Shown here: piece by piece, positions 1-64,000 of the stretch
Position numbering within the stretch: position 1 is the first letter of the stretch
Layout: each line of letters begins with the position of its first letter
Origin: Antedon mediterranea
Lineage: Eukaryota > Echinodermata > Crinoidea > Comatulida > Antedonidae
Assembly: GCF_964355755.1 (NCBI RefSeq)
Contig: NC_092678.1
Span: forward strand, 19,750,922-19,814,921
Length of the DNA: 64,000 nt
Direction of reading: 5' to 3'
The notes under the pieces: model-generated
Seen by the model: the letters and a program-made list of their open reading frames with translations, nothing else
Database searches by the model: none
What the model was told of the DNA's origin: nothing
Position numbers and translations under genes: made by a program

Positions 1-1057
1 ATTAAAACTGAAGGGGAAAACCGAAGTGTGGGGATTTACTCTTGTCAGTAACCAGGGTTTGGTCTAATTTGATGATGAGCACAAACTGTGGCTCGGTCAT
101 CCAGGACTATGCGCCTCCTACCCTAGTAAGGAAACTGAAACTCATATAGTGAAGGTATATCTGTATTCTTAAGTTAGGAAGACAGAAAGTTGGTTTCTCT
201 GTACGTCCACACTAAACGTTTTCTGGAAGTTGTTAAATTGTAAATGTGAATTCATGTAAAAATGTTGCCTATTGGAAAGTTGTGACGTCATCATATGTCC
301 AGTTGAATTAAAAAGGTCGAATTTTCATCTTTTGTGACATAGTTCATCTCCTAACAGTGTGTATCTATATTTCACGTATTCGAATCTCTTTTAACATGTT
401 AATATGTTGTTGCTCAGACAATTTTTATCCAAAATTGCTATCCCCGTGTTTAATTTTGATAACGTCATCGTGCTAAAAATTGAAATAAAATGAGGGTCTT
501 GTAATTTCAATTATGCTACAATGTATTTAGTATGTTTACAGTATATAGTGTATACAGGTATATACAATTGAGAGCATTTTTTTCTTCAGATCATAATGGC
601 ATAATCTTTTTCTGTGCGCAATATTCTACGGATGACATGCACGTGAGGTTTGGTTGTGCGGATAACTAACTAACAGAGCGCATATCGCGTATCTCTGCCA
701 GATTTTAATATATGCTTGCTAAAAAAATTGATTGATTGATTCATTATTAATGTTTATAACTTATTATGACTTATCTCGACTTAAATGTGTTGATTGACGG
801 GGATTGAATAACTGACTCGGGCAGGGTATTCCAATGCTGAATTATTCTGATTGAAAACAAGTTATTTCTGCACAAGATATTTGCCTTTATTTAGGACGAT
901 AAAGCTTCATACTGTGACCACGAGTTGGTGAAGAAGTCGTCTGGGTTTATATCATCGACACCTTTTTGAATCTTGAAGGTCTCTATTAAGTCTCCACGTA
1001 ATCTTCTTATCTCCAGTGGTTGGAGGTCCAAATATTCCTCCCAGCCTTTGCACGTAA

Positions 1058-1310
1058 AGCCTGGTTTCCAGTCGACGTAAGAAATTTTCTTACGATTGCG
1101 TCAAAACGACGTAACGCAATAGAAATCGCCGTAGTACAAGTGTTTGACAGGAAACCGGTGACTGAAGCTTCCGTCTGTTACGTCGATATTCGACGGTTCG
1201 ACAGGAAACCGGTGAATTTCCGGAAGAAAATACCTTACGATGCGATTTTATACCCTTCCGCTTACGCTTACGAAAGTTGACTCGTAAGCGCAAGGATCGT
1301 AAGAACCAGC
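1058..1310. mobile_element. MITE-like element, GCCTGGTTTCCAGTCGACG family
   Basis: Left end AAGCCTGGTTTCCAGTCGAC and TAAGA, with a right end near CGTAAGAACCAGCC. The interior has many TTACG/CGTAA motifs and a direct repeat GACAGGAAACCGGTGA (1147 and 1200). The left end is the reverse complement of the right end of the copy at 3532-3684. Confidence 0.55.
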
Positions 1311-2159
1311 CAATCAATGACGAGGATTATGTGACGTTGGCAAGAAGGTCAAAGCTTGGAAAGGTGAAAGAAAGTAGAAAGTACCGAATATAAGAATTGT
1401 TGACAATAAATGATACGTAAATAAACCGGAACCACGATGTTGTTCAATTCGTGATAGAAAGTAATAATTTAGGTGGATGAAATACGAAATAGATGTGAGA
1501 AATATACCAAATTGTCTTGCTTGTTACTTATTTTAATTATATAAACATAGTAAAAATACGATATAATGGGTAAAAATAATAAACACAGACGGACTAAATT
1601 AATAATAATAAAATGTTAGAGAACAGTGTCATCATCAGGATCATCAGGAAAACAATACGTTCACCTGGCATATAGTTTGCATTCAAAAGCAGGTGGGGAC
1701 AAATTACGTAATAATTTTGTTTTAATTGTATGATGAAGGTAGGTCGGGTAATAAATTAATAATATATATTTATTAAATTCAATGTAGTGTTTGCTTGAAT
1801 CTAAACACAATGTATAGGCATATGATAATTAATTGATGATGAAAATAAATAATTATTAGCCTACATCAAAACCGGGTACAAAAACCAATAGATAAACTGT
1901 ATGTAAATAACATCGTAGGCAAGTCATGATATTCAACGTTCATCAAATAAAGATCATCATCAGGAATAACAAATAATTAGAAGAGCAGACAATTATAACA
2001 ACAGTCTAATCATAAACAATAAGCCAGCAGGGTGGTAAAAAGAAAATCAAAACAAAAGGCTGACGACACAAAAGTAAAACTCCGATAAACAAAGCTTTCT
2101 CCTGGGTGGTTAAAATCATGGGATTGTTTAAGCCGCTCATAAAATAATTCTCAGAATAA

Positions 2160-2290
2160 AAAGATTATTTATTTATTTATTTGGAATTACACCTTTAGAT
2201 CGGTGACACACTTAGCACAAAGGTGCATCCTTCACAATATAAAATATAACAATTAACAGAAAAGTAAAAAAAGGCAAAAGCAACTATCAA
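2160..2290. repeat. Possible retroelement end with ATTT microsatellite
   Basis: A (TTTA)n run is followed by GGAATTACACCTTTAGATCG, GACACACTTAGCACAAAGGT and A-rich sequence. It resembles the minus-strand end of a dispersed repeat; there is no other copy in the window. Confidence 0.35.
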
Positions 2291-2529
2291 CCCCTATCCT
2301 ACTCCCCGCCCCCCAAATTTACATCGATACATACAGTAGATCATTACTTTACACAAGATTAAATTTATCGGCGACTATCAAAAGAAGAACTGATAAACAT
2401 TTTAATTATTAACTAGAAAGCCACTCCGAGAGTGCATACCTCCGCCTATTGTAAAATTCTCCTACGTAAGATTTCTCCGGTAAAAAAAATATATCTATAG
2501 ATTATAAGTGAGAGAGTTTGTCTGTCCGG

Positions 2530-3205
2530 GAATGTTCTAAGCTATATTTCAACATCATCCGCCACCTAGGATCCAAGTTAGGGACAAAAATGTGGTCAAA
2601 ACCCCCACTTTCGATGTTTGTTCGTTATACAAATTTCTGTTTCTGCACGTAACCATACGTATGGGGTATCAGAATGATGGCAATTGTACCCGGAAGGTTT
2701 TAAACTACATTTAAAAAAATTCCCCCGACTCCTGGGGTTTTTGTGGGAGGGTGGGGGCGGGGGGGTGGTGTGGTGGTTTGTGATGTCATTTTTTGCTAGG
2801 GCTCGGGGTTGTAGGCTATCGAATTGTAAAATTATACTACAAAAGTTTTACAGTATTTTAATTATCCTCAGCAAGGCGTTTGGGGTATATTATAAGTGAG
2901 AGAGTTTGTCTGTCTGTTTGTTTGTTTGTTCGTTATACAAATTTTTGTTACTGCACATAATCTTACATATGGGTATCAAAATGACCGCTATTGTACCGGG
3001 AATGTTCTAAGCTATATTTCAACATCATCCGCCACCTAGGATCCAAGTTAGGGACCAAAATGTGGTCAAAACCCCCACTTTCGATGTTTGTTCGTTATAC
3101 AAATTTCTGTTTCTGCACGTAACCATACGTATGGGGTATCAAAATGATGGCAATTGTACCCGGAAGGTTTTAAACTACATTTAAAAAAATTCCCCCGACT
3201 CCTGG
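2530..3205. repeat. Direct duplication of about 200 bp
   Basis: Bases about 2530-2734 and 3001-3205 are nearly identical, both running from CCGGGAATGTTCTAAGC through CCACCTAGGATCCAAG to TTCCCCCGACTCCTGG. The TATAAGTGAGAGAGTTTGTC lead-in also occurs twice (about 2503 and 2890). After the first copy a G-rich stretch (2740-2775) intervenes. Confidence 0.8.
2740..2778 (+). repeat. G-rich tract
   Basis: Several runs of three or more G (GTGGGAGGGTGGGGGCGGGG and onward) in AT-rich surroundings fit the pattern of a possible G-quadruplex. Structure formation is inference. Confidence 0.5.
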
Positions 3206-3531
3206 TAGCAACGTACTTTAACCATATCCAGCTATGTATCGGTCTCTTGGATTGTCTCATTACAGATATCCATACCTGTGTGAACATACACATGTTGTTT
3301 ACTGTTACTGTGTTCAACTACATCACCAATCCTCCAAGAAAAAAAAACGTCAATTGTGGGAGAGTGGGATTTGGGATTTATTTCATGTAAAAACTCATCA
3401 TCATTGAGTATATGATTAAACGGAAGTAGAGAAATATTACATGACGTACAGTACCATTCTGGTTCTATGGAAGAACATTGGGCAAGAAATCATTTCTTGT
3501 TATCACGTCATATGTGTAATCACAAGAAAAA

Positions 3532-3684
3532 ATGTCAACTCAATTCAACTTTCGTCGACGTTATCAGCACATTTGTGTCGACGTTAGTTTTTGGTCAACT
3601 GATCGGAACACAAGCGTAATCGTAAGAAAACGACGCAATCGTAAGCGGAAGCAAGTCTTACGTCGACTGGAAACCAGGCTTAAG
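3532..3684. mobile_element. MITE-like element fragment, GCCTGGTTTCCAGTCGACG family
   Basis: It ends with CTTACGTCGACTGGAAACCA and GGCTTA, the reverse complement of the left end at 1058. The interior has CGTAATCGTAAG and CGACGCAATCGTAAGCG. The left end is unclear, so the copy may be truncated. Confidence 0.5.
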
Positions 3685-3956
3685 GTAGATCCCTTATTCC
3701 ACTCAACATCTTTGTGGCTCTCCTCTGTACTTTTTATAATAATTCAATTCTTTATCTTAATTATAATGAATAATGAAGTTATGGAGATTAAAATAGGTAA
3801 CATTTGTCGTGAGCCTACCAGAATGCGAGCTTACAATGTTTATGTTTTTTTGAATAAAGCCTAGTTTTACTATACGCTGTTTGATGACGTGAAAAACATG
3901 TTTATGTGCGTTAGGCCTATTGTTACTGTGTCATTTAAAATCGTCGTGTATTAGTT

Positions 3957-6900
3957 TTAATAACGTGAATGTGCAACTGTCTGGTAAGGTCTAGTAAAGG
4001 TCACTATCATTGGTATTCCTTCGATTGCTACGTCACCCGTCACTCCCGGAGCTTTTTCAAATGTATAGTTCTGAATTAACCACGTAAAGATAAGGAAGAT
4101 CTGAGCCTTAGCTAATGCTTGTCCAACACACGCCCTCCGACCGGTGGAAAACGGCAGATAGCTCGGAAGATGTTGTTTGATAGTGCATGTCGAATCCAAG
4201 AATCTCTCTAAGAAAACACAGTACAGTAAGCAAAAGTAAGTATGCAAAATAATGAATTGTTAGTAGTTAGAAACAACATAAATGTCATTCAACGATGAGG
4301 CTAAGTTAAATTAACAACCAGTTTTAACAATAAAAATATTTCTTCTATTCAACGAATAATATGCCTATTTTTCCAGTCCAGATTGGTTGGCTAGGTCCAT
4401 GGAAAATGTATTTCTGTGTTACAATATGGCTATATTACTAGTTATAACAATATTACAGACAATAGCTCTCGTTTGTATTAAATTACCTGGTTTAAACTTT
4501 TCGGGAGAATCCCAGTATTTCGAGTCATTGTGAAGAGCCCAAGCATTTATGATTACTCCTGTGCCTGTAGTTACATTGTAATTGCCTGAAGGAAAATATG
4601 GTAGCATACATGCATAAACATTAACGTAATCTAACCATCTAGTATATCTATATAACTTTGATCCTGATCCCAGCTAAAAGGCAATGCCTGTGGTAGTGGC
4701 ATACAGTATATGCCTATCCATGAGCCTAACAGAGAGCAAGCAGAATTCAAGAGAGTCATGGTTCTTACCAATTGTGGAGTCTTTAATAGCACAGTGAATC
4801 AAGCTTAATGGGACAACTGTCCCGTATCTCATGATCTCCATGATCACAGCATCCGTGTATGGCAGCTTCTCACGATCACTTAGTTGTGGCGGCCTGTCTC
4901 CAATGACGTCATCAAGTTCTTTCTTTATCTTTTCCTGTACATCCGGATTATCAATCATGCATGCAACAGCCCACAGTAATGTTGATGTAGATGTTTCTGT
5001 ACCAGCTATAATTATAATAAAATGATTACTCATCCGACCAGTCTTCATCCTAGTAGGCCTGAAAATAGCAGTACATGCTAAAGTGAAAACATACCTATGA
5101 AAAGATCCGATACAATCTGTTTGATATGCACATCTGTTAATTTACTGTCCGAGTTATCAGTCTCCATTTCATCATTTTGAGTTTTCAAGAGTAGCTCAAT
5201 TAGGTCATTTGCAGGTTCATCTAAAATGAATGTGTAGCAGAATGATTACTAATATGAAATATTAATACATTGTTACAAAATATGAGTTCAGTTCAATTTG
5301 TAAAACCACGTGGTAACAAAAAATTTATTTTTTTAATAGTCATCGGAGGATACTGCGCATGCGCAGGCGGTTTTGTTCCACTTTGAGAACTCACCGAGAG
5401 AACTCACCGAAAATAATAGTATTTATTTCAATACCTGGAGAGTATGCTTTCAAATGCCGATTCACTTCCTTCAGAATTATAGCAAATAATTCCAGCGATA
5501 CTCTTCTAAATGTATTCACCGAAGTACTTGGTAGAAATCTAGCTGCTGGAATAAAGTCCGCTAGAGTACCGTTACCAAGTGCATTGTTTCGTTCATCTGA
5601 TATCTTTATAAACTCAAGAAGTTCAGGATCATTAAATTCATAACTAAAAAAGAGAAAAATATATAAATATACCACATAACATATAAATATCACTAATCAT
5701 AATCTATTTTTATTAATATATATAATTCATGAAATGTGTATACTGTATGTTGATATAAATTTTTGGCAGACCACCTACTTTTGTTTTGAAAAAGAACTGT
5801 TGAGTTCTCAACGTTCTTTCAATCAATACACTGTGATCGTCCTCATGAGTGAGAATACAGAAAATCTAGGAAACTGGGACATTTACAAGCTATATAAACA
5901 TACAGTAGGTACCTACAATGTGTGTATTAATTAATCGTATCCAATAGCGAGAGAACAAAAACTATAACTATACAGGATCCGGAGAGATAGAGAGCAACGC
6001 GTTAGAGTAGGGAGTAGGCATGATGTTTGCGATAAATACAATTTAGGCCTACCTTTTTCCAAAGCACATGGAAGCAATAACGTTGTAGACTGCCAAAGTA
6101 ATCACTTCTTTTGGATCAAATGGATTCCCAGCTTTTTCTGAAAGAACACCTCCAATTTTCCGTATTACCTCTCCTATTAAAGTCTCCAAATTATCCGTAG
6201 TATATTGTCTTAAAGGTAAAAGTGATAGAGTAACAAGAAACATCTAGACAAAATAAGAAAGATAGTGGGCAAAGGTGTCAAGGAACAAATTGCATCTAAA
6301 TTGGCAGGACCTGTACAAAAAGTGGTTTGCTCATCCCTGTCAAAAGGTATTTCGAAGCGTATTTGTATGAAAGTTGGTAACATTATAATATTAAAATTAA
6401 ATATACAATAAGTTAGCTTTATCGTGTCCGATGTGTGATAGTCTACATATTACGTAGGCTACTAACCTGATAGCTAAATGCGCTAACTTTCGGTGGAGTT
6501 TCCAGGTTGGTGAAGGCTGACCAAAAGCAATGTCCTTTCCATTTTCAGAATACCAGTTAACTATTAAAACGTACATTCGACATGTTTATAATGAATTTAT
6601 ACGTACGTACATTACGTCATCGTTTTTATAAATTAGTCATGTATAGCGCCATCACATTACAGAGTTGCATATGACTTACAATTGTACGAATAAGGACGTC
6701 CACTGAAATCATTAAGTTTGGTCAGTAAAGCCTCGTGCGCATGTTCGTGATCGTTGATGACGACTGTCCAAAAACTTCCAAACTTCACTGAAAAAACTTG
6801 CCCATACTTGAAGGTCATACTTTTAAAAATCGTCCAAGGTGATACATCTCCTATTAATACTATAACAAAATCATTGAAGGATTAGACACCAAAAGAATCG

Positions 6901-8736
6901 AATAATGTTAAAGGGGGGTTCCGGGTTTAAAATGAATAGTAAAAAATGTAAAATATATTTGTTTGTCTCTTGAACGGTAAAAGTTTCAATTTATATAAGC
7001 GCCCAGTGAAGCAGAACGAAGGCTGTGAAATCAGGCCAGATTACAAGTGCAGCTACGGCAAAATCACACTGTGGTTACAAAATAGGAAATTCGTGAAATG
7101 GTCCATCTTCCGACGACTCGTTATCATAAACCATATCAATTACTTTTGTAAAATTATACTTATCTGATGTAATTTTAGTCAGTCTTCCCATTTATAAAGT
7201 CAATATTTATGAAAATTCATCAAAACAGTGAAAAATTAGATATGTTTGCACTTTACGTTTGCCGATTTTCGCACCGACTTAGGGAAAAATCAAAATCAAT
7301 GAAGCGTAACGTATACTGTACATTCCTGCTGAGGATCGAGCGAGACGACGATACACGTGCTCTCTCTGCTGCCCATGCCTGGCATCGTCACGTGATAAGC
7401 AGATACAACAATACCAAACTGGTCGGGTCGAGTATACCCCGTCTATAATCACAACATGAACGATGTACAGTATTTGATTGAAGGTCAACTTGACCTACCG
7501 GAATGGTATAGATAATATAGCTCGAATGAGAGAGTTGGAATATTTGTGTAGTGCAGCCTATAGTAAAAGGCCTGGTAGTATCAATTCGCATAGGGTCAGC
7601 TACTACACTAGCTAGCTCAATTTTTAACTGGGCCGGATCAGCTAGGTCTCCTTCCTACTACCTGGTCTACTTGCTTGATGCATGAGTATCCGCTTTTTTG
7701 GAGAGTAAACTAAGCCTATTTTATTTTAGGCCTACTTAGACGATCGGGACACCATACGACGGACGTGTGGACGGCGATCGGACCTTGTTTTGCTTCAATA
7801 TTTACAGCCGATTTTGTAGAACGTTTTAGGTTTAGATTGTTTAGGAGTTTGGTTGATAGGATGGGTTTTGTTATTTATGGGCCAATCGTCTAGTAGTAGG
7901 CTAGCTAGGCCCACATGGGCCCCATTGTTTTAACGTAGCCATCGTGGCATGGAATCCCTAGTCAGAATGGCTCTCGCCCATATTATTATTAGGCTAGGCC
8001 TAGAGTAGTATTGTACGTGAAGCCGATAATACGATCTGTACTATAGAGGTATAAAAATAGTATAATTTATGACTCCGTATCTGTACTGAATTTTGTATTT
8101 CATTAAATGTCAAATAAATAAATGCTACTACTGTTATTATTACACTTTAGGCCTAGCTTAGAAAATCTACAAAAAATGTATTTCACAATGATCGGGTGGT
8201 TGTCGTTTGACAGGGGAGAGAGATGTAAATTAGTTGACAAACAACGTACATGACGTCGCGAGTTTGGAATCCACTGGTGACGTGATTTTGTGAATATCTC
8301 ATGAATATTAATGAGCTTCCCTAAGCTGCTGAAAAACAGACTTTCCATGAATTTACCCTAAAATAAATATGAAATTTAATTTTTTTAATTTCTCGTTATT
8401 ACTTCTTCATTCTGACATGTCTATATTGTTATAATATTTTTTATTTAATAAATAAACGATATTTAAAAGCAATTTTAAACCCAGAATCCCCCTTTAAGAA
8501 AAAATATATATGCAGAGAAAGCTGAAAATGCATCAGTAGGTTTACAGTACTTTCATCACCAGACATTTAGACTATAAAGCAGGCCTACAAATGTTTTTCT
8601 TACTTGGAACGTTCCCTATTATAGGGTAAGGTGTTGGACCAGGTGGCGTGCCAGGTGGACGTCGAATGTTGAAATACATCCACGTAAGCAACAGAATGAC
8701 CAGCACTACGACTAGCGACATCGTACACTCGAACAT
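3957..8736 (-). CDS. Cytochrome P450, CYP2 clan (gene A), 9 exons, 494 aa
   Basis: Predicted microsomal heme monooxygenase. Exons 1 to 9 in coding order: 8604-8736, 6680-6859, 6467-6560, 6053-6208, 5435-5643, 5095-5220, 4769-5005, 4487-4585, 3957-4207; all junctions are GT/AG and the sum is 1485 nt with one stop. The start is the ATG of MFECT, shared by most paralogs. Residues about 8-25 form a hydrophobic anchor, followed by [14 protein letters not shown]. The I-helix is AGTETST (about 300-306), ExxR is EIMR (356-359), PERF spans the exon 8/9 junction, and the heme loop FSTGRRACVG has its ligand at about Cys438. Resemblance to CYP17/CYP1/CYP2 is from family knowledge; the substrate is unknown. 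It is the last gene of the array, and intron 1 carries a 1.6 kb inverted-repeat element. Exons 3-9 are closest to gene B. Confidence 0.9.
6908..8497. mobile_element. Non-autonomous DNA transposon-like element in intron 1 of P450 gene A
   Basis: The ends are inverted repeats: TTAAAGGGGGGTTCCGGG at 6908 and its near-perfect reverse complement ending CCCCCTTTAA at 8497, matching over about 26 bp with two mismatches. The 1.59 kb between them has no transposase-like reading frame, so it would be non-autonomous. Both ends carry TTAA, which may be the target site duplication (inference). It lies wholly inside an intron. Confidence 0.7.
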
Positions 8737-11284
8737 GCTGGCGAAAAACCCAAAAATACGTACCAACAATCAATGCTGTTGATTTTTATAATATTGTTAG
8801 TTCATTCACATTTATTTAGTCATCGTTTATAATTACAATTTCAGTATATAATTGATGGCAAGGATCCTGCATAAAGAAATTTACAGTTCTGTTTTCGCAG
8901 GACCCTTTTTACATTGTGTTATACATAAGGTCATAAACGAGTTTCTTTCTATAACGAGTAAGTGGGGATAGGGAGATAAGGGTGTTAGTCGAAATTTTGT
9001 GATGCGAACTTATAGCAGCATCTAGTATCTTGTGGACCAACAGGGACGTCACGTGTTAGGCCTTCCAATAGATTCAAATGATGTTCGTTTACTGTGAAGA
9101 TACGTCATATATTATTGAGAAAATTGAGTGATAAATGACTGCGCATGATCAACTAGTTCCGCATAACAATGTGCACACCCAATCCGACCCAATACAGAAT
9201 CGATTTTTTACATTATTACATTTGGTATCTTCACTTCCAGAATAAATATACTGATCTCTGCAACACACCGATTATTATTTGTTATCATAGGCCTAACCAA
9301 TTTAAAAATCAGTGAAGTAGGCAATCAATTTCTTTTTTAATACATTGACGAATTACCTTGTACTAATAGATAAGGAACTGTACCAAGCATTCAACAGCTG
9401 TAGAACCGATACTATGGCATGTTAACAGGAGATGTATGTGGTTGACAATGGTCTTCCGTAGACTTACTGTATCCTACAGCCCTATAAACACACGCCTTGT
9501 CAGTTAGCTGGTTTTACAGAGTAGCTACTAGTTAGTAATACAATTCAACTACCCTAGTTTAGTACTCATTGTGTAAATCCATTTAAAGAAACAGTATGCA
9601 TGATTAGACCAGGCCACATTGTTTGTTATCCAGCTGTTTTGTATTGCTAACAAATTAAGTTCGGTCAGTCTGAACAGTGGTGTATACAATATTATTAGGA
9701 CAATGGTGAACCGCGATGACGTCACTAAAAATAGGTACAGATTGTAAACAAGGCAGATTTCGTTATGTTTTGTACATAGCCAGTCCATGGCTGTATATGA
9801 GCTTTAGTTACAAAGGTATGTATGCAAAAACATGTACAACATTGCAAAAAGACAATCTTCTCAATGTACTTTTACAGGATATGAATCTGAATATTTTATT
9901 AATATCTGTGTATTATAATGAAAGGTTAAAGCCCCATTCCCTACGTTTTTTAGATCTAATTTAAGATCACAAACTATATTTAATGTAAAAATAATACTAT
10001 ATGGTCCTATGGCGATAACTTTTTTCGTCTTTAAACGGTTAAAAATGTGAAAAATAAATCGATTTTAATAATTATAGCGGCCCGCTATAAATCCCAAAAT
10101 GCATTGCGCGCGGATTGATATTGTTGTTTTTCACCTGTAATTCGCCCACTTTTCGATCGATCGTGAAGCCAAAACAAATGGAAGACTCCTAACTTTTCAG
10201 CGAAAATACCGGGTTTTCCCCAATTTGTATCAACGGAGTCTGGCAAAAATAGAAAGACAATTAATGCAGCAACTATACAACGTCAGGCTAGGTATATAGC
10301 TAGCGTACGATGTTCGTACGTTACCGATGTTTACCAGCTAGGCCTACAAAACTAAGCCTAGCTAGGCTAGGCCTGAGACCGTCCACGAGAGGTCGATCGC
10401 CGCGAGCTACTTAGGTAGTGCATTGTTTCTCACTTTTTATCATAATTTACCATAAAACGTACATTTAAGACAAGGAATGACATGGTTTAATGTTTTTAAA
10501 GTGATATATATGTATTATTGTCCAAAAAACGTCCAAAATTGCAGGGAAAGGGTCTTTAAATATAATAGAGAGCGTATTTTTAACATTATTATATGCGATG
10601 TTTTACGTATTCCTCTAAAAATCTAATCGACCATAGTAGTTTTGAAATATGAACACTTTTTAGTTGAACTCATGTTTGATGGTGGCGCTGCACTGAGGAT
10701 ACACGGCCTTTTCATTCCTCCAATCAAATCAATATTGCCAGAGAAATTATTAGTTGGAAAAGTAATATTGAGAAGGCACGATGTACGATTTAGAGTTAAT
10801 ACTTAAGCCAGGTTTTCCATCAAATTAATTAGCATATTAATGTATTAGTGTTTCTTGTTCCACGCGCAACAACCGTCTACATGAATGAGGTTCAAGTCAA
10901 AATAATTGTTTACCATTGTTCAAACTTATCTCATCTAAGCTTTTCATATAATAAGTGTGAGGTTGAAGAAATTCTGAGTGTGATTGGCTAGCAGTTTACA
11001 CAGAAAGTAGAAAGTACGTAGGCCTAGGTTTTTTTTAATATAGTAAACAAAAATGGTTTTAGAGACTTCAGTTGCTTTCGGTTTGCAACGACTAAGACAA
11101 GTCAAACTATTTGTCGTCGGTCGTTTCTTGGACCTAGAATTCATCAAAACATTTTTTTTGAGGTTAGGAGCAAGAAACACGTCTTAATCTTTCCGCATGC
11201 GCACATAAATTAATATGACGTAGTTTGGTTATCGTTGATCGGTGGTCGAAAACCAAAATCTTCCAAATATCATGGATTATATAA
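8737..11284. other. Intergenic region between P450 genes A and B
   Basis: No coding exon is recognised. It contains the inverted-repeat element at 9926-10559. The rest is AT-rich DNA with scattered TAGGCCTA octamers and only short, unconvincing reading frames. The proximal promoter of gene A must lie just above 8736, but I see no clear TATA box or other element. Confidence 0.6.
9926..10559. mobile_element. 634-bp inverted-repeat (MITE-like) element
   Basis: It starts TTAAAGCCCCATTCCCT and ends with AGGGAAAGGGTCTTTAA, which are inverted repeats with a few mismatches. A second, interrupted copy lies at about 40568-41728 and shares internal blocks, including the stretch around GTACGATGTTCGTACG and the TACCGATGTTTACCAGC motif. 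It has no coding capacity. Confidence 0.7.
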
Positions 11285-14200
11285 CTAATATCGAGGATAG
11301 GCAACTGTATGATAGGGCCTAGTAAAGTTCACTATCATAGGCTTTCCTGCGATTGCTACGTCGCCCGTCACTCCTGGGGCTCTCTCGAATGCATAGTTCT
11401 GAATTAACCACGTAAAGACAAGGAAGATCTGAGCCTTAGCTAATGCTTGTCCAACACACACTCTACGACCGGTGGAAAACGGCAGAAAACTCGGAAGACG
11501 TTGTTTGATAGTTCCTGTCGAATCCAAGAATCTCTCTCAGAAAAACATATAATCATGAGTACAGTATACAAATAGGAGTACAGTATACAAGTAGGAATGC
11601 AGAGTTGAATTGGAAATAACATGATCTGAAATAAGTCATTCAACAAGGTGTTTAATGTTTGAAAGTATTCCCTTTCAACGAATACGTACTTTTCATTCTT
11701 TTTAGATATCAGGCTATTGTTTGCAAAGCATGTCTATTACATTGTATAGATTTATCAATATTAAAGATAACGAGATGACCATAATACCTGGTTTAAACTT
11801 TTCGGGAGAATCCCAGTATTTTGAATCATTGTGAAGTGCCCAATTATTTATGATTACTCCTGTGCCTGCAGGTACATTGTAATTGCCTGAAAGAAAATAC
11901 GGTAGCCTACAAATTCATAAACGTAGACGTAATCTAACCATCTAGTATATCTATAAACCTTTGATCCTGATCCTAGTTAGAAGGTCATTTCTGCGGTAGT
12001 GGCATATCATATGCCTATATTAGAAAACGAATCTACGGGCCTACTGTTAGTAGGTAGAGAGGAAGCATAATTCAAGCAGGGAGCCAACTCCCTGATTCAA
12101 GGTAGTGGTACGGTTCTTACCAATTGTGGAGTCTTTAATAGCACAATGGGCCAATCCTAATGGGGCAGCTGTCCCGAATCTCATAATCTCTATGATCACA
12201 GCCTCCGTGTACGGTAACTTCCCACGATCACTTAGTCGCGGCGGCCTGTCCCCAATGACGTCATCAAGTTCTTTCTTAATTTTCTCCTGCGCATCTGGGT
12301 TATCAATCATACATGCTACAGCCCAAAGTAAGGATGATGTCGATGTGTCTGTACCAGCTATTTAATAGAAATGATTAATTTTATATTAGCCACGTTGAAG
12401 TAGAAGATGTTTAGTGTTCGTATGCATATCTGGATATATCTCTGATAATGTTGGTAACATTTCTACTAATTGTGCCCTATGACTCAATCTTGTTCAGGTG
12501 GTATAGTATATAACCCATTCATTGAAAGTTATCGATCATTATTCTGTGGGATTCGAATAAAGTGGGATTCGAATAAAGTTAAATTCGATACAAATACAAT
12601 ATATAAAAGTAGTAAATCCATGAAAACATACCTACGAAAAGATCTGCTACAATCTGTTTAATATGCACATCTGTTAATTTACTTCCTGAGCTATCAGACT
12701 CGACCATTTCGTCATTCTGAGCTTTTAAAAGTAGCTCAATTAGGTCTTTTGCCGGTTCATCTACAATGAGCAATGACACGACTATGTCTATTTTTTAACA
12801 ACAGAATAATTACATACAAACGACGTGGTGTTATTACTGTAGGCTTCTGCAAAAATTTCGAATTCAAAAGATTGAAGAAAACTAGTCGTCTAAACTAAAG
12901 CTCTGTCTACACTTTTCAAGTGTTTGACAAAAAAAGTGTGATGTACTATATGGGCACATTTTGTCACATTTGATAGTGTAAACAGAGCTTTATTGAATGT
13001 ACGCATGTGCATAATGGTTGTGTTCTACTTTATAGACTTAATATTGTTTCAATACCTGGAGAGTATGCTTTCAAATGCTGATTCACTTCTGTCAAAAGTA
13101 TAGAAAAGAATTCCAGTGATGCTTTTCTAAATGTATTCACCGAAGAACTTGGTAGAAATCTAGCTGCTGGAATAAAGTCCGCTAGAGTACCGTTACCAAG
13201 TGCATCAGTTCTTTCATCTGATATCTTTATTAAGTGAAGAAGTTCAGGATCATTAAATTCATAACTAAAAAAAAGAGAGGAAAATACAACGTAGAACGTT
13301 AAATATTTACAGATGTACTGTCCCCTGAATAAAATAGTTCTTAACAACATTTTTGTTGAATATACCATTTTAAGGTAACATAATAGTTATCCACTTTGAC
13401 CAAATATTGGATTGAAAAAAAATCTATTTACCTGAAAAAAAACTGTAATTTAAAGCAAAAATGGTCATATTGGCTTCCAGCCAATGGGAGTTTGATTGAA
13501 TTCAACCATATATTTATCATGTTATAAGTGAAAACATATGTGTTTTCCTTTTTTACGGTAAGTGATTAATTTTATTAAAACTGCAAAATAACATATTCAA
13601 AGTCTGATGTAAGTAATCTTAATTTTTCATGTTTTTGGAGACAATACATTTTTAATAAAGTATTCTTATTATTTATATTGTTGATAATGTAATATTATTA
13701 CTCTTATTACTCTTACATCATTTCTTGTAGTCTGAATGTTATATTATTCTTATACCTCAGAGAATGGTTACAATCGTGATATCGGACCAGCCAAACATCA
13801 CGCTACCAGCGAGAATTGTATGTATGTATATTTTATCTTTGGCCTACTTTTTTCCAAAGCACATTGAAGCTAAAATGTTGTAGACTGCCAATGTGATCAC
13901 TTCCTTCGGATCGAATGGTGTACCAGCTCTTTCTGAAATAACATGTGTAACATTTGGCATTACCTCTCCTATCAAACTCTCCAAACTTTCCATAGTATAT
14001 TTTCTATAAGATAACAGAAACATATAGATATGGAGTAACAAAGAAACGTGCACAATGCGAAAAGTTCCCAAATTTGACATCAGTGTGCACATAATCTAAA
14101 ACGAATAACTATACAGTAGCTTAGTTGTACCAATAAGTAGGTGATAGGTCTTACAAAAAAGTCTACTAACCCATAGTCAATAGAAAGACTAACCTAATAG

Positions 14201-15524
14201 CTGAGAGTGCCAACTTGCGATGGGATTTCCAGATTGGTGTAGGCTGAGCAAATGCTATGTTCTGTCCGAAATCAGAAAACCAGTGAACTGTAATGAAAGT
14301 ATACACACGTGTTTAAAATATTGGTATAATTACTCGAATGCTAGAGATCGGTCAATTGTCGAAAATGAAATCGTATGCGTCGTGCTTTGTGCGAATTTGT
14401 TAAAATTAATTGTAAAATGATCTTTTTTGACAAATCATCACCTATAATTCGCAAAAGTGACGAATTAAATGCTAGTTCTATTTTAGTTCTTTTGGCTAGT
14501 TTGGTTGGTCTGTTCCTACAACTCGCATCAACAACGCTCTTTTGTTTTTATTCATTTTGTATTTCCAAGACTAAATATCCTAATGATACTATGTCTACTG
14601 ATCAGTTTAAAGTTTTAAAACAGAATACTGTAATTAAAGGCTGTGTTTCCATAACAAAATCATCTGTTATATTTTTAACCAATCAGACAATTATTTAAAA
14701 AATATGTGCATGTGAAGACATTAACGACAAGGTCATATACATGGCTGCAGCCGCGTGCGCAAATTTGAGTTAGTGTTTACCGACCGACTGACATCATAGT
14801 GAGCTAGAGTCGCGTTGCACGCAACTAAAAAATCAAATGCTCAATCATAACATACCGTAACGATTTGTCCTTCAGGCCAAAGATTAAAAAATATCGCATT
14901 CATCCGATAATTATTTTATTTGAATGAAATAGTTAATTTTTATCTCCAGCGGAATAGGTTAAACCTCTCCTTTCCTCAGGAACTTTGGTTAATTTGTATT
15001 GGTTAATTATCGGTTAATTTCTGGCTGTGAAAATAGAGCCTAAAAGAAACTATTTTTAAATAAACTATAAAAATTATGGTAAAATACACTTGGATGTACA
15101 GTATCGACTTACAGTTATAGGAATAAGGACGTCCACTAAAATCATTAAATCTGGTCAGTAAAGCCTCTTGCGCAAGTTCGAAATTGTTGATGACAACTGT
15201 CCAAAAACTTCCAAACTTTACTGAAAAAATTGGTCCATACTTGAAGGTCGTGTCCTTAAATATGTTCCATGGTGGTACCTCCCCAATTAATGCTATACGA
15301 AAACGATTGCAAAATTAGACATTAAAGAACATAATTATATTGTCTACAAATTCAATTGATCTATTTTAGCCTATAACTTGCTTACTTGGAACATTCCCTA
15401 TGATAGGGTAAGGCGTTGGACCAGGCGGCATTCCAGCTGGACGGCGAATGTTAAAATACATCCACGTAAGCAACAGGACGACCAGCACCACAGCTAGAGA
15501 TACCGTACTTGTACACTCGAACAT
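11285..15524 (-). CDS. Cytochrome P450, CYP2 clan (gene B), 9 exons, 497 aa
   Basis: Complete P450. Exons 1 to 9: 15386-15524, 15113-15292, 14194-14287, 13848-14003, 13056-13264, 12632-12760, 12121-12357, 11788-11886, 11285-11535; the sum is 1494 nt. The start is MFECT at 15524. It has an N-terminal anchor, a PPGPTPYP hinge, the I-helix AGTDTST at about 303, ExxR EIMR at 359-362, and [10 protein letters not shown] with Cys at about 441. Exon 6 is one codon longer than in the paralogs. The gene is mosaic: exons 3-9 resemble gene A (for example the tail [11 protein letters not shown]), while exons 1-2, intron 1 and the upstream DNA are close to gene C. Donor 4 is a less usual AAAAAA/GTAG junction. 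The substrate is unknown. Confidence 0.9.
12898..12992. mobile_element. Short MITE, family with CTCTGTCTACAC ends
   Basis: A 95-bp foldback sequence in intron 5 of gene B. It begins AAGCTCTGTCTACAC and ends GTGTAAACAGAGCTT, an inverted repeat. Related copies or fragments lie at about 34895, 43998, 57558 and 62645. Confidence 0.65.
14729..14832. repeat. Dispersed repeat, copy 1 (GTCGCGTTGCA family)
   Basis: About 104 bp in intron 2 of gene B, carrying CATATACATGGCTGCAG, ACCGACTGAC and AGAGTCGCGTTGCA. It matches 58884-58990 along nearly its whole length. Short GTCGCGT-type ends also occur on the insert at 40591-41359. It has no coding capacity. Confidence 0.6.
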
Positions 15525-16557
15525 CTACAAAAACCCAAACAAATAACAAAAGCATTCACTGTACAAACACTGCATGACAAAATGGACAAATGGTATAACA
15601 CTTGAGTGTCACTAAAACAGAATAGTTTACCTCATCAATACTATGTCTTTTATCATTAAGATTACTCTGTAAAGTATTGATCTATAAGTTTTGTTTGCCA
15701 AATAAAATTTGAGAAGTTATCTTACCTTAAAATGTCAAAGTACTCGCTGTATAAGTCAATGATTCAAAACATTAGAACAGCACCTAATATCGATCCTATG
15801 GCAGTTTAGTGTATGTGGTATATCTGGCAATATTTTTGTTGATGGCATTTATACAAACATATTTCATTGTCACGTGCAGATATAATATCAGTTAATGTTT
15901 GGCTTTCCTGGATCATGCGCATGCGCATAATTATAATTTAACCATAGATGTAATCTCTATATCTTAGTTGTCCAAATAAATGATAGGCCTTACAAATGAG
16001 TCTACTAACCTGAATCATGCGCACGCGCATATAATTGAAAACACAGATGTGCAGTCATATATTGACGTAACACAGTATTGTATATGCGTTTGCATAAGGC
16101 TACACTCCGTTGCAAGTATTTCAAAATACATTTTTTCCTGCTGACAAGAGAAGTAAAACAAATTAAAGAGATTAAATGGCTTTTATCAGAAGGCATCATG
16201 TCACAAAACTCAAACTTGTCTTGCCTTTTATTACTGTATTAACATTATATGTCAATGTTGCTGGTACTGTGATTATGCTTACTCTTTCTTGGTATGTCAA
16301 CTTGAACGGAACTAAACACTTAAATCTATTTATTCTGTTATATAGCATTATTTATACGTGCCTAATTTAAATAAAGGTGGTGACGTGTTAAGACACGCCT
16401 CAATGTTCTTTACAGAGCTTGGGGTAAATGATAGTATAGTCTGTTTAGCTAATTAATGAGCTGGCAGTTTGATTTCTTAGTATGGTTTAGTTTAATTCGT
16501 GCTTTGGGCGACACTGTCCTTTAAAAAAAAGTGTATTGTTGTTTATTTATATTAATG
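15525..16557. other. Intergenic region upstream of P450 gene B
   Basis: Most of 15525-16370 is collinear with 20099-21240, the DNA upstream of gene C, so both belong to one duplicated block. A single TCAGAAGGCATC unit sits at 16185-16200, where the other copy has a 20-unit array. Bases about 16480-16557 match the 3' flank of gene D at 23050-23128. No independent gene is seen. Confidence 0.65.
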
Positions 16558-16655
16558 GATGAGAAAGATCTCAGCTTTAGCCAATGCTTGTCCAACACAC
16601 ACTCTACGACCAGCTGAAAAGGGCAGAAAACTCGGAAGACGTTGTTTTACTGAGA
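16558..16655 (-). pseudogene. Broken P450 exon 9 remnant behind gene C
   Basis: Read on the minus strand this gives the heme-loop part of a P450 last exon ([16 protein letters not shown]). It lacks both the normal splice acceptor end and the C-terminal part. Its left side joins directly to a gene D-like 3' flank, as if about 120 bp of exon had been deleted. Its right side runs into a stretch that matches the 3' flank of gene H near 49020. Its GCTGAAAAGGGCAG wording is closest to gene F exon 9. It is not usable as an exon. Confidence 0.75.
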
Positions 16656-16877
16656 CATTACAATCATTTCATCATAAAACATCACAAACACCTAAATCCT
16701 AACTAAACAAACTATAAAATCGTAAATCTATACCTTAATTTTACACTGGTCTAATGTTAGAACATCTATAGGTTTATTTGTGGTTGGAAAAGATAAATAT
16801 AGTGAGAACTCTCTCTTCTTCTTCCTCTTCAAAAACCCTCTCGGGGACATCAAGCGAATATCTAAGCCTACTGATTA

Positions 16878-19800
16878 CTAATAGCGGGATGTTGCAACTG
16901 CTTTGTAGGGCTTAGTAAAGTTAAGACCCTGTGGTTTCCCACTAACTGCGAAAATATCCGTCACTCCAGGTGGCTTCTCGAATTTATAATTCTGAATTAA
17001 CCACGACAGTACGAGGAAGATCTGAGCCTTAGCTAATGCTTCTCCAACACACACTCTACGACCGGTGGAAAACGGAAGAAAACTTGGGAGACGCTGTTTT
17101 ACAGTGCATGTCGAATCCAAGAACCGCTCTGAGAAAAAAAAATAAGGCCTAGATAGCGTATTGATATAAAAGGAATGAACGTTTAGTAGAAGAATATACA
17201 AATATTTTCTGACAGCTGCTTAAATATCAAACATTGCCATGCATATACATTAATTCTGTTCACCATTCAGAATTGGATAACCAATTCACGAGTTTACTGT
17301 GTTGAATTGAAATATTGATTATTTGTATAACTGTACAGTTGAACTGAACGATATTAACAATGCCACGTGGTATGACATTGAATGACAATGATGAGACATG
17401 ATTGATAGTCTAATTGTCAATTTTCACCCTCTCATAAATAATTAGCATTTTTACCTGGTTTGAACTTTTCCGGCGAATCCCAGTATTTTGAATCATTGTG
17501 AAGTGCCCAAATATTTATGAAGACCCTAGTGTTTTCTGGCACCATGTAATTACCTTAAGAAAATATGGCACATATTGAAAGCGTTCAATTATTTTTAAAC
17601 TTAACCATCAAACTATCTATACTCTTAATTGATGATTTCAATATCAAAATTCAAGGACGTGATTGCTTACCAATTGTGGAGTCTTTAATAGCACAGTGAG
17701 GCAAGCCTAATGGGACAACTGTCCCGAATCTCATAGTCTCCATGATCACAGCCTCCGTATACGGCAACTTCCCACGATCACTTAGTTGTGGTGGCCTGTC
17801 TCCAATGACATCATCAAGTTCTTTCTTAATTTTCTCCTGAACATTCGGGTAGTCGATCATGCATGCAAAAGCCCAAAGTAACGATGTTGTTGATGTGTCT
17901 GTACCAGCTACAAGATTTGTAATCAAAATACAATAATTAACTTTAGTATACACACAACATTTATTTCACCATCAATGTAGACAAAGTCGAAAAGAAATAC
18001 TATAATTTCCACACAAACTTATGTGATGGCACTAGTAACAATCCGTTATGCGTGATTAAATACGAATGCAAAAACAGGCATAAATAGGAAGAAAGGATTC
18101 ATTACGAGTACGGGTTATAAACAAGTGTAAAATTGCATGTTGCATATATTTTGTGGTGATGGCCGTTGTCATTACCTACGTAGGCTACCAACCAATGAAT
18201 CTACATCCATAAATGAAACAAAAAAAAAACAATTTTAAAACATACCAATAAATATATCAGATACAATCTGTTTGATATGCACGTCGGTTAATTTACTGGC
18301 AGAACTATCTGTCTCCAGTTCATCTTTCTGAGTTTTTAATAGAAGCTCAATCAAGTCATTTGTAGGTTCATCTAGAAATGAATAACGAATTATCAATTTA
18401 ACCTATTATCATTGGTCTGAGTTAGTAATGGTATCTGAAGATACGCATGTGTGTGTTGCCTACTTTTAGTTTTATAATCGACGATCGTGTTCATCAAGAT
18501 AAAGATAATTATATTTGATACCTGGAGAGTATGTTTTCAAATGTTGATTCACTTCTGCCAAGATCATAGATAGGAATTCTTTTGTCGCTTTTTGGAATCT
18601 GTTCACTTGTTTACTTGGTAAAAATCGAGCAGCTGGAATAAAGTCAGCTAGGGTGCCGTTGCCAATTGAACAATTTATTTCTTCGGATAACTTAATAAAC
18701 CGAAGAAGCTGAGGGTCCTTAAAGTTGTAACTAACAGAAAATGTAAATATATAGGAAGAATTAAGAAATCATATGTTATTTCCTATATTAAATTTGATTA
18801 ATTAATAGTCATAATATAGCCTATTTGCATAATGTTTTAACTTTGTCTTAACTTACTCATGTCCGAAGCACATAGAAGCAATGATGTTGTAGACTGCCAA
18901 TGTGATCACTTCCTTTGGATCAAATGGTGTCCCAGCTTTGTCAGCAAAGACATCTCTAACTTTCGGTATTACCTCTTCTACCAAAGTCTCCAAATCTCCT
19001 GTTGCATATTTTCTGTAAGTAGGATTGTGTAAACAAAAGAGCAGGTATAATCGTGAGACGCCCGGATTAGGAGAGGTAGATTGTTATGCAAGCTAGAATG
19101 TTGATTGTTGAGAAAATGGACTATAACGAACGACAACCACCAATAATATGGTATTTGATCCCGCTCACAAATGTTGCACAAATCCGTATGGTATTATACG
19201 CCATTTTGATAATGTTTGTTTCTGATTATTGTTTTACATACACATGACTAACCTAATAGCTGAATGCGCTAACTTTCGGTGGAATTTCCAGGTTGGTGTA
19301 GGCTGAGCAAAAGCAATGTCCTTTCCATTATCAGTGAACCATTCGACTATAATAAAAACATTTTAATAGTAACGAATTACCAGACTGTATAAAGATTACT
19401 CCAATATTATAGGAATATTTGCAGGTAACCCAACATGTGTTTCACATGTATCTTCAAGTAACTAATGTCATAACCTGTACACATTTACATAAAGTAAAGG
19501 TGGTAGTCAGACTTGCATCAACATGCATTTCAGTCATTAGCAACTCTAACTATTGTTTTACAACTTTAACAATGCTCTATTTGTTTGTAAGAAGACCTGC
19601 TTAAATTATTTTTTTGTTCTGTCATATCTGAAGCCGAAATTATTAAATCATGAAATTAGAAATTTTGACCTAAAGACCACTTACAATTATACGAATAAGG
19701 ACGTCCACTAAAATCATTAAATTTGGTCAGTAAAGCCTCTTGCGTAAATTCGTGGTTGTTGATGACAACTGTCCAAAAACTTCCAAACTTTACTGAAAAA

Positions 19801-20098
19801 ATTGGTCCATATTTGAAGGCCATATCCCTAAATATGTTCCATGGTGGTACCTCTCCTATTAATGCTATAAGAAAACGATTGCAAAATTAGACATTATTTA
19901 AGAATATAATTATATGGTCTACAAATTCAATCGAACTATTTTAGCCTGTACTTGCTTACTTGGAACATTTCCTATGATAGGGTAAGGCGTTGGACCAGGC
20001 GGCATTCCAGATGGACGGCGAATGTTAAAATACATCCACGTAAGCAACAGGACGACCAGCACCACAGCTAGAGACACCGTACTTGTACACTCGAACAT
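16878..20098 (-). CDS. Cytochrome P450, CYP2 clan (gene C), 9 exons, 496 aa
   Basis: Complete P450. Exons 1 to 9: 19960-20098, 19685-19864, 19253-19346, 18857-19012, 18522-18730, 18246-18371, 17671-17907, 17455-17553, 16878-17128; the sum is 1491 nt. The start is MFECT at 20098. Motifs are the I-helix AGTDTST at about 302, ExxR ETMR at 358-361, PERF across exons 8/9, and [10 protein letters not shown] with Cys at about 440. It is the most compact gene apart from D and E. The gene is mosaic: exons 1-2 are B-like, exons 4-8 and the first part of exon 9 are D-like, and the C-terminus (DIFAVSGKPQGLNF) with the 3' flank is H-like. Substrate unknown. Confidence 0.9.
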
Positions 20099-23000
20099 CT
20101 ACAAAAACCCAAACAAATAACAAAAACATCCACTGTACAAACACTACATGATAAAATGGACAAATGGTATAAAACTTGAGTGTTACTAAAACAGACAACT
20201 TCACCTCATCAATACTATGGCTTTTATCATTAAGATTACTCAGTAAAGTATTGTGATCTATAAGATTTGTAAAAAGTTATCTTACCTTATAATGTCAAAG
20301 TGCTCGCTGTGTAGTCAATGATTCAAAACATTAGAACAGCACCTAATATCGATCCTTTGGCAGTTTAGTGTATATGGTAAATCTGGCAATATTCTTGTTG
20401 ATTGATGGCCTTTGTACAAACATAGTTCATTGTCATGTGCAGATATAATATTCGTTATCAGTTAATGTTTGGCTTCCCTGGATCATGAGCATGCGCACAT
20501 AATTTAAACATAGATGTGCAGTCATATAGTGTAAGCTCTATATCTTAGTTGTCCAAATAAATAAGTGTGATAGGCCTTACAAAGCAGGTCTACTAACCTG
20601 AATCATGCGCACGCAACGCAACATAGATGAGCAGTCATATTGACGTAATACAGACATACTGTAAGGCTACATTGTTGCAAGTGAGGTATTTTAAAATACA
20701 TTTTTTCCTGCTGACAAGGGAAGTAAATCAAATTAAAGAAATTAAATGGCTTTTGTCAGAAGGCATCTTGTCAGAAGGCATCATGTCAGAAGGCATCATG
20801 TCAGAAGGCATCATGTCAGAAGGCATCATGTCAGAAGGCATCATGTCAGAAGGCATCATGTCAGAAGGCATCATGTCAGAAGGCATCATGTCAGAAGGCA
20901 TCTTCTCAGAAGGCATCATGTCAGAAGGCATCTTGTCAGAAGGCATCATGTCAGAAGGCATCTTGTCAGAAGGCATCTTGTCAGAAGGCATCATGTCAGA
21001 AGGCATCATGTCAGAAGGCATCATGTCAGAAGGCATCTTGTCAGAAGGCATCATGTCACAAAACTCAAACTTGTTTTGCCTTTTATTACTGTGGTGACAT
21101 TTATATGTTAATGTTGCTGGTACTGTAATTATGCTTACTCTTCCCTTGTCTGTCAACATCAACGGTAAACACTTAAACCCATTTATTCTGTTACAGAGCA
21201 TTATACTGCTACGTGCCTAATTTAAATAAATGTGGTGACGTGTATGACATGATTCAATGGTCTTCGTGACAGAGCATATAGCTCGACGGTGCTGTAGCTT
21301 GGGCCGGGGAAAAGGTAGTATACTCCGTTGAGCTAATGAATGATTTGGCCAAAGAGCTTTACAGTTTGATTTATTAGTCACGGACCCAGGGGTGTTGCCC
21401 TAGTTGCCCGGGCAACACCCAATTAATTTCATACTAAATGTTGATTCTGCCACTAAATTAAAATTGAGTCCCATTTTATTGTATATAATATCCATCCGGA
21501 CCCGGAACTTGATAGGCTTCGTCAAAAGTAGTTGCAGGGCATGTTATGGTAAAAGAAGTAATTTGCCAGCGCCAACCCTTCACAAAATTTTCTTTGTAAC
21601 AAAACTTATTTTAAATGGAACGCTACAAAAATACTAATCCTCCGCTTTACCACTGCATAAATACCTAATAACCAGACCAGAACGTATCTTTTTTACGTTT
21701 TACTATCAATCCATTTTCATATATCACGCAATCTATTTTTCATGAATATAGTATTTTGATTAAATAGTGAGGGATTAGTTACAGTGTTGACTTTGAATAT
21801 ACCATTGTAAACCAAAATGAACTTGAATTGATCAAACAAAATTATTCAATCAGAGAAACGCTCTACTGCACATGAGAAATGTTGGTCGATAAACTTCTGA
21901 CGACGACTAAAACAACGACAATCAGCTAAATGTATTCGTGATTTGATGTCATCTCTGCTTGCTACATTATTATGACACTACCGGACTTTCCCCTCCTCTC
22001 GCAATGAACGGCAGTAGGCCTACAGATCTTCCCTTTGTAGGCTCGTGTATGTAGCCTACTACGTCATTCACAAATTACCCACGCATAGCAGTTTTACTAG
22101 CATCATCACAGATTACCTCTCATGGATCAAGAATTCATAAATAAATTCAAAAATTTATCGACAAACGAAATATAACCTATATTCATTCCTACATTTATTC
22201 CTTTTAAACATTAGGCATATAGCCAAGGCTATTAATCGATTTGTTCATAATTATTGCGTTTGCCGGGGGTTTTCCATAATCTAAGACCAATTTTTAGGCC
22301 AAATCATAATTGTGCGAATGTTTTTGTATTTCCGATTCGTGTAGTACCCCCTATTTATCTTCACTTCCATACGTCCGTAAATATTAGGCCGAATTTCCGT
22401 AGTAATTTACGGACGTTCCGAAATTTGAACCGTGTTATACCGGTAGCAGAGCAAATTTTGCTTCTTTCTGCAAATGTCCTATCATTAATTTCTTTGTTTT
22501 ATTTTGGAGTGTGGTTTAAAACAACACTTTTGTAAAGTTATAGTGGATAAATAAAAATTAATTTTTGGAAATTGTGGTTTAAAAATCTGACTTTATTTAG
22601 CATTTAATTCAAAAAAATACAATTTAACGTTTTGCTCAATATTTATAGCAACAGCTTCATATTTTTTGTACAACTTTTTAAAATTATTAATTGATAATTA
22701 ATTTACATTGATTGAGTACAGTTATTAGAATGTATTACCGTACCAAAAGTACCTTCATCGGGGAATTCCCCGTAACGTTCGCATTGAACTAAAAAAAAAT
22801 GTTATCCTATATTGTTAGTCGCGTATGTTTTATTACCGGCGGAATAATATAGGCTACAATCATTTGTTTGCTAGCGCACTATAGAGTGAGTGACATTTCC
22901 GGCGAACTAGGGGGTGCAATTTATCATGAATTTTACGTGCGATAGTACCATTTGCGGCCATCTAGGGGTATCATTTAACAATTTGCTTGCTCAAATACTC

Positions 23001-23122
23001 AGTCAGTCTTTGGGCAAACCTCTTAAAATAGTTCTGCGCGACCGCCCCTGAGTGTGGTTTATTTTAATTCTTGCTTTGGGCGACAATGTGCTTTAAAAAA
23101 TGGTTATTGTAGTTTATTTATA
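20099..23122. other. Intergenic region between P450 genes C and D
   Basis: The left part (20099-21240) duplicates the upstream DNA of gene B and contains the 15-bp minisatellite. A short palindrome of GGGTGTTGCC and GGCAACACCC lies at about 21389-21418. A second hairpin, with stem ACGTCCGTAAAT, lies at about 22370-22412. Bases 23050-23122 are gene D 3' flank shared with gene C. No supported coding exon is seen. Confidence 0.6.
20755..21056. repeat. 15-bp minisatellite, about 20 units
   Basis: Tandem units of TCAGAAGGCATCATG, with some TTG or TTC variants in the last three bases, are repeated about 20 times without length change. Because 15 is a multiple of three and the unit lacks stops, long repetitive reading frames appear on both strands; I read these as artefacts. 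The paralogous position at 16185-16200 has one unit, so the array arose after that duplication. Confidence 0.9.
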
Positions 23123-26100
23123 TTAATAACGAGAATGTGCAACTGTCTGATATGATTTAATAAAGTTAATCTGCTGAGGTCTTCCAGCAATTGCTACGTC
23201 ACCGGTCACTCCGGGGGCTTTCTCAAATTTATAATTCTGAATTAACCAGGTAAAGATGAGAAAGATCTGAGCCTTAGCTAATGCTTCCCCGACACACCCT
23301 CTACGACCGGTGGAAAACGGCAGAAAACTTGGGAGACGCTGTTTTACAGTGCATGTCGAATCCAAGAATCGCTCTAAGAAAAAAAAAGTAATACAGTATT
23401 AGGCCTTTTTGATAATTTTTTTTAATTAAAGGAATGGAAGTTTATGAGATGAATATACGAAGATTTTATGAAAGCTGCCAAAACAGTAAATATTTTCATT
23501 CACGGTGGCGGATCTTGGATTTTGAATTAGTGTGGGTGGGGATGGCCTGAAAACTAAAAAAGGCAAATTTTAGGTGCTGAAATGAAATGAGTGTTCTATC
23601 TTATGCATTGCGATTTAAAAAATGTAGGCGAAATTGACAAAAATGAGTTGACTGTCTTGAATTAACCTATTGGTTATTTATATATCTTTAAAGTTGAAAA
23701 TGTTGAATGAAAATGATTTATAGCCTAATTGTCTATTTTCTCCTCTCATAGGCTAGATAATTATCATTTTTACCTGGTTTGAACTTTTCCGGCGAATCCC
23801 AGTATTTTGAATCATTGTGAAGTGCCCAAGTATTTATGAAGACCCACGTGTTTTCTGGCACCTTGTAATTGCCTTAAGAAAATATGACACACACATAATT
23901 ATTAATGGCAATCAAACAAACCGATGTCAAATGATTTTTAAACTTAACCATACTATATACTCTTAATTGATGATTTAAATATCAAAATTCAAGGACGTGG
24001 ATGCTTACCAATTGTGCTGTCTTTAATAGCACAGTGGGGCAAGCTTAATGGGACAACTGTCCCGAATCTCATAGTCTCCATGATCACAGCCTCCGTGTAC
24101 GGTAGCTTCCCGCGATCACCTAATTGTGGTGGCCTCTCTCCAATGACGTCACCAAGTTCTTTTTTAATTTTCTCCTGAACATCCGGGTAGTCGATCATGC
24201 ATGCAACAGCCCAAAGTAGTGATGATGTTGATGTGTCTGTACCAGCTACAAGATTTGTAATCAAAATACAATAATTAACTTTAGTATACATACAAACTTT
24301 ATTACACCATCAAAGGGGAAAAAGAATCTTATAATTTCCACATAAACTATGTGATGGCACTAGTAACAATCCGTTATGCGTGATTAAATACTAATGCAAA
24401 ACATGCATAAATAGGAAGAAAGGATTCATTACGAGTACGGGTTGCAGACTGCATGTTGAATATATTATGTGGTGATGGCCGTTGCCACTACATACCTATC
24501 AACCAATGTATCTACATCCATAAATGAAACAAAAAAACAATTCTAAAACATACCAATAAATAGATCAGAAACAATCTGTTTGATATGCACGTCGGTTAAT
24601 TTGCTGGCAGAACTATCTGTCTCTAGTTCATCTTTCTGAGTTTTTAATAGAAGTTCTATCACGTCATTTGCAGGTTCATCTAGAATAAAATTATCAATCT
24701 AACCTGTTATCATTGGTCTGAGTTAGCAATTGTATCTGAAGATACACATGCGTGTGTTCATGGTCTTATAATCGACGACCATTGTGTTCATAAAGATAAC
24801 GATAATTCTTTCAATACCTGTAGAGTATGTTTTCAAATGTTGATTCACTTCTGTCAAGATCATAGCTAGGAATTCTTTTGTCGCGTTTTGAAATATGTTC
24901 ACTTGTTTACTTGGTAAAAATCGAGCAGCTGGAATAAAGTCAGCTAGGGTGCCGTTACCAAACGATCCATTTATTTCTTCGGATAACTTGATAAACCGAA
25001 GAAGATGAGGGTCCTTAAAGTTGTAACTAACAGAAAATGTAAATATAGAAATAAGAATTCAGATGTTATTTCCTATATTAAATTTGATTAAATAATAGTC
25101 ATAATAGCCTATTTGCATAATATTTTAACTTTGTCTTAACTTACTCATGTCCAAAACACATAGAAGCAATGATGTTGTAGACTGCTAGTGTGATCACTTC
25201 CTTTGGATCAAAAGGTGTCCCAGCTTTGTCAGCAAAGACATCTCTAACTTTCGGTATTACCTCTTGTACCAAAGTCTCCAAATCTCCTGTAGCATATTTT
25301 CTGTAAGTAGGAATGTTTAAAAATAATCGTGAGACACCCGGATTAGAAGAGGTAGATTGGTAGGCGAGGTAGAATGATAAGTGTTGAGAAAATGGACTAT
25401 AACAAAAGACAACCACAAATAATGTGATGTTTGATCCTGTTTCACAAATGTTGCACATATGCCATTTGATAATGTTTGTTTCACTAACCTAATAGCCGAA
25501 TGCGCTAACTTGCGATGGAATTTCCAGGTTGGTGTGGGCTGAGCAAAAGCAATGTCCTTTCCATTATCAGTGAACCATTCAACTATAATAAAAGCCTTTT
25601 AACTTTAATAGTACCCAATTATCAGTAGAATATTTGCAGGTAATGCAACATCGCATGTGCTCCACATGTAGGCCTATCGTCTATAACCTACAAACCCTTT
25701 ACACAACCTTACATAATAGGCAACACGTGTGAAACACGTGACATGTGTTATTTTTAAATATTTCTATGATAAAATATTGTAGCCTTTGCAGATAAAACAC
25801 TTAGAATTGTGTACTGTAATTTTAAAGTAAAGGTGGTAGTCAGACTTGCATTAAAAAGCATTTCAGTCATTAGCAACTCTAACTTTAATTGTATGTAAGA
25901 GACCCGCTTATCTGAAGCATAAGTTAATAATTTAGACCTGAAAAGACCACTTACAATTATACGAATAAGGACGTCCACTAAAGTCATTAAATTTGGTCAG
26001 TAAAGCCTCTTGCGTAAGTTCGTGGTTGTTGATGACAACTGTCCAAAAACTTCCAAATTTAACGGAAAAAATTGGTCCATACTTGAAGGTCATATCTCTA

Positions 26101-26457
26101 AATATGTTCCATGGTGGATTTTCTCCTATCAATGCTATAATGAAAAAAAAATATTGCTGCACAATAAGGATATCAAAATTGTAAAAATGACGTAATGAGG
26201 TAATGTAAGGAAAATATACACTTGTGTTGATTTAAAAAAAAAATCTAAAGAGAATCACTCAATTATTATTTCCCAACATCATCCCATCTTCATCCAGCAT
26301 TGATGTTATTATTGCACATGTTAGGCTTACATAAGACATTCCCTATGACAGGGTAAGGCGTTGGGCCAGATGGACGGCGAATGTTGAAATACATCCACGT
26401 TAACAACAAAATGACCAGCGCTAAGGCTAGCGACGTCGTAGTTGTACATTCGAACAT
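23123..26457 (-). CDS. Cytochrome P450, CYP2 clan (gene D), 9 exons, 492 aa
   Basis: Complete P450. Exons 1 to 9: 26331-26457, 25955-26134, 25489-25582, 25145-25300, 24818-25026, 24554-24679, 24009-24245, 23774-23872, 23123-23373; the sum is 1479 nt. The start is MFECT at 26457. Motifs are the I-helix AGTDTST at about 298, ExxR ETMR at 354-357, and FSTGRRGCVG with Cys at about 436. Exon 1 is 12 nt shorter than usual, so the proline-rich hinge is RRPSGPTPYP, four residues fewer than in most paralogs. The exon 1 donor is in a changed context (TTAT/GTAAG). Exons 4-8 and several introns are close to genes C and E. Substrate unknown. Confidence 0.9.
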
Positions 26458-27936
26458 CCTAGAAGAAAAATAAATAGCCTACTATCTAAACATTCATACA
26501 TAAATAAAAATAGTATAATCGTGTATAATCTGTTTTACATCAGGAAATTAATGAACATTTTTAGAAACTATTGCTGAATAAAATATTATTGAAACCATAA
26601 CTTGTTCTCTTAAACATTAAAATCACTTTATTATCTCGACGACAATAAACAAACATGTATACATCACTTGCTCTATCAAATGAATGCATTTGTGTAGGCT
26701 ATGTCTACCCACTTTTTAGCAAATCATCATCATTGTAGGCCTATTATTGAATTTGTTGTTATCACTAAACTGTGGGTTAAGGTTGGCAAAGCGTATACAA
26801 CTATTTTAGGGGAAAAAGGTGGCGCGATGATGACGTGGGAGAGTTGCAATATGTCTATTCCAGTAGGCCTAAGCCTGAACTGTAAGCTCCGTAAAGGACC
26901 GTGTTTCGGTGTAGTAGTTTGGTAATGAATAGACATATTACAAGCGTTCACATTATTTGAACAATCTTATTTACTGCAGTATCCAACATACGTAATCCAA
27001 ATTAGGATTTATGTCCTGCCACTGTACTGGACCCGTGCTTAATTTAAACCAGTTTGAACTTACCAACGAACCCCGAACTATGCATTGAGTCACTTATACA
27101 TACAAGGCAATCATGGTTACCTACAATAAACCAATTTAGTAACCAGGCAACATGCATGCTTATGTGAATTACATGTTCGATTTAATTTTAGCAAAATACA
27201 TTCGAGGATTTACGTTACCTTGTAATTCAAAGTTTTACTGGTATAAACTTTACGACCTCTGTGTATGCTCATGCAGTACCGTAATATATGCAGTCGACTT
27301 TACAATAATGCCAATTTTGTTTTTATCAATACCGTCCTTTGATATTATCAGAATATACAAATACACGTATTTGTCACTGACACAGGTCAATGATAATTTT
27401 ATTTGGCAAGTCTGTGAACAAAACATTGTGGAGGCACTTAATAGACTATATATTGACATACTCCATTTAAACATTGTGTCATAACAGTCGAGACACGTTT
27501 TACCTTAAGCCAATTTAACACTACTTGAATGTATTAGCATTATTATGCATTTGTGGGTTAAACGTTCGGTCTACGTTTATTGTTCTGAAAGAAAACTCAT
27601 TAAGGGAACTTTTTGTTTAGTAAAATTTATTTATGTGTTAGAAAATGTCGTAGAAAAATAGTATAAAAATAATAAATGCGAAACAAAAAATTTTTATTTG
27701 ACCAGAAAGTCTCTAAATTCGAGCATTTAACTTGACAGTGTGTCGTATTTAGAATTTGAAAAGTATTTTTGAAAGTGTTCAATTCAATTCAACTTTATTT
27801 AACCACGGAGGACCAGATCGACACATGGTTGTTCTTCTCTGGGGCCGTGCACAAAAAAAAAATACAAATACAAATTCAACAAACAATGTTGAAACAGTCA
27901 CGGGTTTGCAGGCCATCTAGAACAGTTCATTATAGT
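26458..27936. other. Intergenic region between P450 genes D and E
   Basis: No coding exon is supported. A hairpin with stem AATATGTCTATT spans about 26848-26941. A stretch near 27205-27300 (GAGGATTTACGTTACCTTG onward) resembles 32272-32390, which is at a similar distance upstream of gene E, so the 5' flanks of D and E share ancestry. A repeat tail rich in CAATTCAATTCAACTTTATT lies at 27780-27875. Confidence 0.55.
27780..27875. repeat. Possible retroelement 3' fragment
   Basis: The segment CAATTCAATTCAACTTTATT, then an ACCACGGAGGACCAGATCG-type stretch and a homopolymer A run, has the look of a dispersed retroelement tail. No second full copy is in the window, so the assignment is weak. Confidence 0.3.
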
Positions 27937-30900
27937 TTATGATCTCGGATGTGCAACTGTCTGATAGGGCCTAGGAACGTTAAGCTGCTGAGGCTTCCCG
28001 GAGATTGCTGTGTCACCGGTCACTCCCGGAGCTTTCTCAAATGTATAGTTTTGAATTAACCAAGTAAAGATAAGGAAGATCTGAGCTTTGGCTAATACTT
28101 GTCCGACACACCCTCTACGACCGGTTGAAAATGGCAGAAAACTTGGGAAACGTTGTTTTACAGTGCATGTTGAATCCATGAATCGCTCTAAGAAAAAAAA
28201 AGGAATATTAGGCCTAGATAACTTAAAATGGACGTTTATGAGTTGAATATACGAATATTTTCTGAAAGATGCTTAAATATTTGTATTCATAGTGGCGGCC
28301 TAAAAATGCAAATTGTATGTGCCGAACTGAAATTAGTGCTGTGTCTTTTGCATTTACTATTTACAAAATTTAGGCGAAATTGACAAAAATGAGTTGACTG
28401 TGTTGAATTGAACTATTGATTATTCGTATAACATTAACGTTGAATAGAACGATATTAGCAATGCCCCGTGATATGAAATTGAATGACAATGATGATACAT
28501 GATTGATAACCTAATTGTGAATTTTTCCCCCGTTATACATAATTATCATTTTACCTGGCTTGAACTTTTCCGGTGAATCCCAGTATTTTGAATCATTGTG
28601 AAGTGCCCAAGTATTTATGAATACCCACGTGCTTTCTGGCACCTTGTAATTTCCTTAAGAAAATATGCCACATAATTATAGAAATCAAAACACATAGGCG
28701 TCAAATGATTTTTAAACTTAACCATCAAACTATCTATACTCTTAATTGATTGTTTAAATATCAAAAATCAAGGACGTGGGGTGTTTACCAATTGTGGAGT
28801 CTTTAATAGCACAGTGGGGCAAGCTTAATGGGAAAACTGTCCCAAATCTCATAGTCTCCATTATCACAGCCTCCGTATACAGTAACTTCCCACGATCACT
28901 TAGCCGTGGCGGCCTGTCTCCAATGACGTCATCGAGTTCCTTCTTTATTTTCTCCTGTACATCCGGGTTGTCAATCATGTATGCAACAGCCCAAAGTAAC
29001 GATGCTGTCGATGTTTCTATACCAGCTACAAGAATCAAATTACAAAAATCAACATAACGTAAATGTAGACAAAGGGGACAAATAATCTTTTCACATAAAC
29101 TTATGTGATGGCACTAGTTACAATCCGTTATGCGTGATTAAATACTAATGAATGACGTAATGCATAAATAGGAAAATGATTTGTTATGGTCGTTGCCGTT
29201 ACCTACCAACCATTTACTTTAATGTACTGTATTAAAACATACCGATAAATAGATCGGATACAATCTGTTTGATATGCACGTCGGTTAATTTGCTGGCAGA
29301 ACTATCTGTCTCCAGTTCATCTTTCTGAGTTTTTAAAAGAAGCTCAATCACGTCATTAGCAGGTTCATCTTAAAATGAATAACGAATTGTAAATCTAAGT
29401 TGAGTTAGCAATACTATGTGGATACGCATGTGAGTATTGTCATGGTAATCTAACAACAGGACGACGCTGAGGTCACCTTGCCAAGACTCGATCATAATAG
29501 TCCTTTGATCTTATGTCTGGTTGCGACAAATACAAACAGTACTGTACTAAATGTACATATTTTCCGCGGCGCGGTTTCTGTAATCAAACATTTGGGGAAG
29601 CCAATTGGCCAATCAAAAAAAAAAATAGTCTTATAATCGACGGTCGTGTTTCTCAAGAAAACGAAAATTGTTTCCATACCTGGAGAATATGTTTTCAAAT
29701 GTTCATTCACTTCTGTCAAGATCATAGCTAGGAATTCTCTTGACGCTTTTTGAAATATGTTCACTCGTTTACTTGGTAAAAACCGAGCAGCTGGAATAAA
29801 GTCAGCTAGGGCGCCGTTACCAAATGCAGCATTCATTTCTTCGGATAACTTGATAAACCGAAGAAGCCGAGGGTCCTTAAAGTTGTAACTAACAGAAAAT
29901 GTAAATATATGAAGAATTAAGAAATCAGATGTTTTTTCCTATATCAAATTTGATTAAATGATAGTCGTTATAGCCTATTTGCTTAATATGTTAACATTGT
30001 CTTAACTTACTCATGTCCAAAGCACATAGAAGCAATAATGTTGTAGATTGCTAGTGTGATCACTTCCTTTGGATCAAATGGTGTCCCAGCTTTGTCAGCA
30101 AAGACATCTCTAACTTTCGGTATTACCTCTTCTACCAAAGTCTCCAAATCTCCTGTAGCATATTTTCTGTAAAGTAGGAGTGTGTAAACAAAAGCGCAGC
30201 TTTGGGCGCGAGACGCAGTTGATATGGGAGATAGACTGTTGGGTGTTGAAAAAGGACTATATAACAAACGGCAACCAATAACAAACATATCCGTATGTCA
30301 TTATACGCCATTTAATAATGTTTGTTTTACTTACCTAATAGCTGAATTCGCTAACTTTCGGTGGAATTTCCAGGTTGGAGTAGGCTGAGCAAAAACAATG
30401 TCCTTTCCATTATCAGTGAACCATTTAACTATAATGAAAATATTTTTACTTTAATAGTGCTCGATTATCAGAGTACTGTATATAGAGTACTCCAATGTCA
30501 TAGGAAGGCCTATTTGGTAATATAACATCACATTTGTTTCATGAATATTCTACTATGCCTTAACCTAACATGATAAAAAACACCACATTTGAGACAAACA
30601 TGCTTTATTACCAAATGTTGCTATGGTACTGGGAAAATATTGTAGTATGTGGAGATATAACACATTTTATTTCACCTTGGCGATGAAGACTTGACAAATG
30701 AGCTAATTTATTCATCTACGTAATAACTGCTAATTTAAATAAAGTACAGGTGCGCTAACAATTATTTCATTCATTGCAACTCTAACTATTCCTTTACAAC
30801 TTTAACAATGCTCTATTTGTAGATAAGGAGATCCGCTTCCATTATTTTTGTCCTGTCATATCTGAAGCATAAATCATGCATGCATGAAATTAGAAATTTA

Positions 30901-31437
30901 TATAAAATACGGTATACAAAGAGACCACTTACGATTATAAGTATAAGGACGTCCACTAAAATCATTAAATTTTGTCATTAAAGTCTCTTGCGCAAGTTCG
31001 TGGTTGTTGATGACAACTGTCCAGAAACTTCCAAATTTTACTGAAAAAATTGGTCCATACTTGAAGGCCATATCCCTAAACATGTTCCATGGTGGATTTT
31101 CTACTATCAATGCTATAAGGAAAAAATAGTGCTGCACAATTAGATATTGAAATTGTATTAATGACGTAATTAAACAATGTAAGGAAAATATGCTTGTGAT
31201 TTTGAAAGTCTAAACGATACATTTGATTATTATTTTCCATACAAATGTATCTTTATCCAACTTGATTATAGGCTACTTAAAGTACACGTGCTTACATAGA
31301 ACATTCCACATGATAGGGTAAGGCGTTTGACCCGGCGGCAATCCAGATGGACGCCGAATGTTAAAATACATCCAGTACGTAAGCAACAGAATGACCAGCA
31401 CTACGACTAGAGACGTAGTAGTTGTACACTCGAACAT
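27937..31437 (-). CDS. Cytochrome P450, CYP2 clan (gene E), 9 exons, 497 aa
   Basis: Complete P450. Exons 1 to 9: 31296-31437, 30933-31112, 30335-30428, 30011-30166, 29680-29888, 29243-29368, 28789-29025, 28555-28653, 27937-28187; the sum is 1494 nt. The start is MFECT at 31437. Motifs are the I-helix AGIETST at about 303, ExxR ETMR at 359-362, and FSTGRRGCVG with Cys at about 441. Oddities: an extra Tyr in the membrane anchor (LLLTYWMYF), a hinge reading LPPGQTPYP instead of MPPGPTPYP, and MWNVL in place of IGNVP. The frame is open and the splice sites are intact, so it may be functional but is relaxed at the N-terminus. It ends AHPRS rather than the usual Arg-Tyr. Closest to genes C and D; substrate unknown. 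Confidence 0.88.
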
Positions 31438-33183
31438 CCTAGAAGAAAAATAAACAAGAAATATTTCTTACAAAAAAAGTCGCTCGACTTTTCGATGTAA
31501 CCGTTTTAAATATTGTTCTTTCTTAAAATTTAAGAAACAATGATGTATTATTTAGTTCAACAATCATTTGTTTTATTTTAGAACAAAGTCCCCGGCCTAC
31601 TGATGTACAGAACAAAAATATAATATTAAACTAAACTATAGTACTGTTCATATTCCGAGGTTGGAACGTACCACCAACATTCCAGTAAACAGCATTTTTA
31701 ATTCCACAGAACCTTCGTAATACAGCCGTCGATAACTCACTAATCAAACAATCTACACAAAACAAGGTCCCTGATACCATGGCTAAATCATTGTACTCCA
31801 TGCTACACACACAATTCACCAAAACTTACCATAGAGGAAGGGTTTGACCATTATTCAATAATAATAATAATAATAAGATTTATAGAGCGCACATATCCAC
31901 AAAGTGCTCAAGGCGCTTGTGAAAATGCAACCATGAATGATTAATGCCTATACGTTGACTACTGTCTGTATACATCTCATAGACTCTATTCTCATGGATG
32001 TGCTTTAGGAGTTGAGTATGTCTATAGTAGTAAACAAACAGCTACCGCGTGCTATCCGTTTCCCATGATTCCTATGGCGTAAGGTATCTAAACATTCTTA
32101 TGTCACCGTCGGAACTCGTCCAGAAGGTTGAAATTAATTCTAAGTTAAATACCGAAGTTCCTAGTTCAGACACTGGAATATATAATACAAATTATAATAA
32201 TAACATTATACAAAACTTAAAAATGGGGTCTGTCCGTACCCTAAAGTAACATTGGATGAGTATAGCAAATAGAGGATTTAAGTTACCTTGTAATTCAAAG
32301 TTTGACCGGTAGCTCTGTTGCAGTTCCTTTCTCTGTTTGAACAGTAGGCCTACCGAAATGTATGCAGTCGAAACAATAATATGAGACAATTTGTGAGAAT
32401 GAGAAAAAGTCACTCCAGTGGTCTAGTGGGATGCAGGAGTGATATTGTTTTGAGCTTCTACCTGCAGTGTCCGTAAGCGCTAACTTACATTCAATAGCCA
32501 CCATGTAATCCAGTATCACGATAACAATGACCAGTGCCAGTAATACGTCATCAATGACACTGTACACACTATGCATTGTGAAGGCAATTAGTAATCTCAA
32601 ATTATCCATTTTGTTTGTCACGATTGAAACGTTTCTCATTAATATACCAAATACGTACCTTTTATGTACAATAAACATGAGGTTAGATTAGTGAAGTCGT
32701 CAGAGGATTAATTCTATTATACCTTTAATATACGAAAATTAACTATTTACTTGTTAAATAACGTTGCACAAATTATTACACCTACATATTATTTATACTT
32801 GTTTACGTCAGTAAACTTAATAAATTAATCTTCAATTTTCATTTTTTATCTGGTTTCCCAGTAACCACTACATTATATTTGAATTGAATCTTAACTTCCA
32901 CTCCCTGCAATATTTAGCATGTTTAATATTTCAAATTCATTATTAGCTAGCAAAACAAACATCATCGGCCCAAAGGAGCCCACCCATCCATGGAGGTACT
33001 CCATGACCCATCCATGAACCATTCATGTTTTATTTAACCAGAATTAGAAAAGTTTCTTATTATTGGATTGAGCTCGATCATAACTGCACTGTGTTTCGGA
33101 TTTATAATGTGAAAAAAGGTATTTTTTTAAGTGTTGAAACAGTCACGGGCTTGCAGGCCATCTGAACAGTCCATCATAGTTTA
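31438..33183. other. Intergenic region between P450 genes E and F
   Basis: It holds a SINE-type fragment at 31856-31935 and a segment at 32272-32390 shared with the 5' flank of gene D. The minus-strand frame at about 32480-32590 encodes a short hydrophobic N-terminus-like peptide, but nothing P450-like follows it. Bases 33130-33183 are 3' flank of gene F, almost the same as gene E flank at 27885-27936. Confidence 0.55.
31856..31935. repeat. SINE-like fragment with AAT microsatellite
   Basis: An (AAT)n run is followed by AGATTTATAGAGCGCACATA, a CCACAAAGTGCTCAAGGCGC block and flanking DNA. The same head, TTTTATAGCGCACATA with GTGCTCAAGGCGC, occurs at 47415-47480. This tail type is common in marine invertebrate SINEs (family knowledge). 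Confidence 0.55.
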
Positions 33184-36100
33184 TTATCTCGGATGTGCAA
33201 CTGTCTGATAGGGCCTAGGAACGTTAAGCTGCTGAGGCTTCCCGGAGATTGCTATGTCACCGTTAACTCCCGGAGCTTTCTCAAATGTATAGTTCTGAAT
33301 TAACCACGTAAAGACGAGGAAGATCTCAGCCTTAGCTAATGCTTGTCCAACACACACTCTACGGCCGGCTGAAAAGGGCAGAAAACTCGGAAGACGTTGT
33401 TTTACCGAGCCATTGGTATCTAAGAATCGCTCTAAAAAAACAAAAAGACTTGAAATTTATCTTGTTTATTATCTTTTAGGTCTCTTTGTATTTTTAAGCG
33501 TTTCAGTACTGTATATTGCTTAGTTTTGTTTATTTGTTTTACACTCATCACAGCGCAGCTTTTTTACCTGGTTTGAACTTTTCCGGCGAATCCCAGTATT
33601 TTGAATCATTGTGAAGTGCCCAAGTATTTATGAATACCCACGTGCTTTCTGGCACCATGTAATTGCCTGAAAGAATACGGACAGGGGACATTTCGTTCAA
33701 TTTTGGGTTTTCTTGTAGAGATTGTATTAATTAATATGTGGACAAAGAAGGTAGATATTTGTTCTATCTATTATAAAATAATATTATTAACAATAATAAA
33801 ATCAGACTGATTAATGTACGTAGGCCCAACTGTGCCATGGTTAAGTATGATAGCGGCCTCGTCCAGAAACTCTTAAATAGGGTGCGAGAAATTCAAGGTG
33901 GTATTTACCAATTGTAGAGTCTTTAACAGCACAACGAGTCAAGCCTAAAGGTGCAACGGTTCCAAATCTCATAGTCTCCATGATCACAGCCTCAGTATAT
34001 GGCAGCTTCCCACGATCGTTCAGTCGTGCTGGCCTATCTCCAATGACGTCATCGAGTTCCCTTTTAATGTTTCCCTGTACATCCGGGTTGTCGATCACGC
34101 ATGCGACAGCCCAAAGTAACGCGGCTGTTGTTGTGTCTGTACCAGCTACAGAAAATGTAGATTAAATACAAATTAATAATGTTTAGATACAAATTATAAC
34201 TTCTACAAAATGGAAATGGAATCCCATCACTTTTACTGTCTTTTTAAAAGCTGTAGTTACTCTACGTTATCCAAGATTTTCTTTAGATTTTAAATTCAAA
34301 CTGAACAAAATAATTAAATTCCGGCATATTCCCTCTGGTGGTTTGTTCCTCTAACCAATAAGCGACTTCGATAACTCCAAAGGGCGCGATATTGAAATAG
34401 TCAATCTTGACTTTTTTTTGTCACGATTAAATATGGCACCCTCTGGAGTTATCGAAGTCGCTTATAATAATCACATAGATATCACATATATCACATTGTC
34501 ATTTAAGATCGTGAAGATATATCATTGTAGGCCTATAATAATTTCACATTGCTTTACAGGTAGTACCAACGGGAAACAATATACCAAAGAAAATGTCCGA
34601 TGCAATCTGTTTGATATGCACATCTGTTAATTTACTTGCTGAGCTATCTGTTTCCATTTCATCTTTCTGAGTTTTTAAAAGTAGCTCAATCAGGTCATTT
34701 GCTGGTTCATCTATAATGAAAATAAATAACTAATACAATGAGATGTTTATTAAGTGTCACAAAGAAAGGTAAGAGCTATTGGCCTATTTTTGTTGGTGCC
34801 CCCAGTCACTATATAAACTAAAATACAAATTCCATGATCTCAAAGATCCATTATGCGATTATAGATAAATATTATTGTTTAATGGTATGTGCCTTTTTTA
34901 AGCTCTGTTTACACTATCAAATCTTTATGTGATGTGCCTATATATGGACATGATGATGTCACTTTAGAACCATTAATGTGTATTGTTAGTGGACAAATAA
35001 TTATGTTTATGTTTTCTAACGGTAGCCATGTGTAGGCCTACCCGTGTTGCCAAATCCCTTCTAAAATTCTAGAAAATCGTAGAATGTATTTATATACTAC
35101 TGTGTAATCTCTAAGCATGCGCAGAATGGAAGTGGAGCTGTAGCTTGGTAGTCATGCTCGCCTTCCAACCCAAAGGTCCAATGTTTAATCATGACCTAGT
35201 GCATTGTAACTCACGACTCTCAATTCCACTCCCTAAGCCTCCAATGAGACTTGATAAGCGTGATAAATAACAAAAATAGTATATCCACATTGTAATTGGC
35301 GAGTTACCCGGTGTTGGATGCGTATAAAATAAAAAATAAATAAAATAAAATTTACTGGTAGACCTACTTGAATAAGATAATAATTTCAATACCTGGAGAG
35401 TACGTTTTTAGATGCTGATTCACTTCCGTCAAAATCATAGTTAAGAATTCTGTTCCTGCTTTTTTAAGTCGGTTTACTTGTGGACTTGGTAAAAATCGAG
35501 CCGCTGGCACAAAGTCAGCTAGGGTGCCGTTACCAAATTCATCATTTATTTCTTCTAATAACTTTACAAATCGAAGAAGTTGAGGATCTTTAAAATTATA
35601 ACTAAAAAATGTAACATTTAAGTAGAATTAGAATGATGTGTTCTTCCGGTCATACAGCAGAAAACTAGACGATGGAGGATGGGTTATCTCCGGTTTTGTC
35701 TAGCACACACGTAGGCCTACCTCACCAACTAAAATGACTGTTTTACGGTGGAATAAATTCACAAATTGCGTATGCATCAGATGTAGGCCTGACCACCTCA
35801 CCACCTAAAATGACCGTTTGTAGGCTGATGCTTTATTATGGCGGTATGAATTCACATGACATTCACATGACTTGGAATAAAATGCAAACAGCCTATATGT
35901 ATATCTTTGCCCAAGCAAAATCTTTCTTAACTTACTCATGTCCAAAGCACATAGAAGCAACAACGTTGTAGACTGCCAATGTGATCACTTCCTTTGGATT
36001 GAATGGTGTCCCAGCTTTTTGTGAAAGAACATCTCTAATTTTTGGTCTCACCTCTTCTATCAAAGTCTCCAAATCTCCTGTAGCATATTTTCTGGAGGTT

Positions 36101-37265
36101 TAAAGATAAAGTTGTAAACAACAGCGGTGTTTTGTTAGCGGACTGCCATTAGCTCTTTAACCGGAATAAAATTTTAAAAAATAAAATGGTTTTAGAGTAG
36201 GCCTATTTTGTTTTGTTTTAGTGTTGTTTTTATTTACTTTTTCCTCTGGTTTTATTTGTGTGTAGGCTTAAGTTTTATGGTAATTCTGAACGTAGGGAAA
36301 TGTTAGTATCTCATTCTACAGAGTAGACTGGGGTTGTCGGGTCTCTCTAAATGACAGTCAAGTGTCCTAACCAATCGGCTACCCAACTCATATGTATATC
36401 ATTTTAAGAAACATTTGTGGTAGTATTTAGGACTAACTTCAATGTCACATAAACAAGCATTATACATAACCTGACAGCTGAATGTGCTAACTTTCGATGG
36501 AACTTCCATGTTGGTGTAGGCTGAGCAAAAGTGATATCCTTTCCGTTATCAGAAAACCAGTCCACTACAAACAATATATTATCGTACTTTATAAATCCAT
36601 GCCACACACAAATAATATCAGTTTAAAAGATAAAAATGTACATAGACATTTCTATAGACATAATAAGTTTCGAAATTACTTACAGAGGTGGGAAATCGGA
36701 CGTCCACTAAAGTCGTTTGATTTTGTAAGCAACGCCTCTTGTACGATTTCATAATTGTTTAAAACGACAGACCAATAATTACCAAATTTAATTGAAAAAA
36801 TGGGTCCATACTTGGAGGTCATATCTTTAAACAATTCCCAAGGTGGGTTTTCTCCTATCAATGCTATATGAGAAAAAATAGTATTTTATGGTGAAAGATT
36901 AGAAAGAACTGTAACATACCATCAAATCACGGTAATCAGTTAGGGGAGGGGGGGGGGGGAATGGCACAATCAGCACTATGGTCATGTTACGAGAGTTGTC
37001 AAAAATATAGATTATTTGACTAAACTCCTAGAAAGTAGGAAGCCTTTTGCCATTTCCTCTTACTGTAATGTACAAATACCTCTATACCCTGCATATCATA
37101 TCTTTGTAAAGTGCAAATGTTAGGCTTACTTGGAACATTCCCTAAGATAGGATAAGGTGTTGGACCAGGTGGCATTCCAAGTGGACGTCGAATGTTGAAA
37201 TACATCCACGTAAGCAACAGAATGATCAGCACTACGGCTAGAGACGTACTTGTACACTCGAACAT
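33184..37265 (-). CDS. Cytochrome P450, CYP2 clan (gene F), 9 exons, 494 aa
   Basis: Complete P450. Exons 1 to 9: 37130-37265, 36684-36863, 36471-36564, 35936-36091, 35393-35601, 34585-34710, 33909-34145, 33568-33666, 33184-33431; the sum is 1485 nt. The start is MFECT at 37265. Motifs are the I-helix AGTDTTT at about 301, ExxR ETMR at 357-360, and [10 protein letters not shown] with Cys at about 439. It diverges from A-E in exons 2-3 (RPISHLLDWFSDNG). The C-terminal half of exon 9 and the 3' flank are nearly identical to gene E, while the first half of exon 9 is of another type, so a conversion boundary lies inside the exon. The stop comes one codon early (AHPR end). Substrate unknown. Confidence 0.9.
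35128..35352 (+). mobile_element. tRNA-derived SINE-like element with A-rich tail
   Basis: Located in intron 5 of gene F. The head GTGGAGCTGTAGCTTGGTAG resembles a pol III A-box region and matches the head of the element at 56541. A degenerate B-box-like stretch follows, and the 3' end is an AATAAAATAAAA-type tail. Confidence 0.5.
36939..36961 (+). repeat. G-run in intron 1 of gene F
   Basis: GGGGA followed by an uninterrupted run of about 12 G lies in an otherwise AT-rich intron. It could form a G-quadruplex on the plus strand or be a slippage-prone homopolymer. Confidence 0.6.
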
Positions 37266-37734
37266 CCTTTTACAGAAAAACATTGTTTTATAAATGGTTA
37301 ACGCTAAGTGAGCGTAGTGCTCTTGAAACGTACATTTCGGATACTAACTGATCTTAATGTGTACGGTAGGCCTACCACTACTAGTCTCTACAACTCGCTT
37401 CGTAAAATAAATAAGTGAGAATTGTGAATTTCATTGTAGGCCTAGTATTATGTTTACCTTAATAGTATAAGCAGTCAACTGAATGCAACAGTGCAGAGTC
37501 AAGCCTAAACACAACTCCGAGTGTACGCTAGGTTCCTGTGACTTTCTTTGTTGACTTACGGTATCAATAATATAATAATACTTGTTATGCTGTCCTTTAA
37601 CCCTTGCAGAAAAATTCATTGTTGTGGTTGAAACAAAGTGCACATATCCGTGCCTAGATATACTATTTGGCTACCCTGTGCATTGTGCATTGCGGAGGTA
37701 ATTGAAAAACGATAATGCAGAACAGTATTAGCGG

Positions 37735-37992
37735 GTGCTGTATACGGAGCTGAGGTCCCGTTAGGCATTTGAAATCAGTACTGCTGACTCTTATGGCAGC
37801 CCCTGCATCTAGTATCTGCCTCAGACCTCTGGTCAAGGTGGGCACTGGACGAGAGAAGCCCTTGATCAATGTCAGGACCAATCAAGGTGCTTTAAACTCT
37901 CCTGGCTTTGTTTGTATCAAACCTGTTAGTGGCGGTAATTATCGCTGTTGGTTTCGATTGAATAAAATAAAAATAAAATAAAAATAAAAATT
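37735..37992 (+). repeat. Retroelement-like fragment with AATAAAA tail
   Basis: About 230 bp of moderately GC-rich sequence unlike its surroundings ends in GATTGAATAAAATAAAAATA and further A-rich units. This is the usual structure of a SINE or LINE 3' end on the plus strand. No second copy of the body is in the window. Confidence 0.45.
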
Positions 37993-38224
37993 TATTAACG
38001 TTCTATATTCACTGATTGTTGTATTTTTTTTCTCTTAGATTTTTTGAATTCTTGTGTTTTAAAGTTGTTTCATTGCAGGACCATATTGAAAAATAGAAAT
38101 TTTGTGATCTTTTCTTTTCTGAATTATGTTATCCTGCCTAAATATGTTTTAATAAAAATAAATAAATAAATTTATAGCGATTACTTAATGTAAAGATAAG
38201 TTCACGTGTTAGTACTGTCAGTGT

Positions 38225-38583
38225 AAGCTTGGTTCCCACTTGGGCGCAAAGCGAAGTGGAACCGACGATGCAATAGTGCTGCAAACATCGCAGGTTTGAT
38301 TTCACGCAGGCGGGGGCAAACACAAATTATAAAGCGTGGTTCCCACTAGCGACGCAACACAAGGACGTAACGCAACGCAAGTGAATTGACCAATCACAAG
38401 CGATGGCTTATTCGCTTGTGATTGCTAACTGTCTATAACTTCGCTTGTCATTGGTTAAAACGCTTGCGTTGCGTTTACGTACGTCCTTGCGTTACGTTCT
38501 AGTGGGAACCAATCTTTAGAAGGGCATTTTCTTACGTTGCGTAGATTGCGTTACGTTGCGTCGCTAGTGGGAACCAAGCTTTA
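38225..38583. mobile_element. Nested inverted-repeat MITE (GCTTGGTTCCCACTAG family)
   Basis: The outer ends AAGCTTGGTTCCCACT (38225) and AGTGGGAACCAAGCTT (about 38566) are inverted repeats. A second pair, GTGGTTCCCACTAGCGACGC (about 38335) and CTAGTGGGAACCAATC (about 38500), lies inside, so one copy appears inserted within or fused to another. The interior is rich in CGCAACGCAAGGACGTAACG on one arm and its complement on the other. Other copies: 45301-45464 and 52711-52898. Confidence 0.75.
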
Positions 38584-40125
38584 GTGTGAAGAGAGCAAGA
38601 TCTACAATAAACAGGATTTTCCCAAAAATACGATAGAGGCAAAACATGGTTTTGGTTTATATCTAAAACTTATCTAAACTTTATTCCCATATGGATATAT
38701 AATTGTTTTACAGATTATGTTTTTAAATACTCATCTTAATAACAATATTAATCAAACTTCTTTATTCTATAGCTGCTGAACATGAGTTGTCATTACTGAC
38801 CAAAAAGTCATCCCATTTCGTAACTTTCGACAAAAAACACAAGAAAAATGCCAAGAGTAATTATGGTCATTTTCATCAACAGTAAGTATTTCAACCAGAG
38901 TACTAGGCCTATTTCCACGTACTGTACCTAATAATGCCGTTACACTATTTGAACAACCGATTTTATAAATTGTTGACTACAATTACTCAATGTATTGATA
39001 TTCTATAGGCCTATTCATTTACTGATTAAAAAAAAGTCATTCCAATTTTTTTTTTCAAACGGAAAATATGGTCATTTTTATGGTCAGTAATTCAAAACCT
39101 AAGGTTAAGTTCAATATTGAATATCGAAACGTGGAAGGCTGAAGGTGCTTGACCTTTGAACAGATCTCGCCTAAATTGTTTAATATTTTAACCTTACAAT
39201 ACTTAGTGTTGTATATTCTGGCACAGCCGCTTCATAATCTCTTTGCTTTTCTTCCTTATATCTTAACTCTTAATAAAAGTTTTCATAACGAATTTTATTT
39301 TGTATTTATTATTTTATTTATATATATTTTTTTACTTTATGTACACGTCAACAAATGATGAAATAACAGTTTTCTCATCGCAACTTGTACAAAATAATTT
39401 AAAAACCACAACAATTTTTCAATAAACATACATATCATACTAGGCATACATACATTTCTACCCCAACAAATTTTTCAAAACTTTCTATTATTTAAAAGTC
39501 AAAGATAATCAGGTTTCGGGTCCATTCTATTGTCGCCACAGATTGACTTCTTCATCAGTACTTAGCCTACTATGAATGGATGATTAGGTGGGAACATGAA
39601 CGCTAGTTGATCATACCCGGCACCGATTTGATCATCCGATCATTCGGGAAACCACCTCACGATATAGGTATGGCCCAATCCCGTCATGACAGACGATAAC
39701 CTCGGGCCTAAAATATTATTTAACTAAGCGAAGTAGTTCTGTTGATTTCATTGATTTGTTAAAATATTTTTATACAGTAAAATGTGAACAACATCAGCAA
39801 TTAGGTTTATAAACTACTACTATTTTTGATAAATAATAATGTTGACTTGCTCGCTTCCAAATTCTCACCAGAAGAGATAATCTCAAATCTAGTGATAACA
39901 GTTACGACTGTGCTAGCTTATAATATCATTCATTATTATATTAACATACAACGAAGCCCGAAAAAATACAGTTACCAAAAATCATTCTACGTTTATTATC
40001 GAAAAACACCGGCGAATATCCCACGTGTGTTGTCATTTTAAATGTGATCTTTTCCTAGGCCTCCATGTTTATCTTAGAACAAATATGAAGGAGAATTGTT
40101 TAAAAAAACACAATCCTAGGCCTAA

Positions 40126-43100
40126 TTAATAACGGAGTTGTACAACAGCTTTGTAGGGCTTAGGAAAGTTAACCGCTTGTGCGCACCCACTCACTGCTGT
40201 AACTTCTGTAACCCCCGGGGGCTTCTCGAATTTAAAATTCTGACAAAACCACGTAAATATTAGGAACATCTCGGCCTTAGCTAACGATTCTCCAACACAC
40301 ACTCTACGACCGGTGGAAAATGGTAGAAAACTGGGATGTCGTTGTTTTACACTGCTTGTCGAATCCAGGAATCGCTCTAAGTAAAAACAAATTACATTCT
40401 TGTAAACAAATTACATTCTTGTAAACAAATGAAAAATAGTACGTGGTTCAAGAAGTAAATGTATACTAATAAGACTAAAGTATTTTTTTTTAAATGTTAA
40501 CAGGGGTGTTTTTTTTTCCAGCTTCTCGTCCGGTTGGAGAAATTAATTGAACTCCTCAATTTTTGTGAACCAATTCCCTACGTTTTTTAGTCGCGTGGAA
40601 GCGACTCTATAGTTCACTATGTCGGTCGGTTGGTCGGTCTGTCTGTCTGTCTGTCGGTCTGTCGGTCCGGTATCACTATGCGTTTTATCGCTTTCTGACC
40701 TTATCTTGATATCAGTTTAATCTAGCTAGGTCAATTTTTCACAGTATATTCCTTATGGCCAGGTCTCAATGTGGTTATGTTTTCACGGTGCGCAATAAAA
40801 AATTACGCGGTCTACGCACGATTTAACGAAATCACGTTTGTAATCATATCTTCACAACCATGAATCACAATTAAATAAAATTTGGTACTCATAAATTTCA
40901 GGGCATAAATCATCATATGGCAATACAATTACGTGCGTAGCGCATGTAACGCATGCGTACGCGCGCTTAAAATTTTCAAAATTTATTTTCGATGAAATAA
41001 GAGTACGTTTCAGGCAATTTTAAGCGTTTACAAAATTGCCATGAGTGCGCATATTTTTGCGCGCGCACTGCGCGTTAAATGTTATTGCACACTCTTTTTG
41101 CCCGATTTCTGTTTTCTTGACTTACTTTTCAACTCGAAATTACGTTATACGAGCACGTCAAAAGTGACAGGCTACGCACGTGTAAATTAAAAATATATAA
41201 ATGTTTTTAAACATTTCAAAATTTTTAAACATGTCAGTAATTTCGGTCAGTATAGTTCACTATGTCGGTCGGTCGGTCGGTCTGTCTGTCGGTCTGTCTG
41301 TCGGTCCGGTATCACTATGCATTGTAGCACGCGACTTAATGGCTGTTGGCCTTGTTAGATCTAATTTAAGGTCACAAACTACATTTAATGCAAAAATAAA
41401 TACTATATGGTACTATTGAGATAACCTTTTTCGTCTTTAAATGAAACAACGTCAGTTTAGGCTTATAGCTAGCGTACGATGTTCGTACGTTACCGATGTT
41501 TACCAGCAAAAACTACAAAACTAAGCCTAGCTAGGCTGGGCCTAAGACACTGCCAATGAGAGAATATTACCGCGAGCTACTTAGGTAGTGCATTGTTTCT
41601 CTCTTTTTTATCATAATTTACCATAAAACGTACATTTAAGATAAGGAATGACCTGATTTAATGTTTTAAAGTATTATACATGCATTATTTTCTCAAAATG
41701 TCACAAATTGTAGGGAATGGGTCTTTAAGTTTAGTTTTATCCTTCGAATGATACGGTACTGAACATTTGCTTAAGTCTTACTTATAATATTCTCTTTTCC
41801 GATGCATGTGGAAAACCCCAATGACTTAACGATGGACATTATAGGAATCATTATAAGCCAAGGTACCGTAGTATATATATAGTACCACCCAAATCAACCT
41901 AGCTTACCTGGAGTAAACTTCTCTGGAGAATCCCAGTATTTTGAATCATTGTGAAGTGCCCAAGTATTTACGATTACCCACGTGTTTTCTGGCACTTTGA
42001 ACTTTCCTATAAAAACGATTGTTGATGTTATTAATAACTTTGAAGTCGTGTGTTATAAAAAAACTATCAGATGATAATATATGGCAGTAGCCTATTTATT
42101 CTATTTACTTAACGAATCCGGAAATAAAAAAAAGTATACTTCATGAACATTTTCATTAAATTTGTTGTTTCTTACCAATGGTTGAGTCTTTAATAGCTCG
42201 GTGAGTTTCAGCTAACGGGGTAACCGTTCCGTATCTCATAATCTCCATGATCGTAGCCTCTGTATACGGTAAATTCCCACGATCACTTAGTTTTGGTGGT
42301 CTGTCTCCAATGACGTCATCAAGTTCATTTTTAATTTTCTCCTGTACATCCGGGTTATCCATCAAGCAGGCGATACCCCAAAGTAAGGTTGTAGTTATTG
42401 TGTCTGTGCCAGCTTTTAAAATTCAACAAATCATAATTGTATTAATTAATATTCATATTTTAAAATTGTTTTAAAGTAAAAATGTGAGTAGGCCTACTGG
42501 CGATGAAAGAAAGCTTCACTCAATCACCGTCGCGTAACATACTTAGATCGTCAAAGAGCAGTTGCTTTGGCCTACTTCAAAACATAATCAAACATTATAC
42601 TTAGTCAGGCCTCAACAGTAGTTTAAATAAAAATAAACCTACCGATAAAAAGATCTGATAATATCTGTTTGATATGCACGTCAGTTAATTTAGTTTGTGA
42701 TCCATCGGACGTCAGTTCATCTTTCTGAGATTTTAAAAGCAGCTCAATCAGGTCATTTGCCGGCTCATCTAAAAAGGAAAAAAACAAAAACCCGTATGCT
42801 AGTTATTATCAAAATTATGTTTCGTCATGTTATAAAAACAGGCCCCTGCGGGGACAGAGGTTCACATTTGTGTGAAATGTAATTAATACGGGTTTACTCT
42901 AGGCTATTGTTTGATGTTTGAACAAGGTTTTATTCACATTTGCTAACTAAAATAAATAATATAACGTACCTTATATTATTGGCCTATTTAATTGATTAAT
43001 TTAGTATCACATGGCATTGCTGCTAATTTTGTTCTTATTATTAAATAAGTCTATTTAACCGTCGTTTCTAGTACACGCGATAGGCAGATACACAATGCGA

Positions 43101-46064
43101 AACACCAAAACCCGAACATAACTCCGCAGCCAAAATCCGAACACGATTTGTTGAGTGGCCTAGCCCTCGATGATATTCGATACGATATCATTGACAAATA
43201 CTTCATGGCAGTGGTGTGTTCAAAAACAAATAATGAATATGTTGTATTCAATTCAATTTCATGGCAGTGGCGTGTTATAAAACAAATGATGAATGTTTTG
43301 TATTCAATTCAATTTGTTGAATGGAAAGATTATTTTCAAAAAAACTCATACAAATTCCTCCCTATTCATCTCCATAAATGATGGTTGTGGGAAGAATTAC
43401 CGGAAATGATTAAAAATTCTTTAATTTTAGACAGTTTTCAAATATTTTTAAATTCACTTAAATCACATGTTTTATATTGACTTTGTTGAATCGACTATTA
43501 TGTATTTTATCCGTTTATTTTATATTGACACTGTTGATTCGTCTATTTGTTTTTTAAATATTTTTATATAGTTTATTTTATATCATTGTTGTTACTTTGG
43601 GAGTACGGAACCTGAACTCTTGTTATAGTGATTAGGTTCACTTTTAGGTTCCTGCCTACTCCCTTAGTTTCTGTGTTTTGTTTGTTTGTAACTGGTTTTT
43701 GGCAATAAATAATAATAATAATAATAATAATAAACATTCATTATCACCAGTATTTACTTACCTGGCGAATATGTTTCCATATGTTGATGAATTTCAGCAA
43801 GCAACAAACCAAAATATTCTTCTAAAAGTTTGTTCAATTTATTTATTTGATTACTTGGTAAAAATCGAGTAGCTGGTATAAAGTCAGGTAATGCTCCATT
43901 ACCAATCGCAGCAAATAGTTCTTCTAATAATTTTACAAAACGAACAAGCTGAGGATCGTTGAATTGGTACCTAAAACAAGAGATTTAAACTTGATGTGAT
44001 CAAATATGGTAGTGATGTACGTGCCCAAATATGGTAGTTACGACATCATCATGTCCACATATGGGCACATCACATTTTTTGTCACATAACGTTTGATAGT
44101 GTAGACAAGACTTTTACTGTTTATCACCGTACAATTAAAACTTGCCACTAAATTGAACGACTTAGGTAGGCTTACTGTACCTAAATGCGTCCGGTATCAT
44201 ATAAGAAGATTTCCTGATACAGCATCAAACGTAGAACTATGTAAATCCTGTATATAACCCAACTTAGAACTTAAACTTCCGTAATATATGGCATCTATGT
44301 AAACACATAAAATACTGTATTACGGAATTTGCCTATAAATGTTACAAATATTTATCATATACTAAGGTAGGCCTACATCAATGATAATCGGGTGTTATAG
44401 TAGCCTGTACGTTTAGGACAGATGTTACAATTTGCACAATGGTAGAACTTAATTATTAACAGTCAAATAGCTTACTGTTTTCCAAAGCACATTGAAGCAA
44501 CGATGTTGTAGACTACTAATGTTATCACTTCCTTTGGATTAAAAGGTGCCCCAGCTTTTTGTTCAACAACGTCTTTAATTTTGGGACGTATCTCAATTAA
44601 CAAAGTCTCCAACTCCTTAGTTGCATAATCTCTGTCAAGAAAAACATGATTTCGTAAAATTTAACATGCGGATGTCATAGTTAATGAGACCACATTCGTA
44701 GAAAAAATGAGTAGGCCTATTGTATAGAGATTTTGCTGAATGCTCCAGTAGTCTTACGTAATGGGAGAGGCGTTGTTTTGGTTTGCCACTGCCCGCGGCA
44801 AAGTCAAATAGGGTAGGCCTACACTGTCATAGACCTGGGCCTACATTGTGATAAACCTAAGCTTACACTGTGATAGCCCTAGAGGCCTACACTGTGTTAG
44901 ACCTAGGCCTACAATGTGAGAGACCTAGGCCTGACTCACCTGATAGCTAGATGTGCTAACTTTCGATGGAATTTCCAGGTTTGTGTAGGCTGAGCCGCAG
45001 CTATATCTTTTCCATTGTCGCTAAGCAAATCAGCTGTAAGATTAAAAATTAGGCTTAGAACAAAGTATAATTGATCTACTATAGTAGCCGTATCATTTAC
45101 CAATGCATAACAAGACAAATTTCTTTGGGTAATATCTTTTGTAAAATATTCAATACAATTCTTTAAAAAAAAAACAAGCCCGCGTTCATGGTTAGTGATT
45201 AACACAGGTAATTTACTGTCTACCCACCAAAGTTTGCGATACCAGTTCCCAATTTACCCGGGCAAATAAGTTTGAAAGGCCCTAAACTCTAAATACAATT
45301 AGCTTGGTTCCCACTAGGACACACAACGCAAGGACGTAAGACGCAACGCAGGCGAATTGACCAATCAAAAGCTAGGCTTATTCCAACTGTCGCTTGTGAT
45401 TGGTCAATTCCCTTGTGTTGCGGCTTACGTCCTTGCGCTGCGTCCTAGTGGGAACCAAGCTTAATAGGCCCTACTTACTCATAAAGGAATGAGGACGTCC
45501 ACTGAAATCATTTAACTTGGTCAGTAAAGCATCTTGTACTGATTCGTAATTGTTTAGAACGACTGCCCAATAACGTCCCACCTTTAGTGAAAAAACTGGT
45601 CCATAGTCTTTGCTCAACTCTTTGAATGTTTCAGCAGGTTGTTTCTCCATTAATACTATAATATAAGATAAAAGACTATCACAATCTAAATCGAACTATT
45701 TATCGTAAAATGGATTTAATTTCGATAAAACTTGTCCTTCATTCAAATTTCAAAGAACTTATTAAAACGGTGAAATGATAATTACGAATAGGAAAACGAA
45801 TCAATAAAGTAGGCCTAGCTAAAAGGAAAACAAACGTTTAATTAAAAGAGTTCGATCGCACAAAGACACTAAGGGCCGAATACGCTTCACGCTATATAAC
45901 TCAATAATTGAAATGTTAAGCCTACTGTGAAGATGCCCTATGACCGGATAGGGAGTTGGACCAGGCGGCATACCAGGCGGACGCCTGATGTTGAAATACA
46001 TCCATGTAAGCAACAGGATGACCAGAACTACGATGAGCGATGACGTAGTCGTATATTCAAACAT
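40126..46064 (-). CDS. Cytochrome P450, CYP2 clan (gene G), 9 exons, 495 aa
   Basis: Complete P450, the longest gene of the array because of repeats in its introns. Exons 1 to 9: 45926-46064, 45479-45655, 44940-45033, 44476-44631, 43762-43970, 42643-42768, 42176-42412, 41908-42006, 40126-40376; the sum is 1488 nt. The start is MFEYT at 46064, with Tyr in place of the usual Cys4. Motifs are the I-helix AGTDTIT at about 301, ExxR EIMR at 357-360, PERF, and [10 protein letters not shown] with Cys at about 439. Exon 2 is one codon shorter. It is the most diverged copy: IGHLH after the hinge, DLLSDNGKDIAAAQPT in exon 3, CQNFKFEKPPGVTEV in exon 9 and the C-terminus VVQLRY. Intron 8 carries the nested transposon at 40568-41728. 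Substrate unknown. Confidence 0.9.
40568..41728. mobile_element. MITE-like element interrupted by a second element (intron 8 of gene G)
   Basis: The outer element is a copy of the 9926-10559 type: left part CCCTACGTTTTTTAG at about 40575, right part resuming at TTAGATCTAATTTAAGGTCA (about 41355) and ending GGGAATGGGTCTTTAA at 41728. In the intact copy these parts are contiguous. The intervening 770 bp is therefore a later insertion. Confidence 0.75.
40591..41359. mobile_element. Inserted repeat with GGTC/TGTC terminal direct repeats
   Basis: The insert starts TCGCGTGGAAGCGAC and ends near GTAGCACGCGACTTAATGG. Just inside each end is a direct repeat of about 70 bp containing TATAGTTCACTATGTCGGTC, a GGTC/TGTC microsatellite and GGTCCGGTATCACTATGC (40609-40680 and 41249-41321). 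The interior has no open reading frame of interest. The TAG next to both junctions may be a target duplication (inference). Confidence 0.65.
43204..43318. repeat. Two-copy direct repeat of about 57 bp
   Basis: Two adjacent segments share ATGGCAGTGG(T/C)GTGTT, an AAAACAAAT(A/G)ATGAAT block and TTGTATTCAATTCAATTT. They lie in intron 5 of gene G. Confidence 0.6.
43704..43734. repeat. (AAT)n microsatellite
   Basis: About ten consecutive AAT/ATA triplets directly upstream (plus-strand sense) of exon 5 of gene G. Confidence 0.85.
43998..44116. mobile_element. MITE, CTCTGTCTACAC family, diverged copy
   Basis: In intron 4 of gene G. Shares AAATATGGTAGTGATGT, the TGGGCACATCACATTTTTTG block and TTTGATAGTGTAGACAAG with the copies at 12898 and 57558. 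The left end is degraded. Confidence 0.55.
44814..44938. repeat. Short degenerate tandem repeat built on AGGCCTACACTGTG
   Basis: Five imperfect units of 22-30 bp carrying GGCCTACACTGTGATAGACC variants run up to the exon 3 donor of gene G at 44940. The unit contains the AGGCCTA motif that is frequent throughout the window. Confidence 0.7.
45301..45464. mobile_element. MITE, GCTTGGTTCCCACTAG family (intron 2 of gene G)
   Basis: Ends AGCTTGGTTCCCACTAGG and CCTAGTGGGAACCAAGCT are perfect inverted repeats; the interior arms with GGACGTAAGACGCAACGC also pair. The right end lies only about 15 bp from the exon 2 splice donor at 45478. Confidence 0.8.
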
Positions 46065-49000
46065 CCTACACAATAAAATAAAATATAAATGGATAGTGGT
46101 ATGAGAAATGCAAAAAGGGGATGAATTAGGGGAATATTAAGCTTGATTAGGCAAATTAAAACACTTATAGTGGTTATGAGATTTTGTCAGGATGGGTTGG
46201 GGAAGGTGGGTGCAAAGAAGAGGAAAACAGGACGATCAATTAGCCGTCCCCTACCATAATAATGGTATAGTCCATATTATAAATAGAGGTGGCCGAAAAC
46301 GGCACCTAATCCTTTACTTCTTTGAGGTTTATAGAATTAGTTTCTTAATATAGGTGGATGGAAGGACTGGGTATCAATATTATTGCAGCTCGAAACTAAA
46401 GGATCACATAGAACAGCTGTGATAAAAACAGGAAAAACCCGGATGTCAAGTATATAACCAGAGTAGGCCTTATTTATTAATAATGAAACATTATGTAGGC
46501 CTAGGCCTAGAAAGAATGTCTTACCTAATTTATTGGTCTTACCTAATTTATTGGTCTTACTTGAATTTCTCTGTCATACACGTTGTGCCTCTCACACCGT
46601 TCAACAGAGAATTGGTTAATATGTACCCGGTGTTCTGACTTTATAAAGCAGTTAGGTTGGTTATCTGCAAACAACGAAGCAATAATTCAAGTGTTGAGTG
46701 TTTGAATTAGATACGTGAATCATTACAAAATTAATTATGAGGTTTCCCATTAAAGCGTATACTGTATCACTAAATAAATACACGTGATGTTTTATAGACA
46801 AAATACATCTACAGGGCTTTTGGACCGTGAAGTGTGTTAGCATGTGATCTTCAGTAATTGTAAATACAGAAGAAGGCACATGACGATTAATGTATCGTAC
46901 GATGTGTAGACTTTATCACACTATTTGTTTATTGCGTAATTGTAGAAGGTATTTTATCACTACCTGTAGTAGGCTGGTACAGACGTATAGTGTCTAGAAA
47001 AAAAAACCGGTATCCTGTAACGAAGACCAACTACACTCATCTCTCACATTCGAGTTCATCTGTTATTAATTGTATTAATTTTATTCCAATTTGATACTTG
47101 CCAATTAAATTAAACTTTATGGTATGCTCACGACATCTAGTCCGTGCCCACAGATGGCTCTCGGATACATAGTAGGCCTAATGCCAGCGTAAGAAAACTG
47201 GCGATTTCAAATGTACGTACCACAGGACTATAATACATGTCGTTTACAGGAACGAATAGACACGTACACGGTGATATATTTAGTCAACTAAAATTAGCAC
47301 GCTGGAAATTACTTCCGAAAGAGAAACTTGTCACAAAATGAGACCAATTGTCAAATTTAAACAAACTTAATTTGTGTTTTGTATTTTGGATGGGGAAGAG
47401 GATGGGTGCATAACATAATAACATAATAACAGGATTTTTATAGCGCACATACCACTCAAGAGTGCTCAAGGCGCATTCAAAAAAATAAAACAAATCATAT
47501 AAATGCCCGACAAATAAAATGCAATTTCTTTGGAGGGTCCCCATCCGTTCTCGTTCTGTCGCGGTCCCGGACCCCTAACACAGACCAAACAAAGGAACAG
47601 GATACAATTTTTAAATATATTCTTTATCCATTCAGTAGCGAAATATTAATTGTTTTTATGTTTTAAAAATAATATACCTGTACCACTAAACACAGTAAAC
47701 ATTGCGATTTAATACTTTGTTGAAACTGTCACCGTCATAGTCGATTGAAATAGTAAAGTACATATCACTACGACGTTTAGGCCTATATTCTTTTGTAATT
47801 ACAGTATTAATTAATACAAACGTTGAGTAGCAAATGTCAGTAATAAAGTTTATTTGTATATGTGTTTATGTAAAACGGATTGTGAAAAATACCTTTAGTC
47901 GGGGCAAATCGTAAATTCGCTTTAATCGTCAATAATTAATTATCTCACACAACTGAATTAGTAGGCATGATTTTCAATTGTTTCTTCTTACGAGCCAATT
48001 CATACTTAAGTTGGATCCTCAACTCACCAAAGTTGCTCAGCGTTTAGGGCATGTGACCCTTCGTACTGTAAGGCCTATCCTATGCTGGCTTTACAACGCT
48101 ACTCATGGCATTGAAATAAAGTTGATTGTACACTAACGCTAGCTCATTATCTGTTTTAAAAAATACATGTATCCAACCTCTGCAGCAAAGATTGAAAAAA
48201 TGGATCGCATTTCTTTGTGTTATTACGACGCCTGAGGAAATAGACACTTGTGGAAAGAGATTGGAATGTTCCATTTATCGTCAAGCAATACGTTTGTATA
48301 AACGTATATTAAATCGTATAAATAGTATATTTTTTTAAAGAAAATCGGCTTGTCTTCAACGTTATGATGCTGTACTCGAGCTGTTTAACCAATTTTCATC
48401 GTAGAAGGAGAAACGTAAAAGCGAAGCATCCTCGTATTATTTTGTGCGGGTATTTTTCAGCATCGACATCCAGTAGACAGTGTATACCACGATCGGGAAA
48501 CACCCCTATTTGGGGCAAATCGTCGAACCTAAATTCGTTTTAATCAATAAATAATTATATAACTCAACTTAATTAGTAAACAGGGTTACATTAGGTGGTT
48601 AAAAGCAGTGCCGAACGTACGAACCAACTTTATTATACCATCGAGTAAAAAAGTAACGCGCGATTTACCGAATTTTGCTCGTTCGTAAATTTTTATATAG
48701 ATGGTGATTCGACAAACCAGAGACATTTCTATTCTATGTTTTTGTTTAATATAATTATAATATAATTATTAATTATTAATATAATTATATAAGGTCTACT
48801 AGGCCTATATCAAATGATCGAATAAAGTACCAAAACCATTAGTACAAAAACATCCTAAACACTAACAATTATTATATGAATGTTCTATTTAGTCCTATAT
48901 ACCTATTGTAAATTTTCGAATTCAAGTTTAAAAAAAGATTAAGATATAAACTTATTTCAGAATTATAGAAAAAAAAAAAGGTATTAAGAGTTACAAAACA

Positions 49001-49236
49001 TGACGTCATCAAAAACTGTATCATTTCATCATAAAACATCATAAAACATCACAAACACCTAAATCATAACTAAACAAACTTTAATATCGTAAAAACCATA
49101 CATTTATTTTAGACTCGTCTAATGTTAGAACATCTATAGGCTTAATTGTGAGTGGAAACGATAGAAATATAGTGCGAACTGTCTCATCTTTTTCCTCTCG
49201 GGGACATCAAGCGAATATCTTGGCCTAAATTGATTA
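46065..49236. other. Intergenic region between P450 genes G and H
   Basis: No coding exon is supported. It contains a 19-bp tandem repeat (TCTTACCTAATTTATTGG, 46520-46562), a SINE-like fragment at 47415-47480, and two copies of a segment beginning GGGGCAAATCGT (47898-47965 and 48513-48580). Bases 49020-49236 are 3' flank of gene H, duplicated behind gene C. Confidence 0.55.
47415..47480. repeat. SINE-like fragment
   Basis: An ATAACATAATAACA run, then TTTTATAGCGCACATACCAC and GTGCTCAAGGCGC; this is the same head as 31856-31935. Confidence 0.5.
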
Positions 49237-52200
49237 CTAATAGCGGGATGTTGCAACTGCCTTGTAGGGCTTAGTAAAGTTAAGACCCTGTGGATTCCCG
49301 CTAACTGCGAAAATATCCGTCACACCTGGTGGCTTCTCGAATTTATAATTCTGAATTAACCACGACAGGACGAGGAAGATCTCAGCCTTAGCTAATGCTT
49401 CTCCAACACACACTCTACGACCGGTGGAAAACGGCAGAAAACTCGGGAGACGCTGTTTTACCGAGTCTGAATCCAAGAATCGCTCTAAAAAAGAAAATTA
49501 TTTGAGTATATGAGATTTAGCAGCGGATGTTTTAAGTAAACCGTAGGCCTACAAAATATTGCATACGCCTAAACGAATAAGTCTCAATGACTCTATGGTG
49601 TACGAAGGTTTTTACCTGGTGAAAACTTTTCTGGAGAATCCCAGTATTCTGGGTCGTTGTGAAGTGCCCAAGAATTTATGAAAACCCACGTGTTCTCTGG
49701 TACTTCGAAATTCCCTATAACAAAATGACGCATGCTGTTAGACCCTATAATCGACATTTGTACTGGCCCATCTCGCTCTCCCGGCTGTCGCTGTGGACAG
49801 ACGAATGAGCACCGGCAAGTTGTACGATACGAAGGGAACATTAAGGGAGAAGAAAGTTGTTGAATGTGTCGTGCACACCTGTGCGCAATTAAGTTGGCCC
49901 AGTAGACTGTGAATCGCAAGTTATTGCGCACATTTACATTTTATGAGTTCTTACCAATTGTTGAGTCCTTTATAGCACGGTGGGTTACGCCTATTGGAGC
50001 AACCGTTCCGTACCTCATAATCTCCATAATCGTAGCCTCCGTATATGGTAACTTCCCACGATCACTTAGACTTGATGGCCTGTCCCCAATGACTTCATCA
50101 AGTTCTTTTTTAATTTTCTTCTGTACATCCGGGTTATCCATCAAGCAGGCGATACCCCAAAGTAAGGTTGACGTCGTTGTGTCTGTACCAGCTTATAAAA
50201 TAATTGAAATTCGAATACAAAACAGGTTTAGAGATGAAAATATGCCGCTGCTGGGCAATTCAAGCCTCGCGCGTTGGTAACACGCGTGAAATATTCGTGC
50301 AGCACGGCGAAGCGTAATTTGTTTAATAAAACATCAAGCAGCAAACTTGTAGCCACTACTAAATTGTAGGTCTCGAATTTACACCCAGAAAAAATGCATG
50401 CGATAGGCCTACCGGTTATTGTAACGGTACGCCGCCACGCCAAGTCCATTATTGAAAGTGTTCCGTAGTCACTCTTTAGTAACTTTCACTTCCATACACA
50501 ATCCACAAACATTACGTATGATAAAACAGGTGGATAAAAGGCCTACTTAGAAATATTGTGTTTTATTTATTGAAAGTACAGTGTAGGCCTAAGACAAACC
50601 AATCGGTCAGCCAGACAGGAGTTCAACATCACTTACCACTAAAAAGATCCGATAAAATTTGCTTTATATGCACGTCGGTTAGTTTATTTTCTGAGCCTTC
50701 CGTTTCTTTTTCATCTCTCTGGGCATGTAGAAGCAGCTCAATCATGTCCTTCGCAGGTTCGTCTAAAACGACAATAGGCCCCAGTTATTTATACATGATC
50801 ACCACCGCAGACAAAGTAATGATTGAATGTGATGAAGCTAGGCCTGTAGTATTTCATAAGATGGATGGATGGTAGGCAGGCGATCGCCAAAAGAAACACA
50901 GTAACTGAACATATCGACGACGGCTGTATTCCGTGAACGTTATGATTACATCAGTACCCGACGGATCTACGAAACATCGTGCCAAGAAGCATACCAAAAA
51001 TTAACAATTAGCATACTAATGAAGTTAACCCAGGTGCGGTACACGTTGACACCTGTGTAATTCGATGAATAAGTGGGTTGGGGAGGAGGGGGAGGGGGAG
51101 AAAGGGAAACACTATGGCCAGCCAACACTTATTCAAGGACACGCCTAATAAAACACCTGGTTTTACAGGGTTCTACTTCATTAAAATGACACTGTACCTA
51201 ACAAAGTGTCCATTCCAATTAATAAGGTGTATTTTGAATAGGAATTTGTCAGTGTTGAAACATTATTTCTCCTTATTCTTTTATATCGAAAGTGTCTTCT
51301 TAACAGAGGGGTCACATGAATAGAAGTGCCCCCACCCCCCTCATACAAAAGACTGTATACATTTACCTGGAGAATATTCTTTCAAATGCTGACTAACGTC
51401 TTTCATAAGGATATCAAAGAATTCATTTGTAAGCTTCTTTATTTTGTTCACTTGTGGACTTGGTAAAAATCGAGCCGCTGGAACAAAGTCAGACAGGGTG
51501 CCATTCGCAAACACTTCATTTATATCTTCTGATATCTGAACAAATTTTTTAAGTCGGGGGTCGTTCAATTGGTAACTAAAAAAGTGACAACCAATGTATA
51601 TTAATATTTTCATCACAAAATCCACAAATTCATTTTTAATCTGATGTCAAGAGCTAGGGCTTAAAAAGAAGGCGGCACTCAGATGTTATCTGCGGAGCAG
51701 AATAATTATAGACGGCACACTGAGTTTGGTTTGGATTCATTTAGCGCCCTCAAGTTAACGTATTTTGGAGAAGAAAAAAAATCTGCGTATTTTGGATCGA
51801 TGTTCATCAACCCGACTCTATTAGTTCATCATCTTAAATGAACTTGCCAACGTCACGTGATAACATTAATGAAATGACAAAACGTTAAATGTTATCTGGT
51901 AACTAGTTTGGGTTCCAGACGGAGTTTGACTTGATATTAGTATAAAGATAAATATTTTGGCACATTCATACTTATACTATTTGAGCTTCAAACTCAGGTT
52001 CAGACAAACATCAAAAAGCCTCGAAATAACTACAGACTTGGGGCAAGTCTAGCTGATAACTTACTTATGTCCAAAACACATAGAAGCAATGATGTTGTAA
52101 ACTGCCAATGTGATCACTTCCTTTGGATCAAAAGGTGTACCAGCTTTATCAGCAAAGACATCTCTAAGTTTTGGTGTTATGTCTGCTAACAAAGTCTCCA

Positions 52201-53759
52201 ACTCTGACGTGGCATATTTTCTATAAAGACCGAGCGAATCATTATCTTGTGGCTATAGATGACATAATATTCAACGACACAGATTTTTTAGGGAGTTATT
52301 TATTTACTAACCGGGTAAGTTGATCACCTAAACAAGTTATCGATAAATGATCTATAAAACCAAATTACTTGGGTAAAAAAAATTGTACTGCCCTAATAGT
52401 GTATGTTGAAAGAAAATACGAATTTCATAAGCTTGCTTTGTTTATAAAAAAGTATTCTTACTTGATGGCTACGTGCGCTAACTTTCGATGGAATTTCCAG
52501 GTTGGCGTAGGCTGAGCAAAAGCGATATCCTTTCCGTTGTCCGTAAACCAGTTTACTGTGTATAATAAAATTAAATCAAAATTGAGGGTAACAAAAGTAA
52601 ATTAACTAATGTGAATTTGATATTGGGTCTGATTTTACAATATAAGATATAACAGCATTTTCTTCGTCGTCAAACTTGGTCAATAGTAAAATCCATGGAG
52701 TGTTTAATGTTAAAGCTTGGTTCCCACTACTAGAACGTAACGCAAGGACGTAAACGCAACGCAAGCGTTTTAACCAATGACAAGTGAAGTTATAGACAGT
52801 TAGCAATCACAAGCGAATAAGCCATCGCTTGTGATTGGTCAATACACTTACTTTGCGTTACGTCCTTGCGTTGCGTCGCTAGTGGCAACCACGTTTTAGA
52901 ATCTAATGTCACAACATTTTTCTTCATGGGTTAATGTTCTTTTGAACATAGTATCTCTATTTGTTTTTGCTATATTATTATTACCTTACGATCATTATAT
53001 TTTCAAGTAGTATTTTAAGATTTCATCTTAATTATCTATAGGCCCACAGTACTGTTATAAAACGCTATTTTTCGACAACAGAATATTGAGAAACTATATG
53101 ACGTCATTTATAATTTTAAAGAATGAATTTATTCATTCATAACTATACAAACACTTACTCATATACTGATCAGGTCGTCCACTAAAATCATTGAACTTTG
53201 TAAGTAAAGCCTCTTGCACCAGTTCATAGTTGTTCAGAACAACTGCCCAAACAGGTCCAAATTTTACCGTAAAAATTGGACCATACTCTTGCGACATGTC
53301 TTTAAATATTTCTGCTGGCTGTTTTTTACCCATAAATACTATAAAAACACAATTATAGAAGTCTGTATAGAAAACTGTATTTTTAAGGTCAACGAATTGT
53401 CTTTAAAACCGTTATTGTATTGTATATGGATTGGAGGCAACTAGCCAACAAACTATTTGTGTGAGATATACACACACTGGAGAGTAGGTAGTGGTAGGCC
53501 TACTATATTTTTAAAAGAATTAGTGTGTGAATTGAACCATGGCATTTAGAGAGATAAATTGCACACAGGCCTAAAGTGTCTAGTTTAAGAGTATACAATG
53601 ATAATACGTATGCCTCCTACTTAGAGCATTCCCTAAGATAGGGTAAGGCGTTGGACCAGGTGGCATTCCAAGTGGACGTCGAATGTTGAAATACATCCAC
53701 GTCAGCAACAGGATGACCAGCACTGCGAGTAGAGACATCGTACTTGTACAATCGAACAT
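49237..53759 (-). CDS. Cytochrome P450, CYP2 clan (gene H), 9 exons, 495 aa
   Basis: Complete P450 and the first gene of the array in transcription order. Exons 1 to 9: 53621-53759, 53159-53338, 52462-52555, 52065-52220, 51367-51575, 50637-50762, 49955-50191, 49616-49714, 49237-49484; the sum is 1488 nt. The start is MFDCT at 53759. Motifs are the I-helix starting AGTDTT at about 302, ExxR EIMR at 358-361, PERF, and [10 protein letters not shown] with Cys at about 439. Exon 9 lacks one codon before the heme loop (FLDSDSVKQ). The exon 1 end reads GNAL rather than GNVP, and the exon 6 end DLFS. Its C-terminus (DIFAVSGNPQGLNF, ATSRY) is shared only with gene C. A MITE lies in intron 2. Substrate unknown. 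Confidence 0.9.
52711..52898. mobile_element. MITE, GCTTGGTTCCCACTAG family (intron 2 of gene H)
   Basis: Left end AAAGCTTGGTTCCCACTACT and right end GCTAGTGGCAACCACGTTTT form an inverted repeat with mismatches. The interior arms ACGTAACGCAAGGACGTAAA and their complement pair well. The central TGACAAGTGAAGTTATAGAC is shared, inverted, with the inner unit at 38335-38517. Confidence 0.75.
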
Positions 53760-55114
53760 CCTAGAATAAAAATCATAAATCAGAAACGAGGGGTCGATAA
53801 TAAGACATTATTCATGTCGTAGTTAATTTGGAATACTACATGATACAGTACCGTATATGTTTCCGAGAACAATATACATTTACAGGGGTGATTCTCGGGT
53901 CATCCCTATACATGGTCGCAAACATCCGTCAGTAATTATTGTAGGCCTACACTGTCTATAATCAGGCTGAATGAGAATAAAACATGACATGTACGCTAGG
54001 CCTACCTGTAAAATATACTGAAATGTATTTATACGGGTTAATTATAAAATCATGCCTACCTGTTGGGTTTGCTGTATAGGCCTTCACAGAAACGTCACAC
54101 TACGCTGTACATTCGCTAAAAACGCCCAGCAGAAATGAATTACCGGCCTACAATCAATCGCGATCGATATTGTTACGTCATTTAGGTGACCAGCGAACAA
54201 TGGTAAATGCTAAATAGTGTTTTATTAACGGCCTCAGTCTGGTGAAATATTATCTTAAATAAATATACGTGATCTTGACAAAACATTGCACGACAGGTAT
54301 ACAAAGGTAGGCCTATTTGGAGACGTAGAGCGTCATCAGCAAATTTATAATATGCTTTTGTACTATCTGAATAATTTAACAATGTTGTTTTTTGCTTTAT
54401 TTCCACATTTTGGTCACACTGCTTTATACTTGTATACATTACAAACAAATGATTTCCATTTGCTTGAAACTGTTTTGAACCAAAATAGGCCCCTATATTG
54501 CACCCTAAGGCTGTTTTTCCACTGAAGTATTGCTTACGCAAACATATCAAGTTACACAAAGTAGAAGAAAATGTGAAGACGCATGCGCATAAGTCGTGCA
54601 AATAATTCGCCAAGTGGAAAACAGGCTTATGTCTACCATGGAGAAATAATTAGTTCCTAATTTCTTCGTGGGCCTACTGATCACTGAATAATTCGAATTG
54701 TGAAAATTGGGCGATAATAATATAGGCCTAGACTGTATTCTGATATTCGAGTGAAATTCGAGGGCTTACATTTTGTACGGACACATGTCTTCACAAAACA
54801 CTTTTAGTATCAGTAACTTAACACAGTACAGAACATAATACTGTAGTCTATGACATTCTCGTTTAAAGTAGTTATGTTATAAAAAATGTGTTATATTGTG
54901 CAATGAAGCATTCGGTGAAAGATAAATTATTATTTTCACAACTCATAAATTTATTTCTACAATTTGCATACGCATTCATTACTGTATTGTATAACAATGC
55001 TTTTAACAGAAGTAAGGAAACAACTGAAGAGGGCGCTAAAATTTGCCAACTAGAAACCAACCCACAATTATTCAATAAGTTTTACTTAGTACACAAAATT
55101 AATTAAATTTAATT
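53760..55114. other. Divergent intergenic region between P450 gene H and the PLCXD gene
   Basis: The two genes are transcribed away from each other, so this 1.35 kb must hold both promoters. I see no clear TATA box or CpG-rich block. A foldback element lies at 54503-54632. Short frames present have no recognisable domain. Confidence 0.55.
54503..54632. mobile_element. Foldback MITE-like element
   Basis: Ends AAGGCTGTTTTTCCACTG and CCAAGTGGAAAACAGGCTTA are inverted repeats with mismatches; internal segments TTGCTTACGCAAAC and GACGCATGCGCATAAG also hint at folding. The end type resembles the GCCTGGTTTCCAG family near 1058 and 3684. Confidence 0.55.
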
Positions 55115-56524
55115 ATGGCAACATCTTGTGGTGCAGATGCAAATTCGTCATGGATGGAAAATATGCCACCTCAATTGCGATGTCAACCATTAAAAAACAT
55201 AGCTATTCCAGGTAATAAACCTTATTGAATCACTAACTAAAACAACTCGAGTAGGCTAACACCGTGCTAAGCATATAACTTATAGTATAAGGCTTTAGGC
55301 TAAGCTCAGATTCAATACACGTCTGTTGATACGAAACGATGACAACGTAGCCTACTCAAATGGGATGCTTGTTTAGCAGAAGCCATGCCTAAACTACCGT
55401 GACGACACGGACGGTGTTTTACATAATAATTATTATAAATATAAATTCAACACTAAGTTTAAATAGTCCCAATATTTCAAAATAAATGTTGAAAATACCT
55501 GTCAAGTGACTAGTATGACGTTTTATTGAACTCCGGATATGGAACGCCGAAATTCGTGGTGCGCCACCAATGACAAAAGTTTTTATCCATTGTTTGTTTT
55601 CTTAAAACTAAAGATATAATACCTGTATATAGGCCTAACAAAAATTCTATATAATATATTTATGTTTTTTATTTATTTTCATACACAGGTTCTCACAACT
55701 CATTTTCATACTCACTAAAAGTAAATTCTCCGGTGTCTCCGTGTTCACCTGATACAATCCGTAACCTTGTTTCCGTCTTCGGCAAAACTGCGTGCAAAAT
55801 TGTTCACAATTGGAGTGTTACACAGACACTAACAATCAAGGAGCAACTAAATTGTGGGATACGTTATTTAGATTTGCGTGTTGCAACAAGTAAAACAGAA
55901 GAAGGTTTATTTTTCGTGCATGGTTTGTATGGGTGTTCGGTAGAGACTGGACTTGGAGAGATTAAGGACTGGGTTGACAATCACCCTAATGAAATCCTCT
56001 TGTTAGATTTTAATCATTTGTATAATATGGAGGTCAAAGATCACCAATATCTTACACAGCAGCTCCAGGAGAAGTTTGGCCGCAAGCTGTGTCCCGTTAT
56101 TGATGTTGAAAATGTTGCGTTAAACGTTTTATGCGAACAAAATTGGAATGTTATTGTTTTCTACCACAACAACCACCACAAGGAGAACAACTCATTATGG
56201 GCGGGAAGCAGAATCCCCTCACCATGGCCCAACACGCCAGAGCCGACCAAAATGGTGAATTTTTTAGAAGCTAACCACACTCGTGGACGCGATACAAGTA
56301 AGTTTCATGTCACGCAGGGCATATTGACACCCACAGGAACGACAATCTTGCAACATATTAAAAGTACATTGAAAGGAGTGTTTTCAGTGCCAGCAATGAA
56401 GAACCTTCAGTTTTACCTCAAAGATAAGAAGGCTGGCCCGAGCAATATCAATATCGTCATTGCAGATTTTGTAGAAATGGATGGATTCATAGATTGTGTT
56501 TTGGCTATGAATAACTCAACATAA
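55115..56524 (+). CDS. PI-PLC X domain-containing protein (PLCXD1/2/3 type), 2 exons, 310 aa
   Basis: Coding exons 55115-55211 and 55689-56524 join in frame (933 nt) with a GT/AG intron. The length matches vertebrate PLCXD proteins (about 305-325 aa). The X domain covers nearly the whole protein. The catalytic first histidine is in IPGSHNSFSY, formed across the splice junction, and the second is in FFVHGLYG; the LDLRV and EILLLDFNH strands are also typical. There is no PH, EF-hand, Y or C2 domain, as in this small family. Vertebrate relatives are thought to cleave phosphoinositides, but activity here is inferred. The start ATG (MATSCG) is the first in frame and precedes WMENMPPQL, a usual family start. 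PLCXD2 and PLCXD3 cannot be separated by eye. It is divergent from the P450 array and unrelated to it. Confidence 0.92.
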
Positions 56525-56540
56525 TATCTTCGTGTTAAAT

Positions 56541-56775
56541 AAGTGGAGTTGTGGCTTGGTGGTAATGATGCTTGGCTACCACTCCAAGTGTCCTGTGTTT
56601 AAGTCCAGTCACATGTCAGGATTTTTTCTAAGGACAAAATCACAACCACTCTCAAAGACTTGTAATTAAGACTTTGTTTACGTAGAGCATCTTGTGTATG
56701 TTTGTCTTGTGAACCTCTGAGGGTTCCTAATGATCAGCAATTGCTAGATGGATCACCCTCATTAAATATGGTAAA
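56541..56775 (+). mobile_element. tRNA-derived SINE-like element
   Basis: The head GTGGAGTTGTGGCTTGGTGG and the following TGTTTAAGTCC resemble pol III A and B boxes. The head matches the element at 35128. It begins just after the PLCXD stop codon and so probably lies in its 3' UTR. Confidence 0.5.
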
Positions 56776-57263
56776 AAAAAATCCATTCTATGTATGCTGA
56801 TTTGAATCATATCCGATGTTACTCCTTTTATGCCAATGAATTTAACATAGGATTTAACGAGCGTTATAGTTATATAGTTGTAAAATATGCATAATATACT
56901 AAACGCAGTACATAAATTTATTAATTTTTATTCAGTCTTTGAAATGTTCCGACTACAATAATTGTTAAAATCTGTCATGATTTATATTTTAATTATTTCT
57001 ACCAAATTATAAATGACAGATATAAATACAAATAAAATTGGTTTTTGATGTCAGTTACATGTAAATGAATCAATTGTTCTAACATGATTTCCATGTAATA
57101 ATTACATTGTTTTAACAAATCTTAAATACTGTACTAAAAGTACAGTTTTGATCATACTTTAGTTTGACAATAGAAGTACAAGCACAAGTATTACAGTAGA
57201 AACTAAAAATGAAGATCAATATGTTTTAAACACTATCGCAAACCACTATTCAGAGGAGACCAT

Positions 57264-57466
57264 GTTAAGGCCAATTTACACAGACGAGCGGTAACGGTAA
57301 TAAATACAATATAGAATCTATGTTATTCCTTATGACCATTTACACACAACGCGGAGCGGATGGGCGGTTTCCGCTCAGGATAGATACAGATTATACGTGG
57401 GACAAGCTACGTGGTTTTCCGCTTCCCGTTACCGCTCGTCTGTGTAAATTTGCCTTTAAGGTGATA
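57264..57466. mobile_element. MITE with AATTTACACAGACGAGCGG ends
   Basis: Ends AAGGCCAATTTACACAGACG and CGTCTGTGTAAATTTGCCTT are near-perfect inverted repeats; pairing continues into GAGCGGTAACGG and CCGTTACCGCTC. A ~200-bp foldback element with no coding capacity, and the only copy in the window. Confidence 0.8.
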
Positions 57467-57557
57467 CTTGGTTTGATCACTTTACTACAGTAGGGGTTTT
57501 ACTGTATTCTTCACAAATACAAAGCTACACATATAAGTTTGACTAAATTTAGGTTAT

Positions 57558-57782
57558 AATGCCCTGTCTACACTATCAAACTAATTTGACAAAATAAAGT
57601 GTGATGTGCCTAAATATGGTAGTGATATATCATCATGTACTCACGCACATCATATGTGTTTGTCATATAATTATAGTTTGATAGCGTAGACAAAGCTTAA
57701 AATTCTATCTTCACTATCAAACTTTATATATGGGAACAAATTTGTTGTCAAATTAGTTTGATAGTCTAGACACGGTTTTAAG
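57558..57782. mobile_element. MITE, CTCTGTCTACAC family, compound copy
   Basis: CCCTGTCTACACTATCAAAC at 57562 pairs with TTTGATAGCGTAGACAAAGC at about 57678. A second arm set, CTTCACTATCAAAC and GTTTGATAGTCTAGACACGG, runs to 57782, so two units are joined. AAATATGGTAGTGAT is shared with the 43998 copy. Confidence 0.65.
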
Positions 57783-58319
57783 ATGCCAGAGACCATGTCA
57801 AAATTATTCTACTGCAGTTACTGCAGTATACTACATCTGGTTTAAGTTGTTTCCTTAATTAGCAATCTTTTTTTGATTAATCATACATTTATGATCAATT
57901 GCTAATATTTTGTTCAGTTTTTCAATAATATAAATTACATTTTTCCTTAACAAAAATAAAGAAAAAAAAAATAATAAAAATTAAATTGGTCAGATTTGTT
58001 TTACAGTATTTACTAACCGAACAAATGTGTTTACATACTTGACATTGTAGCCTTTACAACACTATACCAGTACAGTCAATAACAAACTTAAAGATACTTG
58101 AAAGTAAAACACACAACAAACTTAATAGCTGATCTGCCTATGTAGTGCGGATCACCTATTAGAACAGCAAAAATGTAAAAATAGAACCATGAGTTGAGAA
58201 TCCGTAAAGCATTTTAAAGGTGTGTTCAGACACAATGGTGTTCACACATACCCATAATCTAAGGAGGGAGTTGTCTTTGTATTTAAACATGCTAATGAAA
58301 TTGTCAAGCAAAATGATTA

Positions 58320-59100
58320 TTAACTAGCGTTCACACACTGGCTCTGGCTAATCTGGCATGAGCTTATGGTGCTTCCTGCTGGACTAAGCTAATCCACTGT
58401 CTTTTTCTGAAAAGAATACATCCAAAGAGAAGTGCACTTACTACGAAAAAAATATGTATAACTCGCAATAGTTCGCTCAGTGGCTTTAGCTAATCTGGAC
58501 ACAAAGCATGTCATCAATGGTGTTTTACCAGCTGGACTAAGCTAATCCACGGTCTTGTTCTAACAATACAGTACAGTACTTCCAAAGAGAAGTACACATC
58601 CAAGAAAAATTATGTATAACTTGCAATAGTTCATTCAGTGGCTAATGGCTAATCTGTGACACATTTTAAGTAAGCATATAAAATCAATGGTGTTACCAGC
58701 TGGACTGTCTTTGAGTACCTCCAAGGAGAAGTGTACATCCAAGGAAAAATATGTATAACTTGCTATAGTTCACTCAATTGTATTGGATAATCTGGACACA
58801 AAGCATATGGCACCAATGGTGTTACCAGGGGATCTAGGCGAATCCACTGCCTGTCACAGAGAAGTGTACTCGCAACCAAAAAGGCCATATACATGGCTGC
58901 AGTCGCGTGCTTAAATTTGAGTTTAACGGCCAACCGACTGACTGACCAACATAGTGAGCTGTAGAGTCGCGTTGCAGGCGATTAAAATTCAATGAACCAT
59001 AAAAGTTCACTCTGTGACTTTGGTTAATCTATTCAATCTGAAATCAATGGTTACCAAATGGAACAATCCATGCCTTGTTCTGACAACAGCATACTGTATT
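58320..59100. repeat. Degenerate tandem repeat, unit about 140-160 bp
   Basis: Landmarks recur in order: TATGTATAACT(T/C)GC(A/T)ATAGTTC at 58453, 58611 and 58750, and GCTGGACTAAGCTAATCCAC-like blocks at about 58378, 58531, 58689 and 58840. The last unit resumes near 58998 after an insertion at 58884-58990. Confidence 0.65.
58884..58990. repeat. Dispersed repeat, copy 2 (GTCGCGTTGCA family)
   Basis: Matches 14729-14832 through CATATACATGGCTGCAG, ACCGACTGAC, CATAGTGAGCT and AGAGTCGCGTTGCA. It interrupts the tandem block at 58320-59100, so it is a later insertion. Confidence 0.65.
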
Positions 59101-59177
59101 CCAGTGACTATTTTTCATTTATTTACAAGTGAAGTATTGTAATAGAGTCAAGAACACCATTAGAGTAGGCAGCATGT

Positions 59178-62100
59178 TTAATCCAATTCAAGATCACTGT
59201 CTTCATCATCTTTAGCACTTGATCGGATACTAGAATTAAGCATTGCCTGTTCTTCTTTACTTGGTAATAAACTATGTCTGCAAAAATAGAATATCAACTT
59301 CTATCAGAATTTTATGACAGGGTTTGTATGGTATAAATGCAGCTGTCACATAGAGCTTTTAACATGACAGGTGTGCAACATAGCACAGCCATTACATGGA
59401 TGCTTTAACATGGCAGGTGTGTATACATAACACAGCCAGGGCATTGAAGCTTAAAAATGACAGGTGTGTAGCATAGCACAGCTGTCACATAGTGGAGGCT
59501 TCAACATGACAGGTGTACAGTATAACATAGCACATCCAGGGCATGGAAACTTTAACATGACAGGTGTGCAGCATAACACATCCAGGGCATGGAAGCTTCA
59601 ACATGACAGGTGTGTAACATAGTGCAGCCAGGGCATGGAAGCTTCAACATGACAGGTGTGCAACATAGCACATCCTGGGCATGGAAGCTTCAACATGACA
59701 GGTGTGCAACATAGCACATCCAGGGCATGGAAGCTTCAACATGACAGGTATGCAACATAGCACATCCAGGGCATGGAAGCTTCAACATGACAGGTGTGCA
59801 ACATAGCACATCCAGGGCATGGAAGCTTCAACATGACAGGTGTACAGCATAGCACATCCAGGGCATGGAAGCTTCAACATGACAGGTGTGCAACATAGCA
59901 CATCCAGGGCATGGAAGCTTCAACATGACAGGTGTGCAACATAGCACATCCAGGGCATGGAAGCTTCAACATGACAGGTGTGCAACATAGCACATCCAGG
60001 GCATGGAAGCTTCAACATGACAGGTGTATAGCATAGCACATCCAGGGCATGGAAGCTTCAACATGACAGGTGTGCAACATAGCACATCCAGGGCATGGAA
60101 GCTTCAACATGACAGGTGTGCAACATAGCACATCCAGGGCATGGAAGCTTCAACATGACAGGTGTGCAACATAGCACATCCAGGGCATGGAAGCTTCAAC
60201 ATGACAGGTGTGCAACATAGCACATCCAGGGCATGGAAGCTTCAACATGACAGGTGTGCAACATAGCACATCCAGGGCATGGAAGCTTCAACATGATAGG
60301 TGTGCAACATAGCACATCCAGGGCATGGAAGCTTCAACATGACAGGTGTATAGCATAGCACATCCAGGGCATGGAAGCTTCAACATGACAGGTGTGCAAC
60401 ATAGCACATCCAGGGCATGGAAGCTTCAACATGACAGGTGTGCAACATAGCACATCCAGGGCATGGAAGCTTCAACATGACAGGTGTGCAACATAGCACA
60501 TCCAGGGCATGGAAGCTTCAACATGACAGGTGTGCAACATAGCACATCCAGGGCATGGAAGCTTCAACATGACAGGTGTGCAACATAGCACATCCAGGGC
60601 ATGGAAGCTTCAACCTGACAGGTGTATATAGTACCACAGCCAAAGCATGGAGGGATCAACATAACACAGCCATATATTGTCATGGAGGCTTAACATTCAA
60701 GTGTGCAACAAACACACACAGGGCATGCAAGTAGTTTCAACATGATGGGAGAAGGAATGAAACAAAGACACATTGAAGTTTGAAATATACCGCAAAAATA
60801 ACAAGACTTACTGCTGAAGAAAAGCCTCTAAATCGTTTGAGTAGAAGTCTTCACCTAATTCATCAGACACTCTCACAAAATTACCAAGTACATTCCCACC
60901 TCTGTACACGAGCAGTGCAGGCAGTGCACTAGTAGACTGTAATAAAACAAGGTAGACTTTTAAACCATGGGGGATGGGGAAAGGATACTCTTACGGCAAG
61001 GTCTAATTTAAGAATCTCTAATGACTGTACTGAATACTCACAAATGATTTGCTAACTTGGACCTTATCTGCTTTAACTGTACAAAACTTAACTTTAGGAT
61101 ATTCTTTGGCTAGACATTGAAAACAACCGTTTACTGCATTGCACGCAACAATATTCTACAGAAAATGGAATCAAATATCAATATATCAATCAACCAAACA
61201 GGGTTCTCATTTACGCAGGAAGTACCGTATCTCGGTATGGTGTCCCCCTAAATAGGGGTGTCAGATGGAAGGGGTTCTGCTGTAATTTTTTTTATATGGT
61301 GTCTGATTATTTTGTAATATCACAAACTTGTGTAAAAACAATCAATGTTGATTGAACAAGTTGTACTGTGCATCAGTCTTGTGAATAAATACAGTTTGTA
61401 ATAGTACAATTTGTGTCTGGCAAAAGCATCTGTAAAAGGTAAATACCAGAACAGTCAAGGTTGAAAAGAATTTTGAGCGAGCCCATTGGTTTCTGGTTCG
61501 GGAAAGTTTATGAAATTCAGTACTTACATCTAAGTAGATATGTACCATAACAGTTACATGTTCATTTTCATTGTCAATTGCATCAACATATTCATCTCCT
61601 TCAAGATCTAACACTTTACCAAATGTTGGTCTGTGAATTAAGACATAGAATAATAATTTTCATAATTTCTAGCAACATTTACTGCACAGTTGGGTATTAT
61701 TATCATCATCAGAAACCTAATTTAAACTATGATCATGCTAGTTTCCAACTAACACTATTTCAATTGATTTCCTACTTTTCCTAGAATGTTCAATGTCTTC
61801 AAATTAATTTGTATACATTCTGCAGTATAACATCCCAATCATGCCAGCATACATTCAATGGAAACACACCGCCATTGTTTACACTTTACACACTCTGTTG
61901 GAAAACCTGACAATATGTCTGGTTTTCCAGAAAGTCTGGTATTCGGAATGTGTTTCTAATGGTAAAAATGAATTTGGGACCTTTTGGACCTCAAGAAAGT
62001 CTGGTTTTGGGAGAGTATCCAGTTTTTAAAGAGTCCCGTATTGGGAGAGTGGACTGTCTATTTTGGATACTGTACGAATGCCAAATATTTTATATAAATA

Positions 62101-64000
62101 GCTAGCACCCTCTATTTTTTTATGTAATTGACAACAATAATAGTTTAGCCACGCTAAAAATCTACAAATACTTAAATTTTTACAAGTTATACTGTAGAAT
62201 CTCTGAATAATTCAACATAGATGTTAAAAATAGATGTGTGTTTTTAAGAAACTTCAATTTCAGTATTTAAACTTCAAAATAAAAAAAAAGAATATTAAGT
62301 ACACTAATTCATACTTTGACATTTGTGTTAAAAATGGATTATTTATTCAACATGTTTATGTTTCAAATTTTGACAGCTAGATTAAGCATTGTAGTTTGAC
62401 ATTTGTATAGTAGAGTGCAAAGTGTAACAGTTTTGGATATGTCTTCAAAGCAGTCATTTCTGAATAATTTCATTAATTGTTCTTATTAGATTCACAGTAA
62501 TTTATTACATTGCAGATGTTTCCATATTGCTATAGGTCATAACAAAACCAATCATTGAAGAAAAACACTTCTTAATTCTTTAAATACAGATGTTTACTTA
62601 GAGCAGTTTCTTGCCAACAACACTTTCATCATATAATTCTATACCTCTACAGTAGTTTGACAAAAAAAGTGCCATGTGCCCAAATATTGTAGTGATATCC
62701 CAAACATCTGGACACATCACCATTTTTTTAGTGTACATTTGATAGACAGAGCTTTAGAAATCAAATAATCTAAGTGTAATCTTTCCCAAACAATTTTTTT
62801 TTATTGTGAGATAGCAATTGTTGCTATACAGTATTGCATGCACTCATCCACAGTGAGTGAGTGAGTGGCCGAGCGGTTAAGACAGTGGAACCGTAATCAC
62901 GTAGCCATAACATTGGCAGGGGTTCGAGGCTCACTCACTCCATGGTTCTGGTGGTAGAACGAGTCTTCTCGGATAAGGACTATAAACCGTAGGTCCAGTG
63001 TACACAACTTGCTCGTGTGCACTTTAAAGAACCTAGTACATCTTTCGAGACGAGTAGGGGGTTGGGTTAACCCGGTGTATTAGTACATCACAGCCACTGA
63101 TCACCAACTGGGCCCTCTGGGAGATCAGTCTTTGACTGAAGAGGTCACCCAGTATAAAGATAAAACAAACAAACAAACACAAACACACACATGTGGTATC
63201 AAAATGACCTGGAAACGTTGTGTTTACTAAACCTGTACATTTGAAAACAGCTCTTAAAACTAAAACTGTACTTACAGTAGCAATATGTGTCTTTACTGTA
63301 CTATGTTATTGATGTTTTAAACACTGTTGGTGGAAATACAGAGTTTGGGATATCATGGTTATATTTAAATTATAAAGGGAAAAGTACTTACGAATGTTTG
63401 GCCGCTGTCCTCATTTCCCGTAATCTGTCCTCGCGGTACTTCCTTAAAAACTCCTCATCTAAAACAATACCAAGTTCTGCTTCTTCTTCCTCCTTCTTTG
63501 ATTTGTCTTCATCAAGCTAAACGAAAAAAAAAACATTGTTTGGTCTCTTCTGCAAAAATAAAATCAATTTTGAAAGCTCTCAATGATTGTTATCCTTCTA
63601 TCCTCTGAGTTTGTAGTTGTTACAGTAAGTACGTTTTGTCTCATGTGAATATTGTCATTAAAATAACTTGTTACAGAACCAGCCAATAAATATAAATTTG
63701 GAGTAGAAAACAGAGTATCGCGGTTTTACTACACCATTTTATTAATTTTTTAATAAGTAACACTGAACACTGGTTGTGCTACAATGGAACAAATGTTTCC
63801 TTTAATTTCTAATACATCTGGGTTTATTATATTTATTTTATTTATTTATTTAATCACACTCTTATATAACACAGTATATTGTTAGAGTATACGAGCACGT
63901 TCAGCCTACTGTATTGCTTAATTGTACTGTACAGTGCCAAATTACACAAACCAGTAGTGGTGTTAGTAGTCTATGAGTGCTAGCTTACCTGTATAAACCG
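59178..64000 (-). CDS. PDCL: Phosducin-like protein 1 (PDCL/PhLP1), 5' end outside the window
   Basis: Exons in coding order: a partial exon ending at 63989 (continues past 64000), 63392-63516, 61528-61630, 61042-61155, 60812-60936, 59178-59277; all junctions are GT/AG and in frame. Conserved family features: EEFLKKYREDRLREM in the helical N-terminal part, then the thioredoxin-like domain with FGKVLDLEG, VTVMVHIYLD, GCFQCLAKEYPKVKFC and LPALLVYRGGNVLGNFVRV, then LGEDFYSNDLEAFLQQ and the acidic end DEDSDLELD. These favour PDCL over PDCL2/PDCL3. In vertebrates PhLP1 works with the CCT chaperonin to assemble G-protein beta-gamma dimers in the cytosol; the same role is inferred here. The last intron carries a large minisatellite and another intron a SINE. 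Confidence 0.92.
59350..60740. repeat. 46-bp minisatellite in the last intron of PDCL, about 28 units
   Basis: The unit has blocks CATCCAGGGCATGGAAGCTT, CAACATGACAGGTGTGCAAC and ATAGCA. From about 59640 to 60620 the units are almost identical, with single-base variants such as TGTATAGCA and a GATAGG unit. The edges are degenerate, which is the usual pattern of homogenisation in the array centre. Each core unit has a HindIII site (AAGCTT). Confidence 0.92.
62645..62757. mobile_element. MITE, CTCTGTCTACAC family, diverged copy
   Basis: In an intron of PDCL. CTCTACAGTAGTTTGACAAA, GCCCAAATATTGTAGTGATA, GACACATCACC and TTTGATAGACAGAGCTTT match the family in order. Confidence 0.6.
62858..63192 (+). 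mobile_element. tRNA-derived SINE in a PDCL intron
   Basis: The head GAGTGGCCGAGCGGTTAAGA is a clear tRNA-Leu/Ser-like A-box region, and GGGGTTCGAGGCTCACTC is the B box and acceptor side. A body follows with ATAAGGACTATAAACCGTAG, GTCCAGTGTACACAAC and ACTTTAAAGAACC, a conserved block of several invertebrate SINE families (family knowledge). The 3' end is an (AAAC)n tail. It is not a functional tRNA gene: the arms do not close into a normal cloverleaf. Confidence 0.8.

Follow-up and report, generated by a model that had tools for sequence, protein, structure and literature searches.

The question raised by this locus is how the last exon of one P450 gene, gene C, came to resemble that of a paralogue 32 kb away, and what the broken copy of the same exon lying immediately beyond it represents. 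We analysed a window of 64,000 nucleotides (contig positions 19750922-19814921, part of a 354-Mb genome in 18 contigs). Coordinates below are positions in this window, and the genes and gene parts described all lie on the minus strand.

Gene C in a tandem P450 array

Protein exon queries identified eight P450 genes, A to H, in the window, all on the minus strand, and two further P450 genes (Y and Z) just to the left of it, so that the array comprises at least ten tandem genes; the exon queries gave the order around the exchange as H, G, F, E, D, C. Assembled exon by exon, gene C is intact. Its coding region runs from ATG to stop over 16878..20098 in nine exons (20098-19960, 19864-19685, 19346-19253, 19012-18857, 18730-18522, 18371-18246, 17907-17671, 17553-17455 and 17128-16878), its introns are all GT-AG and its 496-aa open frame has no internal stops. 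The predicted protein matches PF00067 and contains AGTDTS at the helix I motif (AGxDT), ETMR (ExxR), KPERF (PERF) and the heme-binding FxxGxRxCxG. Among PDB sequences, its top relatives are zebrafish CYP17A1 and then other CYP17, CYP1 and CYP2 enzymes, with CYP17A1, CYP1A1 and CYP2D6 among the best matches. By these motifs and matches, gene C is a P450 gene of a broadly CYP17/CYP1/CYP2-like kind.

A regional tree of exons 1-8 separates a group of C, D and E (support 100/99) from a group of G and H (100/100). The B-C and C-D spacers resemble each other. Upstream of C lies a 15-bp tandem repeat (20754-21058; 20 copies, 96% alike) that is absent from the otherwise similar region upstream of B.

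A switch of sequence type within exon 9

The initial annotation had claimed that the 3′ half of C exon 9 and about 200 bp of 3′ flank match gene H. We recovered this match and found it to be longer than claimed: BLAST aligned 16670-17144 with 49037-49500 at 87.5%, and by eye the likeness continues across a 10-bp repeat difference to a GAT at 16665-16663 in C and 49022-49020 in H. The source-type sequence, H exon 9 3′ part with its 3′ flank, occupies 49020..49412; exon 9 and the 3′ flank of D, the type of C's sister, occupy 23048..23374. At sites that distinguish D from H, exons 1-8 of C carry 190 D and 34 H bases, and columns 1-45 of exon 9 carry 6 D and 0 H, which marks the 5′ part of the exon (17086..17128) as D-type. 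Columns 77-252 carry 42 H and 4 D, marking the 3′ part with the stop codon (16878..17053) as H-type. The maximum chi-square for this switch was 112.5, compared with a shuffled maximum of 24.6 (0 of 20,000 shuffles above), and the best split falls in exon 9 columns 45-77 (17053..17085), which code for the core of the heme-binding motif. The switch cannot be placed more finely, because columns 46-76 hold no site at which D and H differ. About the last 70% of C exon 9 is H-type and the first 45-76 bp are D-type; the H tract may be patchy, because it contains four D-like sites, of which the one at column 106 is close to the switch.

Trees of the two regions conflict, with a sharp breakpoint between them, as is seen in ectopic recombination between paralogues. 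From exon 9 column 77 onwards, C joins G and H with support of 99/98; the support for C and H as exact sisters in this part is only 69-90, so that the strong clade is C+G+H. A C+D+E clade is rejected here at a cost of 86 log units (p 1e-54). For exons 1-8, C+H is rejected (p 0.002) and C+G+H weakly rejected (p 0.04). C and H are 96% identical in the exon 9 end versus 79% in exons 1-8, and their 3′ flanks can be aligned over 200 bp, whereas most other flanks in the array cannot be aligned at all. Shared ancestry alone cannot explain this combination of a 96% to 79% contrast and alignable flanks.

We then considered which gene was the recipient. The H locus retains its own exon 9 and flank, a copy of the donor type. 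A genome search with 16480-17150, in which weak matches can be missed, detected the H-type flank in no genes other than C and H, and hence no better donor than H. The reverse direction, in which the C exon 9 is ancestral and H the recipient, was examined using the other genes of the array as outgroups: G, the sister of H in exons 1-8 (100), joins C and H in the exon 9 3′ part (99), and D and E do not. The presence of the H type in G as well places its origin on the G/H side, which makes C the recipient. Conversion of D and E, rather than of C, was rejected because C and H are so much closer in the exon end than in exons 1-8 and have an alignable 3′ flank in common. The proposal that C received its last exon from an H-type copy therefore holds for the recipient and for the type of the donor, but not for the whole exon, the first 45-76 bp of which are D-type.

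These results suggest, with good confidence, that gene C is an intact hybrid formed by ectopic recombination inside the tandem array. The mosaic is read from one assembly of one individual, and tandem arrays are prone to misassembly. However, a misassembly that copied H is unlikely since it would leave near-identical copies, yet the flanks differ by 10%; the exon tract and the broken exon have also diverged from their sources, by 4% and 8-10%, the window contains no N and the resulting gene is intact. We consider an assembly artefact very improbable as the origin of the mosaic; a wrong join between true sequences is possible.

Through the exchange, C acquired new sequence for roughly its last 58 codons. 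The suggestion that it covers the C-terminal substrate-site region was borne out: in D the C-terminal loop reads VAIAGRPQQINF, whereas in both C and H it reads FAVSG[K/N]PQGLNF. The residues GL (in KPQGLNF) of C align to VV of zebrafish CYP17A1, where D has QI; the human equivalents, V482 and V483, line the active site, and the exchanged codons include the loop that is the sixth substrate-recognition site in CYP2-type enzymes. The hybrid enzyme would keep its fold and heme site and would differ in the C-terminal substrate-recognition loop and the 3′ UTR, and exchange of the loop may change its substrate range. Differences between C and H in the exon 9 tract fall mostly at third codon positions (6/7, p 0.007). 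This bias, beside a non-coding flank that has diverged by 10%, suggests that exon 9 has stayed under selection since the exchange.

The broken exon and the history of the 3′ end

Downstream of the stop codon, about 215 bp of H-type flank (16663..16877, with AATAAA at 16778) are 89.6% identical to 49020-49236. This flank ends at the GAT (16663..16665) that it has in common with the broken exon 9, the join therefore showing a 3-bp overlap. The broken exon (16558..16665) is an exon 9 5′ part that starts at the fifth codon, has no normal acceptor and lacks about 127 bp at its 3′ end relative to D. It runs into a D-like flank that begins within the position of D's last sense codon; this flank (16476..16556) is 88-89% identical to 23048-23127 and is the expected original 3′ end of C. 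The truncated exon 9 and D-like 3′ flank that the initial annotation had placed beyond the H tract are thus both present, and alignment of the whole region put the breakpoints at 17085-17053 for the switch, 16663/49020 for the end of the H-type flank and 16665-16558 for the broken exon, followed by D-like flank. As an incomplete stray exon near a P450 gene, 16665-16558 has the make-up of a P450 detritus exon and would be a dead remnant. Apart from it and the exons of the eight genes A-H, exon queries detected no P450 exon copy in the window. If the cryptic in-frame CTCAG that immediately precedes 16652 were used, the product would have a short ending made up of the heme motif followed by a stop; an AATAAA lies at 16547.

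The broken exon is F-type. It is 92% identical over 102 bp to a part of F exon 9 (33313..33414), differs from F by 8-10% overall, forms a clade with F (99/92) and has in common with F bases that are unique among the genes at columns 20, 21, 57 and 64. The data reject placing the broken exon in a clade with C (p 5e-6), D (p 0.002) or C/D/E (p 0.0015), and more weakly in one with H (p 0.03). This assignment is made over 108 bp, and the fragment may itself be an F/D join, as its last two informative sites (columns 114 and 118) are D-like. Differences between the fragment and F are mostly at third codon positions (7/11, p 0.04), a hint that it may have diverged while still coding rather than as a dead copy. 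We also rejected the idea that the fragment arose by duplication of exon 9 of C itself, since the two are 79% alike and their clade is among those rejected.

On these assignments, the 3′ end of C is a four-piece mosaic of D, H, F and D type. The first join is homologous and mid-exon, the second has the 3-bp GAT overlap and the third involves internal loss. This is not a simple gene conversion tract, in which the recipient sequence would resume at the equivalent position; after the H tract come the start of an F-type exon 9 and then a D-type flank. Homologous pairing in the exon 9 core may have started the exchange, and a non-homologous join may have resolved it.

The history first put forward for this structure was that a deletion broke C's old exon 9, that H-type sequence replaced it and that the fragment is the displaced old exon. 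The H-type donor and the D-like old flank, which occupies the place expected for the original 3′ end of C, agree with this account, as do the D-like last bases of the fragment. However, the fragment falls with F (99/92), and grouping it with C, D or E is rejected (p 0.0015 or less); it could be the old exon only if C's old exon 9 first turned F-type and its D-type 5′ part was restored later, a history we regard as unlikely. In addition, exon 9 columns 13 to about 76 are doubled at the C locus with different ancestries, so that deleting the old end and inserting H sequence is not enough and a third sequence type is needed.

Two other histories supply this third type. In one, repair or replication changed template several times within one event, moving from C to H, on to F and then back to C, and copied roughly 390 bp from H and 100 bp from F. 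The short tracts and the 3-bp H/F overlap are explained by one such event, which we consider a serious candidate though somewhat short of an even chance; the third-position bias of the fragment-F differences, with its hint of divergence while coding, speaks against it. In the other, C and H underwent unequal crossing-over in exon 9, so that the genes between them were duplicated downstream of the hybrid; subsequent deletions then removed almost all of these copies, sparing only part of an F copy's exon 9 and C's old 3′ flank. In favour of this, the first join is homologous, the pieces follow one another (H-type, then F-type, then C/D-type) as the genes do in the array (H, G, F, E, D, C), and the D-like sites at columns 114 and 118 are what an F/C join would give. 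Several extra genes would nevertheless have to be gained and then lost, and the B-C spacer contains no other stray exons; we hold this reading to be possible, but tentatively. The 3′ end of C may thus have arisen either by one template-switching repair event or by unequal crossing-over followed by deletions. Both the single-event and the multi-event history fit the data; the order of the pieces along the array suits either, and divergence does not discriminate between them (C-H flank, 89.6%; fragment flank-D, 88.6%; C-D introns 3 and 7, 79-85%). C-D intron 8 aligns poorly (59%).

Known P450 exchanges and other mosaics in the array

Tandem P450 paralogues are well known to undergo ectopic exchange, and C/H is a clear but ordinary case whose unusual detail is the three-source mosaic. 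Human CYP2D6*36 and other CYP2D6 alleles carry an exon 9 derived from CYP2D7 (PMC6238304, PMC8979107). As in gene C, exon 9 of a tandem P450 gene has been converted to that of a neighbouring paralogue, but in the human alleles the sequence came from a pseudogene and the hybrid has been reported to have decreased function or to be nonfunctional, whereas the frame of the gene C hybrid is intact; the gene C event is also old (10% flank divergence) and has a third sequence type beyond the tract. CYP21A1P/CYP21A2 chimaeras are likewise hybrids of tandem P450 genes, formed by conversion or unequal crossing-over (for example, PMC3161346); they differ from gene C in joining a gene and a pseudogene in a larger duplicated module and in being disease alleles. 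Exchange between paired P450 genes is also known from the CYP6B paralogues of Helicoverpa zea, where gene conversion is described as 5′-polar (PMC7830528), unlike the 3′-end exchange in gene C. Stray exons scattered through P450 clusters are recognised as a class of their own, detritus exons (PMC4964396); the broken exon of gene C differs in that it may itself be mosaic and abuts the donor tract. Gene C leaves the understanding of P450 cluster evolution unchanged. It provides a well-bounded natural case in which a gene gained a paralogue's C-terminal substrate-site loop and 3′ UTR and kept its reading frame, with the scar still readable.

Other genes of the array show comparable patchiness. 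The 3′ part of E exon 9 with the first ~50-100 bp of 3′ flank (27887-28204) is F-like (F 33132-33448), at 96% versus 84% in exons 1-8. The breakpoint that fits E best also falls in this region of exon 9, somewhere from column 84 to column 120 according to the parents chosen, and E and F show a similar, second exchange in the same exon 9 block as C/H. Exons 1-2 of B and more than 1 kb upstream (15107-16410) are C-like (98%, 92% and 86%), and B exons 5, 8 and 9 are nearest or similar to A. H exon 4 (52057-52226) is C/D/E-like, 88% like C and D, and H exons 2, 5 and 6 are only 73-76% identical to their nearest relatives. Read in this way, the array is broadly mosaic, and because C, E, B and H each look mosaic, whole-gene trees of it will mislead. 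A more speculative reading, which we think rather improbable, is that the exon 9 heme-binding core is a recurrent swap point through which otherwise diverged P450s (C and H, E and F) trade the loop and 3′ UTR as one cassette and so give rise to new enzymes; the fragment might even be spliced in now and then as an alternative last exon.

An isolated exon 9 of A-like type, together with neighbouring intron 8 sequence, is 82% identical to A (3924-4497) and lies on another chromosome (L017:1897-2525, near G000:C1:34085508); its reading frame is apparently damaged. An inverted pair of ~195 bp, 92% alike (38326-38518 and 52711-52902), is possibly a mobile element. The plus strand carries a 289-aa open frame at 55655-56524, which reads to us like a phospholipase C X-domain protein but matched nothing in Pfam at 0.001 or in PDB. 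A 46-bp tandem repeat of 27 copies, 92% alike, occupies 59361-60625.
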